A stretch of 64,000 nt of DNA, from NCBI GenBank assembly GCA_010672825.2, contig JAAHFU020000002.1:880001-944000 (forward strand), given 5' to 3'. The notes below the pieces were generated by a model. That model was not told the origin of the DNA. It did not search any database and saw nothing but the letters and a program-made list of their open reading frames with translations. The stretch comes from Leptolyngbya sp. SIO1E4. GTDB taxonomy: Bacteria; Cyanobacteriota; Cyanobacteriia; Phormidesmidales; Phormidesmidaceae. Positions 1-64,000 of the stretch are shown one piece after another; the stretch's first letter is position 1, and each line of letters starts with the position of its first letter. A program made the translations under genes and the position numbers.

Positions 1-2
1 AA

Positions 3-152
3 AGCCAAGAGGTCGAGCGACGTGCCCTTGAAACAGCTGCCCGCCGGGATGAGATTCAAGAACTGGAGAAAGGTCTCAAACTAGAACGAGAGGAACTCGA
101 AAAGCGTGAGGCTGACTTCCTCGCCCGCCTGAAGGATCAGAATTTGGAATAA
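3..152 (+). CDS. C-terminal fragment of a coiled-coil protein
   Basis: An open frame enters from the left edge and ends at TAA 150-152. The 49 visible residues are almost entirely charged and helical, rich in Glu, Arg, Lys and Leu (for example ELEKGLKLEREELEKRE), which is typical of a coiled coil. The start lies outside the window, so the family cannot be named. It converges with ilvA on the other strand, 31 bp away. It could be the tail of an SMC-like, DUF3084-like or filament protein; no function is assigned. Confidence 0.6.
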   Translation, partial: SQEVERRALETAARRDEIQELEKGLKLEREELEKREADFLARLKDQNLE

Positions 153-183
153 GTGCCACTACACCTACCTGTCCCCTCCCCCT

Positions 184-1695
184 TTAATCCAGGAACAGGT
201 GATAAGCAGGATTGTTGCTCTCATCCCAGTGGCGATACCCAACGGTTTCTAGGAACGCTTGCCAGTCATTCATTTCCGCCGGAGGTACCTGGACACCAAT
301 AACGATGCGTCCATAGTCGGCTCCGTTGTTTCGGTAGTGGAAGAGGCTGATGTTCCAGTTAGGGCTCATACAGTTCAAGAACTTCATCAATGCACCCGGA
401 TATTCAGGGAATTCAAAGCGATAGAGCAGTTCATTCTGCGCTAGCGGCGATCGCCCACCCACCATATGACGTAAGTGCATCTTAGTAAGTTCATCATCTG
501 TGAGATCGAGTGTTTTGAACCCTTGGGCTTCAAAGGTGACGGCCATTTGGTTGGCATCATCACGATCTTTAACCTGTAACCCAACGAAAATATGCGCTTC
601 TGTTTTATCTGCAATGCGATAGTTAAATTCTGTCAGGTTACGTTTACCCATACATTTACAAAACTTGCGCAAGCTACCAGCACCTTCAGGAATGTTGACG
701 GCAAAAATGGCTTCTCGACGTTCCCCCATTTCTGCTCGCTCAGCGACAAAGCGAAGGCGATCAAAGTTCATGTTGGCTCCGCAAGCAACTGCCACCACGG
801 TTTGGTCGATGATTTTCGTCCGCTCGATATAGGCTTTTGCCCCTGCGATCGCTAAGGCTCCTGCAGGTTCCAGGATTGATCGAGTGTCCTCAAACACGTC
901 TTTAATGGCAGCGCAGGTATCGTCAGTGTTCACCAGAATAATTTCATCCACATATTGCTGGCATAGCCGGAACGTCTCCTCACCCACTTCTTTGACTGCA
1001 ACCCCATCAGCAAATAACCCGACTTGGGTCAGGCCTACACGACTGCCTGCCTGAAGCGATTGATTCATCCCATCGGCATCTACGGGTTCGACACCGATGA
1101 TGCGCACCTCAGGACGTAACCGCTTAACATAGGCAGCGATCCCAGAAATGAGACCGCCACCGCCAATCGCCACAAAAATAGCGTGAATGGGTTTCTGATA
1201 CTGACGCAAAATCTCCATGCCAATGGTGCCTTGCCCAGCAATCACCTCTGGATCATCAAACGGATGAACAAATGTCATGTTCTTTTCAGCAGCCAATTGG
1301 CGAGCATAGGCATAGGCATCGTCATAGGTATCGCCATGCAAAACTGCGATGCCTCCCCGCGCCTCGACTGCAGCAACCTTGAGTTCTGGCGTGGTTACAG
1401 GCATGACAATAATGGCAGTGGTGCCCAGGTACATTGCTCCTAAAGCCACCCCTTGGGCATGATTTCCTGCCGAGGCCGCAATCACCCCTTGCGCCAAAAC
1501 CTTGGCAGGGAGCTGTACCATTTTGTTGTAAGCGCCCCGCAGCTTAAAAGAAAACACTGACTGCATGTCTTCTCGTTTGAGATAGACAGAGTTTTTTAAC
1601 CGTGCCGACAGGCGTGGGGCAAGCTCTAACGGGGTTTCTTGAGCTACGTCATAAACACGGGCAGTCAGGATTTTCTCAAGATAATCGGTGGGCAT
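184..1695 (-). CDS. ilvA: Threonine ammonia-lyase, biosynthetic
   Basis: This enzyme deaminates L-threonine to 2-oxobutyrate, the first committed step of isoleucine synthesis, in the cytosol with PLP. The 503 residues match the long biosynthetic form. The N-terminal catalytic domain (about 1-320) carries the PLP lysine K51 in SFKLRGAYNK, the SAGNHAQG loop and the glycine-rich GGGGLISG phosphate-binding loop. About 330-503 hold two ACT-like regulatory repeats, which mediate isoleucine feedback in this family. The ATG at 1695 gives MPTDYLEKIL, as expected for the family. It is the last minus-strand gene at the left edge and its neighbours are unrelated. Confidence 0.95.
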   Translation of the reverse strand: MPTDYLEKILTARVYDVAQETPLELAPRLSARLKNSVYLKREDMQSVFSFKLRGAYNKMVQLPAKVLAQGVIAASAGNHAQGVALGAMYLGTTAIIVMPVTTPELKVAAVEARGGIAVLHGDTYDDAYAYARQLAAEKNMTFVHPFDDPEVIAGQGTIGMEILRQYQKPIHAIFVAIGGGGLISGIAAYVKRLRPEVRIIGVEPVDADGMNQSLQAGSRVGLTQVGLFADGVAVKEVGEETFRLCQQYVDEIILVNTDDTCAAIKDVFEDTRSILEPAGALAIAGAKAYIERTKIIDQTVVAVACGANMNFDRLRFVAERAEMGERREAIFAVNIPEGAGSLRKFCKCMGKRNLTEFNYRIADKTEAHIFVGLQVKDRDDANQMAVTFEAQGFKTLDLTDDELTKMHLRHMVGGRSPLAQNELLYRFEFPEYPGALMKFLNCMSPNWNISLFHYRNNGADYGRIVIGVQVPPAEMNDWQAFLETVGYRHWDESNNPAYHLFLD

Positions 1696-1871
1696 GGCAG
1701 CAAAGACAGGTGGCAGCAGTAGATGGATTAAGAGCTATCTTCGCCCTTCAGAGGACAGTAAGACAAATGGATGCTTGACTGTCTGCCTCAAGTGTCCGCC
1801 TCAGCCTCCCTCTAATGCTCTGCTCTGGGTTCAGCAACTTTTGTCTAATGGATAGTTGATTAAGGAAGGAA

Positions 1872-1933
1872 GGAACCCGGTTTCTACAAAGCCTAACCAG
1901 AAAAAGACTGGGGCTTGAGAGAAACCGGGTTCC
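1872..1933. repeat. Inverted repeat element with AACCCGGTTTC arms
   Basis: A 14-bp arm GGAACCCGGTTTCT (1872-1885) is repeated in perfect inversion as AGAAACCGGGTTCC (1920-1933) around a 34-nt loop. Palindromes with this AACCCGGTTTC core are dispersed in many cyanobacterial genomes and are thought to be MITE-like. It lies in the 580-bp noncoding stretch between ilvA and pam68, which otherwise holds only the repeat at 1981-2065. Confidence 0.75.
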
Positions 1934-1980
1934 TGGACAATTGATTCTTTGGAGGACTCTAGGTGAGTGACCATTCAGTC

Positions 1981-2065
1981 ATACAGCCTTTTTTAGCTGA
2001 GTGAGGTACATCCTGGTCGCAATAGGGGCTAGGGTCTGGGGTTTGGGGGCTAAGACTAGTACTTC
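1981..2065. repeat. Diverged copy of the telomere-like dispersed repeat
   Basis: The segment reads AGCCTT, then a GTACATC block, then GGCTAGGGTCTGGGGTTTGG. The same order of blocks is seen at 39383-39479 and 40759-40855, so this is a more diverged member of the same family. Short nested open frames here are artefacts of the repeat. Confidence 0.55.
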
Positions 2066-2278
2066 ATTAGAGTGAGAAACTCTGTAGTGCGATCGCGAAC
2101 AGGGCAGTTTGAGCCTTTTCGCCAAGCCGAAAAGTGTCACACCTACCGGCAAATGTAGACAATGTGTGGGGCTACGTAATGCCATGGCCCACACAATAAG
2201 CTTGAGATTCGAAACATTGAGCCTGGCTGCTCGTTCGTCTTAGGAGATGACCGCATACTGAATGTGCCAGGCAGTCTG

Positions 2279-2767
2279 TTAAGAGTTATTTTGACGCTCT
2301 TCTCGGGCCTGTTGCCAAGAGCTAACCATACGACCAAAGTTGAGCTGGAACTGGTCGTACCCGACAATGCCACCCACAGCATTTTCTTCCCAAGAGGCTG
2401 ATAGTGCACCGTAGCTTAAACCCACCACGCTAAGTCCAAAACAGCCTATGGTTGTCAGCAGCACAGCCACGTTAGGCAACTCTGCAATGCCTTGAGTAAT
2501 GATGAAATAGCTTGCGAAGAAGACAAAAATACCTAAGCTGACAGGAATAGCCGAAAAAATCATCATGCGGCGCAGCATTCTGCGGCTCACAACCTCAGGA
2601 ATCTTCATGTCTTCAGAGGCCTGCTTTGAACGCTTGCTTGATGATGAAGCTGGCTTATCTGATTTTGAAGCGCTTTCAGCCGGTGAAGAAGCCTGTTCTT
2701 TCTGAGGCTTTTTACGTTTGCTTGCAGGCTCAAACGGTAAGCGGTCTCTTTCTGAATCATCAGACAT
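2279..2767 (-). CDS. PAM68-family photosystem II assembly protein (DUF3464)
   Basis: PAM68 proteins are thylakoid membrane factors that help assemble photosystem II and insert chlorophyll into CP47. The soluble N-terminus (about 1-70) contains the family signature LPFEPASKRKK and a Lys/Ser-rich linker. Two membrane helices follow (about 78-100, FSAIPVSLGIFVFFASYFI, and 110-130, VAVLLTTIGCFGLSVVGLSYG), then a short tail with WEEN and GYDQF. I chose ATG 2767 over the in-frame start 18 bases upstream because GGAG lies 7 bases before it. It follows rpsO by 38 bp on the same strand, a neighbour pair I recall from other cyanobacteria. Confidence 0.88.
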   Translation of the reverse strand: MSDDSERDRLPFEPASKRKKPQKEQASSPAESASKSDKPASSSSKRSKQASEDMKIPEVVSRRMLRRMMIFSAIPVSLGIFVFFASYFIITQGIAELPNVAVLLTTIGCFGLSVVGLSYGALSASWEENAVGGIVGYDQFQLNFGRMVSSWQQAREERQNNS

Positions 2768-2805
2768 AGTCAGGCTCCATAACACCCAGCAGACAAAGCC
2801 ATTCG

Positions 2806-3075
2806 CTACCGGCGAATGCCCAAACGAGCAATCAAGGCACGATATTTCTCTGTGTTCTTATTGGCGATGTAAGAAAGCAAGCGCTTACGACGACCAATCA
2901 TCTTGAGCAGACCACGACGAGACGAGTAATCCTTCTTGTTGGCCTGGAGGTGCAAGCTGAGCTTGTTAATCCGCTCTGTCAGCATGGCCACTTGAACTTC
3001 AGCGGAGCCAGTGTCCGTTTCGTGAACTTGGTATTCTGAGATAATTTCTTGTTTGCGTTCTTGTAGCAGAGCCAT
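2806..3075 (-). CDS. rpsO: Small ribosomal subunit protein uS15
   Basis: An 89-residue protein of normal S15 length. It has the conserved core [37 protein letters not shown] and [10 protein letters not shown], which bind the 16S rRNA central domain with S6/S18. The ATG at 3075 gives [12 protein letters not shown], as in other cyanobacteria. It sits between ruvA and pam68 on the same strand, with a 100-bp gap from ruvA that could hold its own promoter. Confidence 0.97.
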
Positions 3076-3175
3076 AGGTACGAATCGCTGTCCGAAGATG
3101 AATGTCTAATTCACAGAATTATATAGCATAACATAGCCTGCTGTAGGCGAAGGTGTCTCGCTTGATTAAGGATCT

Positions 3176-3811
3176 TTAGTAAGTAGACTGGCTTAACCAT
3201 GCGATCGCTTCACGAATCCAGGCTTCTGTATCAGAGGTTTTGGCGAGCGTGCTATTGCGCCCAACAATTGTCAACGCTTGCATGATTTCTCCATTGGTGT
3301 AGCCCAAGGCCAGGAGGGCACCTTCGACTTCCTCTTGTACGCTAGCGGCAGGGCCAGCCATGGGAGCAATCTCAAGGCCTGATTGCTGTCGCCACTCTGA
3401 GAGTTTTGTTTTCAGTTCTAAGATCAGGCGCTCTGCCGTTTTGTTGCCCACCCCTGGCGTTCTAGAAATGAGCCGGGTATTGCCGGCAACCACTGCTTGA
3501 ATCAGCTCCTGAAACCCCAGGGTATCGAGCAAGGCCATGGCCATTTGAGGCCCAATGCCGCTGACACTGACTAACTGACGAAAAACTTCCCGCTCGGGGC
3601 GGCTGACAAAGCCAAAGACAATGGGCTGATCGTCACGGATTTGGAGATGACAATAGAGTTGCAGCGGTTCGCCAAGCGGTGGTAATTGGGATAACAGGCG
3701 GCTCGTTACCTGGAGGTCATAACCAATTTGATTAACCTCTACGGTTAACATGACCCGGTGCCCCCCCGGCTTGTGAATATCTGCCAGGGTTCCTTTTAAG
3801 TAACTCAGCAT
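3176..3811 (-). CDS. ruvA: Holliday junction branch migration protein RuvA
   Basis: RuvA tetramers clamp four-way junctions and load the RuvB motor. The 211 residues show an N-terminal OB fold (about 1-65, MLSYLKGTLADI), tandem helix-hairpin-helix motifs (SGIGPQMAMALLDTLG and TPGVGNKTAERLILELK), and the C-terminal RuvB-binding domain (EEVEGALLALGYTNGEIMQAL). ATG 3811 starts with the standard family N-terminus. It lies downstream of the DivIVA-like gene, with 58 bp between them, in a minus-strand run of unrelated housekeeping genes. Confidence 0.95.
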   Translation of the reverse strand: MLSYLKGTLADIHKPGGHRVMLTVEVNQIGYDLQVTSRLLSQLPPLGEPLQLYCHLQIRDDQPIVFGFVSRPEREVFRQLVSVSGIGPQMAMALLDTLGFQELIQAVVAGNTRLISRTPGVGNKTAERLILELKTKLSEWRQQSGLEIAPMAGPAASVQEEVEGALLALGYTNGEIMQALTIVGRNSTLAKTSDTEAWIREAIAWLSQSTY

Positions 3812-3869
3812 GGGTGTCAGGCAGTCTGTTGGGCTTTGGGAAGGCTTTGGGGTGAAGCTAGTGCACGCC

Positions 3870-4637
3870 CTATTCTGAAGGCCGTCGCGGTGAGGATCTT
3901 CCAGGACGCGTCACATTAGATTGGGGCAGGGCTTGAGCTTTCCCTGGTGAGGCTGCTGGCGAACGACTGCTCTCAAGGCTCATAGTGTCAGCCACTGGCA
4001 GCATTTGGCGGCCATTGTGAACAACTCTCAGCATGTCAGACAATTGCTGTTCGATTCTTTGCAGCACCTGAGCTGAATAGATATCAGCCTCCTGCTTCAA
4101 GGCTTGGCATTCAGCCTCAGCCTGTTGCTTGATCTGCTGCCAATGCTGCTGCGCGGCGTGCTGCCATTGTTCAATTTCAGACATTGTTTGCGATCGCAAG
4201 GCATCACACTCCTGCTGGACGTGCTGCTTCACCTGAAGCACTTGTGCTTCTGCCTGCTGCACAATGCCTAAATCGTTGAGCCGTCTGGCAGCTTCTTGAT
4301 CTGCTGCGCTGATGATTTCACTGGCATACTGCTCGGCTTCGCCCAAAATCGTATCTCGATGTTGCACAATTTGAACCGCTTCCTGGAAAACACTAGGAAG
4401 ATTGAGCCGAATCCGATCAAGCTGTTCCAGTAATCTGTCTTCGTCCACAAAAGTGCGGCGCGAGAAGGGCACCCGAGGACTCTCCAGAATGAGTTCTTCC
4501 AAGACATTCAGAGATTGCTGAATATCCAGCCGTTGAACCGCTTCACTGGGTTGAGACACTTGGCCAATTGACCGCGCATTGCCGTCAGCAGCAGCGTCTT
4601 GTGGGAGGTTGGTAGACGTCAGGTCTTGTTGTAGCAT
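3870..4637 (-). CDS. DivIVA/Cdv3-like coiled-coil protein
   Basis: A 255-residue protein with a short conserved N-terminal region (about 35-80: [35 protein letters not shown]), a long Gln/Glu/Ala-rich coiled coil (about 85-200) and a disordered Ser/Pro/Arg tail. The architecture fits the cyanobacterial Cdv3/DivIVA-like cell division proteins. Automatic annotation sometimes calls such sequences ATP synthase subunit B-like because of the coiled coil. There is no membrane segment. The start ATG lies inside the end of coaD, a 19-bp overlap, so the two genes are probably co-transcribed and translationally coupled. The Cdv3 assignment is by pattern and is the uncertain part. Confidence 0.75.
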
Positions 4638-5098
4638 CGGTATATGTCCCGGGCGACGTGTTGAGGCACCAGATGATCGACTGGCCCTCCAAATTTAGCA
4701 ATCTCTTTCACTAGACTACTGCTTAAAAAGCCATACTCCGTTGAGGTTGCTAAAAACAATGTTTCCAAATCACCCGCTAGGGTTTTGTTGGTATGGGCCA
4801 TCTGCAATTCTTTCTCGAAGTCAGAAAGCACCCTGAGACCGCGCAATAAGACTTGAGCCTCTTTCATTCTGGCGTAAGTAACTGTCAAGCCGTCGAAGTA
4901 GTCTATTTCAATATTCTTAAGATGATTAACTGATTGGCGGATTTGGGCAATTCGCTTTTCCGCGACAAACAAAGGGGTTTTATTCGGATTGGTCGAAACG
5001 ACGACGATCACGGTCTCAAACAAGCGACTGGCACGAGTGATAATGTCGAGATGACCAAAGGTGATGGGGTCAAAACTCCCAGGATAAATTGCAATCAC
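4619..5098 (-). CDS. coaD: Pantetheine-phosphate adenylyltransferase
   Basis: CoaD transfers AMP from ATP to 4'-phosphopantetheine, the penultimate step of coenzyme A synthesis. The N-terminus [18 protein letters not shown] contains the nucleotidyltransferase TxGH signature. [19 protein letters not shown] and the late [13 protein letters not shown] (usual ISSTxVR) are also conserved. I chose GTG 5098: it begins exactly at the family's first residue and gives 159 aa, the usual CoaD length. The longer ATG frame adds 18 unconserved residues. No good Shine-Dalgarno is visible. Its 3' end overlaps the DivIVA-like gene. Confidence 0.93.
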
Positions 5099-5435
5099 GA
5101 AAATCGAGTTACCATAGCGAAAGAACGTGTGACGCTGATGGGACGCTATCACAGTGTTATTGTGCCTGAACCGCTTGCCTATAAAGCACTACGGCAACAG
5201 AAAATTCTGCTTGAGGAAGGGTGCGCCAGGAGACGTGAAGCGTGTTGACATCGCCCCGCAGCCGAGTACTTTAGCTTCGTAATGACTGGCATCGCTGTCT
5301 CTAGCGCTGATTTGCAGATCTTGGCCTGTGCGATATGGGTTTGCAGTTCAATGGTTTATGACACAGGCAACGCCGGAAAGCAGCCGTCAGTAACCGGTGC
5401 TGCCTTCAACACTGCCTGCAAAATCAGAGCAGGGT

Positions 5436-5627
5436 TTAGGCGTACCGCTCGACAAAGGTCCGGCCTGCCGTCAATGCAGCGCTGCTAGTTGTGTACAGGG
5501 TGCCATCACTCAAAACGTCTAAATCGCGATTGATGACCCAACATTGGTACCCTCGGTTTTCAGTGTGACTGACTCCGATAATCCACCCTGGCATCGCGGA
5601 CAGTTGAACTACGTGACTGTATTCCAT
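5436..5627 (-). CDS. Small conserved-looking hypothetical protein
   Basis: A 63-codon frame from ATG 5627 encodes a compact globular-looking sequence with IIGVSHTENRGYQCWVINRDLDVLSDG and a C-terminal TAGRTFVERYA. An in-frame GTG seven codons upstream is an alternative start. The composition looks coding, and similar short cyanobacterial proteins exist, but I recognise no domain. The 340 bp between it and coaD (5099-5435) show no gene, RNA or obvious repeat. Confidence 0.45.
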   Translation of the reverse strand: MEYSHVVQLSAMPGWIIGVSHTENRGYQCWVINRDLDVLSDGTLYTTSSAALTAGRTFVERYA

Positions 5628-5882
5628 AAGAGTTTGCCGCCTACTCACTCTAAGCCTAACTTATCGTGTCTGGCCCTTGATACCTGTAACCCAGGGGACG
5701 GTATCGGGATTGTAATCTTAATGAGCACTCGTGGTGCCTGCGGAAGGCGATATTCAGATATTCACCTTGCAGAGGGATGTGATAGCTTGCAGGCAGGCTA
5801 CGACTGGACTAGCGCTTAAGCGGTGATCGTTGAGTTAAGAGGCTTGAGGGTCGTTGCCAGGGGAGTGTTATCGGGGGAGACG

Positions 5883-6545
5883 ATGGCTAATCGCAGCTTA
5901 GGGCTTGATTCTGACGTGTACGACTATTTGCTGGCAGTGTCTTTACGAGAGCATCCAGTTTTAGAGGCCCTGCGCCAGCGCACCGCCACCTACCCGATGG
6001 CTCAGATGCAGATTGCGCCAGAACAGGGGCAGTTTATGGCGTTATTGGTAAAGCTGACTCAGGTGAAAAAGGCCCTAGAGGTGGGGGTGTTTACGGGCTA
6101 TAGCGCGTTAGCTGTCGCGTTAGCGCTGCCTGTAGAGGGGCGCTTAGTTGCCTGTGATATCAGTGAAGCGCATACGGCGATCGCCCGCCAGTTTTGGGCT
6201 CAAGCAGGCGTCTCTGAAAAGATTGACCTCCGCATTGGGCCTGCGGCTGAAACCCTTGAACAGCTCATTGCCAAGGGTGAAGCCAACACCTTTGATTTTG
6301 CCTTTATCGATGCGGATAAGCGCAACTATGACACGTATTACGAACAGGCCCTAACCCTCGTACGCCCAGGGGGGCTGCTGGCGATCGACAACGTGCTCTG
6401 GTCAGGGCGGGTAGCCGAGACAGCCGTGACCGATAACCGCACTCAAAGCATCCGAGATTTCAATCAAAAGTTATACCGAGATGAGCGCATTGACCTGAGC
6501 CTGGTACCCGTTGCCGACGGGTTGACTCTGGCCCTAAAGCGCTAG
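5883..6545 (+). CDS. Class I SAM-dependent O-methyltransferase
   Basis: This belongs to the caffeoyl-CoA O-methyltransferase-like family 3, which methylates hydroxyl groups of small catechol-type molecules with SAM and a divalent metal. The family order is present: YDYLLAVSLREHPVLEALR, then motif I LEVGVFTGYSALAVALALP, the acidic ACDIS, the metal/catalytic FDFAFIDADKRNYDTYYEQAL, and GGLLAIDNVLWSGRV. I chose ATG 5883 (221 aa) because GGGGGAG lies just before it and the family begins here; the longer frame adds 20 unconserved residues. The real substrate cannot be told from sequence. Confidence 0.9.
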   Translation: MANRSLGLDSDVYDYLLAVSLREHPVLEALRQRTATYPMAQMQIAPEQGQFMALLVKLTQVKKALEVGVFTGYSALAVALALPVEGRLVACDISEAHTAIARQFWAQAGVSEKIDLRIGPAAETLEQLIAKGEANTFDFAFIDADKRNYDTYYEQALTLVRPGGLLAIDNVLWSGRVAETAVTDNRTQSIRDFNQKLYRDERIDLSLVPVADGLTLALKR

Positions 6546-6568
6546 GCATTGAACGCCACGCCCTTACT

Positions 6569-7255
6569 TTAATTGGGCTGCATCGCTGCCTGCTGACTGC
6601 TGTACATCGCCCGCAAGACTAGGGCTGGATCTACCCAACTCTCTTGATATTTCAGCCCCCAGTGCAAGTGTGGACCAGTTGTGCGTCCGGTCATCCCTAC
6701 ACGACCAATGCGGGCTCCGGTGTTCATATGTTGCCCTTCCCGAATTTGCAGGCTGCCTTCGGTATCAATGAGATATCGTCCAGTGGCATCACTCGCAACA
6801 TAACCCTGCATATGACAGTAAATATGTAACCAGCTCCCTGATTGCACCACCACAGAGGTTCCGCAGGCACTATCATCAGAGACTTCTACCACTTGGCCCT
6901 CCCACCAATTACGGATGTAGCTTCCGGAGGGAGCTGCCATATCTAGCCCGTAATGAAAACGTTGGCCTCCTCGGTAAGGATCTTGGCGATATCCAAATGG
7001 GGATGTATATGCCTGAAAGTTTTCGACGGGAAAAGACGCTTGACTCCAAATATGGGTTGTGACAGCGGCACTCTCTGCTGGTTCGACCGCTCGCACGACT
7101 GCTCGTGAGAAGACGTCGGTGATGCTCCAGACGGTGAGGGCCCCCCCAATGAGCAAAACCATGGGTAACACCCAATTAGGGCGTCGTCGCCTTCTTCTAA
7201 GGGGGAGAGGTAAATTTTCGGGACGTCGTAACGACTTGCAAAACAAGCGCTTCAT
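6569..7255 (-). CDS. M23-family metallopeptidase, membrane anchored
   Basis: A LytM/M23 zinc endopeptidase-like protein that would act on peptidoglycan. An Arg-rich N-terminus (LRRRRRRPNW) precedes one transmembrane helix (about 27-48, VLPMVLLIGGALTVWSITDVF), giving a type II anchor with the enzyme outside. The M23 fold has the zinc motif HYGLD, a GQVVEVSDD strand, HIYCHMQG and the final GPHLHWG HxH pair, so all metal ligands are there. There are no LysM or SH3 domains. ATG 7255 is chosen; an in-frame GTG nine codons upstream is possible. It converges with the O-methyltransferase gene. Confidence 0.88.
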   Translation of the reverse strand: MKRLFCKSLRRPENLPLPLRRRRRRPNWVLPMVLLIGGALTVWSITDVFSRAVVRAVEPAESAAVTTHIWSQASFPVENFQAYTSPFGYRQDPYRGGQRFHYGLDMAAPSGSYIRNWWEGQVVEVSDDSACGTSVVVQSGSWLHIYCHMQGYVASDATGRYLIDTEGSLQIREGQHMNTGARIGRVGMTGRTTGPHLHWGLKYQESWVDPALVLRAMYSSQQAAMQPN

Positions 7256-7441
7256 GATGGGACACGTGACTGAGAGGAACACGAAATGGGAAAGGCACTA
7301 GTGTCGATGGTTGATCGGCCCAGCCCAATCAACGAACAAGAATACCTCACCTTTTTCAAGGTTCATCACAAAAAATCAGCCCACTTCACAATATGTTTGC
7401 TATTGCCCCGTTTCAAGGGGGTTTGCGGCAGATTTCTAAGG

Positions 7442-9769
7442 TTAAACTGCGGCCATTGCGACTAACGCATTTACCTTTTCTAAAAGAATTTCAGGGTCTA
7501 ACGGCAGGGTCATTGTGACATCTGCACCTTGAACAGCAGTAGAGCCTGTATGAGGAGAACTGAGGGCTAAAATTTTGACCGGAGCAGTGACCAAAGAGTC
7601 CCTGAGTGCCTCAATAATCCGCTGGCCATCAATACCGTTAAGCTGCATGTTGATGACAACAATCGTGGGTTGCAGCAGCGCCACTTGCTCCACCACCCGC
7701 GACCCTTCAATCACCCAAATTACTTGGTAGTCTGCGGCAGTCAGCAGATCACAGATCACCCCAGCGGTTTCTTCTTGATCTTCTACCAAAACAACACGGC
7801 CAATCACAGGAGCTGCAGCGAGGGGGGCCTCGGCTTGAGCGTCTAGATCGGGTGACTGCGTCTCTAGTCGCTGTAAAGGAAGACGCACGGTAAAGACCGA
7901 TCCGACCCCAACTCGAGAATTCACTGAGATAGTGCCTCCATGCAATTCAGTTAATTGCTTGGTTAAGGCCAATCCTAACCCTGTGCCTTGGTATTGCCGT
8001 TGCCGACTATTTTCTAGCTGCTGAAATTTTTCAAACATGAGTGACATCTGGGATTCAGGAATGCCAATCCCGGTGTCTTCTACTTGAAAAATAGCGGTTT
8101 GATTTTCTCGCCGCAGCCGTAGGTTGATTTTCCCCTCATCGGCAGTGAATTTTAGGGCATTACTCAAGAGGTTATCGAGGATTTGTTGAATGCGTCGAGG
8201 GTCTCCCGTAAAGGTGTCTTGATCGGTCAGGAGAGTTGCTTCAAAGGTGAGTTCAATGTGGCGATCGCGGGCCTGTTGGCGACAAGGCTCTAACGCCTTT
8301 TGAGCCAAACTCGTCAGGGAAAAAGACTGCACTTCCAACACGGTGCGCCCGGACTCGATTTTGGCAATATCTAAAATGTCGTTAATCATGGCCAACAGCC
8401 GCTCGCCACTTTCGTGAATTGTGGTCAAATAGTTGCGCTGACGGGGGCTTAGTTCCCCAAAAGACCAGCGCAGCAGCGTTGCCGACATGCCAATGATGCA
8501 CGTGAGTGGCGTGCGTAATTCATGGCTCATGGTGGTCAAAAACTCACTTTTGGCTAAGCTGGCAGTCTGGGCTGCGGCTAAGGCATCGCGCAGGTCGTGG
8601 GTTCGGTCTACCACACAATTTTCTAGGCAGTGGGCCTTGCCTTCGAGCTGTTCGGACAACTCTGCTTGCTGGATCGCAATGGAAAGATGCTCAGCAATGT
8701 GCTGTAAAAAGACGCCTTCTCTCGGGTGCCATTGGCGGGGCGTGTAGCAATGATGGGCAATCAGTAACCCCCACAACCGATCATGAACCCAAATCGGCGC
8801 AATGACTTTGGCCCGCACCTGAGCCTTTTGGAGAAAATTGAGAAAGCAGGGTAACTCCCGATATTGCTCTTGAACATCGTTAACCACCACCGGGCTTTCA
8901 GTGCCGTGATTTGGGTGATGTTTCGTGTAGGCGTCGAAACAGCTTTCCTCTGTAAAGTTCATTACAGAGTCAATGTGGCGGGATGAGAGAGATTCGTAAG
9001 TGACCCGCCCCGGCTGTGGGGTGTCTTGGGAGGGGTCAGGGGTAGGGGAGGCAGGCAGATCGAGGCCCGGCAAGTCTGAGACGATCTCTGAGACCATATC
9101 TGAGGCGGGTCTTTGAAACTCGTATATCAAGAGCCGATCTACCTCTAAAGACTGTCTGACTTCTGTCACGGTGGTCGACAAAATTGAGGGTAGATCCAGG
9201 CTGTGACGAATTTTGGTGAGAACCTGGCCCAGCAGCAGGCTCTGCTCTAAGTGCTGATCGAGGGCGTCTTGTACCGGTTGGCAGCTGATTGGGAGGGGAG
9301 AGGGGGTTGGAGGCTCTGACTGTGAGGCTGAACTTGAGGTGGTCAGGATCGGTAGCAGGCTCAGAATCAAGTTAGGACAAGCAGTTGCGGGGCGATCGCG
9401 CAATTGCTGCTGCCCTTGTAACAAGCGCTGCTGGACAGCTGCATCTATTTCCTCCTCCAGCCAACCGGCCATCGCCGTGATTAATGCCTGGGGGTCTGTC
9501 ATCATCCCCACAGAACACAGGTCGGGTTCAATGGGAGAAGGAGACGCCAACACCTGCTTAACTAGCAGCCCTTGAGTTGCCTGAGTGATCACTAGGACGA
9601 GTTCTGCCCAGGGTTGATTCCCCCGCCATTGAGCGTGGAAATCAGCCTCGGTGATCAAGAGGTCATCGGGCTGATGGGCCTGTTCCAGGAGCGCCTGCCG
9701 CAAAACAGTGTAGGTGTCAGCCGACACCGTCTGGGTGGCAAAAGCTGAACTGTCTAAAAATTGAGCCAT
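7442..9769 (-). CDS. Hybrid sensor histidine kinase with phytochrome-like GAF and C-terminal receiver
   Basis: A 775-residue signalling protein with no membrane helix. An unrecognised N-terminal region (about 1-170) precedes a GAF domain (about 180-370) of the phytochrome/cyanobacteriochrome type. HisKA follows with the phospho-acceptor His416 in SHELRTPL, then HATPase_c with GDPRRIQQILDNLLSNALKF, DTGIGI and GTGLGL, and a receiver-like domain (about 658-775). The GAF has Cys277 in an ESCF context and Cys308 at the usual bilin-cysteine position (ELPCFLNFLQKAQVRA). The receiver has INMQLNG where LD is expected, so its phospho-acceptor Asp is missing. ATG 9769 is preceded closely by TAGGAG. The partner response regulator is not adjacent. 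Confidence 0.9.
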   Translation of the reverse strand: MAQFLDSSAFATQTVSADTYTVLRQALLEQAHQPDDLLITEADFHAQWRGNQPWAELVLVITQATQGLLVKQVLASPSPIEPDLCSVGMMTDPQALITAMAGWLEEEIDAAVQQRLLQGQQQLRDRPATACPNLILSLLPILTTSSSASQSEPPTPSPLPISCQPVQDALDQHLEQSLLLGQVLTKIRHSLDLPSILSTTVTEVRQSLEVDRLLIYEFQRPASDMVSEIVSDLPGLDLPASPTPDPSQDTPQPGRVTYESLSSRHIDSVMNFTEESCFDAYTKHHPNHGTESPVVVNDVQEQYRELPCFLNFLQKAQVRAKVIAPIWVHDRLWGLLIAHHCYTPRQWHPREGVFLQHIAEHLSIAIQQAELSEQLEGKAHCLENCVVDRTHDLRDALAAAQTASLAKSEFLTTMSHELRTPLTCIIGMSATLLRWSFGELSPRQRNYLTTIHESGERLLAMINDILDIAKIESGRTVLEVQSFSLTSLAQKALEPCRQQARDRHIELTFEATLLTDQDTFTGDPRRIQQILDNLLSNALKFTADEGKINLRLRRENQTAIFQVEDTGIGIPESQMSLMFEKFQQLENSRQRQYQGTGLGLALTKQLTELHGGTISVNSRVGVGSVFTVRLPLQRLETQSPDLDAQAEAPLAAAPVIGRVVLVEDQEETAGVICDLLTAADYQVIWVIEGSRVVEQVALLQPTIVVINMQLNGIDGQRIIEALRDSLVTAPVKILALSSPHTGSTAVQGADVTMTLPLDPEILLEKVNALVAMAAV

Positions 9770-10078
9770 AACTCCTAGAAGGTAGGGTTGACCTCTACCC
9801 AAACGCTGAACAAAAAAAGGGGCTATTCAAGCAATCTATGGGGCTGAATGACCTGAGGCGATCGCTTAGCCAGCAGGCCTACAGCTGGTTTCATCCATAG
9901 GTCAAGGAGGAAAATTTGAAAGGGGTATCAGGATGCCTTTCGTTAGCGGTACCTGTAACTTTGCAACCACTGGCACAGCCAATAAATGGTATGTGATTCA
10001 TAGTAACTTTCAAGGAAACGGACTCCCCGCTTACACTAGAGTTCCTTCAGATTTAGCAGTTGCTTTAGATTTCATTTC

Positions 10079-13000
10079 ATGCATCGATTGGCGGCGACCC
10101 CCGGTGGATGGACGCCTGACACTGACGGCGTCATTTTTGTTGAACAGACCCCAGCTCCCTTGATATTCATGACCGCTGCCGATACAGATATTCAATGTCT
10201 GGCGCAGGTGCGGGCTCAGTTTCCTGTGGGCATGCCAGCCCTACGGGTGGTGAATTTATTGCAACTGCAGCAGCAGTTAGCAATTGACACCTATGCAGAT
10301 GAGGTCTTGATGCAGGCTCAGATGATTATCTTGCGCTTGCTGGGCGGACGCGCCTACTGGTCCTATGGATTGGAGGTCACCCAAGCCGCTGCAGCGGCTG
10401 CGGGGGCCGCGTTGATTGTCTTACCCGGGGACGATCGCCCTGACCCTGATTTAATGAGCCATTCCACGGTGCCCCTGCAGGTGGCGAACCAACTATGGCG
10501 TTACCTCACAGAGGGCGGCGTGGAGAATCTGCGTCATGGCCTGATGGCGGTGTGCGATCGCTGCCTCCAGACCCAATTTCACCCGCCAGGGCCGAGCCCC
10601 GTCCCCAGAGTGGGCCTTTACCCATGGCAGCCGCAGTCTGCTTGCTCGCCAGCAACCATCCCCTCAGCCGTTCTTGCACAGGAGAGCCGCGTAGGCAGGG
10701 CAGATCTGCAGGCAGAGGAGACCGTTATCCCCCAGGGCGGGAAAGTTGGGGTGCTGTTTTATCGCGCCCATTATTTGGCGGGCAATACGGCTCCAGTGGA
10801 TGCCCTGTGTCAGGCTTTAAGCGCGCGAGGGCTGACGCCGGTTCCCGTTTATGTCTCGTCGCTACAAGACCCAGATGTGCAAGCAGACCTGAGGGATCTG
10901 CTGCAGCCTCAAGCACAATCCGGAATTGAGGTGCTGCTAAACACCACCAGTTTCTCCGTGGCCAAGCTCGACACCGCTGTGCCCAAACTCGACCTGTGGC
11001 AACAGCTTAATGTGCCGGTTCTACAGGTCATCTTGAGTGGGGGAACCCAGATCGGATGGCAACAGAACCCAATGGGGTTGAGCCCCCGCGACATTGCCAT
11101 GAACGTAGCCCTACCGGAAGTGGACGGGCGCATTATTACCCGAGCCGTTTCCTTTAAGGCTGCAGCGGCCCGCAATGAAGCGCTAGAAACAGAGGTGGTG
11201 ACCTATCAGCCCATGGACGATCGCATTGCCTTTGTTGCAGATCTAGCGGCTAATTGGCTGCGACTGCGGCATACCCCCCCCCCAGACCGTCGCCTGGCCC
11301 TGATTTTGGCAAACTATCCCAACCGCGATGGCCGTCTTGCCAATGGGGTCGGGCTAGATACCCCCCAAAGCTGTATTGAAATCTTGCAGGCGCTCCATTT
11401 TCAGGGATATACCGTTTCGGATATCCCTGAAAATGGAGACGCCCTGATTCATCGGCTGACAGAATCCGTCACTAACGATCCAGAGGGCAAAGACCTGCGC
11501 CCGGTGCCGCAAGCCCTGGGGTTAGACGACTATCGCCAGTTTTTTGAAAACCTATCCCCGACAGTACAGCAGGGTATCCAGCAGCGGTGGGGAACCCCAG
11601 AAGCAGACCTCACGCGCCAGGAGGCTAGCTCACTTCAGGCATGGCCGGTGCCCGGGCTGCAGCTGGGCAATGTGTTCGTAGGTATCCAGCCGAGCCGGGG
11701 CTATGATCTGGATCCTGCCCTTAACTACCATGCCCCGGATTTGGAACCCACCCATGCCTACCTGGGGTTTTATGCCTGGCTGCGATACCCCTTTCAAGCA
11801 CAGGCCATCGTTCACGTGGGCAAACACGGCAATTTAGAATGGCTGCCAGGTAAGGGAATTGGCCTATCCCAGAACTGTTACCCGGAAGCGGCCTTTGGCC
11901 CCCTGCCCCATTTGTATCCGTTTATTGTGAATGACCCTGGGGAGGGGGCCCAGGCAAAGCGTCGTGCCCAAGCGGTAATTGTGGATCATCTGACCCCTCC
12001 CTTGACCCGGGCGGAGCTATATGGCCCTCTGCAGCAACTGGAAGGGCTGGTGGATGAATATTACGAAGCCCAGAGTTTAGACCCGACCCGACTGCCGCGC
12101 ATTCGAGATCGCATCCTGACCCTTCTGCAAGAAACGCAGGTGTTGACGGAGTTGGCCCCAGCCACACCAGCCACACCGGCCACACCTGATGCTGGAACGT
12201 TAGCCGGGGCCGTGAGGGATGACTCGGCATTTTCAGCCCTGTTGCCGGTGGTAGACGGCTACCTCTGTGAGCTGAAGGAGGCCCAGATTCGGGATGGCCT
12301 GCACATTTTTGGGCGCTGCCCAGCCGGACGGCAACTGCGAGACTTGGTCATCGCGATCGCCCGCCACCCAGGGCCGGGGCGCGTTGGGCTGACACGGGCG
12401 ATCGCTGACGCCTGGCAGCTTGATATGGATCCCCTAACGGATAACCTGGCCCAACCCTGGAGGCTGCCCCCCCAGCACCTAGTGCCTGAAACAGTTGCCA
12501 TGCAGTTCTGTCGCACGATTGGAGATGGGGTAGAGATTTTAGAACAGCAGGCAGCCGTTTGGGTCGAAACCTTGCTCCAAACCCCTACCTCACCTGCCTC
12601 ACCAGGGGAGGAACCGTCTGAGGCATCCCCAGAAGACGAAGGAGTCTCTAAGCACACGTTCCTGAGGGGCTGTCCTCAACTGCAGCAGGAACTGGCATGG
12701 ATTGCCCAGCATCTGTTACCTGCACTGCGCCAGACGCCACAGGAAATTCAGAGGCTACTGGCCGGGCTGGATGGCACCTATGTCCCCAGTGGCCCCGCTG
12801 GTGCCCCAACCCGCAACCGCCCAGATGTGTTACCCACCGGGCGCAACTTCTACTCCGTAGACATTCGGGCCATTCCCTCAGAGAGCGCCTGGGATGTGGG
12901 CCGCAAAGCTGCTGAAGTTTTGGTCGAACGCTACGCCCAGGAAAATGGCGATTATCCCAAATCCATTGGCCTATCAGTATGGGGCACGGCCACCATGCGG

Positions 13001-14068
13001 ACCGGCGGGGATGATTTGGCGGAGGCATTGGCCCTGTTGGGGGTGCGCCCAGTGTGGGATGGCCCTTCTCGACGGGTGGTGGATTTTGAAATCTTGCCCG
13101 TGTCAGTATTAGGGCGACCCCGCGTAGACGTAACGCTGCGTATTTCTGGCTTTTTCCGAGATGCCTTCCCCAACCTGATTGATTTATTTGACCAGGCCGT
13201 CACTGCAGTTGCCCAATTGGCAGAACCCCCTGAAGACAATCCGCTGGCTGCCCAGGTGAGCGCAGAGACCACCTACTGGCAAGCCCAGGGGTTGGAACCG
13301 GCCCAGGCAGCGGCGCGATCGCACCACCGCATTTTTGGCTCCAAGCCGGGTGCTTATGGGGCAGGTTTGCAGGGGCTGATCGAGGCCCAAAACTGGACGG
13401 ATGATCGAGACCTAGCCCAGGCCTACATTAACTGGAGCAGCTACGCCTACGGGCGTCAGGCCCAGGGCCGGTCAGCCCCAGAGGCGTTTCAGGCGCGCCT
13501 GAGCCATCTGCAGGTGGTGCTGCACAACCAAGACAACCGCGAACATGACCTGCTGGATTCAGATGACTACTATCAGTTTCAAGGGGGGCTGACGGCGGCG
13601 GTGCGATCGCTTACCGGCCAGGCCCCCCAAACCTACTTTGGGGACCATGCGGTGCCAGAAAATCCTAAGGTGCGATCGCTGCAGCAGGAAATTGCCCGCG
13701 TCTACCGCTCCCGCGTCGTGAATCCCAAATGGATTGCGGGGGTAATGCGCCATGGCTATAAGGGGGCCTTTGAAATGGCAGCCACAGTAGACTACCTATT
13801 TGCCTACGATGCGACCACCCACTGCGTCGCGGATTACATGTACGAGGGGGTGGCCCAGGCCTACCTGTTAGAAGACTCAATTCAGCAGTTTATTGAGCGC
13901 ACTAATCCCTGGGCACTGCGGGATATGGCCGAACGGCTGTTAGAAGCCCACCAGCGAAATCTCTGGAAAAAGCCTTCCTCGACCCTGCTAGAGGCCCTCA
14001 GGGATATTGTTCATAGCGCTGAGGCTGAGATTGAATCTCGACAAGGTTCCAGGACTTACACAGGGTAG
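10079..14068 (+). CDS. cobN: Cobaltochelatase large subunit CobN
   Basis: CobN is the metal- and corrin-binding subunit that inserts cobalt into hydrogenobyrinic acid a,c-diamide during cobalamin synthesis. The 1329-residue length and the N-terminus MHRLAATPGGW...GVIFVEQTPAPL fit CobN rather than magnesium chelatase ChlH. Conserved stretches include PSRGYDLDPALNYHAPDLEP, HVGKHGNLEWLPGKG, PTGRNFYSVD, SVWGTATMRTGGDD and YLFAYDATTHCVADYMYE. No cobS or cobT is nearby; in cyanobacteria CobN is thought to work with ChlI/ChlD-type subunits encoded elsewhere. An ArsR regulator follows 76 bp downstream. The 300 bp upstream hold no convincing cobalamin riboswitch. Confidence 0.93.
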   Translation: MHRLAATPGGWTPDTDGVIFVEQTPAPLIFMTAADTDIQCLAQVRAQFPVGMPALRVVNLLQLQQQLAIDTYADEVLMQAQMIILRLLGGRAYWSYGLEVTQAAAAAAGAALIVLPGDDRPDPDLMSHSTVPLQVANQLWRYLTEGGVENLRHGLMAVCDRCLQTQFHPPGPSPVPRVGLYPWQPQSACSPATIPSAVLAQESRVGRADLQAEETVIPQGGKVGVLFYRAHYLAGNTAPVDALCQALSARGLTPVPVYVSSLQDPDVQADLRDLLQPQAQSGIEVLLNTTSFSVAKLDTAVPKLDLWQQLNVPVLQVILSGGTQIGWQQNPMGLSPRDIAMNVALPEVDGRIITRAVSFKAAAARNEALETEVVTYQPMDDRIAFVADLAANWLRLRHTPPPDRRLALILANYPNRDGRLANGVGLDTPQSCIEILQALHFQGYTVSDIPENGDALIHRLTESVTNDPEGKDLRPVPQALGLDDYRQFFENLSPTVQQGIQQRWGTPEADLTRQEASSLQAWPVPGLQLGNVFVGIQPSRGYDLDPALNYHAPDLEPTHAYLGFYAWLRYPFQAQAIVHVGKHGNLEWLPGKGIGLSQNCYPEAAFGPLPHLYPFIVNDPGEGAQAKRRAQAVIVDHLTPPLTRAELYGPLQQLEGLVDEYYEAQSLDPTRLPRIRDRILTLLQETQVLTELAPATPATPATPDAGTLAGAVRDDSAFSALLPVVDGYLCELKEAQIRDGLHIFGRCPAGRQLRDLVIAIARHPGPGRVGLTRAIADAWQLDMDPLTDNLAQPWRLPPQHLVPETVAMQFCRTIGDGVEILEQQAAVWVETLLQTPTSPASPGEEPSEASPEDEGVSKHTFLRGCPQLQQELAWIAQHLLPALRQTPQEIQRLLAGLDGTYVPSGPAGAPTRNRPDVLPTGRNFYSVDIRAIPSESAWDVGRKAAEVLVERYAQENGDYPKSIGLSVWGTATMRTGGDDLAEALALLGVRPVWDGPSRRVVDFEILPVSVLGRPRVDVTLRISGFFRDAFPNLIDLFDQAVTAVAQLAEPPEDNPLAAQVSAETTYWQAQGLEPAQAAARSHHRIFGSKPGAYGAGLQGLIEAQNWTDDRDLAQAYINWSSYAYGRQAQGRSAPEAFQARLSHLQVVLHNQDNREHDLLDSDDYYQFQGGLTAAVRSLTGQAPQTYFGDHAVPENPKVRSLQQEIARVYRSRVVNPKWIAGVMRHGYKGAFEMAATVDYLFAYDATTHCVADYMYEGVAQAYLLEDSIQQFIERTNPWALRDMAERLLEAHQRNLWKKPSSTLLEALRDIVHSAEAEIESRQGSRTYTG
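11394..11437. repeat. Perfect 17-bp inverted repeat inside cobN
   Basis: The arm TCCATTTTCAGGGATAT (11394-11410) is followed after 10 nt by its exact reverse complement (11421-11437). It encodes ordinary-looking CobN residues (LHFQGYTVSDIPENGD), so it is either a chance-selected mRNA hairpin or a small repeat element tolerated in frame. Confidence 0.85.
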
Positions 14069-14144
14069 AGGGTCTTGTCAACCCTGGCGGGGCTGTTAGA
14101 ATGGCTGGGATCGTTCCTTTCGCATACAGTTAGGAGTTAACGCG

Positions 14145-14513
14145 ATGGAGCCTGTGCCCACAGAGGTGGTTCAGCAGGTGGCGGCCTACTTCAGTATTCT
14201 GAGTGAGCCGATGCGCCTCAAAATCCTCACTCTCCTGCGTGACGGTGAACAGTGCGTTCAGGATTTAGTGGAAGCCACTGCCACTAGCCAGGCCAATGTT
14301 TCAAAGCATCTCAAGGTGATGATGCAAGCAGGTATCCTTTCTCGTCGAGCGGAAGGGACTTCTGCCTATTACAGCGTTGCCGATGATTTAACGTTTGAGC
14401 TTTGCACCCTGGTGTGCGATCGCATCGCCACTCGGATTGAGCAGCAAGCACAAACGTTCAGAGCCTTTAGCCTGACACCCACTGCCCGCAACGGATACAC
14501 CAGCGGCTCTTAA
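14145..14513 (+). CDS. ArsR/SmtB-family transcriptional regulator
   Basis: A 122-residue winged-helix repressor. It shows the dimer helix SEPMRLKILTLLRDGEQCVQDLVE, the recognition helix TSQANVSKHLKVMMQAGIL and the wing RRAEGTSAYYSV. Two Cys in the C-terminal helix (ELCTLVCDRI), plus one in EQCVQDL, could form a metal or redox site. Start ATG 14145 has TTAGGAG upstream. It follows cobN on the same strand, so a metal- or redox-responsive role around cobalamin metal supply is possible, but that is inferred from position only. Confidence 0.85.
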   Translation: MEPVPTEVVQQVAAYFSILSEPMRLKILTLLRDGEQCVQDLVEATATSQANVSKHLKVMMQAGILSRRAEGTSAYYSVADDLTFELCTLVCDRIATRIEQQAQTFRAFSLTPTARNGYTSGS

Positions 14514-14556
14514 ATTGCTTAGCGCCTAATTGACCCAGCGCTAATCTATCCAGCGC

Positions 14557-15255
14557 CTAATCAGTGGGTTCTTTAACCCCAAAATCCGCCTCTAAATCGC
14601 TGCGGGTAACCGGTTGCCGGACTTCCAACCCTTCCCCTCCCAGTAAGGTTAATGGGCTACCGTCTACAGAAATCCAGACAGGGGTCTCAGGTTCTAGCGT
14701 GGTAGCGGTGTAAACCACCTGGGCAAGGCGGCCAATCATGGAAGCGCTGCCACCCCCCACAGTGAATTCGTTTGAGAGATCAACGTGAACACCATCTGAC
14801 TCGACCGTAAGTGCCACTAGCTCGGTTTGCTCAGGAATGGTGGTAGCCGCTTCACCGTTGCTGTCTGCTGGCCCCGTCATGAGGTCAGCAAATGCCAGCG
14901 TGAGCGTATTTTCAGGCGTTTCACCCTCTGGCAAGTCCACTGCTACTGGGGCCAGGGCAATTTCTTCGCCTTGGGTCGAGACCCAGTAAATGGTGCTTTG
15001 ACGCTGGTTAGGTTCGGCAGCGATTTCTGCCTCAGGCGGATCAGGAACGTTAATGGGGTCAGAGGTGGGGGCTTCAAACCCCTCAGGTAACGTCTCGCCT
15101 TCAATCTCAATTTCTGGAAATTCTGCCTGGGGCGCTCTGGGGGCAATGGCTCGCCAAGTAAACCAGGCCGTAGCGCTACCGGCGCTGAGGGCGATCGCCA
15201 CTAATGCGATGATGATTCCTAGTGGGGGGCGACGGCGTGGTGTTTGGTCTTCCAT
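14557..15255 (-). CDS. GerMN-domain envelope protein
   Basis: A 232-residue protein with one N-terminal membrane helix (about 13-35, GIIIALVAIALSAGSATAWFTW), an acidic/proline-rich linker and a GerMN domain (about 90-225). The domain contains TIYWVSTQGEEIALAPVAVDL, TPENTLTLAFADLM and VSVDGSPLTLLGGEG-like motifs. GerMN domains are extracytoplasmic and found in spore germination GerM and in sporulation-independent envelope proteins; the function in cyanobacteria is not established. I use ATG 15255, with GAGG 9 bases upstream; ATG 15264 is an alternative. It converges with the arsR gene; the short gap between them holds three imperfect copies of AGCGCCTAAT. Confidence 0.82.
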   Translation of the reverse strand: MEDQTPRRRPPLGIIIALVAIALSAGSATAWFTWRAIAPRAPQAEFPEIEIEGETLPEGFEAPTSDPINVPDPPEAEIAAEPNQRQSTIYWVSTQGEEIALAPVAVDLPEGETPENTLTLAFADLMTGPADSNGEAATTIPEQTELVALTVESDGVHVDLSNEFTVGGGSASMIGRLAQVVYTATTLEPETPVWISVDGSPLTLLGGEGLEVRQPVTRSDLEADFGVKEPTD

Positions 15256-15329
15256 AACCCGCATCCTCAACTCTACAGGGCAGAATACACAGGGGGTGTT
15301 CTATCAAGGGTTTTATTATGCCACTTCTA

Positions 15330-15353
15330 TAAAAGACGCGAAATTTCGCGTCT
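15330..15353 (-). terminator. Rho-independent terminator of the DUF2993 gene
   Basis: A perfect 20-bp palindrome, arms AGACGCGAAA/TTTCGCGTCT (15334-15353), is followed on the minus strand by TTTTATAG. It lies 51 bp after the stop of the upstream minus-strand gene, the right place for a terminator. Confidence 0.75.
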
Positions 15354-15403
15354 CCACAGGATTTTGGTCATATGAATACATATAGAGAGATGCGGATTTA
15401 TGA

Positions 15404-16198
15404 TCAGTTATTCAGCAGCGGAGAATCGGGGTTAACGCGCACAAACACGGCCACATCCAACGCCTCTGGCCGCAGCTCAAACTGTAATACGCGGGCAATC
15501 ACGCTCACTTCTTCCAATTGTTTTAAGGTTAATTCTGAACGAATCCCCTCTAAAAAAGCCTCAATCAGCTGGCGAGGAACAGGCTGCCCATCAACAACAA
15601 TGGTGGGCTCTAATAAGACCAGGCGGTGACCATCTATCATGTCAAAGCCGCTCTCTACCACAGCTGCGACTTTCTCATCTTGTACCCGATCTTCCAAATC
15701 AACGGTGACGCGCAGCCGATTACCCATTAAAAACTCGACCTGAGGGTTGGCTAACCCATAGCGGTTGGCTTCTCGCTCAGTGCCCCCTGGCAAACTAAAA
15801 CGCAGGGTATCAAGCAACGACTGTACCCGCTGTGATTTCAGCAGCGCATTGATGTCGTCTGTATTCAGAACCAAATGAGCAGCGGACTGGATCGGTTCAT
15901 CCAGGGCTAATTCCCCTGACTGCAGTGCTGCTAAATCTAAATCAATGGGGTCAGTTTCTACATCAATAATGTCAATGCGGAATTCAGGCACTGGATACAC
16001 CCCCCGCCCTGCTAACCGGAAACGCTCTATCCGGCCCCCGGCTAGCTGAAAGTTGGGGGAATTATCAATACGCACTTCCAGGGCTTCAGCCTGATGAATG
16101 CGATCGCGAATCAGCCCCTCTGCGACTTTGTCAGCCACTAAGCCCACGGGCGTAATCAGGGTGAACAAGCTAGAGAGAACAATCGTAATTAATTCCAT
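15404..16198 (-). CDS. DUF2993 (LmeA-like) lipid-binding protein
   Basis: A 264-residue cyanobacterial DUF2993 protein with a hydrophobic N-terminus (ITIVLSSLFTLITPVGLVADKVAEG) and a beta-rich body (VRIDNSPNFQLAGGRIERFRLAGRGVYPVPEFRIDIIDVETDPIDLDL). The mycobacterial relative LmeA binds phospholipid in the envelope, so lipid or membrane contact outside the cytoplasm is a fair inference. It starts 18 bp after the proS stop on the same strand and is probably co-transcribed with it. Confidence 0.85.
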   Translation of the reverse strand: MELITIVLSSLFTLITPVGLVADKVAEGLIRDRIHQAEALEVRIDNSPNFQLAGGRIERFRLAGRGVYPVPEFRIDIIDVETDPIDLDLAALQSGELALDEPIQSAAHLVLNTDDINALLKSQRVQSLLDTLRFSLPGGTEREANRYGLANPQVEFLMGNRLRVTVDLEDRVQDEKVAAVVESGFDMIDGHRLVLLEPTIVVDGQPVPRQLIEAFLEGIRSELTLKQLEEVSVIARVLQFELRPEALDVAVFVRVNPDSPLLNN

Positions 16199-16216
16199 AG
16201 AGGTATGAGGATGTCT

Positions 16217-18016
16217 TCACGCTTCTATCCACTGCCTTAACGTCGGCACCACATCTTTCAGGGCAATGTCCTCAGAGTCATGGGTCGCGCGTTTGACGAC
16301 TTCCACTTTCCCTTCTTTCAAAGAGCGCCCGGTCACAATCCGGAAAGGAATGCCCACCAAATCAGCATCTTTGAATTTCACCCCAGCGCGCTCCTTGCGG
16401 TCATCCAGCAGGGTTTCTATCCCCGCCGCATTCAGGTCGGCGTAGAGCGTTTCAGCCGCGTTCACCTGGGCTTCGTCGTTGATGTTGGGAATCACTACGA
16501 TCGCCTGATAAGGGGCGATCGCCACCGGCCAAACAATGCCGTCCTTATCGTAAGACTGCTCCACCGCTGACTGAGCCAGACGAGACACGCCCACCCCATA
16601 ACAGCCCATCCAGAGGGGCAGATCCTCCCCTGTTTCACTGGTAAAGGTCGCCCCCATCGCCACCGAGTATTTGGTTCCCAGTTGAAAGATGTGGCCGATT
16701 TCAATACCCCGTGCAGTTTGCAGCGTCTGGGTAGGGTCGTGCACGGCGCGATCGCCCGCTTGCGCTTCCCGCACATCCACAACCTGTTTGGGCTGAGCGT
16801 AGTCCTGATTCCAGTTGCCCCCTACCGTGTGAAAACCTGATTCATTAGAACCAGTGACAAAGTGCTGCAAATCCACGGCTGTCTCATCTATCAGCCTTAG
16901 AAATTTCGACTCTACATGGTCAAGACCAGACTGAATATAGTCATCGGATAAATCTGGGGCGATGTAACCCAACGGCAGCGGCTTTGCGGCCCATTTGCCC
17001 TGAGCCGCCTCATCAGGAACGTCTAAGCTAATGACGGTGCTAGCTTCATAATTACCCGCCAGCTTCGTCAACTCATTCTGCAGCTTGACATCGTTAACAT
17101 CCTGATCGCCGCGAATGCTCACCAACACCAGCACGGTATGCCCATTGTCATACCCCACTTGATATAGGACGTTTTTCACAATCTGAGTGGGTGAGCACTT
17201 GAGGAAATCCGCCAGGGTTTGAATCGTCGGCGTGTTCGGCGTTTCTAGTTTTTCAAACGTCTTGAAAGTAGACGGGACGGCATCCACTGGTCGCGAAACA
17301 GCTTTCTCAAGGTTGGCAGCATATTTGCCATCTTCGGTGTACAGAACCTCGTCTTCCCCGGCTTCCGCCAGCACCATAAACTCTGTCGAGCCAGATCCGC
17401 CGATCGCCCCAGAATCGGCATCCACCGCGCGAAACTTAAGCCCGCAGCGCCGCAATATGTTGCTGTAGGCGGTGTACATATCGGTATAGGTTTCTTTCAG
17501 GCTCTCCTCTGTCGCGTGGAAGGAATAGCCGTCTTTCATGATGAACTCACGCCCTCGCATTAACCCAAAGCGGGGCCGAATCTCGTCTCGAAACTTGCTC
17601 TGTAGCTGGTATAGGTGAAGCGGTAATTGCCGATAGGAGCGGATCATGTCACGGGCCACTGCCGTAATCACCTCTTCGTGGGTTGGCCCCAAGCCCATTT
17701 CCTGATCGCGGCGATCGATCAAGGAAAACATGATGCCTTCTGCTTTTGTATAGGTGTCCCAGCGACCTGATTCTTTCCACAGTTCTGAGGGTTGCAGTTG
17801 GGGCAGCAGGCACTCTTGCGCACCAGTGGCATTCATCTCTTCCCGAACGATGGCCGAGACCTTGTTCAACACTCGCCACAGCAAGGGCAAATAGGCATAC
17901 ACACCGCTGGCAATACGCCGCATATACCCGGCTCGCAGCAACAGCTTATGGCTAGGGATTTCTGCCTCGGCGGGGTCTTCTCGCAGGGTCACAAACAGCA
18001 TCTGGGAGAGGCGCAT
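16217..18016 (-). CDS. proS: Prolyl-tRNA synthetase, bacterial type
   Basis: Charges tRNA-Pro with proline. The 599-residue length and domain order fit the bacterial form: class II motif 1 ([25 protein letters not shown]), motif 2 ([24 protein letters not shown]), a YbaK-like editing insertion (about 225-400), motif 3 ([16 protein letters not shown]) and the C-terminal anticodon-binding domain ([40 protein letters not shown]). ATG 18016 opens [13 protein letters not shown], the standard N-terminus. It is the last core gene before the accessory array. Confidence 0.97.
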
Positions 18017-18187
18017 GGAGATTCCTTCCTACCAACAGAACACGGTGCAAAACATCTCACCGCATTGTAAGAGAGTTTTGGCCTAGCTAAGGCCGACCTT
18101 TAGAGAAAACCCACAGGCTGCAAATCCGCAGACATTCCCTTCCTGCGGTTTCAACCTAAAATTTTGACAGCGCACTTTCTAGCGTCT

Positions 18188-18280
18188 GCATAACACCCTC
18201 AAAAAGTATTGTGATCAAATTCCATTGAAAGCTTCATAGCTCAAGGGTTTTGATGGGTTCTGTGGGTCATTGTGTTATGC
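18188..18280 (+). repeat. attC-like site 1 (left end of array)
   Basis: R''-like box GCATAAC (18188-18194) and R'-like box GTTATGC (18274-18280) are exact reverse complements, extended to GCATAACAC/GTGTTATGC. The inner L boxes are weak. It could be the attC of a lost cassette or the leftmost recombination point. The stretch 18017-18542 holds no gene and becomes AT-rich after about 18320. Confidence 0.5.
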
Positions 18281-18542
18281 GGACAAGATTCTGCCTAATC
18301 CATAGTTCCACCGACAAAAGGGGCAGATTTATTAATTCTATAGAAAAAATATTTTTTAAATTCATTACCATTTTAAATCATCCTAAGAAGGCTTAAGAAA
18401 TGAACAATAAAAAATTCAACTGGAAAGTGTGTATAGATATAACAAACTTAAACTCTTACATTCGTTCAATTATTAAATATATCCATGAGTCAAGTTATTG
18501 AGTAAAACTCGATTTCCCTGATTGCCAAGGAGAGCAAGTCTT

Positions 18543-19715
18543 TTGAATACAGAAACAAATAAAACAATCAAAGCTTTACATCGGCACGTTTTTTTAGGAA
18601 ATTTTGACCAAGGTGTCATCTTTATATTTCTTTCTTTTCTTGTTTGGAATAAAACGGAAAGCATGCTGACAGTTGCTCTAGCTTTCATAATACCAGCTGT
18701 CGTGAACACAGTTATTGACTATTTTTTCTCTTCTCTGAGTGATAAGGGAAATCGCGTTGCATTAATAATTATTGGAAATGTCGGTTCTGCTATATTTCTT
18801 TCTTGTTATGGATTATTCAGCGGTATATACATCTTGTATATTTTCATCTTCTTTAAATCACTCTTTGAAAAAATATATCAAACTTCACTTTCTCCTTATT
18901 TTAGAGAAGTGATTCCTGAAGGCGATTTCAAAAGATTTATAGCAAAAACAAATACGTATGGAACAATCGGAGCTTCTATTGGAGGGTTTTCCCTAATATA
19001 TTTATATATCTATACTCAAAATATTCCACTTATTTTTATCGTTTCCGGTTTGATCGAGCTTGTATCAACACTTTTTCTATTTTCACTTGGAAATACTAAG
19101 CAGAAATTGAAGAAGGATGTCGAGAGCCCAATTGATGCCGCAAAACTAAAAAGATTTACCTTTATCTACTCACTAGAAGCATTTGGTACTGCGTTAATAA
19201 TCAATAGGTTTGTGATTTTCTTAAACGATTCTCATGAATTACAAGTTCAAGATGTTGGACTTGTATTTTTCATCGTATACGGAATTTCAAATCTATTAGC
19301 TGCTGATTTATATAAGTTCTTCAGTTCTTTTGCTATAAAAAATATGCTTATAGTTAATTTTAGTTTTCAAGCGATATTACTTATTGTAATGATGAGTGTT
19401 AATAGTCTCAATTTAATCATTGTATTATGGTTCTTTTTCGAACTCGTATCTAATATTACCACCATTTATACAGACGATCATATTAACAAAACACTTTTTA
19501 CAAACATTGGCAAGTCTCTTTCAAAATTCAGAATTTGTATTTCTATTTCAGGAATCCTTGGACAATTTTTAATTGGTACTATCTGGGATATTGGGGGGAT
19601 TGGTATAAGCTTCTACTTTACTGGTTCCATATTATTCACATTAGCAATTATTATTCTATTTCTTAAATTAAATGCTGATGAGCCTAAACAAGCAGTCATT
19701 GATAATGGGAACTAA
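18543..19715 (+). CDS. MFS-type transporter
   Basis: An integral membrane protein of about 390 residues with roughly 12 hydrophobic helices and an MFS-like layout: FLGNFDQGVIFIFLSFLVWNK at helix 1, VNTVIDYFFSSLSDKGNRVALII as the loop 2-3 motif, and two six-helix halves. The substrate is unknown. No ATG suits; TTG 18543 is chosen because AAGGAG lies 10-12 bases upstream, with another TTG at 18522. Base composition is strikingly AT-rich compared with proS and the core genes, a sign of transfer. It is followed by attC-like site 2, so it is probably the first cassette. Confidence 0.8.
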   Translation: MNTETNKTIKALHRHVFLGNFDQGVIFIFLSFLVWNKTESMLTVALAFIIPAVVNTVIDYFFSSLSDKGNRVALIIIGNVGSAIFLSCYGLFSGIYILYIFIFFKSLFEKIYQTSLSPYFREVIPEGDFKRFIAKTNTYGTIGASIGGFSLIYLYIYTQNIPLIFIVSGLIELVSTLFLFSLGNTKQKLKKDVESPIDAAKLKRFTFIYSLEAFGTALIINRFVIFLNDSHELQVQDVGLVFFIVYGISNLLAADLYKFFSSFAIKNMLIVNFSFQAILLIVMMSVNSLNLIIVLWFFFELVSNITTIYTDDHINKTLFTNIGKSLSKFRICISISGILGQFLIGTIWDIGGIGISFYFTGSILFTLAIIILFLKLNADEPKQAVIDNGN

Positions 19716-19748
19716 ATAATAGAGAACATGTGACCAATAAAAAGTGCG

Positions 19749-19854
19749 GTAGAACAATCAAATGCAACTGACAACTTTTTTGTCACCGTTTTTGAATACT
19801 CAAAAACGCCGCCAAGCCTACGGCACAAAATTGTAGCTGATTTGGGCGTTAGGC
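19749..19854 (+). repeat. attC-like site 2
   Basis: Right box GTTAGGC (19848-19854) matches the R' consensus. The preceding AGCTGATTTGGGC pairs with CAAATGCAACT near the left end, and a weak left box GTAGAAC lies at 19749-19755. The next gene's spurious upstream TTG start falls inside this site, which supports the downstream ATG. Confidence 0.6.
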
Positions 19855-19892
19855 GGCAATATTCATCAGCAGTAGAAACCTTGGAATTTGAT

Positions 19893-20525
19893 ATGGAAGG
19901 AATGGAGTATTTTTTAGAAATCTACGGCAGAGTTCCTCGTGCCGGCCCCGGGTCGTTTGAATGCACAAAAAAAGCCTTTGAAATGATGTCCCAGGTTCCG
20001 GATAAACCATATATTCTAGATATTGGCTGCGGCCCTGGAGTTCAAACGGTGGACCTACTAAAAATCTCCGGTGGTTCCGTCCTTGCGCTAGATTTTCTGC
20101 CATTGATGCTTGAGCGGACGCAGGCTAATGCGGAAAAGGCTAATGTATCTGAAAGATTGGAAGTCATAGAGCAAGATATGGCCCAAATGGAATTTCCGCC
20201 TGCTAGCTTTGATGTGGTTTGGTCCGAAGGTGCGATTTATAATTTAGGCTTTGAAAATGGCCTAAAACAGGTCAAGAACTTTGTGAAGCCTGGTGGTTAT
20301 GTAGCGGTAAGTGAGGCTGTATGGCTCAAAGCTAATCCTCCTTCGCCAGTAGAAAAATTCTGGAGGGAATATCCCGAGATCGATACCATCGAAAACAAGT
20401 TAGCGGTGATAGACGATTTGGGCTATGAGCAAACTGGACATTTTGTTCTGCCTGAAATTACTTGGACAGCGGAGTATTACGATCCGATGGAAAAGCTTGT
20501 TGCAAAAAAACAACAGATTGGGTAG
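19893..20525 (+). CDS. Class I SAM-dependent methyltransferase, C-terminus frameshifted
   Basis: The Rossmann methyltransferase core is intact: motif I ILDIGCGPGVQTVDLL, acidic LALDFLPLML, EVIEQDMAQMEFPPASFDVVWSEGAIYNLGF and VKPGGYVAVSEAVW. ATG 19893 is chosen since earlier codons lie in the attC. The frame stops at 20525, but the -1 frame continues from about 20528 to TAG 20639-20641 with NPDALAVLEEAQNEIEVFRK and YYSYGFFVMRK, which is the usual C-terminus of this family. A one-base deletion near GGGTAGGG (20520-20527) therefore truncates it by about 35 residues. The enzyme may or may not remain active. Confidence 0.8.
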   Translation: MEGMEYFLEIYGRVPRAGPGSFECTKKAFEMMSQVPDKPYILDIGCGPGVQTVDLLKISGGSVLALDFLPLMLERTQANAEKANVSERLEVIEQDMAQMEFPPASFDVVWSEGAIYNLGFENGLKQVKNFVKPGGYVAVSEAVWLKANPPSPVEKFWREYPEIDTIENKLAVIDDLGYEQTGHFVLPEITWTAEYYDPMEKLVAKKQQIG

Positions 20526-20656
20526 GGAATCCTGATGCCCTAGCTGTGTTAGAAGAAGCACAGAATGAAATTGAAGTTTTTCGTAAATACTCTAGCTATT
20601 ACAGCTACGGGTTCTTCGTAATGAGGAAACCAATTGTTTAGTTGTTGCGATTTGCC

Positions 20657-20792
20657 ACCTAACAAGCGCAAGCAGGCAGGACAAACTTTCCGCTGGCGCT
20701 CCAAGTTTGCCCCTGTTGAGGGCGATAGACTGACGAAAGCCGCTGGCACTGAGCTTGAGGTTATTAGCTGCCGCTGCATTTTGCCGTTAGAC
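20657..20792 (+). repeat. attC-like site 3
   Basis: R'' ACCTAAC (20657-20663) and R' GTTAGAC (20786-20792) both fit the consensus. At 136 bp it is the longest site. Inner GCGCAAGCAGGCAG and CTGCCGCTGCATTTTGCC are complementary, as are ACAAACTT and AAGTTTG in the central part, giving the long imperfect hairpin seen in VCR-type attC sites. Confidence 0.75.
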
Positions 20793-21743
20793 TGACGTAG
20801 CGCGCTTCCATGAAATCGCAAACGCCATAGATTGTGAACTAATTTGGGATGGAGAAGGTTTTTTGAGACAAGACTTATGAGGAGTGGCCTTTACTATAAA
20901 GTTTTCTACCAGCTGCTTTTTATCAGTTAGGCTCCACCATAAAACGTCATAAATACTGAGATTTTCTAAGTAGCTCTGATTCTTTGACAAGGAATCAATG
21001 ACATCCTGCCACCCTAATCTGACAGCAGTACGAATGCAGTCTGCTTGTCCTAGCATTTCGTTATGAAGCTCTAGTTCTGACGCTAACGATTCATTGGGCA
21101 ACTCTTTTTCTGCCAAGGTCAGAAATACTTGTCTAATTTGTTGAAGTTCATCGTTCGAGACAATAAGCTTTGTTAATGATGCTCCACCAACACTGCATAC
21201 ACAATAAAGAATCTCGCTGATCCAATACCAATCTCGATTCTCCCACTCTGCAAGGAAGTCCTCACGCAGACCAACGATCATATCTTCATATCCTAAGCTT
21301 GCCAGAAGGGCTCGCTCTGAATAGTTCTCTGGACATTCGTGAAGCTCTTTAAAGATAGAGTGCTGTGGATATACGATCCTTGCTAACGCCCACCAATACT
21401 CTGGATCGTGAAGTCCAGATTCTTCGTACCATTGCTCAATTCGTAACCGTGCATCACTGCTATATTCCGATGGAAAGTGATGGACTAGAATTTCTAATTC
21501 ATCAGTGAGCCATCGATCAGACGAGTTCTTGAAACGCTCGTATCTTGATCGAGCAGTGTTAATCCACCATGATTCATCAATCCATGCATCGCCTCCTTGG
21601 CAGTACCAAGGCAGTCCTGATACTGCTATCAGATAAGCTTTACCATTAAACATGAGCTGCTTTGCAGATTGGATGATTGAATCAGCCCAAGCTGTAATCA
21701 CTTGCTTTAATCCATCCTTGACACTGGAATAGTCTGCTGTCAT
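20787..21743 (-). CDS. Hypothetical protein in a reversed cassette
   Basis: A 318-residue soluble acidic protein, rich in Trp, Glu and Leu (GLPWYCQGGDAWIDESWWINTARSRYERF, DPEYWWALARIVYP, WENRDWYWISEILYCVCSVG). It looks helical and repeat-like, with no signal peptide or membrane helix, and I recognise no domain. It is the only cassette gene on the minus strand. Its TAA stop (complement of 20787-20789) lies inside the R' box of attC-like site 3, and its start faces attC-like site 4. The last 30 residues are lower quality and may be a read-through into cassette-end sequence. Confidence 0.7.
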   Translation of the reverse strand: MTADYSSVKDGLKQVITAWADSIIQSAKQLMFNGKAYLIAVSGLPWYCQGGDAWIDESWWINTARSRYERFKNSSDRWLTDELEILVHHFPSEYSSDARLRIEQWYEESGLHDPEYWWALARIVYPQHSIFKELHECPENYSERALLASLGYEDMIVGLREDFLAEWENRDWYWISEILYCVCSVGGASLTKLIVSNDELQQIRQVFLTLAEKELPNESLASELELHNEMLGQADCIRTAVRLGWQDVIDSLSKNQSYLENLSIYDVLWWSLTDKKQLVENFIVKATPHKSCLKKPSPSQISSQSMAFAISWKRATSV

Positions 21744-21818
21744 TTACGATTTATAATTTTGACGATAGCTCTGTCACTATTGGAATACTGAAGTAGCTAC
21801 AGGTAAGCGATTAGATTA

Positions 21819-21906
21819 GTCTAACAACGCCCATGCACACCGACCAATAATAGGTTTCAGCATAGTGATCAATGTTATCTGCGACGGGTGATGAGCAACG
21901 TTATCC
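21819..21906 (+). repeat. attC-like site 4
   Basis: R'' GTCTAAC (21819-21825) and R' GTTATCC (21900-21906). CATGCACACCGAC near the left pairs with GCGACGGGTGATG near the right with a few extrahelical bases, the hallmark of folded attC. Length is 88 bp, like sites 5 and 11. Confidence 0.7.
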
Positions 21907-21983
21907 TGCTTGTATTTCGGGTTATGGCAGTAGCTCAAAGGCTATCTGTTAGCATTCAGAGTGATATTAATCTCAGCACTGCA

Positions 21984-22886
21984 ATGGATAGCACCCATTT
22001 CCTCTCCTTGCTAGGTGAGATGCCTAACAAAAGTGAATTGAACCTCAAGGTGATTGAGGAAGTAGACTGTGGCGCGTTCGTTCGTCAGAAAATTAGCTAT
22101 TCATCTGAGGCAGGAGAAACAATTTCCGCGTTTCTCTGTATTCCTAAAAACGTCAGTGCATCGCTCCCTGCCATATATTGCTTTCATCAACACGCAGCAA
22201 ACTGGTCACTAGGTAAAAGCGAAGTTGTCGGGCTTGCGGGCTCACCGGATCAAGTTTATGCCAAAGAACTGTCAGAACGAGGCTATATCACTCTGGCTCC
22301 CGATGCCATTTGCTTTGAAGAAAGAGCAGATGCCATCGATCCAGTGCAATATCATGCCCACCAACTTCATAGCCGATTAATGCGAGGGCAAACCCTTCTG
22401 GGGAAAGTTTTGTTTGACATCAGTGCAGGGATTGATTTACTTCAGAGTTTGTTGCAGGTAGATGTAACAAGAATCGGCTTCATTGGTCATTCCTATGGTG
22501 GTAGAACCGCCTTGTTTGCACCAGCTTTTGATCGAAGAATCAAGGTATCAGTAAGTAATTGTGGTTCTACAAAATTCAAGACGATGTTGGCACAAGATAT
22601 CGGCATTCAGTTTGATTATGTCGTTCCTGGCTTTTTAGCATGGGGTGACATTGAAGACATTGTGCGGTTAGTCGAGCCATCTCACTTACTCATGCTGGGC
22701 ACTGATGCTGATAAGTGGAGTCAAGACATTGACGATATTTACGAGTATGCAAAATCGGCATTCGTGACAGGCGAATTAGAGCGGCAAATCTATCCTGGAA
22801 AGCATAGCTTTTCGGAGGAGATGCGTGAAAGAGCGTATAAATTCCTAGATCGTCATCTGAATAAACCTGCGCTGCCAGCAAGATAA
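21984..22886 (+). CDS. Alpha/beta hydrolase, dienelactone hydrolase-like
   Basis: A 300-residue hydrolase of the dienelactone/acetyl-xylan-esterase type. KISYSSEAGETISAFLCIPKN is the typical N-terminal strand pair. IYCFHQHA is the oxyanion region, IGFIGHSYGGRTAL holds the nucleophile Ser, MLGTDADKW the acid and YPGKHSFSEE the catalytic His. ATG 21984 (MDSTHFLSLLGEMP) matches how relatives begin; the frame is open further upstream but that part overlaps attC-like site 4. The substrate is unknown. The stop codon TAA (22884-22886) is embedded in the R'' box of the next attC. Confidence 0.85.
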   Translation: MDSTHFLSLLGEMPNKSELNLKVIEEVDCGAFVRQKISYSSEAGETISAFLCIPKNVSASLPAIYCFHQHAANWSLGKSEVVGLAGSPDQVYAKELSERGYITLAPDAICFEERADAIDPVQYHAHQLHSRLMRGQTLLGKVLFDISAGIDLLQSLLQVDVTRIGFIGHSYGGRTALFAPAFDRRIKVSVSNCGSTKFKTMLAQDIGIQFDYVVPGFLAWGDIEDIVRLVEPSHLLMLGTDADKWSQDIDDIYEYAKSAFVTGELERQIYPGKHSFSEEMRERAYKFLDRHLNKPALPAR

Positions 22887-22967
22887 CAGCCATAATGCAC
22901 CGGAACAGTCAAGTTTGAGCGGTTGGTTGCAATAGCTATTGTTGTCCGGTGATTGCGATCGTTATGC
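22881..22967 (+). repeat. attC-like site 5
   Basis: R'' AGATAAC (22881-22887), R' GTTATGC (22961-22967), 87 bp. L'' AATGCACCGGA pairs with L' TCCGGTGATT near the right end. The central part is closely similar to site 7 (25720-25798), sharing AATGCACCGGAACA, GTCAAGT, GTTGCAA and CGGTGATTG in the same order. Confidence 0.8.
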
Positions 22968-23029
22968 CGCACACTAATTGGTGGCAAAGATAACCTTGAA
23001 TGCAGCAGTATGAATCTATAAATTTTGCT

Positions 23030-24022
23030 ATGACAATTACGGAAAATTGGGCGGTGCTTGCTCTAAGTATTACCGCAATCTCATTACTTGCAGGGATTTT
23101 CTATCAAGCAGTGAGTGAAGCCTTGGATCGACGCAGCCATCCTCCACAGGGCGAACTTGTGGATATTGGGGGATTTCGTCTACATCTCAACTGTATTGGG
23201 CAGGGTACACCAACAGTTGTTATGGATGCTGGTGGTGCTGCTCCCTCAATTACATGGGGCTTAGTTCCATCGGAAATTGCTAAATTCACCCGTGTTTGCA
23301 CCTATGATCGAGCGGGTTTGGGGTGGAGCGATCGCAATCCCAGAATCTCCCGCACCAGTCAGCAGAGCGTTGATGAATTACATTTACTTCTGACTAAAGC
23401 TGGAATTAATCCTCCCTACATTTTAGTCGGACACTCATTGGGGGGAGTCAATATGCGGCTGTATGCGAGTCAATATCCAGAAGATGTAGTCGGATTAGTG
23501 TTAGTCGATTCTTCCCATGAAAATCAGATAACATCTGAAATGTGGAGGCGCATAAAAATGCAGTCTTGGCTTTATCAGGTTTTGAGGATTGCCAGCCAAG
23601 TTGGCGTGCTGCGATTAATCGGGGAGATGAATCTGTTACCAATTCTTGAGGACATTAAGCGAGAAATTCAAAAATATCCGCTGGCAGTACAAACCTTATT
23701 TAATCCCTATAAATCCTTCTGTTACCGTCCCGACTATTGGGCAACCGCATCCAGTGAACTTTCCAATATAAAAAAGAGCTTTGAGGAACTTCGATCAGTT
23801 ACATCACTGGGCAGCCTGCCTTTGATTGTGTTGAGCCAAGGTTCTAAAGATTCAAAGATGAGTGATGAAAGATTCCAGCAATGGGCATCACTTCAGTTAG
23901 ACTTGACCAAACTATCATCAAATAGTCAACGTATCATTGCAGAAAATAGTGGACATCTTGTGCAACTAGATCAACCTGAGTTGGTTATTAGTGCAGTCCA
24001 ACGGTTGATTGAAAGCGTCTAA
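23030..24022 (+). CDS. Alpha/beta hydrolase with N-terminal membrane anchor
   Basis: A 330-residue hydrolase. A hydrophobic helix (about 6-28, WAVLALSITAISLLAGIFYQA) precedes an alpha/beta fold: LHLNCIGQGTPTVVMDAGGAAPS, TYDRAGLGWSDRNP, the nucleophile elbow ILVGHSLGGVNMRLYAS and the catalytic His in ENSGHLVQLDQPELV. The acid is probably Asp in LSQGSKDSKM. ATG 23000 upstream is an alternative that adds ten residues. It is probably membrane anchored with an unknown ester or epoxide substrate. It is flanked by attC-like sites 5 and 6. Confidence 0.85.
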   Translation: MTITENWAVLALSITAISLLAGIFYQAVSEALDRRSHPPQGELVDIGGFRLHLNCIGQGTPTVVMDAGGAAPSITWGLVPSEIAKFTRVCTYDRAGLGWSDRNPRISRTSQQSVDELHLLLTKAGINPPYILVGHSLGGVNMRLYASQYPEDVVGLVLVDSSHENQITSEMWRRIKMQSWLYQVLRIASQVGVLRLIGEMNLLPILEDIKREIQKYPLAVQTLFNPYKSFCYRPDYWATASSELSNIKKSFEELRSVTSLGSLPLIVLSQGSKDSKMSDERFQQWASLQLDLTKLSSNSQRIIAENSGHLVQLDQPELVISAVQRLIESV

Positions 24023-24048
24023 AGTTCTGAGTCTTCGATTGAGGCACG

Positions 24049-24111
24049 GCATAACAAACCTGGTGCAATGGACGATATCAAGCCTTTGGGGTATTGCGTT
24101 GGTAGGGAAGC
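24049..24111 (+). repeat. Possible degenerate attC-like site 6
   Basis: A good left box GCATAAC (24049-24055), 27 bp after the hydrolase stop, is followed by ACCTGGTGCAAT. This can pair with GTATTGCGTTGGT just before a weak right box GTTGGTA (24105-24111). Only about 63 bp, so either a short or a decayed site. Confidence 0.4.
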
Positions 24112-24391
24112 AGAAATTGAAGAGATCCTGCGTGACACAAGCTACGTTTTTGCCTTCCGACGACACTGGTCTCTTGCGAAAGCACTCAACAGATCCAAAT
24201 TCTGTATATATGGTGCGACTTCACTCAAACGGCAGGACGTATCACCTTCGACCATCGACACGATAGCCAAGATTTAGGCTACATGTAATGGCGGAAAGCG
24301 CGATGAATACAGAGCCGCCGACAAAACGGTTTGCCTATGAAGGTCGTACTCCGGCAACCCGATGATTGCAGACAGCACCGTCATCTTCGCC
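24112..24391. other. Spacer with only a doubtful short ORF
   Basis: Between the degenerate attC-like site and the DUF1963 start, the only plus-strand frame is a 69-codon ORF from 24068 (MDDIKPLGYCVGREAEIEEIL) that overlaps the site itself. It shows no domain and I do not call it a gene. It may be residue of an older cassette. Confidence 0.4.
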
Positions 24392-25318
24392 ATGAAACTG
24401 ACAACGCGACAGTCACCCTATCAGCTTGAGGAACTGTTCCCGTTCCTGCGGGGGACAGCACGCGAAGCACTTCGACTCCATCCACGTCGCGAGCAAGGCG
24501 TTGACGTCACGTCGAGCAAGATCGGCGGATCGATCGCCTGGCCGGTGGGCGAGCCACACCCCATTTGTCGGACGAAGTCATGCCCTGCCGTGCCCGTTGT
24601 GCAGCTACGGCGTTCCGACGCGCCGATGCTTCCATTTCCCGATGACGCTGACCTGTTTCAGTTGTTGTGGTACCCGCAAGCGTACGATGAGTGGGGGTAC
24701 AATCCAAGAGTTGAGGTCTATTGGCGCGATTCAAAGACTCTCTCTGCTGACAGTGTCCTCATCCCCATCTATGAGAATCATGAAGACATTTTCGTCGTTC
24801 ATGAGTGTCGGGTTCAGCCAGAAATTATCGTCGAATACCCTTACATTGAACTGCTCAGCGAGGATGAGCAAAAAATTATCTGGGACTGGGAGGATGAACA
24901 GAACGATCCGCTCGCGCGATACCAGTATTGTCTCTCAACCTGTCCGGGAACGAAGGTTGGTGGCTATCCTGATTACAGTGGACAGGGTGCTCCTAGCTGG
25001 AGCGGCGCAACCGGCCACACTCTTAAGTATCTCCTGACACTGTCCGACGACGAATGGGATGGCGGCTCATTCCCCCGTTGGCGACCGATAGAACAACAGT
25101 TTCCGCCGGGGCGGACAGTTATTGAGGAACAGCCAGACGGCAGTGCAATTCAGCGCATCCAGTACACACCAGACGAAGAACGCGAGCTTGAGAATTGGAG
25201 TAGGGAACGCCGGTCACAGTATCATGCCGAACGAGCCGCACTGGGTACGTACTTGAAGTATCCCATGAACGTGTTTGTTGATACATCAGTTGATCCTTGG
25301 ACGTATCAAACGGCATGA
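24392..25318 (+). CDS. DUF1963 (YwqG-like) protein
   Basis: A 308-residue soluble protein of the DUF1963 family: SKIGGSIAWPVGEPHPIC, VVQLRRSDAPMLPFPDDADLFQLLWYP, and late GGYPDYSGQGAPSWSGATGHTLKYLLTLSDDEWDGG. Function is unknown; members are usually single-domain cytosolic proteins found near toxin or immunity genes in some genomes. ATG 24392 is chosen over an in-frame ATG at 24362. Its TGA stop (25316-25318) lies in the R''-like box CATGAAC of attC-like site 7, which is then interrupted by an intron. GC is higher than in neighbouring cassettes. Confidence 0.85.
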   Translation: MKLTTRQSPYQLEELFPFLRGTAREALRLHPRREQGVDVTSSKIGGSIAWPVGEPHPICRTKSCPAVPVVQLRRSDAPMLPFPDDADLFQLLWYPQAYDEWGYNPRVEVYWRDSKTLSADSVLIPIYENHEDIFVVHECRVQPEIIVEYPYIELLSEDEQKIIWDWEDEQNDPLARYQYCLSTCPGTKVGGYPDYSGQGAPSWSGATGHTLKYLLTLSDDEWDGGSFPRWRPIEQQFPPGRTVIEEQPDGSAIQRIQYTPDEERELENWSRERRSQYHAERAALGTYLKYPMNVFVDTSVDPWTYQTA

Positions 25319-25324
25319 ACGACG

Positions 25325-25719
25325 AATCGGGTAGCAGGAGGTTTCTCTCCCCCCGCCCCACAGCACCCCGCATGGGGGGACGCACGAGGCGCTTCTTCAA
25401 AGAGGTTTAGACATCGCACCCCCGAAGGATCGATGTCCAGGGCTGGCTACGCAATTATTGGACAGATCTCCCCGAATAAGACCGTGAACCGTCACTGCAC
25501 AACCGCATCAAATACCCTTGCTCCCCGAACCATGGATTTCGTTGTGGTGTGCCAACTTACCCACGAGCCCCCGCCTTCTATGACGTTTCTGTCCATCGGC
25601 TCGCGAGAATGCCCTTGCCTTAAGCTAGTCGTTAATGTCGCTCGGCTCCGATGACTTGCGAGCATTTGGACACTGGTTCTCCAACAGGGGATTTGCACCC
25701 CATTAGTTCACGCCCACAC
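25325..25719 (-). mobile_element. ORF-less group II intron relic inserted in an attC site
   Basis: On the minus strand this begins GTGTGGGCGTGAAC and continues GGGGTGCAAATCCCC, matching the GTGYG start and early domain I of attC-associated bacterial group II introns as I recall them. The last 70 nt contain a domain V-like hairpin (CCCC-CATGC-GGGG with flanking GTGC/GTGGGGCG) and end ...GAGAGAAACC then CTACCCGATT. At about 395 nt it has no reverse transcriptase. It separates a left box CATGAAC from L''/L'/R' of the same attC, on the strand opposite to the cassette genes, as known for group IIC-attC introns. Several domain V positions look altered, so it is probably inactive. End points are approximate. 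Confidence 0.65.
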
Positions 25720-25798
25720 AGTCCCAATGCACCGGAACACAGTCAAGTGATCGGTGAGTTGCAAAGGGAGCTATGTTCGGTGATTGGGAAAGTTAGGC
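25720..25798 (+). repeat. attC-like site 7, main part (left box cut off by intron)
   Basis: L'' CCCAATGCACCGGAA and L' TTCGGTGATTGGG are complementary, and R' is GTTAGGC (25792-25798). The expected R'' is not adjacent but is found as CATGAAC at 25314-25320 on the other side of the intron relic. The core is closely similar to site 5. Confidence 0.75.
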
Positions 25799-25845
25799 GT
25801 CTACCACACACAAAATTGTCAATTGATCATTAAGTATTTGAGTGT

Positions 25846-26628
25846 ATGCGTGTTCTCTATCCTGAAAACCCATTAGAGAAGTCACAAGCCGATGAACCTT
25901 ATCAGGAAGAGTTCTTGGCTGTGAGTGGAGCAGGTTACCCATGCTCACTCTTTGACTTTGATGCCTTGACATTTGATGAGTTCAAACCACACCCAAAGAT
26001 CCAGGTTGGCGAGCGAGTGCTGTACCGTGGCTGGATGCTAAATCCACAAGGGTACAGGCAGTTAACTAAGCAGATTGAGCGAAAAGGAGGTGAACCAATC
26101 ACTTCTTATGCTGACTACCTTCGCTGTCATCATCTGCCTGGTTGGTATGAGCAATGTTCAAGCTTCACAGCAGAGACTCATTTTTTCAAGCCTGATGCGG
26201 ATTTTAAGTCAGCGCTTGATCAGCTGGGGTGGGACTGTTATTTCGTTAAAGACTTTGTGAAGTCAAACACGACAGAAAAGGGCTCGATTGCAAATTCACC
26301 CTCTGAAGTTTGTGTCATCGTCGATCAAATTGCTACATATCGGGGTGAAATTGAAGGTGGTGTAGCTATTCGACGCGTTGAACATTACAAGCCTCAAACA
26401 GAACGCCGCTACTTTGTAGTTCGTGGTGTTCCGTATTCACTGAATGAAAAAGTTCCTGAGCTTGTAAAAGAAGTCGCAAAAGCTGTTGAGGCACCTTTCT
26501 ATTCTGTTGATGTAGTAGAGAACTTAGCAGGGGAGTTGCGTCTCGTTGAGCTTGGGGATGGGCAAGTTTCAGATAAGAAAGCTTGGTCGGCACCAAAATT
26601 CATGGAAGTTATTTCAGCAATTGCCTAA
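25846..26628 (+). CDS. ATP-grasp domain protein (DUF4343-like)
   Basis: A 260-residue cytosolic protein with a C-terminal ATP-grasp half. CYFVKDFVKSNTTEKGS is the nucleotide-binding lysine strand, VIVDQIATYRGEIEGGVAIRRVE and ERRYFVVRGVPYS come next, and FYSVDVVENLAGELRLVELGDGQVSD is the metal-binding end. The N-terminal part (VLYRGWMLNPQGYRQLTKQIERKGG) is the usual pre-ATP domain. ATP-grasp enzymes ligate carboxylates to amines; the substrate is unknown. Start ATG 25846 lies 48 bp after the attC. No partner gene is adjacent, as expected for a single-gene cassette. Confidence 0.8.
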   Translation: MRVLYPENPLEKSQADEPYQEEFLAVSGAGYPCSLFDFDALTFDEFKPHPKIQVGERVLYRGWMLNPQGYRQLTKQIERKGGEPITSYADYLRCHHLPGWYEQCSSFTAETHFFKPDADFKSALDQLGWDCYFVKDFVKSNTTEKGSIANSPSEVCVIVDQIATYRGEIEGGVAIRRVEHYKPQTERRYFVVRGVPYSLNEKVPELVKEVAKAVEAPFYSVDVVENLAGELRLVELGDGQVSDKKAWSAPKFMEVISAIA

Positions 26629-26767
26629 TCTTTTGCGTGCGGATCCCTAAGAATTGCAAGCTGCCAATAATAGAGAGCTACTATCTTTATATTAGGATAT
26701 AGCTATAGTAAATCTTAAAGACTATGACATCGCTTTGCAATAGCTTAATTTATGAGCAGAAACAGAT

Positions 26768-26854
26768 GCCTAGCATTTGCGTGCAACGGACTGATTTGTT
26801 CAGGATCAGCCTTGTAAAACAGGTATTTGCAGTCATTGACGCTCATCGTTAGAC
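26768..26854 (+). repeat. attC-like site 8
   Basis: R'-box GTTAGAC (26848-26854) is perfect. The left box GCCTAGC (26768-26774) differs by one base from GCCTAAC. ATTTGCGTGCAACGGACTG pairs imperfectly with GCAGTCATTGACGCTCAT. Length 87 bp equals sites 5 and 7. It lies 140 bp after the ATP-grasp gene; the gap between has no gene. Confidence 0.7.
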
Positions 26855-26903
26855 CTACTCTTTTCGAAAAGATAGAAAGTAGTGAAGCACTTGAACTTTA
26901 TCT

Positions 26904-27512
26904 ATGGAAATTGAAATCCTTCCTGGGCTAGAGGCTGTTCGTCGTCGTCCACAACTGTATGTGGGTGAGCTAAAGCGAAAGGATTTGTTTGATGACCTTA
27001 TCCTTGAATCACTTTGTCATGCTATTGATGAAGCAGTAGATTCTAATTGCCATACCATTTCAATTCAACTAGAACCAACAGGCGCGATATTTGTTCAATA
27101 TGATGCAAGCATTTCTTTAGAGATTCATCCTAAATCAGGAAAGCGATTCGCTGATGTTTTACTGACTGAAATTTCAGCCTGCCACAATCTCAAAAAGCGT
27201 ATCGAGATAGGTTCAGAATATTGTCAATATGGATTGGCTGTCTTGAATACCCTTTGCTATGAGTTTCAAGTTAAGACGGTTTGGAGGGGACAGTGTGGTA
27301 GTCAGTTTTATGCTGAAGGCAAGAAAGATAAGGATTTTGTCATTTCTCCATCTGATAGTGCTGACAACACTATTTTTCGCTTCTTCTTTGACGAGCAACT
27401 TTTAGGTCATCATGAAGTCCATCTCAATAACCTACAGATGAAGATGGAGAAGCTAGAACAAGCTATGGGTTCTCAGCTACATATTACTTGCAGTTCAGGT
27501 GTCCCGACCTAA
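26904..27512 (+). CDS. Stand-alone GyrB-like GHKL domain, degenerate
   Basis: A 202-residue protein whose first 120 residues follow the N-terminal ATPase domain of DNA gyrase B. LPGLEAVRRRPQLYVGE corresponds to GyrB LEAVRKRPGMYIG, ESLCHAIDEAVDSNC to EVVDNAIDEALAG, and SLEIHPKSGK to the strand after the DGRGIP box. The Glu general base is kept, but the Mg-binding Asn is His and the DxGxG ATP-lid motif is lost. There is no transducer, toprim or other gyrase domain. It is likely a pseudo-ATPase or binding domain. Stop TAA lies inside the next attC R'' box. Confidence 0.75.
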   Translation: MEIEILPGLEAVRRRPQLYVGELKRKDLFDDLILESLCHAIDEAVDSNCHTISIQLEPTGAIFVQYDASISLEIHPKSGKRFADVLLTEISACHNLKKRIEIGSEYCQYGLAVLNTLCYEFQVKTVWRGQCGSQFYAEGKKDKDFVISPSDSADNTIFRFFFDEQLLGHHEVHLNNLQMKMEKLEQAMGSQLHITCSSGVPT

Positions 27513-27587
27513 CAAGCGCATGCACACGGAACGGAGGTTTGAGATATTAAATATTGTTGCCGTCCAGTGACGCACCAGCCGTTATAT
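27507..27587 (+). repeat. attC-like site 9
   Basis: R'' ACCTAAC (27507-27513), R' GTTATAT (27581-27587), 81 bp. GCGCATGCACACGGAACGG near the left pairs with CCGTCCAGTGACGCAC near the right. Its R' is followed by AGCT, as in site 11. Confidence 0.75.
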
Positions 27588-27675
27588 AGCTCAGCCAGTC
27601 GGTGGGCAAAATCAATGAGACAAATCAAATTGCCCTTAAGATTATTGAGGAAGCTTCCATAGTCATCCTGTAGCT

Positions 27676-28485
27676 ATGCCAAAGCAAAGGTTTTTAACAG
27701 ATGTAGGTGCTGAACTAGAAGCCCAAATACCTAAATTTTGTGAAAAATGGCGCTCAATCCAGCTTCTAACCTACCCCATCGATCATGATAAGGTTGCTGG
27801 AATTATTAAAACTGCCTATAACCTTAATGGATACGAAGAGCCTGAAATTATATTTTATGGCAATCCTTTACAGGCAATTCAAGCCATCAGCACTATCGAT
27901 GATGCTCGAAGCTACCTGGGACGCAACGTTCATATAAAGTTCCTCAAGCGAGTATTTGATCATCTTAAGCACTTAATAGAACGACAACTTGACCAACAGC
28001 TTTTTATTAGATTGCGAAACCAAACATTGCGATCCCTAGTACCTTACGAACCAGAAAAGTTTAACTCATTTCCTCTCTACTTTTCTGATACTGTCTTGAA
28101 GTGTCTAGAAAGTCAGCTAGTTGCTGATTTAGAAAAGTTAAACCCTGAATTAGAATACACTGACATCCGTTATTTTACTCGCTGCCTTTCGAGACCGGCA
28201 GAATGGGCGAGTTGGGCGTGCTTGTTTGATTTTTGTGCCTCTGTGTTGCAGTTGAGCCACGACAAGAAAAAATGGCAGCTCCTTCAAGAATTAATTTGCG
28301 AGACAGGGTTCCTGTTTCAATATGAACGAGTATGTATTGCTTGCGAGCGCCCTAGTATTCTACTTTTTGATCAGGATAATTTTCTCCATGCTGAGAGACA
28401 ACCAGCATTAAAGTTTGCGGATGGTTATGGTGTTTATGCTTGTCACGGTAGATTTCCCTTTAGTATGGAGGAATATTCAGAGTGA
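27676..28485 (+). CDS. DUF6745-like conserved protein
   Basis: A 269-residue soluble protein. Its C-terminal half carries the DUF6745-type signature: RPAEWASWACLFDFC, ETGFLFQYERVCIACERPSILLFDQ, LHAERQPALKFADGYGVYACHG. Such proteins are common in cyanobacteria and actinobacteria, and their role is unknown. The N-terminal half (YNLNGYEEPEIIFYGNPLQAIQAI) is also typical. It is shorter than many relatives and stops soon after the signature. Start ATG 27676 is 88 bp after attC-like site 9. Confidence 0.75.
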   Translation: MPKQRFLTDVGAELEAQIPKFCEKWRSIQLLTYPIDHDKVAGIIKTAYNLNGYEEPEIIFYGNPLQAIQAISTIDDARSYLGRNVHIKFLKRVFDHLKHLIERQLDQQLFIRLRNQTLRSLVPYEPEKFNSFPLYFSDTVLKCLESQLVADLEKLNPELEYTDIRYFTRCLSRPAEWASWACLFDFCASVLQLSHDKKKWQLLQELICETGFLFQYERVCIACERPSILLFDQDNFLHAERQPALKFADGYGVYACHGRFPFSMEEYSE

Positions 28486-28488
28486 CAA

Positions 28489-28590
28489 GTTAAACACGCC
28501 TCATGACAATCCGCTTGCACATCGACTGTATAGAAATGGTTGGTTGAGACTGACAAGGTTATTGGCAACGGGTGAGGCGGAACGTTATAC
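28489..28590 (+). repeat. attC-like site 10
   Basis: Left box GTTAAAC (28489-28495), right box GTTATAC (28584-28590). CGCCTCA just inside the left pairs with TGAGGCG just inside the right. Length 102 bp. It starts 4 bp after the DUF6745 stop. Confidence 0.65.
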
Positions 28591-28705
28591 GGCTGGTTAG
28601 TCTGTGGGGCACAGCCAAAAGCTTACTTGCTGATATTCAGAGTTAAGGTAACTTGAAGCTACTGATCAAGTGATGTTTTGAGGCTATTGATGAGGCGATC
28701 GCAGT

Positions 28706-29218
28706 ATGTTGTTGGAAACTGAACGATTAACTTTTCGGGAACTGACGTTTAATGATGTAGACGATCTACTCAAAGTCCTCTCTGATCCTGAAGTGATGAA
28801 GTTCTACCCAAAACCATTTGATCGTCAGATGACTCAGGAATGGATCGAATGGAGTATACAAAGATACACTCAACATGGGTTTGGGCTATGGGCGCTAATT
28901 CTTAAAGAGAATGGCGATCTAATTGGCGATTGTGGGTTGGTTCTTCAGGAGGTTGATAGTATTGAGGAAGTGGAAATTGGCTACCATGTTCGTCGTGATT
29001 TATGGGGACAGGGCTTAGCAACGGAAGCCGCACAAGCTTGTCGTGATTATGGGTTTAACCAATTAGGTTTTAATAAACTTGTTTCATTGATCAATCCTGC
29101 CAATATCGCATCGCGTCGTGTTGCTGAGAAGACCGGAATGAGTCTGATTAAAGAAGTACAGTGGCGAGAGAAACCGACCTGTATTTATGCAGTTGAACAT
29201 AGCAACAGTGCGGCATAA
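28706..29218 (+). CDS. GNAT N-acetyltransferase (RimJ/RimL-like)
   Basis: A 170-residue acetyl-CoA-dependent acetyltransferase. LETERLTFRELTFNDVDDLLKVLSDPEVMKFYP is the family start, EVEIGYHVRRDLWGQGLATEAAQA holds the acetyl-CoA pyrophosphate loop, and NIASRRVAEKTGMSLIKE is motif B. Members act on ribosomal proteins, antibiotics or small amines; the substrate here is unknown. The stop codon TAA lies inside the R'' box GCATAAC of attC-like site 11, a classical cassette arrangement. Confidence 0.9.
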   Translation: MLLETERLTFRELTFNDVDDLLKVLSDPEVMKFYPKPFDRQMTQEWIEWSIQRYTQHGFGLWALILKENGDLIGDCGLVLQEVDSIEEVEIGYHVRRDLWGQGLATEAAQACRDYGFNQLGFNKLVSLINPANIASRRVAEKTGMSLIKEVQWREKPTCIYAVEHSNSAA

Positions 29219-29300
29219 CAATTTTGATACCAATGGATTGACCGAAGCCGCTTGAGTAAGATGTAAAATCTCTGGCAGTCGCTGACCAAAAGCGTTATAT
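29213..29300 (+). repeat. attC-like site 11
   Basis: R'' GCATAAC (29213-29219) overlaps the GNAT stop codon; R' GTTATAT (29294-29300). CAATTTTGATACCAA and GCTGACCAAAAGC at the ends pair imperfectly. Length 88 bp. Confidence 0.7.
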
Positions 29301-29325
29301 AGCTGAATGAATTGAGTCCTGAAAA

Positions 29326-29646
29326 ATGTGGAGCACATCGACATACTGGTTTGACATTTCACTAGTTTTCGGAATTTTTGCCATTGGCAACATTCTATTT
29401 GGCCATTTTGAAGAACATCACCCCAAATGGAGGCGACTTCTCAAGGTAGCAATAATTCTCAGCCTGGCACTACTGCTGTCGCAATTTAACCTTCGTTGGT
29501 TGTTTTACGTGATTCTCTTTGCTTCGGCGATCGCTGTTTCCTACATTCACATCGTTTGGTTGCCCAAGCATGGAATAAATGGTTGGACCGGCGAACCAAA
29601 GGATAAGTACCTCAAACTTGTTGCTGGTAAGCAGCAGTCATCTTAG
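29326..29646 (+). CDS. Small integral membrane protein
   Basis: A 106-residue protein with about three hydrophobic helices (WFDISLVFGIFAIGNILFGHF, LLKVAIILSLALLLSQF, WLFYVILFASAIAVSYIHIVWL) and a conserved-looking tail LPKHGINGWTGEPKDKYLKL. Similar small proteins occur in other cyanobacteria as far as I recall; the function is unknown. The start ATG lies 25 bp after attC-like site 11, so it is the last clear cassette gene. Confidence 0.75.
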   Translation: MWSTSTYWFDISLVFGIFAIGNILFGHFEEHHPKWRRLLKVAIILSLALLLSQFNLRWLFYVILFASAIAVSYIHIVWLPKHGINGWTGEPKDKYLKLVAGKQQSS

Positions 29647-29712
29647 TACAGCCTGGCTGTATAACCATGCGATTAACTGAAGTTGTAGAGCTATCCCACT
29701 TTGAAAAGGACA

Positions 29713-29746
29713 ACCTAACGTCCGCAGCTCAGCGATCGCGGACGTA
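29713..29746. repeat. Compact hairpin with attC-like left box and HIP1 in the loop
   Basis: ACCTAAC (29713-29719) overlaps a stem ACGTCCGC (29718-29725) whose perfect complement GCGGACGT lies at 29738-29745. The loop includes part of GCGATCGC. It is too short for a normal attC and may be a terminator of the 106-aa gene or a trimmed attC. An isolated GTATAAC box occurs at 29659-29665. The rest of 29750-29985 is T/G-rich and without recognisable features apart from an orphan AGGAGG at 29905. Confidence 0.5.
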
Positions 29747-29985
29747 GCACCCTCCATCCCACATGAATTTTTTATGGTTTAGAGGTTTGGTTGCTTTAGA
29801 CTCTTTGGTCTTAGTTGGGGGTTGATTGTTTCGGGCTATTTTGTCTGAGTTATGGTGTTTTTGGGTTTGGAGGTAGTTGATCGCTCTCTAAGGTTTTAAT
29901 TTATAGGAGGATCATATACCCTGAACTTGCAACTATCTTCAATCGTTTGTGTTCTATTTCTAGAAATACTAATTTTAGCAAAAAC

Positions 29986-31149
29986 ATGGAACCTCAAGAA
30001 TCGCGAGCTTCAAGAATCAATGGTAGCGAGCCATCAGCAGCTTCAATGCTTGATTTTGTTCGTGATCCTTTGGAAAGATTTTTCTTCAAAACATATATTC
30101 TAATTATTCCTACAATACATATACTGAGAATTTACTTTGAATACAATCAATTCAGCAAACCTCCTGAAGATTTATTGGATGAAATAAAGATTTTAGTTGA
30201 GGTTTTCATTCTAATATTTATTACTTTGTTTAATTATTTTTGTGAAGAGACTCCAACTCAACTATTACAATTATTCACTGGAGACAAGCAGATAATATCA
30301 TGTCGAAATACATTTTTAGATAAGCCTTCAAAAACAAGATTTTTTAAGCGCTTTGATGCCCAACTCAATAGCAATAGGCGGATTGCATTAGGAATCCTGG
30401 CTGCATTCGCAACGTTGACATACTATGTCTTAAGAGTAGGAGGAGTTAGTCGAATCTTTGAGGCAAACTCCTTTAGTTTTTACTACTATTTCTTCTCTTA
30501 CATGATTCCAGCCGTCGTTTACTCATACTTTATTGGGATAGCCTTATGGAAAGTAGCTGTATCTATCAATCGTATCCAATCAATTCCTAAAGTTTTTTCA
30601 GTCGTAGCTGAATTTGGCCACCCTGATGGAGCTAACGGATTATTGTCAATTGGCCAGATTTCACTCAAACTAATTTACATATTTATAGCTCCAACCATAA
30701 TATCAGCCTTCATCATAATTTCTCCACTCTTAAGATCTCTGATAGGCGAGAGTATTCCTATAGCAGAGCAAAGTGTTGTATTCAATTTTTCTGGATTCAT
30801 TTTGATTTTTGCACTAGTGGGAAACCTAGCTGTAGCATGGTTAGTCCTTGAATATCATTATGTTCTTGTATCGCAAAGGAACGTTATCATATCTCAACTA
30901 AACGAGCTATCATCAGAAATTATAAGTCTTAAAGCAAAAGTATTCTCTCTAGTCAAAGACAATCAAAAGGAGAAGCTAAAAGAACATATTGAGCAGATTG
31001 ACATTTTGGAAAATCTCTATCAGAGAATGTCAGCAATAAATCTATGGCCATTTAACAAACAATCTCTCTTGAAGGCTTGGGCTACCCAAGCTTTTTTAAT
31101 AAGTCAGCTCACTGCTCTTTGGAATTTAATATCCGCACAAGCAAATTGA
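29986..31149 (+). CDS. Orphan polytopic membrane protein with C-terminal coiled coil
   Basis: A 387-residue AT-rich gene. Hydrophobic helices lie at about 35-55 (FFFKTYILIIPTIHILRIYF), 70-90 (ILVEVFILIFITLFNYF), 130-150 (IALGILAAFATLTYYVL), 165-190 (YYYFFSYMIPAVVYSYFIGIAL), 230-260 (LKLIYIFIAPTIISAFIIISPLL) and 275-300. The last 80 residues are charged and helical (LNELSSEIISLKAKVFSLVKDNQ), suggesting a cytoplasmic coiled coil. I do not recognise the family. ATG 29986 is chosen over a TTG 39 bases upstream. GC is well below that of the core genes, suggesting transfer. No attC follows. Confidence 0.7.
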   Translation: MEPQESRASRINGSEPSAASMLDFVRDPLERFFFKTYILIIPTIHILRIYFEYNQFSKPPEDLLDEIKILVEVFILIFITLFNYFCEETPTQLLQLFTGDKQIISCRNTFLDKPSKTRFFKRFDAQLNSNRRIALGILAAFATLTYYVLRVGGVSRIFEANSFSFYYYFFSYMIPAVVYSYFIGIALWKVAVSINRIQSIPKVFSVVAEFGHPDGANGLLSIGQISLKLIYIFIAPTIISAFIIISPLLRSLIGESIPIAEQSVVFNFSGFILIFALVGNLAVAWLVLEYHYVLVSQRNVIISQLNELSSEIISLKAKVFSLVKDNQKEKLKEHIEQIDILENLYQRMSAINLWPFNKQSLLKAWATQAFLISQLTALWNLISAQAN

Positions 31150-31643
31150 TTAAAGTATGCTCAATAGTCTCTGACATAGATGAGGTCATACGAACTCGAA
31201 TCGCTTAGTGATGGGCCAAAACAGCTAACTTCAGCGAAATCCAAAAATGCCAGATGAAAATCCGTTGCACTGGAGTCGCAGCCTGCTTGGTCGCTAGGAG
31301 CAGACTGTCGAAAGACCTGGTGTATTGCGAAGGTTGTTTGCAACCGCACAAGCGAACCGCTACATTAAGAAACCTTTGTAAGGTTTTGAGCTAAAAGCTG
31401 CAGTCTGTCACAATTGGTAAGCAGAGTTTCAATATCTCTATTGGTTAAAACTTCAATCAAAAAAATTAAGCAGCAGTTCTCATAAACATAAACCAGCTGA
31501 TGTGATTTTCTTAGACTAGTATTGCAGTAGCAGACAGATAAGAGAGCTTAGTATTCAGCTCAGAATTGTATGCTGCGACTTAGCACAACTGCTGGGTTGA
31601 CTCGGATTAACTAGAAGGGCAGCAAATTAACGAGGAGGGCAGC
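31150..31643. other. Noncoding stretch upstream of ridA
   Basis: About 490 bp with stop codons in all frames and no convincing attC pair, RNA gene or long repeat. The end contains GGGCAGCAAATTAACGAGGAGGGCAGC directly before the ridA start, a duplicated GGGCAGC with a strong Shine-Dalgarno. Confidence 0.5.
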
Positions 31644-32042
31644 ATGAGCAAAAAACTAATCAATCCAGAAGAACTGTACGATGGCGCTGCATTTGGCATG
31701 TCTCAGGCTACTGTCGAGACGGACTTGGGGCTAGTGTTCGTATCCGGTCAGGTCGATTGGAACCATCAATATGAGACTACAGAAAACTCGGTTGAAGGAC
31801 AAATGAGAAAGGCGCTTGACAATCTTAAAATCGCCCTAACAGCCGCTGGCTCATCGGTCGAACAGCTATTGCAAGTTCGTGTGTATATCCGAGGTGAACT
31901 TGGAGAACATATGGAAGCTGTTGCTCCTATTCTTTCTGACTTTTTAGGCGAGTCTCGTCCATCTGTAACGGGTATCGGCGTAGCTTCCCTCGCATCACCA
32001 TCAACACTTGTTGAGGTTGAGGCAGTAGCTAGCGTTAGATAG
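31644..32042 (+). CDS. RidA family protein
   Basis: A 132-residue YjgF/YER057c/UK114-type protein. LGLVFVSGQVDWN, VEGQMRKALDNLKIALTAAGSSVEQLLQVRVYI and SRPSVTGIGVASLASPSTLVEVEAVA follow the family pattern. Canonical RidA hydrolyses reactive enamines/imines from PLP enzymes; this variant lacks the usual CRxG-type Arg context, with PSVTGIGVASL instead, so it belongs to another subgroup and may have another substrate. Start ATG 31644 has GAGGAGG about 5 bases upstream. Its neighbours are not functionally related. Confidence 0.85.
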   Translation: MSKKLINPEELYDGAAFGMSQATVETDLGLVFVSGQVDWNHQYETTENSVEGQMRKALDNLKIALTAAGSSVEQLLQVRVYIRGELGEHMEAVAPILSDFLGESRPSVTGIGVASLASPSTLVEVEAVASVR

Positions 32043-32152
32043 GTGAGTAATGAATGTAGATGCAGTCATAGATAAGCAAGTTAACGAGTACCATGACATG
32101 AGCCTGTCGCTATAAGCAATATGAAAAGTTTTGATGCACAGGAGATGTATGC

Positions 32153-32689
32153 ATGGTTATAGCCACAACCCTTGACACCAAAAGGCTTACACTCGACCCC
32201 TTGAAACTAGCTGATATGAAAGCCATTTACGATATTGCCAGAGAGAAAAAAAGCATCGAAGATTTTCAGTATGTTGCCCACAGTTTTGATGATGTTAAGG
32301 CTTGGCTAGAGCCCAGTTATCATGACCCGACCAACTTAGTTTGGATCATACGAAAACAAGGGCAGACTGTTGGACTCTTTGAAGTTTGCTTTGAAGCCGA
32401 ATACTCCAGTTTAGAGACCAATGTATGTCGAATCGGATATTTTCTAGATTTTAGGGAACATAATCGGGGGTATGTAACAGAGGCATTATTTGCAGTAATA
32501 GATTGGTTGTTTTGTTACACAGATGTTGAGCGGATTGAAGCAGGAGTTACGCTGCACAATACACCCTCATATCGTGTCTTAGAAAAAGCAGGATTTATCC
32601 GCGAGAAAGTAATTGAAGGTAATTGGAAATGGTATGACAAAGCCTATGATAGTGCTTACTACTATCTGCCTAAAACATCTACCAATTGA
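32153..32689 (+). CDS. GNAT N-acetyltransferase (RimJ/RimL-like)
   Basis: A 178-residue acetyltransferase: DTKRLTLDPLKLADMKAIYDIARE at the start, NVCRIGYFLDFREHNRGYVTEALFAVIDWLF with the acetyl-CoA loop in the RGYVTEA form, and HNTPSYRVLEKAGFIREKVIEGNWKWYDKAYDSAYYYL at the end. It is distinct from the cassette GNAT at 28706. ATG 32153 has AGGAG 8 bases upstream. The substrate is unknown. The gene follows ridA by 110 bp and may be transcribed with it. Confidence 0.9.
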   Translation: MVIATTLDTKRLTLDPLKLADMKAIYDIAREKKSIEDFQYVAHSFDDVKAWLEPSYHDPTNLVWIIRKQGQTVGLFEVCFEAEYSSLETNVCRIGYFLDFREHNRGYVTEALFAVIDWLFCYTDVERIEAGVTLHNTPSYRVLEKAGFIREKVIEGNWKWYDKAYDSAYYYLPKTSTN

Positions 32690-32739
32690 TTCTGCACTTT
32701 AAACATCTTCCTGATAAGCCACTCCCTGCTATAAATACT

Positions 32740-32907
32740 ATGCCTACGCAAAACACAGGTTTGAAGGCGGTTTTACCCTTGAGTCTATTTCTACTCTCAA
32801 CGGTGACTGCCTGTGGCGAACCATCTTCAGAGACTGGCGATCGCGACTCAGAAAACGCTCAGGCAACTGTAGAGACATCAGAAGAAGCATCAGATAGTAA
32901 AACCTGA
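32740..32907 (+). CDS. Small predicted lipoprotein
   Basis: A 55-codon frame from ATG 32740 encodes a signal peptide (LKAVLPLSLFLLSTVTAC) with a lipobox VTAC, then a short acidic Ser/Glu/Asp-rich tail. This pattern fits a small lipoprotein. An earlier in-frame ATG at 32686 would destroy the signal-peptide layout. It is too short for family assignment, and coding status is likely but not certain. The 300 bp downstream to metG hold only the terminator at 33180. Confidence 0.5.
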   Translation: MPTQNTGLKAVLPLSLFLLSTVTACGEPSSETGDRDSENAQATVETSEEASDSKT

Positions 32908-33179
32908 GTTATCAGTTGGGTTTTGCCACCGTTAACCCGACCTTTTCACATCTTTGTTCTGCCCAACAATTTCTTGGAATTGGACGCGAAGTTTAACCAT
33001 CGGGCTCTCTCAAAAGATGCCGCCGCGCTGCTATATCCCTATTTTGTCGAAACCGCTGGAGAATAAACAACTGGCTGCTAAGGAATAATTTTCCATGACA
33101 ACGAGAAACGGTCGTTTCAGCTATTCTCTGACGAAAGTAACAAAAGAGGGATAAGTTTCTGGCGTCACGACCCAAATTC

Positions 33180-33202
33180 CTCTTTGAGCCGGGCTCAAAG
33201 AG
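33180..33202 (-). terminator. Hairpin terminator after metG
   Basis: A perfect 11-bp stem CTCTTTGAGCC/GGCTCAAAGAG with a one-base centre begins 13 bp after the metG stop. On the minus strand it is followed by GAATTTGGG rather than a clean T-run, so termination may be partial. Confidence 0.6.
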
Positions 33203-33214
33203 TGCCGGTACACC

Positions 33215-34891
33215 TTACTCGCCGCCGTACTGCTCCTTGAGTTCAGCAACGCGATCGTCGTCTAGCTTTTGGAAGAGGGGAGCGGGGACCTCAAAGGGGC
33301 GACCCGCGGCCAGAATGGTCAACTCTGTTGCTTCGGTCATGGTGTGATGTCGCTCTGCATCTGTTAACTGCAGGGCATCATAAAGGGCTTGAGCCGTATG
33401 GGGAATAAACGGGGCGCTGGCGATCGCATACAGCCGAATCAGATTAATGCAGGTGCGAATTACGACGGCAGCCTCGTCCTTGTCAGACTTAAACAGCGCC
33501 CACGGTGCCCGCACGTCAATATACTGGTTTCCCGCCGTCCACAAAGCATTGAGCGTTTCTGTGGCGCGGCGAAACTCTAGATTGTGCAAATGCCCCCGCA
33601 GTTTTTCTACCAGTTCCCGACAAGTGGCCTGTAGTTCAGCCTCTGCGGTACCTGGGGTACCGCCCTCCGGCAATGCCAAACCAAAGCGGGAGGCCGTAAA
33701 CTTGAGAATGCGATTGACAAAGTTCCCCAGGTTGTCTGCCAGCTCCTTATTCACCCGAGTTTGGAACTGTTCCCAGGTAAAGGCCGAGTCAGAAGACTCA
33801 GGCGCATTGGCCATCAGCATATAGCGCCAATAGTCTGCCGGGGCAATTTCAAGGGCCTGATCGAGAAATACCCCCCGCTTGGAACTGGTGGAAAACTTAC
33901 CACCGTAATAATTAAGCCAGTTAAACCCTTTGATATAGTCCGCCATCTTCCACGGTTCGCGGCTGCCTAGAATCGTTGCAGGCCACATAATCGTATGAAA
34001 CGGCAAATTATCCTTCGCCATAAATTGGGTATAGCGGATATTGTCAGCGTCTTTCCACCAGCTCTCCCAATCGTTATCTGTTACTTTGCCCCACGCCTTG
34101 GTAGCCGACACGTAACCAATGGGGGCATCAAACCATACGTAGAAAACTTTTCCCTCAAACCCCTCAGTCGGGACCGGCACCCCCCAGGTCAAGTCACGGG
34201 TAATGCCTCGGCTTTGCAGCCCTTCATTGAGCCACTTCAGCGCAATCGATTTTGTCAGCGTCGGCCATTGGGTTTGCTGCTCAACCCAGGTGCGCACCTC
34301 ATCACTGAGTTTGTCTAGCAGCAGAAATAAGTGTTTGGAGGTGCGCACCTCCAGATTTGTGCTGCCGGAGATGGTAGACCGGGGACTCACGAGTTGGGTG
34401 GGGGTGAGCACCCGCGTACAGTTCTCACACTGATCGCCTCGGGCCTTCTCATAGCCGCAGTAGGGGCAGGTGCCCGTGACGTAGCGATCGGGCAAGAAGC
34501 GTTCATCCTCTAAGGAGTAAATTTGGCTGATTTCACGCTCTTCGACAAAACCATGGGTGGCTAGCTGACGATAAAAGTGCTGGGTAAGTTCGTGATTTTC
34601 GGGGGCGGATGTGCGGCCAAAATAATCGAAGGATAGGCCAAAGCGATCGTAGATATCTTTTTGCTTTTGATACTGACGTGCACAAAACTCGGCAACGTCT
34701 AGTCCCGCTTCCAGCGCTGCAATTTCAGCGGGGGTGCCGTGCTCATCGGTGGCGCAGATATAGAGGACGTCTTCGCCCTCTTGGCGCAAAAAACGAGTGT
34801 ATACGTCAGCGGGCAGCATCGAGCCGACGAGATTGCCCAAGTGCTTAATACCGTTGATATAGGGAAGTGCGCTGGTAATGAGATATCGCAT
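33215..34891 (-). CDS. metG: Methionyl-tRNA synthetase
   Basis: Charges tRNA-Met for initiation and elongation. The 558-residue class I enzyme has the HIGH-equivalent in SALPYINGIKHLGNLVGS and a zinc knuckle with four Cys (CPYC...CENC, about 137-158), placing it in the E. coli-like zinc group. The WFDAPIGYVSATKAWG core, the KMSKS-equivalent GGKFSTSSKRGVF and the anticodon-binding helical domain are all present. There is no C-terminal Trbp111-like domain, so the protein is the short form. ATG 34891 is the standard start. Confidence 0.96.
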   Translation of the reverse strand: MRYLITSALPYINGIKHLGNLVGSMLPADVYTRFLRQEGEDVLYICATDEHGTPAEIAALEAGLDVAEFCARQYQKQKDIYDRFGLSFDYFGRTSAPENHELTQHFYRQLATHGFVEEREISQIYSLEDERFLPDRYVTGTCPYCGYEKARGDQCENCTRVLTPTQLVSPRSTISGSTNLEVRTSKHLFLLLDKLSDEVRTWVEQQTQWPTLTKSIALKWLNEGLQSRGITRDLTWGVPVPTEGFEGKVFYVWFDAPIGYVSATKAWGKVTDNDWESWWKDADNIRYTQFMAKDNLPFHTIMWPATILGSREPWKMADYIKGFNWLNYYGGKFSTSSKRGVFLDQALEIAPADYWRYMLMANAPESSDSAFTWEQFQTRVNKELADNLGNFVNRILKFTASRFGLALPEGGTPGTAEAELQATCRELVEKLRGHLHNLEFRRATETLNALWTAGNQYIDVRAPWALFKSDKDEAAVVIRTCINLIRLYAIASAPFIPHTAQALYDALQLTDAERHHTMTEATELTILAAGRPFEVPAPLFQKLDDDRVAELKEQYGGE

Positions 34892-35187
34892 TCTAGATTT
34901 GCTGCTTGTGCCAATTAGCCCTGTCTGTTCTTCAATTTATTCTATTGCTGATTCCCCCACCCAGGATTGATGCAAGAAGTCTCTTGTCTTCCAGAGGTCA
35001 TCTTCCAGGCGTCGGCAGAGGTGGGATCTGCAGAGTCCTCGATTAATGGGGCAGGGATAGACCGTAGTCAGCAAGTGTTGGAACCGGGGTCTGAGGAAGG
35101 GAAATTCAACCTCAAACCCTACACCCTGTCCCCTATCTCCCTATACCGCTACGGCACTTATCACGTTTCCTGGAGTAGACATCGCCT

Positions 35188-36138
35188 TTAAACCCAGAAG
35201 CCACTGCCCTCATAAGTGACGCCGGGAATAAACCAGCTTTGCGGATTGACATAGCGGAAGTGGATGTCAATGGCGTCGATCGCAGATCGGGCTTTAGCGG
35301 AAAGGGTATGGGAGGCTGCGGCCAGGTTCTGGGCAATGCGATCTGGATGGGTGGATTTGGGAATAACGCTGGTGCCTCGGTCGATAGCCCAGGCAATCAG
35401 TAATTGCCCTGGGGTGAGGCCCTCCTCTGCCGCAATGGACTTCACCGTTTCATTGTCGAGCAGTGGGGGTTCGTCGACGGCCTTCATGCTGTCGGGGCGA
35501 TCGCGGGAGCCTAGGGGTGAGTAAGCAGTCAGATGGATGCCTTGCTTACGGCAATAGGCCAACAGCTCAGTTTGGGGATGGTAGGGATGGAGTTCAACCT
35601 GATTGACGGCTGGCGTCACCCCACACGCTGCAATCAGCCGCTCTAGCTTGGAGATACTGAAGTTAGAAACCCCGACACTTTTCACTAGCCCCTGGTCGCG
35701 CAGCTTCACCATGGCCTCAAAGGTTTTGGCTAACGGCATCTCGGGAAGCGGCCAGAACCCCTCAGGATCCTGAGGCATCACCGTGCCGGGCCGAAAGGCC
35801 ACTGGCCAATGCATGAGGTAAAGGTCAAGGTAGTCGAGACCGAAGGCGGTGAGCGTCTCCCGACAACCGGCCTCAACAGCTTCAGGGGCATGGAAGCTGT
35901 TCCAAAGTTTAGAGGTTACAAAGACATCCTCGCGGGCGATGACACCAGCGGCAATGGATTCGCAGATTCCCCGGCCTACCTCTGCTTCGTTGCCATAGAT
36001 CCAGGCACCGTCGATGTGGTGATAGCCAATGCGGAGGGCTTCTTTAACGGCCTGGTAGGCGTCCCCTTCGTGGGATTTCCAGGTGCCAAGACCGAAAGCC
36101 GGAATCACGTTTCCGTCGTTGAGCGTAAATGTTTTCAT
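35188..36138 (-). CDS. Aldo/keto reductase
   Basis: A 316-residue NADPH-dependent AKR. FGLGTWKSHEGDAYQAVKEALRIGYHHIDGAWIYGNEAEVG holds the catalytic Asp and Tyr, FVTSKLWN the Lys, and LDLYLMHWP the His. Cofactor motifs include KSVGVSNFS, NQVELHPYHPQTELLAYCRKQGIHLTAYSPLGS and VIPKSTHPDRIAQNL. The physiological aldehyde or ketone is unknown. ATG 36138 gives MKTFTLNDGNVIPAFG, the family start; an upstream in-frame ATG adds seven residues. Its neighbours are unrelated. Confidence 0.92.
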   Translation of the reverse strand: MKTFTLNDGNVIPAFGLGTWKSHEGDAYQAVKEALRIGYHHIDGAWIYGNEAEVGRGICESIAAGVIAREDVFVTSKLWNSFHAPEAVEAGCRETLTAFGLDYLDLYLMHWPVAFRPGTVMPQDPEGFWPLPEMPLAKTFEAMVKLRDQGLVKSVGVSNFSISKLERLIAACGVTPAVNQVELHPYHPQTELLAYCRKQGIHLTAYSPLGSRDRPDSMKAVDEPPLLDNETVKSIAAEEGLTPGQLLIAWAIDRGTSVIPKSTHPDRIAQNLAAASHTLSAKARSAIDAIDIHFRYVNPQSWFIPGVTYEGSGFWV

Positions 36139-36275
36139 GGCTATCTCTGAAATGTCCAATCTGTCTAGTAATGAGCGCGTGATCAGCCCATTATGAGAGT
36201 AACTGCCCCGTAGACTGCAGCGACGTCAGCAGCGACCTTCCTGTTGAACTTAGAACCCGTCAGCCACTCTCTGAT

Positions 36276-37265
36276 TTACTTCGAAAGCAATTCAGCTATT
36301 TTGACATAGCGATATTCATTTGCGAGGTCTGGCGGCGTCTTGCCATCGTGTCCGCGAATATCAATCCGGGCTCCCGTTTCCAAGAGTACTTGCACAGCTT
36401 CAAGGTGTCCATGCCAGACAGCATCATGCAACGGTGTGTAGCCATTGTTTGGCCCGGTCAAATCAATCACCGCTGAGTAGCCCGCAAATCGAGACAATAC
36501 CTGAATGACCGCAGCGTGGCCCATATAAGCCGCCTTGTGGAGCGGCACGGCTTTCATGTAATGATCGGAGATGGTTTGATCAGCCCCTGCTTTCAGCAGC
36601 ATTTCGACGATTTCACACAGTCCGTCTCGGGCTGCCACCAGCAGGGGCGTATGCCCATCATTGCCGGAACTCATAATCGGAGACACTGTGTTAACGGCCG
36701 CTCCCTCAGCGATCAGCGCTTTGACCTGAGTGGCTTTTTCGCCTTGACCCAAGGTTTCGTCCGTCAGAACAGCAAAAATCTGTTGTTCTTGAATGAGTTG
36801 GGCGCGTTTCTGTCTGTAATTTTCAAAAAGCTGTGCGAGCTGTTGGCGCTGGTGTTGGGCATAGTCATCTGTCGGCGAGAGACCGAATTCGGCCAGCTCA
36901 GGTGCAGTAAGACCAAAGGTAGAGCGAATCTCTAGATTGATACCCGGACGACCCAGTAGAAACGAGACCAGTTCTACCTGCCGATGCCAAACGGCTACCA
37001 TTAACGGGGTAACGCCATGGGTTGGGGTTTGAAGATTCAGGAAAGCCCCCCGCTCTAGCAACAGGCTGACCGTTTCGATACTGCCCCCCTGGGCTGCAAT
37101 ATGCAGCGGCGAATTGCCCATGCTGGGGTCAAGTGCATTAAGGTTCGCCACGTTATCCAAGAGCTGATGCACCTGAGAAACATCCCCTAAACCGGCCGCT
37201 TGATGCAGGGGTGGCAAACTGCTGACGTTTGGATGAAGGGAGGTGTAATCAACCCAGTCATTCAT
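36276..37265 (-). CDS. Ankyrin repeat protein
   Basis: A 329-residue cytosolic protein made of about six ankyrin repeats in two blocks. Residues 18-120 include LHQAAGLGDVSQVHQLLDN, SPLHIAAQGGSIETVSLLLERGA and TPLMVAVWHRQVELVSFLLGR. Residues 205-325 include TPLLVAARDGLCEIVEMLLKAGA, VPLHKAAYMGHAAVIQVLSRF, TPLHDAVWHGHLEAVQVLLETGA. A charged helical linker (QRQQLAQLFENYRQKRAQLIQEQQ) and ALIAEGAAVN join the blocks. It is presumably a protein-binding scaffold; the partner is unknown. Confidence 0.9.
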   Translation of the reverse strand: MNDWVDYTSLHPNVSSLPPLHQAAGLGDVSQVHQLLDNVANLNALDPSMGNSPLHIAAQGGSIETVSLLLERGAFLNLQTPTHGVTPLMVAVWHRQVELVSFLLGRPGINLEIRSTFGLTAPELAEFGLSPTDDYAQHQRQQLAQLFENYRQKRAQLIQEQQIFAVLTDETLGQGEKATQVKALIAEGAAVNTVSPIMSSGNDGHTPLLVAARDGLCEIVEMLLKAGADQTISDHYMKAVPLHKAAYMGHAAVIQVLSRFAGYSAVIDLTGPNNGYTPLHDAVWHGHLEAVQVLLETGARIDIRGHDGKTPPDLANEYRYVKIAELLSK

Positions 37266-37291
37266 CAGAACCTCCTTATTTGCCGAGGTGT

Positions 37292-37477
37292 TTACTCTGC
37301 TGACACCGTGAGAACGGCGTCTTCTGTGCCGATTTCAGCGGCGGCGGCTTTGAGCGTGTCTGGGTTGCGACCTGCGATCGCAACTCGACCCCCTTGAGCT
37401 GCGATCGCTTTTGCCGCGCCCCTGCCGATGCCGCTGTTGCCTCCGGTAATGAGTACAGTTTTGCCCAATAGCTGCAT
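37292..37477 (-). pseudogene. Truncated short-chain dehydrogenase/reductase
   Basis: Only 61 residues remain: the first Rossmann half with KTVLITGGNSGIGRGAAKAIAAQGG (TGxxxGIG cofactor motif) and VAIAGRNPDTLKAAAAEIG. SDR enzymes are about 250 residues and need YxxxK, which is absent here and in all frames downstream before the ankyrin gene. The 3' part was therefore lost by deletion. It is next to aldo/keto reductase, LysR and DUF1579 genes, so it may once have belonged to a small redox locus. Confidence 0.8.
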
Positions 37478-37605
37478 ATTGCCCTCCTATGGGTCAACGC
37501 TTCAGAGGTCGTCAACCCAATGCCTTTAGCCTACTCATGAATAAAATTCGGATAAAGCCGATAATTGGAAAGTCTAAAGTGAAAAATTTTCAGGAATCAT
37601 CCTAT

Positions 37606-37850
37606 GGTTGAACTATAGCCATGTGCATTCGGATAACGCACATACAGCAAAAGGCAGAAAGCAGAAGGCAGAAGGCAGGAACAAAAGCCTTGCTGCATCA
37701 GGATTTCAGGAAATCCGATTGTCCTATCGCGGTTCGCATTTGGATACAGTACACCCTAGACCCCAGACCCTAGATCTCAAACCCCAGACCCCAGACCCTA
37801 GACCCTAGATCTCAAACCCTAGACCCTGTCTTGACCCAGATGTACTGCGC
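37606..37850. repeat. Composite dispersed repeat with telomere-like heptamers
   Basis: The block starts CTATAGCCATGTGCATTCGG, runs through AGAAGGCAGAAGGCAG, AAGCCTTGCTGCATCAGG and TTTCAGGAAATCCGATTGTCC, and ends in degenerate CCCTAGA/CCCCAGA heptamers and CTTGACCCAGATGTACTG. The last part is the inverse of the repeats at 39383 and 40759; the middle recurs at 44841 and 48038. It occupies most of the 420-bp gap between the SDR remnant and lysR. Confidence 0.75.
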
Positions 37851-37894
37851 TCGACTAAAAAGGGCAATGAGGCGAGGAAAGCTGAGAGCAGACC

Positions 37895-38800
37895 ATGGAA
37901 AAATTCAAAGCTATCCGACTCTTTTTGAAAGTCGTTGAAGCGGATAGTTTCGCTAAAGCCGCCAACCTGCTTGACCTGACCCCTTCTGCCGTCAGTAAGT
38001 CTGTTGCGGCTCTGGAATCGGAGCTTGGGGTACAGCTGCTCAAGCGATCCACGCGGTCTCTGAGCCTGACGCAAGACGGGGCAATGTTCTATGAGCGATG
38101 CCGCCAGCTATCCGATGAATACGACGAAATCGAATCAGCCTTGCAGAGCGCCTATCAAGTGCCCCAAGGACGATTAAGGGTTGATATGCCCATGGTTGTG
38201 GCCAGGTATGTAGTGTTGCCCGCAATCCCTGCGTTTCTACGGCGATATCCTCAGCTGCAGCTAGAACTTGGGGTGAACGATCGCCCGATTGACTTAATTC
38301 GGGAAGGGTATGACGCCGTGGTGCGTATTGGTAAACCCAAAGACTCCAATCTTTTGATACAGCCGTTGTCTACTTTATATCTGTCAACATATGCCGCCCC
38401 TGCTTATTTAGCAGAGCACGGTGAACCTCAGACACCTGCAGACCTCTTACGGCACAACTGCCTCACCTATGTCTATGAGCCTTCTGGAAAGTTAGCAGAG
38501 TGGCAATTTGACTGCCAGGGTAAACGATTGTCCTTAGCCGTGACGGGTAACTTTTTCTCGAATGATCCGGCTGCGTTAATTGATGCCGCAGTTGCAGGCA
38601 TCGGCATTCACCAACCTGCGAGCTTTACAGTGACCAAGCCTGTCGCCGCAGGAGCCCTGAAGCCAATCTTGACCGGCTACTGTACGACGGGCTTACCCGT
38701 GTCTTTGCTTTACCCACCCACCCGGCATCTTTCGGCCAAAATGCGGGTGTTTACCGAGTTCATAAAGGCACAATTTCAAGCCATGGCCCCCGCAGCTTAA
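37895..38800 (+). CDS. LysR-family transcriptional regulator
   Basis: A 301-residue LTTR. The N-terminal winged helix-turn-helix (FKAIRLFLKVVEADSFAKAANLLDLTPSAVSKSVAALESELGVQLLKRSTRSLSLTQDG) is followed by a type 2 periplasmic-binding effector domain (about 90-295, GRLRVDMPMVVARYVVLPAIPAFLRRYPQLQLEL). It groups with the broad LysR class regulating redox and transport genes. The SDR remnant lies upstream on the opposite strand, a typical LTTR arrangement, but repeats separate them. The effector is unknown. Confidence 0.93.
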   Translation: MEKFKAIRLFLKVVEADSFAKAANLLDLTPSAVSKSVAALESELGVQLLKRSTRSLSLTQDGAMFYERCRQLSDEYDEIESALQSAYQVPQGRLRVDMPMVVARYVVLPAIPAFLRRYPQLQLELGVNDRPIDLIREGYDAVVRIGKPKDSNLLIQPLSTLYLSTYAAPAYLAEHGEPQTPADLLRHNCLTYVYEPSGKLAEWQFDCQGKRLSLAVTGNFFSNDPAALIDAAVAGIGIHQPASFTVTKPVAAGALKPILTGYCTTGLPVSLLYPPTRHLSAKMRVFTEFIKAQFQAMAPAA

Positions 38801-38814
38801 GGGTCCATAAAATT

Positions 38815-39339
38815 TCAAGCGGGGGGGTGCGATCGCCAATAGTGCGTGGTCATGAACTGTTGCCACTGACCGTCATTGCTCAACCCATGGGACGTCATGA
38901 TCCGGTGATCGTCACTTTTGAATTCGATGACGTCTCGATACTGGGCCATCTTCCCCGCGACTGTCATATCAGGCCCCTCAGAACTGAGCGTCAGTACCTG
39001 GTTAGCCGCATCGAGTTCACCGTCATACCCCCAGAGATAGGCCATCATTGACCCAACCCAGGTGCCGACATACCGCCGCTTCTCGGGGTCATAGCCGAGC
39101 GTCATCATCGTTGTCGCCATCCCGCAACCAGGCATCTCGCCCTGTCCTTCAGCCAAGATCCAGAGTTCGCCGAGCGATCGCACACGCTCTGTCCCCGTTG
39201 CTTTTTCCAAGGGCTGACCTGGCCCCATGACGACTTCTGTTTCATAGGTCCACTCGCCCACAAGCTTCTGTAGCCAGCGATGTTCTTCCTGGGGTTCAAC
39301 TGGCATCATGGGCTCTGGTTGGGTATTGCTGGTTTCCAT
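38815..39339 (-). CDS. DUF1579 protein
   Basis: A 174-residue soluble protein matching DUF1579: HRWLQKLVGEWTYETEVVMGPGQP, RSLGELWILAEGQGEMPG, MTLGYDPEKRRYVGTWVGSMMAYLWGYDGELD, VLTLSSEGPDM, and YRDVIEFKSDDHRIMTSH. The fold is predicted to be a lipocalin-like barrel; the function is unknown. ATG 39339 has a strong AAGGAG 9 bases upstream. It converges with lysR, with stops 14 bp apart. Confidence 0.9.
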   Translation of the reverse strand: METSNTQPEPMMPVEPQEEHRWLQKLVGEWTYETEVVMGPGQPLEKATGTERVRSLGELWILAEGQGEMPGCGMATTMMTLGYDPEKRRYVGTWVGSMMAYLWGYDGELDAANQVLTLSSEGPDMTVAGKMAQYRDVIEFKSDDHRIMTSHGLSNDGQWQQFMTTHYWRSHPPA

Positions 39340-39382
39340 AGTTTTATCTCCTTATTGGAAGGATTTGGAGGGTGAGGAGTTA

Positions 39383-39479
39383 TATAGCCTTGTTCAATTG
39401 AGTCCAGTACATCTGGGTCAAGACAGGGTCTAGGGTTTGGGGTCTAGGGTGTGCTTGATTAGCCTGCATACCGCTATAG
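39383..39479. repeat. Telomere-like dispersed repeat, copy A
   Basis: ATAGCCTTGTTCAATTGAGT, then CCAGTACATCTGGGTC, AAGACAGGGTCTAGGGTTTGG and GTGTGCTTGATTAGCCTGCAT. Copy B at 40759-40855 is nearly identical over 90 bp. It is bounded by TATAGC at both ends, a possible duplicated target. The 430-bp gap 39340-39770 has no gene. Confidence 0.85.
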
Positions 39480-39770
39480 CTTTGACCCCGGCGCACGTCC
39501 TTCGGCCTACAACCAGATTCACCGTCCTGAACCTCGGTCATAGAAAGGCAGGGGGTAACGAGGGTGATTGAACGGCTGGGTTCGGCTGACGATTGGCCAA
39601 GGCATTGGACACTTGGCAGAGGCTAGTCACCTCAGCAGACATTGAGAGTATTGTTCTCTGTTGAATGAATCAGCCCTAGAGATTAAGGGAGGTCATGCAG
39701 CCCTGAATTTGTCCAATGAACCTGGGTGAGTTTGGATAACGGGATTTCGTCTAGCGGTGAATCTCCGGCG

Positions 39771-40190
39771 TCATGACTGCTCAGGGAGTTTGTCGCTATT
39801 AATCACCCACGGAATGCCAAACTGATCGGTCAACATGCCAAACCGAACGGCCCAAAAAGTTTCTTGAATGGGCATGTTGACCGTTCCATTTTCTGCCAAA
39901 GCCTGAAAGACGCTTTCTGCTTTTGCGGGATCATCAATGTTGAGCATCATAGAAGAGCCTTTGGGTGCTTCATATTGCTCAGGCATACAATCAGATCCCA
40001 TGAGTACCCGATCGCCCAGGTTGAATTCAGCATGCATGACTTTATCGAGCCAGTCAGGGGTAACTTCTTCTGCCATCGGTGACCCTTTGTACGGAAGCAT
40101 GGTTGCGATTTTGCCGCCCAAGCACCGCTCATAGAACTTGAACGCAGCCTCACATTGACCGTTAAAAGACAGATATGGATTCAGTTGCAT
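39771..40190 (-). CDS. VOC family protein, PhnB-like
   Basis: A 139-residue vicinal-oxygen-chelate fold protein of the PhnB/3-demethylubiquinone-like group: MQLNPYLSFNGQCEAAFKFYERCLGGKI, HAEFNLGDRVLMGSDCMPEQY, and ETFWAVRFGMLTDQFGIPWVINSD. Members are often annotated as glyoxalase or bleomycin-resistance-like; the ligand is unknown. ATG 40190 has the ideal AGGAGG upstream. Confidence 0.9.
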   Translation of the reverse strand: MQLNPYLSFNGQCEAAFKFYERCLGGKIATMLPYKGSPMAEEVTPDWLDKVMHAEFNLGDRVLMGSDCMPEQYEAPKGSSMMLNIDDPAKAESVFQALAENGTVNMPIQETFWAVRFGMLTDQFGIPWVINSDKLPEQS

Positions 40191-40291
40191 AGCGCCCTCC
40201 TGAGGCGATTGGTTAATAGAGAAAATAAATAATGGATGTGTACTTCCCCTGCTAGCGACAGGCAGTACGGATACTAGCTAGACAGCATCAT

Positions 40292-40723
40292 TCACGTAGT
40301 ACTCCATGGATTGTAGGTGCCGAAAGTCCAGAGGAAGCCCTCCGGATCACGGCATGAATAATCGCGTCCGCCATAATCTTCATCTTTGATTGGCATCACC
40401 ACTTTGGCCCCAGCCAAGATCGCCCTAGCGTAATGTTTATCAACGTCCTCCACAATGATGTAAGGACTTTGGGAGACGACGCTTCCTACGCTGCTCGGCG
40501 GTTGCTGGAGACGGCCAAATTTATCATCTCGGGCGGAACCCAGCATGATCATTCCATTTCCAAAAACAAGCTGAGCATGGGCGATCGTGCCATTCTCACC
40601 AGGGACAACCAGATGTTTTTCGAAGCCAAAGGCCTGGCAAAGCCACTCAATGGCAGCAGCGGCATTCCTGTACCGCAGCGTTGGAATCACGGTAGAAACC
40701 ATCTGTTGAGCGTCGTCAGCCAT
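40292..40723 (-). CDS. VOC family protein, glyoxalase-like
   Basis: A 143-residue VOC protein with two beta-alpha-beta-beta-beta units: VIPTLRYRNAAAAIEWLCQAFGFEKHLVV, AQLVFGNGMIMLGSA, then PYIIVEDVDKHYARAILAGAKVVMPIKDEDYGGRDYSCRDPEGFLWTFGTY. I place the start at ATG 40723, with GGAG 9 bases upstream. The frame stays open further, but those 41 extra codons lie largely in repeat copy B and are not conserved. The substrate is unknown. Confidence 0.88.
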   Translation of the reverse strand: MADDAQQMVSTVIPTLRYRNAAAAIEWLCQAFGFEKHLVVPGENGTIAHAQLVFGNGMIMLGSARDDKFGRLQQPPSSVGSVVSQSPYIIVEDVDKHYARAILAGAKVVMPIKDEDYGGRDYSCRDPEGFLWTFGTYNPWSTT

Positions 40724-40758
40724 CGCCTTCATCTCCCAATTCCAGGTTCGACCACGAA

Positions 40759-40855
40759 CTATAGCCTTGTTCAGTTGAGTCCAGTACATCCGGGTCAAGA
40801 CAGGGTCTAGGGTTTGGGGTCTAGGGTGTGCTTGATTAGCCTGCATGCCACCATA
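40759..40855. repeat. Telomere-like dispersed repeat, copy B
   Basis: Same blocks as copy A with only a few changes (TTCAGTTGAGT, CCGGGTC, CTGCATGCC). Its insertion upstream of the VOC gene creates an artificial in-frame N-terminal extension. It lies 35 bp from the chosen start and could disturb the promoter. Confidence 0.85.
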
Positions 40856-40939
40856 TATTAGATTTTAGTTCAAATGTACTATTATTCAGCCAACTAAATC
40901 TTTCTTAAAAGGGCATATCGAGCGAGTTAGCATTCGAGA

Positions 40940-40984
40940 TACACCCAGACCCTAAACCCCAGACCCTAAACCCTATCTCAACCA
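40940..40984. repeat. Short CCCTAAA/CCCCAGA heptamer tract
   Basis: Degenerate head-to-tail heptamers CAGACCCTAAACCCCAGACC and CTAAACCCTATCTCAACCAGG, the inverse of the core of copies A and B without their flanks. It lies between copy B and the beta-lactamase gene. Confidence 0.7.
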
Positions 40985-41020
40985 GGAGGTACCACACTTA
41001 CCCAAAACGGCAAACAGTTC

Positions 41021-41863
41021 TCACAACAGCCCCAAAGTCTCCAAAGAACGGCGGGTCACCTCTAGCCTGGCGCCAAGATAATCGCTATTGGGGATGTCGA
41101 TATTGGTGGCGAAAAAATAAGCGTTCTCACCCTGCTCTACATAACCGACATACCAACCGATGTCACTCTGGGTTGCCCAGCCCGTCTTGGCACGCATGAT
41201 GTAGTCGGGGGTTTGCTCCACAATCATGATGTCCTTAACCGTGGCGAGGGTCTCCTCTGAAAAAGGCAGGTCGTTATTGTACAAACGCTGCAGAAACTGA
41301 ATCTGCTCCTCAGGGGTAATGCGGATATCGCCCGACAGCCAGAACGTGTCAATCGCTTCAGCACTGCCAATGGTTTGGTTGCCATAACCAGCCGCAGCAA
41401 CCCACTGCTGCATGCGCTCATGGCCAATTCGGCGGGCGAGCACCTGATAGAACCAGACCGCTGACACCTTAAATGCTGTGCGTATATTCAGGTCACGGTT
41501 CCAAGCTGGAAAACTCCGCTCAACCCCATCCCAGGTCAAAATGGCCAGGTCGTTGGCGATGACGCCGGTCTCTAGTGCGATCATCGAGTTGAGAATTTTG
41601 AAGGTAGAGGCGGGTAAGAATGGCGTGGCGTTGCGATCGCGATTGTGCTGATAGGTGAGATCGCGATTCAAGTCGTAAATTAAAATTGAGCCCTCTATAC
41701 CCAGGTCTTGAAAATGGGGGGCAAAATCTGGCGCGACGTCTGCTGGCTGAGCTGACTGTGAGACAGCAGCAGTAGCACCTGGGTCTGCTAGGGCGGGCTG
41801 CGGCAGAATTGCCATTACACTTCCCGCAACCAAACCGCTGAACCAGAGGGATACACACTTCAT
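41021..41863 (-). CDS. Class D beta-lactamase (OXA-type)
   Basis: A 280-residue exported serine beta-lactamase. A signal peptide (MKCVSLWFSGLVAGSVMAILPQPALA) precedes the catalytic domain. All class D motifs are present: STFK with the nucleophile Ser and carbamylated Lys (PASTFKILNSMIALETG), SxV (KVSAVWFYQ), YGN (AAGYGNQ), WLSGDIRITPEEQIQFL, and KTG (RAKTGWA). It should hydrolyse penicillins in the periplasm; the spectrum cannot be predicted. ATG 41863 is chosen over the 26-codon-longer frame because it opens the signal peptide. The YoeB/YefM genes lie directly upstream on the same strand. Confidence 0.93.
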   Translation of the reverse strand: MKCVSLWFSGLVAGSVMAILPQPALADPGATAAVSQSAQPADVAPDFAPHFQDLGIEGSILIYDLNRDLTYQHNRDRNATPFLPASTFKILNSMIALETGVIANDLAILTWDGVERSFPAWNRDLNIRTAFKVSAVWFYQVLARRIGHERMQQWVAAAGYGNQTIGSAEAIDTFWLSGDIRITPEEQIQFLQRLYNNDLPFSEETLATVKDIMIVEQTPDYIMRAKTGWATQSDIGWYVGYVEQGENAYFFATNIDIPNSDYLGARLEVTRRSLETLGLL

Positions 41864-41937
41864 AGAACGAATGCCTTTCAAATGCACTGAAATTTTTGAA
41901 CATTCAGCACTATACAGGCTCAGGGACATCGAGAAAC

Positions 41938-42198
41938 TCATTCATAATGACTCCACATGCGCAAGATCTTGACGGCTTTTTGTTCATCCAAGATCTGATA
42001 CACAAGTCGATGTTGAATATTAATTCTCCGGGAATAATATCCCTGCATATCGCCAACTAATTTCTCATATGGAGGTGTATAGGGATCATCCTGTAAAGTT
42101 TTCAACAGCTTCTGAGCCTTCTTTTTAAGACCAGATGCAGCAATCTTCTTGGCATCTTTAGCCGCTTGTTTAGACAGAAAAACTTTCCATGTCACCAA
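41938..42198 (-). CDS. yoeB: Txe/YoeB-family mRNA interferase toxin
   Basis: An 86-residue RelE-superfamily toxin that cleaves mRNA in the ribosomal A site. WKVFLSKQAAKDAKKIAASGLKKKAQKLLKTLQDDPY, YEKLVGDMQGYYSRRINIQHRLVYQIL and KILRMWSHYE give the typical YoeB length and end, with the catalytic His/Tyr tail HYE. It overlaps the antitoxin gene by 7 bp, the usual arrangement with coupled translation. Confidence 0.95.
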   Translation of the reverse strand: MVTWKVFLSKQAAKDAKKIAASGLKKKAQKLLKTLQDDPYTPPYEKLVGDMQGYYSRRINIQHRLVYQILDEQKAVKILRMWSHYE

Positions 42199-42440
42199 TC
42201 CAAATCCTCAAGTGGAACACAGTCCTCAAGAGGCTCTGCAGCTGCTTTTTGAATTGAGTCAGACATCCCAGGAATACTGCTCAAATAAATGGTTTCCTGG
42301 ATAGCATCCCAATCTTCCTTAGAAATTAAAATCGCATCATTACGTTTCCCAGTAATGACTATCGGCTTGTGGTGTTCAGCTACCTGATCCACAAGTCGAT
42401 AAAGGTTGTCTCTAGCTTCCCGAACGCTAAACAAATCCAT
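42192..42440 (-). CDS. yefM: YefM-family antitoxin
   Basis: An 82-residue Phd/YefM antitoxin. The N-terminal DNA-binding dimer domain (VREARDNLYRLVDQVAEHHKPIVITGKRNDAILISKEDWDAIQETIYLSS) is followed by the disordered toxin-wrapping tail (IPGMSDSIQKAAAEPLEDCVPLEDLDW). It neutralises the adjacent YoeB and represses its own operon. Upstream sequence GGTACCACTTACAGTACC contains a short GGTAC/GTACC dyad that could be the operator. Confidence 0.95.
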   Translation of the reverse strand: MDLFSVREARDNLYRLVDQVAEHHKPIVITGKRNDAILISKEDWDAIQETIYLSSIPGMSDSIQKAAAEPLEDCVPLEDLDW

Positions 42441-42626
42441 CGACCACCTCTACTGGTACCACTTACAGTACCATTATAGTCTCTTCAATTGCTTCCTAAG
42501 CTGCGCAGCAGACAGCACCACCTGAAAAGGTAAATTATCGTTCCCAGAGTTGTAGAAAGTAGATTCCAGATGGTTCGTAGTCTTGCCTTAATTGGCCCGG
42601 TGGCTGCTGTAGCATTGGTTTGAGCA

Positions 42627-43283
42627 TTATGGATGGGTGCTTGAGGTTTTCACCCCGTTTAACACTAAGCCGATCGCAGCCTGCGTGTACTGCTCAATCA
42701 TTTCTGCACTCAGCAGATCTTGATGCGGAGCTAGATGTTTGAGGTTCTCATGGGCATTACCATAAAAAACACACATGCCAATAATGTTGAGCGTGGTCAT
42801 ATAGGTATCAAGGGGGCGAAAGACACCTGTTTTTATTCCCTGCTCCAAAATTCCTGTTAGGAGTTCGATCGCCTGTTGCCAGTTTGTTTGTTTGAAATAT
42901 TTCCCCTGGTTTTGACTCGCTTCTTGAAACAGCAGCATTCCGCGATGGCGGTGTTTTGTTTCGTAAGCGATCGCGGCTCGCACCACCGCAACTAAAGCTT
43001 GATCCGGGGAGGCGGCTTCAAAATCAATTTGGGCGATCGCATCTTGAATTTCAGCGGCAGGGCGCTGCAAAACAGCCTGATATAGCCCTGCTTTATTCTC
43101 AAAGTAGTAATAAATCATGCGTGAAGCTACGCCCGCAGCTTTAGCGATTTTGTCTGTTCTGGCCCCTTTGAGCCCATGGTTAGCAAATTCGATCTCAGCC
43201 GCATCTAAAATTAGCCGCCTGGTTTTTTCTGCATCTCGCACAGCGGGGGTTGTGCCCGATCGTTGAGTTGATTTACTGGCCAC
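42627..43283 (-). CDS. TetR-family transcriptional regulator
   Basis: A 218-residue repressor. The N-terminal helix-turn-helix (RRLILDAAEIEFANHGLKGARTDKIAKAAGVASRMIYYYFENKAGLYQAVLQ) precedes a TetR C-terminal ligand domain with a histidine-rich ETKHRHRGMLLFQE and FYGNAHENLKHL. The start is GTG 43283 with AAGG 8 bases upstream. It is divergent from the FAD monooxygenase gene with a 139-bp gap holding two dyads, so it probably represses both genes. Confidence 0.92.
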   Translation of the reverse strand: MASKSTQRSGTTPAVRDAEKTRRLILDAAEIEFANHGLKGARTDKIAKAAGVASRMIYYYFENKAGLYQAVLQRPAAEIQDAIAQIDFEAASPDQALVAVVRAAIAYETKHRHRGMLLFQEASQNQGKYFKQTNWQQAIELLTGILEQGIKTGVFRPLDTYMTTLNIIGMCVFYGNAHENLKHLAPHQDLLSAEMIEQYTQAAIGLVLNGVKTSSTHP

Positions 43284-43330
43284 AGCAGAACCTTAGCGGA
43301 GCATTGCGGCTTCCATGATAGCGGCTCGGA

Positions 43331-43409
43331 ACTATGAACTAAAAAGTTAATCCATAGTTGACAGCCTTTTGAGCCTCACCCATACTAATGAATGAAATTT
43401 TTAATTCAT
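43331..43409. promoter_or_regulatory. Candidate TetR operators in the divergent promoter region
   Basis: Two dyads are visible. ACTATG...AACT AAAA AGTT...CATAGT spans 43331-43358, and ATGAAT...ATTCAT spans 43388-43409, the latter 14 bp before the monooxygenase ATG. Both are of a size suited to TetR dimers. Confidence 0.45.
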
Positions 43410-43422
43410 AAAATACGGCGAT

Positions 43423-44838
43423 ATGAGTCAGAAGTCTTCTGGGCTGGGTCAGCATGCCATCGTCATTGGCGGCAGCATGGCTGGCATGCTGTCAGCGCGC
43501 GTTCTCTCAGGCCACTTTGAGCAAGTCACGATCTTGGAGCGCGATCGCTTCCCTCACGAACAGCCTGCACCTCGACGAGGGATTCCCCAGTGTCAGCAGC
43601 TCCATATTTTATTGACCCGAGGCCGACAACTTATCGAAACCCTCTTTCCTGGTCTGGAGGCAGAATTAATCGATGCGGGTGCGGCAGTAATCGATATGAG
43701 CGCAGATGTAAAATGGCTCAATCCTTTTGGGTGGGGGTTGCGCTTCCCGTCTGGATTTCAGGCATTTTCGTTCAGTCGCCACATCTTAGATTGGCTGGTC
43801 TATCAGCGGATCACAAAGATTGCCAACGTTCAAGTCTGGGAAAGTAGCTATGTTCAGGGTTTATTGACGGATGCAGCGAAAACTGCTGTCACGGGGGTAT
43901 GTGTTCGCCGCCGCCACCCAGAGAATCCGATTCACGTTTGGCAGGAAGATCTCCGGGCTGATTTGGTCATTGATGCGAGCGGCTATAGTTCTAAGGCGCC
44001 TAAGTGGTTACAGGCGATCGGCTACGAGGCCCCCGAAGAAACCGCTATTACGACTGCAATGGGCTATGCCAGTCGTCTCTACAAGATTCCTCAAGATTTC
44101 CAAGCCGACTGGCAAGGGGTGTACATTCAGGCCGCCCCCCCTCATCGAACAACCATGGGAGTCCTCTACCCAATTGAAGATAATCAGTGGATTGTCGGTA
44201 TTTGCGCAACCGCACCTGATCAGCCTGCGGCAGACGAAGCTGCGTTTTTGGAGGTCTTGCGGAATTTACCCAGCCCTGACATCTATGAAGCCGTAAAAAA
44301 TGCCCAGGCCACAACCCCCGTCAGAATCTATCATCCACCCGGTAACCGGCTGCGTCACTATGAGCGTCTTAGGAGACAGCCGCCGGGGTTTCTTGTACTT
44401 GGGGATGCGGTCTGTTCCTTCACCCCCATCTATGGACAGGGAATTACGGTCGCGGCCTTAGGGGTAAACCTGTTGCAGCAGTGTTTACAGCAAACTAAGG
44501 CAGACAATTTAGGGCAGCTACCCACTGATTTTCAAAAACAGCTTGCTCAGGTCAATTCATCGGCTTGGATTGCCGCAACGAGTCAAGATGCGAAGTATCC
44601 GAGTGTGAAAGGACTGGTTAAACCCCTAACGCCGCCCGAGAAGGCGGTTGGTTGGTATATGGATCAGCTCATTCGACTAACTATCCAAGATCCAGAAGTT
44701 TCCCGAGTTCTGTTCAACGTTTTTCATATGATGAAGCCCTCCAGCGACTTGTTTCAGCCTGCAGTGGTCTTTCGAGTGATCAAACACCGCTTACTCACCG
44801 GTTTATCATCAAAGGACTCTGTTGACGGCGTTGGTTAA
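43423..44838 (+). CDS. FAD-dependent monooxygenase
   Basis: A 471-residue group A flavoprotein. The FAD dinucleotide fold HAIVIGGSMAGMLSARVLSGHFEQVTILERDRFP is N-terminal, the DG-like motif ADLVIDASGYSSKAPKWL is central, and the GD motif GFLVLGDAVCSFTPIYGQGITVAALG is near 325-350. It resembles the FAD-binding hydroxylases and geranylgeranyl-reductase-like enzymes that act on hydrophobic or aromatic substrates; the exact substrate is unknown. It is probably induced when the divergent TetR protein binds its ligand. Confidence 0.88.
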   Translation: MSQKSSGLGQHAIVIGGSMAGMLSARVLSGHFEQVTILERDRFPHEQPAPRRGIPQCQQLHILLTRGRQLIETLFPGLEAELIDAGAAVIDMSADVKWLNPFGWGLRFPSGFQAFSFSRHILDWLVYQRITKIANVQVWESSYVQGLLTDAAKTAVTGVCVRRRHPENPIHVWQEDLRADLVIDASGYSSKAPKWLQAIGYEAPEETAITTAMGYASRLYKIPQDFQADWQGVYIQAAPPHRTTMGVLYPIEDNQWIVGICATAPDQPAADEAAFLEVLRNLPSPDIYEAVKNAQATTPVRIYHPPGNRLRHYERLRRQPPGFLVLGDAVCSFTPIYGQGITVAALGVNLLQQCLQQTKADNLGQLPTDFQKQLAQVNSSAWIAATSQDAKYPSVKGLVKPLTPPEKAVGWYMDQLIRLTIQDPEVSRVLFNVFHMMKPSSDLFQPAVVFRVIKHRLLTGLSSKDSVDGVG

Positions 44839-44840
44839 TA

Positions 44841-45140
44841 TTGCACCTGAAGTGCTGGTTAGGACAGTCAAGTTTCCTGAAATCCTTATGCAGCAAGGTT
44901 TTGATTTCTGCCTTTTGCTATAGCAGGAGGGTTCCGCTCCAGGCCCCCTGTGGGTTAGGGCATTCCAAGGAGTGTAAGCATCTGGCTCGCAATTGAGTTC
45001 ATCTTCAGGCTCAGCACCCCCACTTTGTTGGGAACCTAGCGGAGTTCGGAATATGTGGGGTGGGATAGGGTTTGGGGTTTGGGGTTTAGGGTCTAGGGTA
45101 CGGACAGGGGCTTTATTACGAATGCATGTCGCTATAGGCT
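44841..45140. repeat. Composite dispersed repeat, inverted orientation
   Basis: Next to the monooxygenase stop lies ATTGCACCTGAAGTGCTGG, TTAGGACAGTCAAG, TTTCCTGAAATCCTTATGCAGC and TTCTGCCTTTTGCTATAGC, the inverse of blocks at 37606-37850 and 48038-48092. Further on, GGGTTTGGGGTTTGGGG and TTTAGGGTCTAGGG heptamers occur at 45068-45100, followed by GAATGCATGTCGCTATAGG. This fills the 340-bp gap to the Uma2 gene. Confidence 0.7.
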
Positions 45141-45177
45141 ATCAACGGGGGTTAAGGGTACCTAGGTACTTTGGTTT

Positions 45178-45984
45178 TCAGCTCAACTCCCTGACGGTTT
45201 CAATTGGTAATCCGAGGGTCTCGGCAACTTGTTCTGGAGATAGTCCGATCGCTAAAAGTTTAGGGACTGCCGCTCGCTGGGCTTGCTCGGCTTGTTCGGC
45301 TCTTTCCTGAGCTTGCTCGGCTCGCTCTCGCTCTTGGTCACGAGATTGGATGGATTCGGCGTAGCTGGGGAGTCTCTCACCTGTTTTAGGGTCATAGAAG
45401 CGGAGCGATCGCGGTAAAGCTTCTCTCCCCACCACGCTTAGCGCGATTTCGTCAGGAACGGGCAAGCACAAATCTAACCCCAAAGCGGCACTGCTCATCA
45501 CCCAGGTACCCTCAGGGGTTTCTTCTAGCGGTAGGGGTTGATATTGATCCTCAACCAGGACAAACCCCTTGAGTTGGGGAGTCAGATAGTCTCCGGTGGG
45601 GTCGTACTGAAAATATTCCTGCACCCCAAGCTGGGCATAGAGCTGGGGTTTAGTGACTTCGTCCTGTTTTTTCGTCGTACGAGAGGTGATTTCCAGCACA
45701 AACGCGGGGACTTTGCCCCCTTCTTCCCAGGTTTTATAGCTGCGGCGCTTGCGCTTACTCACCCCGAATACCACAAACACATCCGGCGACACAACGGCCT
45801 GGGGATTACCTGCTTCGTAGTAGATAAACAGATTACCTGAAACGTAAACCTGACGGCGACTGCGAAAAAACAGCTCTAAAGCTTCCACACAATAGGTCAG
45901 GGAGTCTCGCGTTGGATCACTCTCGGTCATGGGTTGCCCATCGGATTCGGGGTAGTGGATGAGGGTGCCGGATTGAAAGGTCAT
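45178..45984 (-). CDS. Uma2-family (DUF820) restriction-endonuclease-like protein
   Basis: A 268-residue protein of the large cyanobacterial Uma2 family with a PD-(D/E)xK fold: PQAVVSPDVFVVFG, FVLEITSRTTKKQDEVTKPQLYAQLGVQEYFQYDP, with the Asp and ExT...K active-site pattern. The C-terminal 55 residues form a charged coiled coil (SRDQERERAEQAQERAEQAEQ) and a helix LLAIGLSPEQVAETLGLPIETVREL. The family expands in cyanobacteria and its role is unsettled. ATG 45984 has GGAG 8 bases upstream. Confidence 0.93.
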   Translation of the reverse strand: MTFQSGTLIHYPESDGQPMTESDPTRDSLTYCVEALELFFRSRRQVYVSGNLFIYYEAGNPQAVVSPDVFVVFGVSKRKRRSYKTWEEGGKVPAFVLEITSRTTKKQDEVTKPQLYAQLGVQEYFQYDPTGDYLTPQLKGFVLVEDQYQPLPLEETPEGTWVMSSAALGLDLCLPVPDEIALSVVGREALPRSLRFYDPKTGERLPSYAESIQSRDQERERAEQAQERAEQAEQAQRAAVPKLLAIGLSPEQVAETLGLPIETVRELS

Positions 45985-46200
45985 GGGAGAAGCTCCTAAC
46001 CCCGTCAGGTTACATAAACCTTAGCATCGTTACAAAACACCGAAACTTGCCCCTGACGGCAACGAGTCACCGTAGAATATTGCCGACTGTAAGCGATTTA
46101 GCGGCTTGCGGTCCCTCTTTTCCCTACAGTGCGGCTGTAGAGGTTCCCCTGTGGGCATGGCCCACCGACTCTGATTCTTTAAACCCCCCGAGGATTGCCC

Positions 46201-47910
46201 ATGAGCTACCGCATGGATCGACGCGCCTATGCCGAAACCTATGGCCCTACCGTGGGCGATCGCGTGCGGCTGGCTGATACTGAACTCATCATTGAGGTGG
46301 AGCAAGACTTCACAACCTATGGTGATGAAGTGAAATTTGGCGGTGGTAAGGTGATCCGCGATGGCATGGGCCAGTCCCCCATTTCCCGCGAAGAAGGGGC
46401 GGTCGATACCGTCATCACCAACGCGCTGATTCTCGATTGGTGGGGTATTGTCAAAGCGGACATTGGTATCAAGGATGGCCGCATCGTCAAAATTGGGAAA
46501 GCGGGCAATCCCTACATTCAAGACAATGTAGACATCATCATTGGCCCCAGCACCGAAGCGATCGCGGGGGAGGGCATGATCCTCACCGCTGGGGGCATCG
46601 ACGCCCACATTCACTTCATTTGCCCCCAGCAGATCGAAACGGCGATCGCCTCCGGTGTGACCACCATGATCGGTGGCGGCACCGGCCCCGCCACAGGCAC
46701 CAACGCCACCACCTGTACCCCTGGCCCCTGGCACATCTGGCGGATGTATCAGGCGATCGACGCCTTTCCGCTCAACTTTGGCTTCATGGGTAAGGGCAAT
46801 AGTGCGCTCCAGCCCGGACTGCGAGAGCAAGTAGAAGCAGGGGCTGTGGGCCTCAAGCTGCACGAAGACTGGGGGACAACTCCGGCAGCGATCGATACCT
46901 GCCTCAGTGTGGCGGAAGATTATGACGTGCAAGTCGCCATCCACACCGATACCCTGAACGAATCAGGCTTTGTCGAAGACACCATCGCCGCTTTCAAGGG
47001 CCGGACGATTCATACCTATCATACGGAAGGGGCGGGTGGTGGCCACGCCCCGGACATCATCAAAGTCTGTGGCGAGAGCAATGTGTTGCCCTCCTCGACC
47101 AACCCGACGCGCCCTTACACCACCAACACCCTCGAAGAACACCTCGATATGTTGATGGTGTGCCACCACCTCAGCCGCAGCATCCCCGAAGACGTGGCCT
47201 TTGCTGAGTCCCGCATTCGCCGCGAAACCATTGCCGCTGAAGATATTCTCCACGACCTGGGCGCATTTAGCATGATCTCGTCTGACTCTCAGGCTATGGG
47301 ACGGGTGGGTGAGGTGATCATCCGCACCTGGCAAACCGCCCACAAAATGAAAGTGCAACGCGGTGCTCTTTCAGAAGACAGCGATCGCAATGACAATTAC
47401 CGGGCCAAGCGCTATGTTGCCAAGTACACCATTAACGCTGCTATTACTCACGGCGTTTCCCATATCATCGGCTCCGTCGAAGAGGGTAAGCTCGCCGATC
47501 TATGTCTCTGGAAACCAGCCATGTTTGGGGTGAAGCCGGAAATTGTGATTAAGGGCGGCGCGATCGCCTGGGCGCAAATGGGGGACGCTAATGCAAGTAT
47601 CCCGACACCGCAACCGGTCCATATGCGACCCATGTTTGGCAGCTACGGAGGAGCGATCGCTGCTACCAACGTCAGCTTTATGTCCAAAGCAGCGGTAGAC
47701 GCGGGCATCGCGGCACAAATCGGTCTGCAAAAACCGCCCGAGGCCGTTCACACCATTCGCAGCCTCAGCAAAGCCGATATGAAACTCAACAACTACCAGC
47801 CCCACATGGAGGTAAACCCCGAGACCTATGAGGTCCGCGCTGATGGGGAATTGCTCACCTGCGAACCCGCCGATGTGCTGCCCATGGCCCAGCGCTATTT
47901 TCTGTTTTAG
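46201..47910 (+). CDS. ureC: Urease subunit alpha
   Basis: The catalytic subunit of urease, which hydrolyses urea to ammonia and carbamate. At 569 residues it is full length. Nickel ligands and the carbamylated lysine are present: [58 protein letters not shown]. The flap [22 protein letters not shown] holds the catalytic His. ATG 46201 has GAGG 7 bases upstream. ureA, ureB and the ureD-G accessory genes are not in the window, in line with the scattered ure genes of many cyanobacteria. Confidence 0.97.
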
Positions 47911-48037
47911 CGGCTGCAGCACCGGCCATCATTGCGGCTCAAAACTAACCGGTGGTGGTGTTTGCCGCCCCCACCAATTTATTGGGGATGTCCAATGGGG
48001 TCTAGGTTTCTACTGCTTAGAGATCTCAAATGGGCTC

Positions 48038-48092
48038 TATAAGGATTACAGGAAATCTGATTGTCCTAACCAGTACTTCAGGTGCAATACTG
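48038..48092. repeat. Dispersed repeat block
   Basis: TATAAGGATTACAGGAAATC, then TGATTGTCCTAACCAG and TACTTCAGGTGCAATACTG. The same order occurs inverted at 44841-44890, and the left half occurs at 37699-37737. It lies between ureC and the SWIM gene. Confidence 0.7.
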
Positions 48093-48181
48093 CGGGCAAG
48101 GTGTTTTGCCAGGTGGCGAAAGGGTTTGGAAAGCCTCAAGCTTGCGGCCAATATTTCTGGCTGTTGATTGCGCCATGGGTA

Positions 48182-50308
48182 TTAGTGCTGGGGATCTATG
48201 GTGGCTTGAATTTGCCGATATAGATGACAGAGATATCGGGCTTTGAGTAGCTGGGCGGATTGATCACCGGGGGCTTGTGTCAAGTTTCGGATGACGTTTG
48301 CAAGTGTGGTCATGCCAATGTTTTCAAAATGGCTTACTTGCTGGGTCAGTGCTTTGAAGGAGGTGCGATCGAGGGCGTAGTCTCCTCGTTCTGCGATGAG
48401 TTGAATATCCGCCATGAATCTTTCAAGGGGCAGATTTGTGCTGACAAGCAGGTTGTCTGAGCTAACCTCGGATTCGTCGGTGGAGTCTGCCGCCAGTTCT
48501 GTGGCTAGGTTGGCGGTTGATTGGGCTATTGAGTTAGCGGTTGAGTTGGCAGTGGCAGTGGTCTGTTGAGAGAACTGTAGATTGAGGATGCTGGTCTGAC
48601 CAGCATGTGTCTGACGACAGAGCGCGATGGGATAACAATAGAGAGTGCCTTTTTCCACAGAGATAGCGCCCACAATACCCAATATCCCTGCCTCAACGGG
48701 ATCTAACTGTTCTAGGGTCTCTAAGGCTGCTGATTCAGTCGAGGTGAAGCGGACTCTGAGGATTACGGGGCGATCGCTCCGGTCAAGCACTGCCCAAGTC
48801 AGGGTCTGCTGCACGGGGTCAAAGTGACGGACTCCCCACTGGTGAGGCCGGATCACCGCAAAGCGCGCCAAAGGTGAAGCCTCTGTCAGCCCCACAGGCT
48901 GTGTGCTGAGGATGTGCTGTTTGAGAGCATCCCAGTCCTGGAAACAGCAGCCTACAGACATCCAGTCATTAGGCTGGGTGGGCCGTAAGGGAATGCCAGC
49001 GGTTTGGCGAGAACTTGAGAGCCGTCCTTGATAATTGCGGCGGGCATTGTATAGGCACAGGCAGCTTTGCGAGGCCTCGGCAGGGTGGGTAATGCCTTCC
49101 CAGGGGCCAGGCTGATAATAGACTTGAATGGGGTCAAAGCCACCGCGATGAAAGCGGGGTCGCGCTTCTGACCAGCTACACCACTGCTGCGCGACAGCAT
49201 CCCAAAAAAGAACGGTCAGCCCGCTGTAGCCAGACTGGGTTTGCCAAGAGTAGGCTCCCATGCCGATCAGTTCCAGGCGGCCAATATTTTCGTAGTGGCG
49301 CTTGGCTTGCCCGGCCAGATGCACAGGATAACTGGGCGCAGTTTGCTGTAGCGCTGTACCCAGGGCGAAGGTGTGGGCCATCTGCTCAAACAGCCGCTCT
49401 GTATCGGCTGCCGCATCTCGCTTGAGGCTGAGGTCGATCTCTGCTGCGATGCTCCGCAATGCCAGAGCCAGGCGGGGCAGTTTGGCTCCCTGGGCAGAAA
49501 CAGACAGGGTGACAAATTGCTCATGGCTGGTGCTAGAGAGATGCAGTAAACCGATCGCAACCGTTCTCTTGAGCAGGGTTTGGGTATGGACGATGACGCC
49601 GGTTGCAGCTGCTTTACTGGCCTGGCTGGCCTGATTCGCCTGACTGGAATTAGGTGTGGATGGCGACTCTGGGAAGGCAAGAACAATACCCTGCGATCGC
49701 AACCCTGCAAGCACTGTGGCAACCTGATGCAGGCATATCTGGCGGGCTTTACAAGAACACAGCATGCCGGTTAGCCCCGTCGCAGGAAAGTAGCGGCAGG
49801 TGACGTTAGCCTGAGGAAAGCGTCCGATGATAGCCTCTGCGACTTCAATTTCATAGGGCTCTCGATTGAGAAAAGCCAGGGCTTCTCGCACCGTGGGTTT
49901 ACCTGCCCATTTCACCAGATCTACTAAAGCATAGGCCGGTAGCTGCGGCGACGGCGGCGCTGCTGAGGCGGGGGATGTCGATTGCACCTCAGGAGAGGGG
50001 GTTTGCAGCTGAGACCGCCCCCACAGGTAAGCCGCTAACAAGTGGCGGCAAACATTGGTCGCCGGGCAGGTGCAGTGAGCCTCCAAGAAGCCTGTAGCGG
50101 GTAGCGTCACCGTGAAACCGTCAACGTTCCAGACCAGGCTCTCGGTGCTGTGTTGCAATTGGGGGACTGCGCCTTTTTGCAGATCCTTTTGGGCCCGACG
50201 CACCAACCCTTTGCTCGCAGCGATAGCCAGCGCTTCATCATCTAAGGCCAGCAGCTGGGGGCGAAACAGTTCCAGGCGATTTTCTACGCGATTTTCTGCG
50301 CTAGCCAT
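48182..50308 (-). CDS. SWIM zinc finger protein (YehQ-like)
   Basis: A 708-residue protein with an N-terminal SWIM zinc finger (CTCPATNVCRHLLA, Cys79, Cys81, Cys87, His89) and a second Cys/His cluster (CSCKARQICLHQVA, about 185-200). SWIM fingers bind DNA or proteins. The long remainder is cytosolic, with no recognised catalytic motif. Its start overlaps the stop of the VWA gene by 25 bp, implying tight co-translation. It is the last gene of the minus-strand half of the MoxR/VWA locus, corresponding to E. coli yehQ by family. Confidence 0.88.
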   Translation of the reverse strand: MASAENRVENRLELFRPQLLALDDEALAIAASKGLVRRAQKDLQKGAVPQLQHSTESLVWNVDGFTVTLPATGFLEAHCTCPATNVCRHLLAAYLWGRSQLQTPSPEVQSTSPASAAPPSPQLPAYALVDLVKWAGKPTVREALAFLNREPYEIEVAEAIIGRFPQANVTCRYFPATGLTGMLCSCKARQICLHQVATVLAGLRSQGIVLAFPESPSTPNSSQANQASQASKAAATGVIVHTQTLLKRTVAIGLLHLSSTSHEQFVTLSVSAQGAKLPRLALALRSIAAEIDLSLKRDAAADTERLFEQMAHTFALGTALQQTAPSYPVHLAGQAKRHYENIGRLELIGMGAYSWQTQSGYSGLTVLFWDAVAQQWCSWSEARPRFHRGGFDPIQVYYQPGPWEGITHPAEASQSCLCLYNARRNYQGRLSSSRQTAGIPLRPTQPNDWMSVGCCFQDWDALKQHILSTQPVGLTEASPLARFAVIRPHQWGVRHFDPVQQTLTWAVLDRSDRPVILRVRFTSTESAALETLEQLDPVEAGILGIVGAISVEKGTLYCYPIALCRQTHAGQTSILNLQFSQQTTATANSTANSIAQSTANLATELAADSTDESEVSSDNLLVSTNLPLERFMADIQLIAERGDYALDRTSFKALTQQVSHFENIGMTTLANVIRNLTQAPGDQSAQLLKARYLCHLYRQIQATIDPQH

Positions 50309-51474
50309 TCTGCTAACCTCCGAGGCGTTAGGGCCGCAATTTCCATGCCGTTGGCAGCTAACTGCTCTGCCATCCCGACATCATAGAAGGCGTTGGCTTG
50401 CGAATCGTCCAGCGATGCCAGCCCCAGCAGGGTGACGCCCGACTCGTGCAGTTGGTGGCAGCGGGCCAGCAGCTCTCGTGGAGATGCCCCTTCGGCAAAG
50501 TCGCTAATCAGCACCAGTACCGTTCGGAGGGGGTTATGCACCCGGGTCTGGCAGTAAGCGATCGCCTGACCAATGTTGGTGCCCCCCCCAAGTTGGACGC
50601 TCATCAACAGCTCCACCGGATCGTCAGCATGATCCGTGAGATCCACCACTGAGGTGTCAAACACGACGAAACTCACCTGGAGCGAGGGTAACCCGGCCAG
50701 AATCCCCCCCATGACGGCGCTGTGGATCACCGAGTCAGCCATGCTGCCGCTTTGATCGATACAGAGAATGACGTGCCAGGGCAGACGCCGCTCTACCCGT
50801 GAGAAGAACTTGACGGTTTGAATCACAAGCTGTTCGCGATCGCGATCGTAATGCTTCAGATTACGGCGGAGGGTGCCCCGCCAGTCCAGGTTTTGGGCCA
50901 CCTTGAGGGGGCTGTGGCGAAACCGGTTCAGCTTTCCTCGCAAACTGCGGCGAATGTCATTTTCCAGACGATTACGAATGTCTTCCACCACTGCCCGCAC
51001 AATTCGCCGAGCTGCCTGAAGCACGGCCTGTCCCTGCATTTGGGTGCGAAAGGTCAGCACCGCCTTCAGCAAATCCATATTCGGCTCCAGGGTCTCCAGG
51101 GTCTCTGGATTATTGATTAGCTCTGTCAGACCATAGCGATCCAGGGCATGTTTCTCAATAATTTCAACCGTCTCTTTGGGAAACAGCTCCCGAATTTCAG
51201 TAATCCACGTTGGCACCGTGAGCTGACTGGGGTCGAGGCTGCCTGGGTGCTTCTCAGAGGATTGGCCGGGCATTGACTGCCCCCCGGAGGATTGCCCTGA
51301 TTGCCCCCGAATGCCCCGCCCTTGATATTCCTGACCATACAAAAAATCGAGGGCCTGCTCCATCCGCTGCTGCTGCCCCGTCATGGAGCAGGGCAGTTTT
51401 GCCTCAGCAAAGCGTCCTAAAACATAGCGCCACCGTAAAACGGGGTTGGGGTCTCTCGGTTCCTGCTGTGTCAT
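50284..51474 (-). CDS. VWA domain protein (YehP-like)
   Basis: A 396-residue protein. A helical N-terminal region (about 1-230) precedes a von Willebrand factor A domain with an intact MIDAS (ILCIDQSGSMADSVI, about 236-250; the second site in GGGTNIG and the third in VLISDFAEGA). It ends LTPRRLAEWLAQKIA. VWA proteins paired with MoxR ATPases act as metal-dependent adaptors in chelatase-like or assembly machines. A low-complexity GQSGQSSGGQSMPGQSS linker lies at 57-73. It follows the DUF5682 gene with 2 bp between them and overlaps the SWIM gene. Confidence 0.93.
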   Translation of the reverse strand: MTQQEPRDPNPVLRWRYVLGRFAEAKLPCSMTGQQQRMEQALDFLYGQEYQGRGIRGQSGQSSGGQSMPGQSSEKHPGSLDPSQLTVPTWITEIRELFPKETVEIIEKHALDRYGLTELINNPETLETLEPNMDLLKAVLTFRTQMQGQAVLQAARRIVRAVVEDIRNRLENDIRRSLRGKLNRFRHSPLKVAQNLDWRGTLRRNLKHYDRDREQLVIQTVKFFSRVERRLPWHVILCIDQSGSMADSVIHSAVMGGILAGLPSLQVSFVVFDTSVVDLTDHADDPVELLMSVQLGGGTNIGQAIAYCQTRVHNPLRTVLVLISDFAEGASPRELLARCHQLHESGVTLLGLASLDDSQANAFYDVGMAEQLAANGMEIAALTPRRLAEWLAQKIA

Positions 51475-51476
51475 GG

Positions 51477-54005
51477 CTAGCGCTTGGCCTCCTCTAGGGT
51501 CAGCCAGTGGGATAATCCGTCCTGGGCTAATATCTGCTGTACCTTTTGCTCCATTGCTAAACCTTCGTGCAGTTGAGTTTCAGTTGCACTGGTGTGAACT
51601 AGACGACCGAGATCCGTTCGTCCGTGCAGCTGCGCGGCGATCGCCGCCACCTTGTCCGTTTCCCGGGGAATCAGGTCAGCGAAAGCGAGCCTTAGCTCCG
51701 GCAGCACCCGCAGAAACTCATCCTCGCTCCAGTGCTCCAAACGGGCATTGATAGCGGCAATCAGCTCCGGCAAATGCCAGGTCACCTCTCGACAGGTGCA
51801 GAGGAGTCCTCGCAAAAAGCCAACGCCCTGGACGGGGTCTGCTGCAGCGTGATCCAGGTATCCAGCGGCCAGCGTTACCAGCTCCGTTGTCTCCATTCGC
51901 CCAGCACTATAGAGAACGCCAACTGCCCCGCCGAGAATGATGGGGTTTCCCTGAGTCGTCAGCAAATTCAGCAGTGCTTCAACAAACAGCTCTCGGTCTA
52001 GATCTCCCTGGGCCCAGAGGATTTCCCACACGCGATTAAACGCCTCTAGAACGGTTGGCGTTTCTTCCACTGGGCACTCCGCTAAGTGAGGGATCTGATA
52101 GCACAATCGCTGGTAGGCAACGGTTGTGAGCTGGGGTACGGTTTCCAGCGTCTGTGCTTGCAGCGGTTCACGGGACTGCCAGAGCAGCAGCAGTTGCCCG
52201 ATCGCTTGGGCCAAAGAAACCACTGAGGGGTCAGCAGCGACATGATCGGCAATCAACGCTAGCAACTGTGTGGTTTGGGTGTGCAACCCCATCCGACAAG
52301 CGGTGATTAAGAGCTGAACAGCAGCGGTGGCGGAGCGGGCCTGTCCTTCTTCTGCCAAGGCAGCTATCTGCTGGCGCAGGTGATACAGGGCTAATTCTGC
52401 CACCGTAGAGCCGTAGAGTGATTGCTCAATCAAGGTGCTCTCTGTTTGAGGCTGCCAGCGATAGCTCCAGTGTTCTTGAATCTGATTCAGCTGGTTGCCG
52501 AGGACAAAGTCTGGCCCCTTGGTGAAACGGGCAAAGGGAATCTCAGCAAAAGTTAGACTGTGCAAAAAACGGCTGAGCTGGCGGTGACGATCTTGGCGAT
52601 AAATGTCGAGGGTGAGGGATTTGGGCTGGGCCGTTGCTAGCTGAAGGCGGAACGTCTGAGCCCGTTGATGAAAGTCTTCTACCAAGGGCGGCACTCCTGC
52701 ATGGTGGGGTAAATTGCCAATGCGATCGCCCCGCAGCGATCGCGCCACCACCGACATCAGAATTCCCCCTTCCCCCTCCATGGTGCCTTTGATAAAGCAG
52801 CTGCGGATGGCGTCTAGCAGGTCTTCACGGGTAGGGCCAGGATGGTGGCGAAACTGGGCCAGTCGCTGGGCCTGCTCTGCTGCTGCAATTTCATCGGCAA
52901 CGGAGAGCGAGGCCAGTATTTTCTCCTCACAGGTCAGGCTTCGAACCTGCAACAGGACTGCGTAGGCAGTTTGCATCAGCGCTTCGGTTGAGGGCTGCTG
53001 CATCTGCTCCCAGAGCTGTTGATAATAGGCCGGTGCAGGCATTCCAGAGGCATAGCCATTAAGGGCATCTAGCTGCTCAAAGCTAAAGCGCATCAGCACT
53101 GTTTGGGCACAGCCTGCAGAGAGTTTAGGGGCAGGCGGCACTGCAGGGGGAGACTCGACCAGGGCGGGTAGCGCCACAGTATGGAAGCCACCAGTCACTA
53201 CCAAAACAGGGCCATCAACTGCGGGCAAAATAGTCGCGATCGCCTCAGCCATGGCCGCTTCCCGAGCTAAGGTGCCCTCTGCTACCAGGGTGTCTAGCGG
53301 GGTTTCTTGCCGCGCTAAATAGCAATAGGTCGCGATTTGGCGAATGAAATCAGGGGTCGGTATCCCCTGGCAATGGGCTTCAAACAGATGATCCCAGAGT
53401 TCGTTGAAATCGCGGCAGCCGGTCTTTTTTGCCAGGGCGGAAAGATAAGTGCTGTGCTGTAGGTGATGCTCTGCCTGCAAAGCGCGCAGTCTAGGGGTGG
53501 CGTCGCAGTCGGCTTGGGCGGCGATCACCTTTTGGGGATAGGGCAAGTCGATAAACTGCAGCTGTGCCCCGATCGCAGCCCCAGTTCGCAAAGCGACGAA
53601 CTCCGGTGAATAGTCACAAAAAGGATAGTAGCCCCCAAACCGCAGCGGTTCTGCCTGGCGATGGCTGCCTGCCTTGGGCTGGCCTGGGCGATCTCCACCA
53701 GGCTGATCAGTTTGCGCTGCGTTGGATGCAAGGCTCTCAGCCGGGAGCAAATGCCCGTCACGATCTACGTAGGTGGTATAAATCGCGACAGGTGTCTGGG
53801 TGTCTGGGTGTAGCAATAACGGAATCAGATCCGTGGCATCGGCGGGTGCCTCGATCAAGACAGCAGCGGGTTTTTGGGCCAAGATCCATTGCTGAACGTG
53901 CCAGGCGCAGGCCGGGCTGTGGTGCCGAATCGGAAAGAACGTTAACCGCTCTTGTTGGAGCGATCGCAGCACATTCTCTAAAGGTGGCAGAGGAACCATA
54001 GACAT
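51477..54005 (-). CDS. DUF5682 protein (YehM-like)
   Basis: An 842-residue protein. The N-terminal DUF5682 core has FFPIRHHSPACAWHVQQWILAQKPAAVLIEAPADATDLIPLLLHP, then SPEFVALRTGAAIGAQLQFIDLP and VVTGGFHTVALPAL, reminiscent of TraB/ChaN-like folds with conserved His. The C-terminal half is alpha-helical and repeat-like. The function is unknown. ATG 54005 is used; 53999 is equally possible, and the longer frame is unconserved. It heads the minus-strand half of the locus and diverges from the DUF4132 gene across 412 bp. Confidence 0.9.
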   Translation of the reverse strand: MSMVPLPPLENVLRSLQQERLTFFPIRHHSPACAWHVQQWILAQKPAAVLIEAPADATDLIPLLLHPDTQTPVAIYTTYVDRDGHLLPAESLASNAAQTDQPGGDRPGQPKAGSHRQAEPLRFGGYYPFCDYSPEFVALRTGAAIGAQLQFIDLPYPQKVIAAQADCDATPRLRALQAEHHLQHSTYLSALAKKTGCRDFNELWDHLFEAHCQGIPTPDFIRQIATYCYLARQETPLDTLVAEGTLAREAAMAEAIATILPAVDGPVLVVTGGFHTVALPALVESPPAVPPAPKLSAGCAQTVLMRFSFEQLDALNGYASGMPAPAYYQQLWEQMQQPSTEALMQTAYAVLLQVRSLTCEEKILASLSVADEIAAAEQAQRLAQFRHHPGPTREDLLDAIRSCFIKGTMEGEGGILMSVVARSLRGDRIGNLPHHAGVPPLVEDFHQRAQTFRLQLATAQPKSLTLDIYRQDRHRQLSRFLHSLTFAEIPFARFTKGPDFVLGNQLNQIQEHWSYRWQPQTESTLIEQSLYGSTVAELALYHLRQQIAALAEEGQARSATAAVQLLITACRMGLHTQTTQLLALIADHVAADPSVVSLAQAIGQLLLLWQSREPLQAQTLETVPQLTTVAYQRLCYQIPHLAECPVEETPTVLEAFNRVWEILWAQGDLDRELFVEALLNLLTTQGNPIILGGAVGVLYSAGRMETTELVTLAAGYLDHAAADPVQGVGFLRGLLCTCREVTWHLPELIAAINARLEHWSEDEFLRVLPELRLAFADLIPRETDKVAAIAAQLHGRTDLGRLVHTSATETQLHEGLAMEQKVQQILAQDGLSHWLTLEEAKR

Positions 54006-54299
54006 CGAGAGAGCTTTAACCGGTCTTTTGCAGCTATCAATCCAACTGTATCGGCCCAAATGCCGGACGCATCGTCACCTACCCGAATCCTTAGCTAAAA
54101 AATGAACCTTGTATTTGAGTGAGTATGCAGAAACGATGCGTTTATGGTTCAATTGTACTATGTTCTCGATGTTACGGATAGTGACTGGAGCCAACATCTG
54201 CTCAGGGAAAGCGGGCAGATTAGACGAATAGCCTCGTTGCGGATGGTATCTAGCAGTGTGCATGGCGTTAAGCCAGTCCAGATCACTCAGCTGCTCTCT

Positions 54300-54410
54300 A
54301 ACTGAGCTTTGTATTCATCCTGCCGCCTTCATCCTTTCTTTCGACTTCGCTCAAGACAAGCTGCCTTCATCCCTCCGCCTTTATCCTTCTGCCTTTTGTT
54401 ACAGGAGCGA
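54300..54410. repeat. Pyrimidine-rich TTCATCC/TTTATCC/TTCTGCC tract
   Basis: Short direct repeats (GCCTTCATCC, GCCTTTATCC, CTTCTGCC) and TTCGACTTCGCTCAAGACAA lie between the divergent promoters. Such tracts are common dispersed repeats in filamentous cyanobacteria. The repeat gives a false N-terminal extension to the DUF4132 frame. Confidence 0.6.
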
Positions 54411-54417
54411 TCACCCG

Positions 54418-57400
54418 ATGATGCCAGACCTCAAAAACCCCCTCAGTCTCTCTCCAGCAGTGCTGAAACCCTTGAAAAGCTGGCTTTCAATGTTTGGAGA
54501 GCTAGACATCGGATTTCCTGACAGACTCCTGCGCTATCTCGTGGATGGTGAAGATGAAGCAGTGGTGGAAGCGGTTGTGTCCGCGGTGCATTATCAGCAG
54601 ACGCAGTACATGAACGGGTTGAATCAGCAGCCGTTCACGCATCAGTCCTCCCTAGTTCGGCCAATCTTAGGATTGCTCCAGCACGTTGATACTGACGACA
54701 ATCCCCTGCGGAAAATTGCGTCTTCGATAGCCATGTCAGAGATTAGCTTCCTTGGTCGGCTGGTCTATCTATGGGGTAATTTCTCTGAAGGGGCTGTCTA
54801 CACATATCTCTCTTCTGGGCAATCATCTAGACAGGTGTCGATACAGACATGTCTACAGCCTTTGAAGCATTGCCTGCTGAAGTTTATTGAGAGTGTGACA
54901 GTACCCCAGCGCTGGGGTACTCAAGCGGCAACCTGCCCTGTCACAGCAGAGATGATCGATGCCCTGTATGTTGAAGCAGGGGAACCTGCTGGAACCCTAT
55001 GCCGCATGGCTTATATCATCGACCCCAGTGATTACAGGGAAAGCCAACTGGCGCTACATATCGTTCACCTGGATGGGTTTGCAGAGTACACCCTGAAACA
55101 CATATCCATTGTGCAGGAAGCGCTTCAGCAGCCAGAGCGAGGGCGTCGTATCCATGCCCTGCAACTGTTGACGAAAGAGAAAGTGCCACCTGGTGAATTC
55201 ATCGATATGCTGGTCAACCTTGCCGTGTCATCTGCCAAGACTGAACGGGAACCTGCAGGGGTCTTGCTGCAGCAAGACCCGCAAGCTGCAATCCCTCTCC
55301 TGCAAACGAAAGCTGAATTAGGCAGCTCCAGTGAGCGTCAACACGCTGTCAAGCTGCTGTGGGAGTTTGCTGGCGACGCCATGAGACCGTTTTTAGAGGC
55401 ACGGTTAGAGGCTGAAAAAGCCGCGAAGGTGCGATCGACCCTTGAGCAGCTCATGACAACGGTGAGTGAAGTCACTGTGGAAGCATCCTCCGTCGCGCTG
55501 CCCCCCTTGCCCCCAGTCGATTTCGAGGCCCCGCTTCCTAAAAGCGCTTTGGACCTCTGCGAGCATATTAGAGAAGAATATCGACAGTACTTGTTGCACG
55601 AAAATCCGTCACGGGATCCTCAAAAACTTGATTGTGTTGTCGATTCAATGCTGTCAGCTCTCATTGCTCGCTTACAAACAGGCACCTACGAAGACTGCAC
55701 AAAGCGCCAACATGGGTTTTGGAACCGTAGCTCATTAAAAGAAAAGGCTAGAACTCTGATGACGCTGGCAGATTTCCAGCTCATCCATGCCATGCGACTC
55801 GTCATTCTTTTAGGATGCGTGATCTCTAAAGAATGCTCTAGAAATCCTTACCACCTAGTCCTCAATGATGATGGCCATAACTTGTTGTTGCTTTATTCCA
55901 GACATCACTCTGAAACCAATGATTTACGCCAGTTAGCGACCGTCTTTGAGGTGCTGAAGCTAGATCCAGAGTTGATTGGGAATGAACTCCTCAACAACCG
56001 GCAGAATAGAGGCTTTTGGCGGTGGGACGATGACGCAATCTGGCCTTATTTTGCAGAGCGATTGCATCGGTTGCAAGATACGTTAACCCTCAAAATTGAC
56101 GCAGACTGGTGGGCTCGATATGAAAGTCGTGGGCTGCGGGCCAATGCGTTTAGGGTGCTGAAGACGTTTCCACAACCGCCAGCCCATTTAATCCCGATGT
56201 TTTGGGAGTTAGCCTTCCATGGGCCAAAAGATGAGCGCATCATTGCCCGAAACGGTCTCAATACCCTGGAAGATACCCAAGCTCGACTCCTGACAACGTT
56301 GTCTGATCCGAATCGTGACAGGCGGATGGTGGTGGCTGAATGGCTCGGCGATCGCAACGATGCAGCGGCAATTGAGCCCCTTAAACAAGCACTGAAAAAA
56401 GAAAAGAGCGAGGGGGCTAAAGATGTCATGCTGCGATCGCTCGAAAAGCTGGGTGCTTCGGTAGATGACTTTTTAGACCGGAAACACCTTCTGAAAGACC
56501 TGCAAAAATTCCTCAAAAAAGGAGTGCCATCAACGCTGGCCTGGTTTCCCTTTGCCACCCTGCCCATTATCCACTGGCGTGATACGGGCGAGGTTGTCGA
56601 TCCTGACATCCTCAAAGGGCTGATATTGCAATGCTTCAAGCAAAAGACCCCGGAACCCGGCCCCATTCTGAGACGCTACGTCGATCAATGGCAGGCGGAT
56701 GATCGAGAAGCCCTGGGACAGTTTGTGCTAAAGAGCTGGATTGCTCAAGATACGATTCCGACATACACGCCTCAAGAAGCTGAGCAGCGGGCACAACGTT
56801 TGGCAAATCAGGAGTTTCAGTATTATCAGCAACTTCAACAGCAGCATCCAAACGCTATTGGCGCGTATTACTCCGTCACCTATGATCAGCTGTACCAGAG
56901 ACATTACAGCCAGCTCATCAGCGACTGCAAAGGCAGTGCCACCAAAGAGAAGGGCATTCTAGCGATCTCGTCAGCCTGCTGTGGTGCGGCAGCGATCGCC
57001 CCCATCAACACCTACCTCAAAACCTGGTACGGCAAGCGCATGGCCCAGTGCAATGCCCTGTTACAAACCCTGGCCTGGCTTGAAAACAACAGCGCCACCC
57101 AACTTTTACTCTCGATTGCTAATCGCTTCCGCACGAAAAGTATTCAAAAAGAAGCCGCAAAGTTAGTGAGTAAACTGGCTGAACGCAAGGGTTGGAGTCG
57201 CGATGAGCTGAGCGATCGCACTATTCCCACCGTTGGGTTTGACCAGGGCGTTGAGCAAGCCCTGGACTATGGCAGTCGTCAGTTCACGCTGCTGCTGGAT
57301 GCTGACATGAATTTGGTGCTCAAAAATCCAGACGGAAAGGCGATCAAATCCCTGCCTGCTGCCCGCAAAACCGACGACCCAGACCTGGCTAAAGCCGCTA

Positions 57401-58200
57401 AAAAACAACTCTCGGATGCAAAGAAGCAGCTGAAGCAAGTGCTCAAGATGCAGCGAGAGCGCCTGTACGAGGCTATGTGTACCCAGCGCTCCTGGCGATT
57501 TGCTGATTGGAACCTCTATCTCAACCAGCACCCCATTGTCGGGCGCTACTGTCAGCAGTTGGTGTGGGCCATCTACGACGGCGATACTCTGGTGCAAACC
57601 TTCCGCCCTCTGGAAGATCGCACCTTCACCGATGCCGAAGATGAAGCCGTCACCCCTGCTGCAGAGGCGGTTATTCGCTTAGTCCATAGCGGTACGGTTT
57701 CTACAGACACAGCGACGGCATGGCAAACTCACTTGGCTGACTATGATGTGATGCCCCTGTTGCAGCAGTTCCGCCCTCATCCCTATGGTTTGCCCGTGGC
57801 TCAGCAGCAAAACACTCAGTTGACAAGCTTTGAAGGGCATTTGATCGAGGCTTTCCAGCTCAGAGGGTTAGCCGCTAAGCGGGGCTATACTCGGGGGCAA
57901 ACCCAGGATGCAGGCTGGTTTTACGACTATCGCAAAGCCTTCTCTAGCTTGGGCATAGAAGCCGTGATTGAATTTAGTGGCAACTTTCTGCCCGAAGAAA
58001 ACCGAACTGTGGCCCTCACCCGTCTATCCTTTCGCCAACTCCCTGAGGAGGCCGAGGCTGATTACTCATATAGCTACACCGAACTGCCCCTGGGTGACAT
58101 TCCCGCCGTACTGCTGAGTGAGACCTGGAATGACCTGCAGGCGATCGCGGCTCAAGGCAGCGGCTACGATTCTGACTGGCAGAAAAAAGTAGAGTACTAA
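54418..58200 (+). CDS. Large helical-repeat protein with C-terminal DUF4132 (YehI-like)
   Basis: A 1260-residue cytosolic protein. The first two thirds are HEAT-like helical repeats (for example LDGFAEYTLKHISIVQEALQ and EWLGDRNDAAAIEPLKQALKKEKSEG). The last 350 residues contain DUF4132: LYEAMCTQRSWRFADWNLYLNQHPIVGRYCQQLVWAIYDG, FRPLEDRTFTD, VRLVHSG-like, HPYGLPVAQQQ, and AGWFYDYRKAFSS. Start ATG 54418 has AGGAG 10 bases upstream; the frame upstream is repeat-derived. The moxR gene begins 2 bp after its stop. The function is unknown. Confidence 0.9.
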   Translation: MMPDLKNPLSLSPAVLKPLKSWLSMFGELDIGFPDRLLRYLVDGEDEAVVEAVVSAVHYQQTQYMNGLNQQPFTHQSSLVRPILGLLQHVDTDDNPLRKIASSIAMSEISFLGRLVYLWGNFSEGAVYTYLSSGQSSRQVSIQTCLQPLKHCLLKFIESVTVPQRWGTQAATCPVTAEMIDALYVEAGEPAGTLCRMAYIIDPSDYRESQLALHIVHLDGFAEYTLKHISIVQEALQQPERGRRIHALQLLTKEKVPPGEFIDMLVNLAVSSAKTEREPAGVLLQQDPQAAIPLLQTKAELGSSSERQHAVKLLWEFAGDAMRPFLEARLEAEKAAKVRSTLEQLMTTVSEVTVEASSVALPPLPPVDFEAPLPKSALDLCEHIREEYRQYLLHENPSRDPQKLDCVVDSMLSALIARLQTGTYEDCTKRQHGFWNRSSLKEKARTLMTLADFQLIHAMRLVILLGCVISKECSRNPYHLVLNDDGHNLLLLYSRHHSETNDLRQLATVFEVLKLDPELIGNELLNNRQNRGFWRWDDDAIWPYFAERLHRLQDTLTLKIDADWWARYESRGLRANAFRVLKTFPQPPAHLIPMFWELAFHGPKDERIIARNGLNTLEDTQARLLTTLSDPNRDRRMVVAEWLGDRNDAAAIEPLKQALKKEKSEGAKDVMLRSLEKLGASVDDFLDRKHLLKDLQKFLKKGVPSTLAWFPFATLPIIHWRDTGEVVDPDILKGLILQCFKQKTPEPGPILRRYVDQWQADDREALGQFVLKSWIAQDTIPTYTPQEAEQRAQRLANQEFQYYQQLQQQHPNAIGAYYSVTYDQLYQRHYSQLISDCKGSATKEKGILAISSACCGAAAIAPINTYLKTWYGKRMAQCNALLQTLAWLENNSATQLLLSIANRFRTKSIQKEAAKLVSKLAERKGWSRDELSDRTIPTVGFDQGVEQALDYGSRQFTLLLDADMNLVLKNPDGKAIKSLPAARKTDDPDLAKAAKKQLSDAKKQLKQVLKMQRERLYEAMCTQRSWRFADWNLYLNQHPIVGRYCQQLVWAIYDGDTLVQTFRPLEDRTFTDAEDEAVTPAAEAVIRLVHSGTVSTDTATAWQTHLADYDVMPLLQQFRPHPYGLPVAQQQNTQLTSFEGHLIEAFQLRGLAAKRGYTRGQTQDAGWFYDYRKAFSSLGIEAVIEFSGNFLPEENRTVALTRLSFRQLPEEAEADYSYSYTELPLGDIPAVLLSETWNDLQAIAAQGSGYDSDWQKKVEY

Positions 58201-58202
58201 CC

Positions 58203-59327
58203 ATGGCCAATACCGTTCGCCCCCCTGCCGAAGCCCGCTATGCCGATGAGTTAAAAGCCCTGGCTGCCAACGACCCCCACCCAAAACCCCCCGGCTGGAA
58301 GCTGTCTCCCCGAGCGGTACGCACCTTCATTCTGGGGTCCGATGGGGAGACCCTCAGCTACAAGCAGGGTCGCAAGACCCATAAAATTGAGATCGCGCAA
58401 AAATTTTACGGGGACGATGCCCTTGTTGATCGCTGTGTGGTGACGCTGGCAGGCAATCGGGGCCTGATGCTCGTGGGTGAACCTGGGACGGCTAAGTCCA
58501 TGCTGTCGGAACTCTTTTGCGCCGCCATTTCTGGCGATTCGACCAACACGATTCAGGGCACCGCAGGCACCACCGAAGACCAAATCAAATACTCCTGGAA
58601 CTATGCCCTGCTCATTGCTGAAGGCCCGAGCCCTAAGGCGTTGGTGCCTTCACCCCTCTATGTCGCCCTGAAACACGGTCGCCTCGTACGATTTGAAGAA
58701 ATTACGCGCTGCCCGCCCGAAATTCAAGATGCCCTGGTCAGCGTGCTGTCAGATAAGGTGCTGATGGTGCCTGAGTTGGACGGTGCAGAGCGGGTGCTGC
58801 TGGCTCAAAAAGGATTCAACGTTATTGCGACGGCCAACATTCGCGATCGCGGCGTGAATGAAATGTCGAGTGCTCTGAAGCGGCGCTTCAACTTTGAAAC
58901 CGTTGCGCCCATCGCCGATAAGACCCTCGAACAGCGCCTCGTGATGGAGCAGACCCAGGCCCTATTGACAGAATCGGCAGTGCCAGTGGCGATCGCCCCC
59001 GACGTGATTGACCTGTTAGTCACCACCTTTCACGATTTACGCCAAGGCCGCACCACGGAAGGAACCGTTGTAGAGCGTCCCTCAACCATTATGTCCACCG
59101 CAGAAGCGGTCGCGACGGGGGTTTCGGCAGGGTTAGATGCCCACTATTTAGGAGATGGCGTGGTCACCGGTGAGCACATCGTTCGCAACCTGGTCGGCAC
59201 CGTCCTTAAAGACAACCCAGACGATGCTCAAAAGCTAACCCACTATTTCAATGTTGTGGTTAAAAGCCGTGCCCAAACAGACCCTGGCTGGCAGGCCTAT
59301 TACAAAGCTCGCAAGTGGCTGAAATAG
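58203..59327 (+). CDS. MoxR-family AAA+ ATPase (YehL-like)
   Basis: A 374-residue AAA+ ATPase. Walker A GEPGTAKS (92-99), Walker B LVRFEEITRCPPEIQDALVSVL, sensor 1 NVIATANIRDRGVNEMSSALKRRFNFE with the arginine finger region, and a C-terminal lid. MoxR ATPases remodel client complexes with VWA partners, so the VWA protein across the divergent promoter is the likely partner. The 2-bp gap after the DUF4132 gene indicates one operon. Confidence 0.94.
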   Translation: MANTVRPPAEARYADELKALAANDPHPKPPGWKLSPRAVRTFILGSDGETLSYKQGRKTHKIEIAQKFYGDDALVDRCVVTLAGNRGLMLVGEPGTAKSMLSELFCAAISGDSTNTIQGTAGTTEDQIKYSWNYALLIAEGPSPKALVPSPLYVALKHGRLVRFEEITRCPPEIQDALVSVLSDKVLMVPELDGAERVLLAQKGFNVIATANIRDRGVNEMSSALKRRFNFETVAPIADKTLEQRLVMEQTQALLTESAVPVAIAPDVIDLLVTTFHDLRQGRTTEGTVVERPSTIMSTAEAVATGVSAGLDAHYLGDGVVTGEHIVRNLVGTVLKDNPDDAQKLTHYFNVVVKSRAQTDPGWQAYYKARKWLK

Positions 59328-59425
59328 GCTGAAATAAGCAGGGATATCGCCTCGTTACAGCCACTGTTCTCATCGTTGGGTAGTGATTTACCGCGATAAA
59401 ACGCTACCCAACAGCGCTACGAGGC

Positions 59426-60508
59426 TTATGCGTTCGACTTACGTTTGGCGAGTAAGCCGCCGATGCCAACCGCGATCGCCGTGCCAATGATCCCTGCAGG
59501 TTCTGGGACTGAGACCGACTCTGAACTCACCTGGCTAATAAAGGTGTCAAAGATTTGGGTATAGTTGCGGCTACGTTCTTCAATCAGGCCGGGGAAGACC
59601 GCATTGATAAACTCTAGATTATCGGTTTCCGGATCATGCCAGGTTGCCCCGCCTGGAACCAGCGGATTTGCCGTCTGAGTATAGCCATCCAGGGCCCCAA
59701 TTTCCCAGTTGGTGGCCTCTCCGGCCAGGACAGGAACGACCTTATCAAACTCTTCCAAGTCGCTACAGCAGCCTGTTCCAGCAGGATAGGCCGGATTCAA
59801 CCCCGGATTCGTTCTGGCCTCGATGCCCAAGTCTGCTGCAATATCCAAGGCTTTATCTCTAAAGCGACCGTAGCTTGGCTTCTCTGCAGCTCTAGGCCCG
59901 GCATTCAAATACAGATAATCGCCTACGATCAGACTATCCAGATTGATCATGAGGAGCGTGTTGTCAATCTCCTTTTCCGACATGGTGCTAACGTAGTGCT
60001 CTGCGCCGACCAGCCCCACCTCTTCAGCCCCAAACAAAATGAACTTGACGCTGTGTTTGGTTTCAGGGGCGAGCCGTTGGGCTAATTCCAGCAAGACGCC
60101 GACGCCAGAGGCATTATCATTGGTGCCCTCTAGGTTTGTGCGATCGAGGGTAGCGCTACTAGGTGCCGTATCATAGTGAGCCCCCACAATAATTTGTTTG
60201 TTAGATATCCCTTGCCGCTCAGCGATGATATTGGCAGAGGTATATGATTCGTCTTGATAGTTGAACGTGAATTCTTGCAGCTCTGGGGTAAAGCCAAAGT
60301 CCCCGAGTCGTTGGCTGAGGTAAGAGACCGTTTCTTGTTCTTTTTCAGTGCCAATGCTGCGACCGGCTAGGTTGTTGGAAAGATAGTAAATTTCTTGAAC
60401 TGCCGTCTCACCGTAGGTAAAGCTAGCAGCTGATGCAGCTGTTACCAGTACGGCTTGAGCAGCAACGGGTAAAATTGCATACCCTGTGAACTTTGTAACT
60501 AAATTCAT
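59426..60508 (-). CDS. M28-family metallopeptidase with PEP-CTERM sorting signal
   Basis: A 360-residue exported aminopeptidase-like enzyme. A signal peptide (about 1-28, ending TAASAASF) precedes an M28 domain with the di-zinc motifs VGAHYDTAP, LEGTNDNASGVGVLLELA, FGAEEVGLVGAEHY, INLDSLIVGDY and the late ATWHDPETDN. A CCSDLEEFD segment adds a possible disulfide. The end is a PEP-CTERM anchor (VPEPAGIIGTAIAVGIGGLLAKRKS), recognised by an exosortase that must be encoded elsewhere. Its substrates are extracellular peptides. Confidence 0.92.
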   Translation of the reverse strand: MNLVTKFTGYAILPVAAQAVLVTAASAASFTYGETAVQEIYYLSNNLAGRSIGTEKEQETVSYLSQRLGDFGFTPELQEFTFNYQDESYTSANIIAERQGISNKQIIVGAHYDTAPSSATLDRTNLEGTNDNASGVGVLLELAQRLAPETKHSVKFILFGAEEVGLVGAEHYVSTMSEKEIDNTLLMINLDSLIVGDYLYLNAGPRAAEKPSYGRFRDKALDIAADLGIEARTNPGLNPAYPAGTGCCSDLEEFDKVVPVLAGEATNWEIGALDGYTQTANPLVPGGATWHDPETDNLEFINAVFPGLIEERSRNYTQIFDTFISQVSSESVSVPEPAGIIGTAIAVGIGGLLAKRKSNA

Positions 60509-60630
60509 GGTGTATTTTGATCAATTTGCTTCTGCTAACAGATAAGGAACCCGTTAGGCGGATTTAGTCCGCATCATCTTGCCTTGGGGCATGCAGATCA
60601 TTTTGTGGCCGAGGACACAGCTTTTGAAAT

Positions 60631-60662
60631 CCCGCAATGCTTTTTTACACAAGCATTGCGGG
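60631..60662. repeat. 12-bp stem hairpin
   Basis: CCCGCAATGCTT (60631-60642) and AAGCATTGCGGG (60651-60662) are perfect complements around an 8-nt loop. There is no T-run after it, so a REP-like element is as likely as a terminator. Confidence 0.75.
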
Positions 60663-61256
60663 ATATAACGAGATCAGGGGTGACAAACTGCCATCGTGTC
60701 ACTGGGCTGATGGCAGCATCTAAACAGTGTGCGATGAAAAAGGCTCGCGGGCGATCGCGCACAGAATTTCGAGTACAGGATGTCAAGTACGGAATGGTGC
60801 AAACTGCATAGCGTTTTCTGTCTACTCAACCGTCACATCATCTCTGGCTCAGGGACTCACCAGGCGTCTTAATTTCTGGAGTCAGGCCGATCAAAATTTA
60901 GCCCTTGGCGGGGGGCTGCCATGCTGATTTCGATACTCCGTTTGAGAGGGGTTTGAGAGGCTCACCCAACGTCAAATTGAGCACCCCAAGCAACTGGGAA
61001 CAGGTCAGCAACCTGGGGATGGTGATGGAAGCCTCTTATGGAGGGCTTAGCTGTCTGCCCGGCAGCCTTGGATGACCTGAATACCTCGCATTGACTGCAC
61101 CTAGGCAAAGCCCAGCTGTTAGCTGTCGGAAAACTCAGTTTCAAGGTTTTGGGAATGCCTGAATGCGCAGATACCCAATGCTTTTTATCCTTTTCTATAC
61201 CTTTGAATGGCACCCTCAAATGAGTGTAATCACATGTATTGAAAAGTGCCTAAAAC

Positions 61257-61290
61257 TTTCAAGAGACGTGCCATGGCACGTCTCTTGAAA
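61257..61290. repeat. 34-bp perfect palindrome
   Basis: TTTCAAGAGACGTGCCA is followed immediately by its exact complement TGGCACGTCTCTTGAAA with no loop. It lies 160 bp upstream of the acidic repeat protein gene. It is unusually long for an operator and could be a cruciform, a MITE end pair or a terminator-like hairpin. Confidence 0.85.
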
Positions 61291-61450
61291 ACGTTTACAC
61301 GTGGTGTCTCTTCAGGAGTAAATTCATGCTGGCATTTTATTTTTATGTTTGAGAATGACCATCCGGTTGGAAAAAGATAAACCAGATGGACGATGTTTGC
61401 TAGAGAGTTTGAGGGTCAGCCTGGGAACGTCGCTTGATTAGGTATTCACT

Positions 61451-62647
61451 ATGTTTCAACAGAGCGTTTCTGCGAATACCCTGACTCGGTTTGGGATTGG
61501 TTTAAGCCTCGGCTTTAGTAGCGTTTTAGTCGCAACTAACCCAGTTCTCTCTGCTCCCGATCCTGTCTTTGAGCCAATTTTGGATGAGATTACTGAAGCC
61601 ATACCTGAAGGTTGGAGCGTGCGTTTGCCTGCTGCTGTTCCTACTGAAGTGGCGCTATATCCGTTCGTAGATCCCATCGTTGCAGACTATGGCAGTCTGG
61701 CTTTGCGAATGGGGACAGAGCCCGATTGTTATGAAGCTGATTGCTATGGCGCTATCATCTTTGTGACCGAACCCCCGCCTGGATGGCCTGCTGATAACGG
61801 CAATCTCACAGCTGTTGATTTGGGCGGTGGAACAGAAGCTTACTCGACCACTACCCAGGAAGAAGGACAACTTCAGTGGATACAAGATGACCTGCTGTAC
61901 ATGCTGATGTACAACTTCTCAGTCATCTCGGAACCAGACGCAGTTGCCATGGCTGAGTCTATGGTGAGTCAAGCTCCCCTTGATTCAACAGACGTGGACG
62001 ACCTAGATGATTCATCTGATAGCCCCTTAGGAGAAGATGATTCCCCTGGCAGCCCCCTAGGAGGCGATGATTCATCTGATAGCCCGTTAGGAGAAGACGA
62101 AACCCCCTTAGGAGACGACGATAGTCCCTTGGGAGGCGATGACGATCCCTTAGGAGACGACGATAGTCCCTTGGGAGGCGATGACGATCCTTTAGGGGAA
62201 GACGATAGTCCCCTAGGAGGAGATGACGATCCCTTAGGAGACGACGATAGTCCCCTAGGAGGAGATGACGATCCCTTAGGAGACGACGACCCCTTAGGAG
62301 ACGACGATAGTCCCCTAGGAGGAGATGATGATCCCTTAGGAGGAGATGATGATCCCTTAGGAGACGACGATAGTCCCCTAGGAGGAGATGACGACCCCTT
62401 AGGAGAAGATGACGATCCTTTAGGAGGAGATGACGATCCTTTAGGAGGAGATGACGATCCTTTAGGAGGAGATGACGACCCCTTAGGAGAAGATGACGAT
62501 CCTTTAGGAGGAGATGACGACCCCCTGGGAGACGACGATTCCCTTAATAGCCCCTCAGACGACGATTCCTTTAATAGCCCCTCAGAAGAAGACGAATTGC
62601 CAGACAGTTCTCTAGAGGACGATGATTTACTGAACAAGTCCTTCTAA
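61451..62647 (+). CDS. Secreted protein with acidic DDDPLGG tandem repeats
   Basis: A 398-residue protein. A signal peptide (about 1-34, ending PVLSA) precedes a 150-residue N-terminal domain (VFEPILDEITEAIPEGWSVRLPAAVPTEVALYPF, two Cys in PDCYEADCYG, GGGTEAYSTTTQEEGQLQWIQDDLLYMLMYN). From about 185 to 365 it is a tandem array of DDDPLGG/DDSPLGG/DDPLGED heptads and octads, then an acidic tail. The repeat is extremely acidic and may bind calcium or the cell surface. I know no named family. ATG 61451 opens the signal peptide. Confidence 0.85.
   Translation: MFQQSVSANTLTRFGIGLSLGFSSVLVATNPVLSAPDPVFEPILDEITEAIPEGWSVRLPAAVPTEVALYPFVDPIVADYGSLALRMGTEPDCYEADCYGAIIFVTEPPPGWPADNGNLTAVDLGGGTEAYSTTTQEEGQLQWIQDDLLYMLMYNFSVISEPDAVAMAESMVSQAPLDSTDVDDLDDSSDSPLGEDDSPGSPLGGDDSSDSPLGEDETPLGDDDSPLGGDDDPLGDDDSPLGGDDDPLGEDDSPLGGDDDPLGDDDSPLGGDDDPLGDDDPLGDDDSPLGGDDDPLGGDDDPLGDDDSPLGGDDDPLGEDDDPLGGDDDPLGGDDDPLGGDDDPLGEDDDPLGGDDDPLGDDDSLNSPSDDDSFNSPSEEDELPDSSLEDDDLLNKSF
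62007..62545. repeat. In-frame minisatellite, 21-bp and 24-bp units
   Basis: Tandem units such as GATGACGATCCTTTAGGAGG and GACGACGATAGTCCCTTAGG repeat in frame within the acidic protein gene. The units are nearly identical at DNA level, so the array is likely length-variable and prone to assembly errors. The antisense strand is also open because of the repeat. Confidence 0.9.
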
Positions 62648-62717
62648 AAAGCATGAGCTGACCACCAGCCCTTAAGACCAAACTGAGTTAGATTTAATTA
62701 CCTTTTAGTTCCCTGGG

Positions 62718-63965
62718 CTACGGGTTATTGCTGAGTCCCTTGATGACAGCGCCATAAAGTGTAGACAGGCGCATTTCATCGAGGGGCGCTTCTGAATGAT
62801 TCCAAGTCATTGAAACACAATAAGTCTTGCCACTTTCAGCTTCTAGCTGATGGGTCAAATTTAAGACACCAGGGATAGACCCCCCTTTAAAGGCGACCCT
62901 AGCCCAATCTTCGGCATTGACAACCCCCGGTGCCGGGTTCACACCCATGAGGGGTAAATCTGCCACCTGAGCCATGAGTGCACAGAGTTCATGTGGGGTG
63001 AAAAAATATCCAATCTCTGATGCTGTGAGTTGTTCCTGAGATTGCCCTTCGTGGGTGCTGCTTGCAGCGCCCACATCAGGGAGGGGATAGCTCGCGATTT
63101 CATCCAGTATTTGCTGTCGTCCCTGCAGTGAGCTGAGGCTGCGATAACGCTCTAGCACCGATATGTTTTGGGGCGCTTTCAGAATAAAAAATTCGCGGGT
63201 TGTTAAAAATGGGCGGTTTCTGAGAGTGTAGGCTTCTATGGATGCTCGTCCGAGCACGTGAATCAACGCATCAGTGGCGGTGTTGTCACTCATAGAAATC
63301 ATCAGGGTGGCTAACGTTTCTAAGGTGAGCTGCGTTCCATCTGGCCAGGTGTGCAGGAAGCCACTGGGTAAACTTTTCCACTCAGGGCGGAGTTCAACCA
63401 CATCTCCCCAAGAACGCTGATCTGATTCAATTTGCTGACGCAGCGCCGCTAGGACTGCCAGCTTGAAGGTAGAGCCAACTGCCAGGGGATTGTCAGCGTT
63501 GAGGGCTGCTAATTCAGACTGGTCTTCTAACACTAGGAAATTAACCTCTCCCGGAAAAGCCTGTAGCTGTTCAATCGCCTCGTCTAAACTGATGGCCATG
63601 GGCGCAGGCTGAAAGAACAACCCTGCGATCTGACCGCGACTGTTGAGGGTAATTTGAGCAGCGACTCGACCCCGTTCAAAAAGCACGAGATAAAGCTCTC
63701 CGGATGGCTGCACCTCCTGATAAGCGCCGAAATCTGCCTGCATCTCTGCAATCAATTGCTGCGCCTGCGACAGCGGAAACTGGTTAAGCATGGCCGGAGC
63801 AAACCACTCGGCTTGAAGCTGGGGAGTTGTGAAGAGTCTTTCCAGGGCAGCTTGGGGGGAGATTTGCATTTGCGCGATCGCGGATGAAGGGATTGGGAGC
63901 ATCGAAATCGCAGGGATAGCTCCCAAAACGAAAGAGAGGGTCATCAGGGGGCGGGGCATTTTCAT
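62718..63965 (-). CDS. Class A beta-lactamase-like serine hydrolase
   Basis: A 415-residue exported protein. A signal peptide (MKMPRPLMTLSFVLGAIPAISMLPIPSSAIA) and an N-terminal extension (about 35-140, RLFTTPQLQAEWFAPAMLNQFP, cystatin/NTF2-like) precede the transpeptidase fold with SxxK (VGSTFKLAVLAAL), SDN (MISMSDNTATDAL) and KGG (VAFKGGSIPGVLN). The class A Glu166 region is not obvious, so it may be a DD-peptidase-like or low-activity enzyme rather than a true beta-lactamase. The 71-bp gap to the repeat protein holds no feature. Confidence 0.85.
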   Translation of the reverse strand: MKMPRPLMTLSFVLGAIPAISMLPIPSSAIAQMQISPQAALERLFTTPQLQAEWFAPAMLNQFPLSQAQQLIAEMQADFGAYQEVQPSGELYLVLFERGRVAAQITLNSRGQIAGLFFQPAPMAISLDEAIEQLQAFPGEVNFLVLEDQSELAALNADNPLAVGSTFKLAVLAALRQQIESDQRSWGDVVELRPEWKSLPSGFLHTWPDGTQLTLETLATLMISMSDNTATDALIHVLGRASIEAYTLRNRPFLTTREFFILKAPQNISVLERYRSLSSLQGRQQILDEIASYPLPDVGAASSTHEGQSQEQLTASEIGYFFTPHELCALMAQVADLPLMGVNPAPGVVNAEDWARVAFKGGSIPGVLNLTHQLEAESGKTYCVSMTWNHSEAPLDEMRLSTLYGAVIKGLSNNP

Positions 63966-64000
63966 GGCGACAACCTCAAACCACTGGTAATGGCGACAGC

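Follow-up and report, generated by a model that had tools for sequence, protein, structure and literature searches.

Does a cluster of five conserved genes encode one machine, or genes that merely travel together? We addressed this question for a locus in a 64,000-nucleotide stretch of the genome of Leptolyngbya sp. SIO1E4 (hereafter the window), where genes for a SWIM protein, a VWA protein, a DUF5682 protein, a DUF4132 protein and a MoxR ATPase lie side by side. The initial annotation had read these genes as a single machine equivalent to the yeh genes of E. coli.

Layout of the locus and its E. coli counterparts

All five open reading frames (ORFs) were found where they had first been placed, and their positions bear out the tight packing described at that time. 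The reverse strand carries the genes for a YehQ-like SWIM zinc-finger protein (48182..50308; 708 aa), a CoxE/YehP-like VWA protein (50284..51474; 396 aa) and a YehM-like DUF5682 protein (51477..54059; 860 aa from TTG), while the forward strand carries those for a YehI-like DUF4132 protein (54256..58200; 1314 aa from GTG) and a YehL-type MoxR AAA+ ATPase (58203..59327; 374 aa). The SWIM and VWA ORFs overlap by 25 bp, and gaps of 2 bp separate VWA from DUF5682 and DUF4132 from MoxR. Pfam matched DUF5682 at 341.8 bits (cut-off 26), VWA_CoxE at 169.9 bits (cut-off 26.4), DUF4132 at 147.7 bits (cut-off 27) and AAA_5 in the MoxR protein at 127.2 bits; the SWIM match reached 16.2 bits, under the cut-off of 19.6, but this protein has two CxC...CxH motifs. 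Two annotated starts are probably too early: alignments with the relatives L004-L007 begin only at residue 9-28 in the DUF5682 ORF, and those with the two closest relatives (L004 and L007) at residue 51-55 in the DUF4132 ORF. Likely ATG starts are at 54005 or 53999 for DUF5682 and at 54418 or 54421 for DUF4132. These revised starts would leave a probable divergent intergenic region, putatively regulatory, at 54006..54417, in which a simple scan found no sigma-70-like promoter.

When the window proteins were compared with E. coli K-12 proteins by blastp (identities are over the aligned parts), each of the five matched its counterpart, upholding the proposed equivalence to yehI, yehL, yehM, yehP and yehQ. 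MoxR matched YehL over its full length (51% identity over 368 columns, E 4e-120), followed by VWA with YehP (43%, E 5e-99), DUF5682 with YehM (30%, E 2e-50), DUF4132 with YehI (29%, E 3e-37, aligned only in the C-terminal ~360 residues) and SWIM with YehQ (25%, E 2e-15). Like the window, E. coli encodes five homologous proteins, in the order DUF4132-MoxR-DUF5682-VWA-SWIM. However, yehI-K-L-M-P-Q all lie on one strand, whereas the DUF4132-MoxR pair is inverted in the window copy, which gives two divergent operons, and no yehK-like ORF stands between DUF4132 and MoxR. Among the literature matches listed for the yeh genes, none assigned a function to yehLMPQ. In the passages available from these sources, yehQ is a butanol-tolerance candidate as a table entry only (PMC6442406) and part of a list of uncharacterised stress genes (PMC9501238), a yehK/yehL intergenic change is reported (PMC6881287), and neither these passages nor those of PMC12409786 give a mechanism for yeh genes.

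Partner genes of DUF5682 across genomes

We assembled 43 loci, found via DUF5682 itself, and counted partners only from matches at E < 1e-20, with L005 removed because it duplicates L047. MoxR was present at 37 loci, VWA at 37 and both at 35. Of the eight loci without both, L007, L017, L040 and L052 lie on short contigs or at contig edges; the other four (L006, L013, L015 and L016) have DUF5682 alone, yet all four genomes encode MoxR and VWA relatives elsewhere. In G196, the VWA relative has an internal stop and the MoxR relative stands at just 47%. In the single-contig cyanobacterial genomes G002 and G066, DUF5682, MoxR, VWA and DUF5691 are far apart but all retained, with the unlinked MoxR and VWA relatives at 63% and 48%, respectively. 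DUF5682 is fused to VWA at two loci (L040 and L046), and the MoxR, DUF5682 and VWA tree distances correlate at 0.89-0.94 across 34 loci, shared species history included (L005, L007, L017, L030 and L052 were dropped from this set as duplicate or fragments). Since the order of the core genes, the fusions and the retention when unlinked indicate a functional set, MoxR-DUF5682-VWA is the predicted core and one functional unit. The idea of one machine is supported by these findings, with corrections.

The other two proteins follow a different pattern. Other lineages have DUF5691 or HEAT-type proteins and another SWIM protein in place of DUF4132. A YehQ-type SWIM protein was found in 11 of 12 DUF4132 loci and another SWIM protein in 13 of 14 DUF5691 loci, with no cross pairs, and DUF4132 and DUF5691 shared a locus in 0 of 43 cases; the Pfam-detected DUF4132 of L046 is outside the 12 because of the E < 1e-20 threshold. 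SWIM and scaffold form a single protein at L031 (with DUF5691) and at L045 (with HEAT), and in G220 the SWIM-DUF5691 pair is separate from the core. On these comparisons, DUF4132 is a predicted exchangeable scaffold, swapped for DUF5691 or HEAT-type proteins, and together with the SWIM protein it makes up a predicted second, exchangeable unit that accompanies the core.

A helical-solenoid character of the DUF4132 protein, which also has the DUF4132 domain (residues 1027-1211), is supported by a model of its second half; a HEAT_2 match in this protein scored 22.0 bits, below cut-off. DUF4132 and DUF5691 may both be helical solenoids, but an hhalign probability of 1.7% does not support their union as one family. 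The C-terminal end of DUF4132 (model residues 607-724) resembles YugN and ABC2387 (Z 7.8-8.2), a likeness that we left unused since these values are in the chance range. In the SWIM protein, the first CxC-x5-CxH motif (residues 79-89; 50042..50074, reverse strand) keeps its four ligands in 11-13 of 15 rows, and the second, SWIM-like one (residues 184-194; 49727..49759, reverse strand) in 11-12 of 15.

Co-occurrence was counted in 194 genomes of the cyanobacterial phylum and 149 of the planctomycete phylum, with Fisher tests that ignore shared ancestry. DUF5682 exceeded the cut-off in 10 and 18 genomes, respectively (G054, E 8.8e-4, and G263, 1.9e-4, were below it and dropped before counts). 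DUF5691 over cut-off was confined to DUF5682 genomes in the cyanobacterial phylum (8/8, p 1e-12) and fell in such genomes in 7 of 9 cases in the planctomycete phylum (p 3.5e-6); eight cyanobacterial-phylum and seven planctomycete-phylum genomes with DUF5691 below cut-off were dropped, and the doubtful matches in G255 and G336 (about 27-28 bits) were kept. DUF4132 and DUF5682 occurred together in 6 of the 149 planctomycete-phylum genomes (p 0.01) and in just 2 of the 194 cyanobacterial-phylum genomes (p 0.057), one of which, G004, has them on different contigs. On these and the locus counts, the co-occurrence exceeds chance. We rejected the five families as an obligate set on this count, and DUF4132 is also replaced in many relatives and can occur where the others are absent. 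A contig scan with a single-protein query returned 4 loci only, an alignment being the better query, and five stretches in viral contigs fit the pattern, none of them a relative.

The DUF4132-linked type was found in this genome only among the 194 of its phylum, and its nearest neighbours in the DUF5682 tree, Nodosilinea aside, are planctomycete and Proteus loci. These findings make horizontal transfer the probable source of the window copy and do not support the earlier view that the set was simply kept in a distant phylum.

Motifs of the ATPase and VWA protein and the probable fold of DUF5682

The AAA+ motifs of MoxR are intact: K98 of Walker A, the Walker B Glu E166, the sensor Asn N212 and the Arg residues R227 and R228 are the same in all 37 rows (residue counts exclude L005 and a second copy of the window row). 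The Walker A motif GEPGTAKS (residues 92-99; 58476..58499, forward strand) keeps G92, P94, G95, T96 and K98 in every row, as does Walker B its E165-E166 (58695..58700, forward strand), an E-E pair where the usual form is D-E. In the VWA domain, each residue of the MIDAS DxSxS (D240, S242 and S244; 50743..50757, reverse strand) is present in 37/37 rows, T299 in 32 and D325 in 36. The YehL subfamily, one of seven MoxR subfamilies (PMC3893208), has a VWA gene in the same locus, as in the window, and the passages on it in that source mention no YehL function and no DUF5682, SWIM or scaffold partners.

The DUF5682 protein had been taken for a giant scaffold. Fold comparison suggests an N-terminal TIKI/TraB/ChaN-like domain, to which a C-terminal region is added. 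We built a model of residues 20-453 from 4 sequences, with a mean pLDDT of 53.9 and most core strands and helices at about 70-95. VIA-align listed nine PDB entries at Z of at least 5, all of the TIKI/TraB/ChaN/Ere kind (Z 6.3-10.7, with ChaN at 8.2; the next entry had Z 4.2), three of them assigned to this kind by inference, on the basis of a figure legend. The tool itself cautions that unrelated models can also score about 8. With the same model, Foldseek returned nothing significant (best E 0.24), a PDB profile search with DUF5682 gave one match at E 2.4, and the TraB profile against PDB sequences found no relevant sequence. Profile matches among 27 DUF5682 members were to TraB in one (0.0066) and to ChaN in two (best 0.055), and the window protein matched ChaN at 13.9 bits, below the cut-off of 27.7. 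With hhalign, DUF5682 reached 31% probability with TraB and 2% with ChaN, compared to 5.7% for VWA-TraB, the best of 12 control pairs; the ChaN/TraB alignments also contained two partial sequences (97 and 44 residues). Since even the accepted pair ChaN-TraB reached just 0.1%, the profile-profile route is unable to decide the fold.

The superfamily pattern GxxH-like...E...R...GxxH is also found in the DUF5682 N-terminal domain, including the two GxxH motifs with Glu between them that define the TraB pattern. On the reverse strand, His46 of the first GxxH-like motif (PIRHHSP; 53922..53924) and Glu70 (VLIEAP; 53850..53852) are each conserved in 41 of 43 rows, and Arg266 (REAAM; 53262..53264) and His293 of the second motif (GGFH; 53181..53183) in 42 of 43. 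The first-motif Gly is G in 27/43 rows and P in 13/43, the window having P. The first Glu (ExH) of the 2His/2Glu set, as given for Ere/RRSP-type enzymes in the passages used from PMC6254334, is absent, its position being Ile/Val, which makes enzymatic activity of DUF5682 uncertain. Since this Glu is also missing in 9 aligned TraB sequences, which have GTxH, it marks the Ere/RRSP branch and not the whole superfamily. DUF5682 differs from the superfamily in its inserted stretch, its C-terminal region and the position of its gene beside a MoxR/VWA pair. Together, the low-confidence model and the conserved His/Glu/Arg/His suggest that the N-terminal domain probably has a TIKI/TraB/ChaN/Ere-type fold and that DUF5682 is more than a scaffold.

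Candidate functions

The reading that we favor, and hold to be somewhat likelier true than false, is a predicted YehL-type MoxR/VWA remodelling machine, one that includes a hydrolase-like subunit as well as a recognition arm made up of HEAT and SWIM proteins. The MoxR ring would hydrolyse ATP, and the VWA protein would plug its pore and relay motion via the MIDAS metal site, a proposal taken from the NorQ/NorD ring-and-plug principle (passages of PMC9976466). DUF5682 would be positioned beside the VWA domain, the two being fused in some lineages, where its TIKI/TraB-like domain could act on the target, either hydrolysing it or handling a metal or cofactor, and the HEAT-type scaffold and SWIM zinc finger would choose that target. 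NorQ/NorD and CoxD/CoxE, in the sections consulted of PMC9976466 and PMC3893208, also combine a MoxR ATPase with a MIDAS VWA protein and presumably share the ring-and-plug principle, but they serve one client enzyme, whereas the window has three more components, one of them TIKI/TraB-like.

A chaperone of the CoxD/CoxE or NorQ/NorD kind, which opens a client enzyme for insertion of a metal centre, perhaps molybdenum, is a distinctly less probable alternative, under which the ChaN-like domain would serve for binding or transport of a metal or haem rather than for hydrolysis. The CoxE type of the VWA protein (Pfam) is consistent with it, as are the action of the MoxR proteins CoxD and NorQ in metal-centre assembly (in the same passages of PMC3893208 and PMC9976466) and the listing of ChaN, a structural match to the DUF5682 model, as haem-binding. 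From the parts seen of two further sources, E. coli molR, which we take to be a yeh DUF4132 gene, lies at 47.3 min and is linked to molybdate utilisation in a cited 1990 paper's title (PMC4245954), and copper-evolved E. coli populations have yehM mutations among many other genes (PMC12409786). On the other hand, no recurring client enzyme gene was noticed beside the loci in an unsystematic look, and a Deinococcus study (PMC8533742, in part) reported strong induction of a DUF4132 gene while molybdate genes, among them moeA and moeB, stayed unchanged.

We consider it improbable that the locus serves conflict or defence, in which case it would be related to the MoxR-vWA ternary systems and set off an effector on sensing an invader. 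Those systems also join a MoxR-VWA pair to a conserved third component (Kaur et al. 2020, PMC7159879, in the passages drawn on), and the patchy spread of DUF5682 described above, with some copies on plasmids, would fit this role. Neighbours include type I restriction genes (Iodobacter), a PDDEXK nuclease (Hymenobacter), toxin-antitoxin and IS genes (Methylosinus) and, some kb from the locus, a type VI VgrG gene (Agrobacterium). However, the third component in those passages is VMAP, iSTAND or the like, with variable effectors. In the Pfam listing at E 0.01, none of the five proteins has a VMAP, iSTAND or beta-propeller third component or any effector-associated domain, though Pfam may not model every component. 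The bpMoxR match of the window MoxR (23.6 bits over 51 residues) stays below the cut-off of 27, and the terms 'yehl', 'swim', 'duf4132' and 'duf5682' never appear in the main text of PMC7159879. No variable effector modules were seen at the loci, the sole PADLOC match was a weak one (PDC-S62, 19.4 bits, SWIM protein residues 23-102), and PADLOC gave no match for 8 more proteins (6 components from relatives and 2 window neighbours). The gene tables of Sinorhizobium, Rhizobium and Deinococcus, which are incomplete, listed no nearby restriction or toxin-antitoxin gene. Unlike an accessory defence island, at least 80% of the yehLMPQ set is carried by 5162 of 5426 complete E. coli genomes (~95%). 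Given this broad presence and the lack of effectors and PADLOC systems, a conflict system was rejected as the best reading, and we found little evidence for the conflict role that the initial annotation had allowed.

Least probable is a loose neighbourhood, with MoxR/VWA as one system and DUF5682, SWIM and DUF4132 as independent travelling genes. In its favor, DUF5682 is missing from 6 of the 8 cyanobacterial-phylum genomes that have DUF4132 and from 12 of the 18 such genomes in the planctomycete phylum, and the DUF4132 stretches L083 and L084 have no other component within 18 kb. The DUF5682-VWA and SWIM-scaffold fusions, the retention of unlinked genes and the matched SWIM and scaffold types speak against it, though it may be true for DUF4132 alone.

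Within the favored MoxR/VWA remodelling machine, we tentatively raise the further idea, itself doubtful, that DUF5682/YehM is the catalytic subunit of a new kind of ATP-driven hydrolase, in which MoxR/VWA would remodel the target for a TIKI/TraB-type peptidase-like domain and interchangeable HEAT/SWIM arms would select it. The MoxR-DUF5682-VWA core, the swappable scaffold and a DUF5682 domain with named conserved residues make these proposals testable in E. coli. If the domain is active, the locus would represent a MoxR system that brings a hydrolase-like subunit of its own and is more than a cofactor-insertion chaperone. If the hydrolase idea is true, YehM and its partners would form an AAA+-coupled hydrolase that is widespread and shares no ancestry with Clp, Lon, FtsH or the proteasome.

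The window locus and its surroundings

The five ORFs of the MoxR/VWA locus (window 48182-59327) lie where the initial annotation had placed them, and the families it named were borne out, four of them (as VWA_CoxE, DUF5682, DUF4132 and AAA_5/MoxR) above the Pfam cut-offs. The fifth, the SWIM protein, carries two CxC...CxH motifs, although its Pfam score is slightly below the cut-off. The proposed equivalence with the E. coli yeh genes also held, since all five proteins are homologous to named E. coli proteins (SWIM to YehQ, VWA to YehP, DUF5682 to YehM, DUF4132 to YehI and MoxR to YehL). Among named records, a Nodosilinea strain and a Pseudanabaenales MAG are its closest relatives. Judged from sequence, the DUF4132 ORF probably starts 54-55 codons too early (54256-54417 stretch); in the two closest relatives, the alignment begins at window residue 51-55. 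The window DNA looks cyanobacterial in character, and the octamer GCGATCGC, a mark of cyanobacteria, occurs in 61 copies compared to 1.06 expected. Neighbors of the locus encode an M28 peptidase (59426-60508), a Uma2-type putative nuclease (45178-45984), a CobN-type chelatase (10079-14068) and a beta-lactamase2-family protein (62718-63965).

DUF5682 loci: a shared core with alternative arms

DUF5682 loci were gathered from sequence records and genomes, and their reading frames were scored with profiles built from the proteins of the window and of E. coli and from DUF5691 proteins annotated as such. MoxR was present in 37 of 43 loci, VWA in 37 and both in 35; because the loci were found through DUF5682, these counts show the companions of DUF5682 and not the reverse. 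Of the eight loci without the complete pair, four (L007, L017, L040 and L052) lie on short contigs or at contig edges, and the other four contain a solitary DUF5682 (L006, L013, L015 and L016). Nearly all loci holding the three genes together have the order MoxR-DUF5682-VWA, the exceptions being L018 (VWA-MoxR-DUF5682), the rearranged window type (the window locus and L004), and the Sinorhizobium and Agrobacterium operons, where DUF4132 is flanked by DUF5682 and VWA and is therefore a true operon member.

Two architectures prevail. Type A combines DUF4132 with a YehQ-type SWIM protein and is found in the window, E. coli, Nodosilinea, a planctomycete, Sinorhizobium, Agrobacterium, Iodobacter, Nonomuraea and Proteus. 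Type B, found in other cyanobacteria, Deinococcus, Methylosinus, Rhizobium, planctomycete-phylum genomes and Hymenobacter, has a different SWIM protein, with the motif CSCPSRKFPCKH or near variants in most, and DUF5691, placed upstream of MoxR; in Hymenobacter (L031), the two are fused in a single protein. SWIM type tracks scaffold type, with the YehQ-type protein in 11/12 loci that have DUF4132 and the other SWIM protein in 13/14 that have DUF5691, and among the 43 loci we found neither cross pairs nor any locus containing both scaffolds. In a third group (L032 from Fusobacterium, L041 and L043), SWIM is paired with a ~600-aa protein, which in L043 contains HEAT repeats (E 5.7e-8), while L045 unites SWIM and HEAT in one protein.

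Some copies are unusual. On a Methylosinus plasmid (L030, 11160-12385), the copy looks broken, since its VWA match, close to IS and toxin-antitoxin genes, is scattered over three reading frames. On an Iodobacter plasmid (L027, 12501-14566), the SWIM match is divided between two ORFs that adjoin a type I restriction system, and DUF4132 is present twice. One planctomycete genome (G195) has two DUF5682 loci (L047 and L051), one with adjacent DUF4132 and YehQ-type SWIM and the other without. MT835988.1 (14,207 bases, human faeces), filed as 'Bacteriophage sp.' but possibly a bacterial contig, encodes relatives of MoxR (44%) and DUF5682 (23%).

Evidence for one functional set

DUF5682 and VWA form a single polypeptide in L040 and L046. 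In two single-contig genomes, which are not independent since they belong to the same genus, the genes are scattered yet kept (G002: MoxR 0.46, VWA 1.64, DUF5691 2.57 and DUF5682 4.30 Mb; G066: DUF5682 0.73, VWA 2.31, MoxR 3.09 and DUF5691 3.88 Mb). Relatives of MoxR and VWA also occur, on contigs of their own or at least separate from DUF5682, in two draft genomes with a solitary DUF5682: G118 and, as the weaker case, G196 (MoxR 47%; VWA 37%, with an internal stop). Tree distances of MoxR, DUF5682 and VWA correlate at 0.89-0.94 (34 loci, without species-tree control).

Genome-wide co-occurrence was tight for DUF5682 with DUF5691 and looser for DUF4132, all Fisher p values ignoring shared ancestry. 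Among 194 cyanobacterial-phylum genomes, 10 had DUF5682 and 8 had DUF5691 above the cut-off, all 8 within the 10 (p 1e-12); among 149 planctomycete-phylum genomes, the numbers were 18 and 9, with 7 having both (p 3.5e-6). DUF4132 occurred in 8 of the former, 2 with DUF5682 (p 0.057), and in 18 of the latter, 6 with DUF5682 (p 0.01). DUF4132 has other uses, since two cyanobacterial stretches (L083 and L084) contain it with the other components absent within 18 kb.

Across the 34 loci, type A is set apart as a bipartition by the MoxR tree (0.999) and by the VWA tree (0.993), and not by the DUF5682 tree, where L046 pairs with L018. The window and Nodosilinea branch beside a planctomycete and then Proteus, which suggests horizontal transfer.

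Protein features and proposed working

The invariant residues in an alignment of 27 DUF5682 members follow the pattern R-H ... E ... S-P-E ... D ... R ... G-x-x-H, and over 43 rows His46, Glu70 and Asp171 (window numbering) are conserved in 41 and Arg266 and His293 in 42. TraB sequences aligned here show a comparable arrangement, GTxH ... E ... R(N/D) ... GxxH. When the 27 members were scanned against Pfam, TraB (one member, E 0.0066) and ChaN (two members, best 0.055) matched weakly, alongside 16 further families apart from DUF5682 itself, mostly matched by single members. Residues 20-453 were modelled from four sequences, with a mean pLDDT of 53.9 and values of about 70-95 for most core elements, and Foldseek found no significant match to this model. 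After re-alignment, the nine entries listed with a Z of at least 5 were all, partly by inference, TIKI/TraB/ChaN/Ere proteins: three Tetrahymena complex IV entries (Z 10.0-10.7), HopBA1 and ChaN (Z 8.2), and EreC and Bcr135 (Z 6.3-6.5), followed by MeaB (Z 4.2). We infer that the matched complex IV chain is the TraB-family accessory subunit named in a figure legend (PMC10060162). The TIKI superfamily includes HopBA1, Bcr135 and ChaN and has a 2His/2Glu site (PMC6254334), of which the first Glu is missing in DUF5682 and likewise in the aligned TraB sequences. Together, the model points to a likely TIKI/TraB/ChaN/Ere-type fold.

MoxR Walker A, sensor and arginine residues are kept in 37/37 rows, and VWA conserves its MIDAS. 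The usual Walker B is D-E; all 37 YehL-type MoxR rows have E-E (window 58695-58700), a possible mark of the YehL subfamily, itself a recognised branch of the MoxR proteins (PMC3893208). For the second half of DUF4132, modelling gave a helical solenoid similar to the repeats of adaptin, importin and CAND1. The Z values, about 7-8, are ones that repeats can reach by chance; the model agrees with a sub-threshold HEAT match in Pfam.

Among the papers listed by the literature searches, we found no description of the function of this system, nor DUF5682 by name, although an older description may exist because the search was mostly at title level and subscription journals were thinly covered. The names YehL, SWIM, DUF4132 and DUF5682 are absent from the main text of a MoxR-vWA conflict-system survey (PMC7159879). 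In NorQ/NorD, the VWA protein has been proposed as the plug of the MoxR ring, its MIDAS engaging the client (PMC9976466). By analogy, the VWA protein would couple the MoxR ring to DUF5682 and the client, which the HEAT/SWIM arm would pick. This client may be a metalloenzyme, toward which a molR link (PMC4245954) and yehM mutations in copper-evolved populations (PMC12409786) are cited, or a substrate for hydrolysis.
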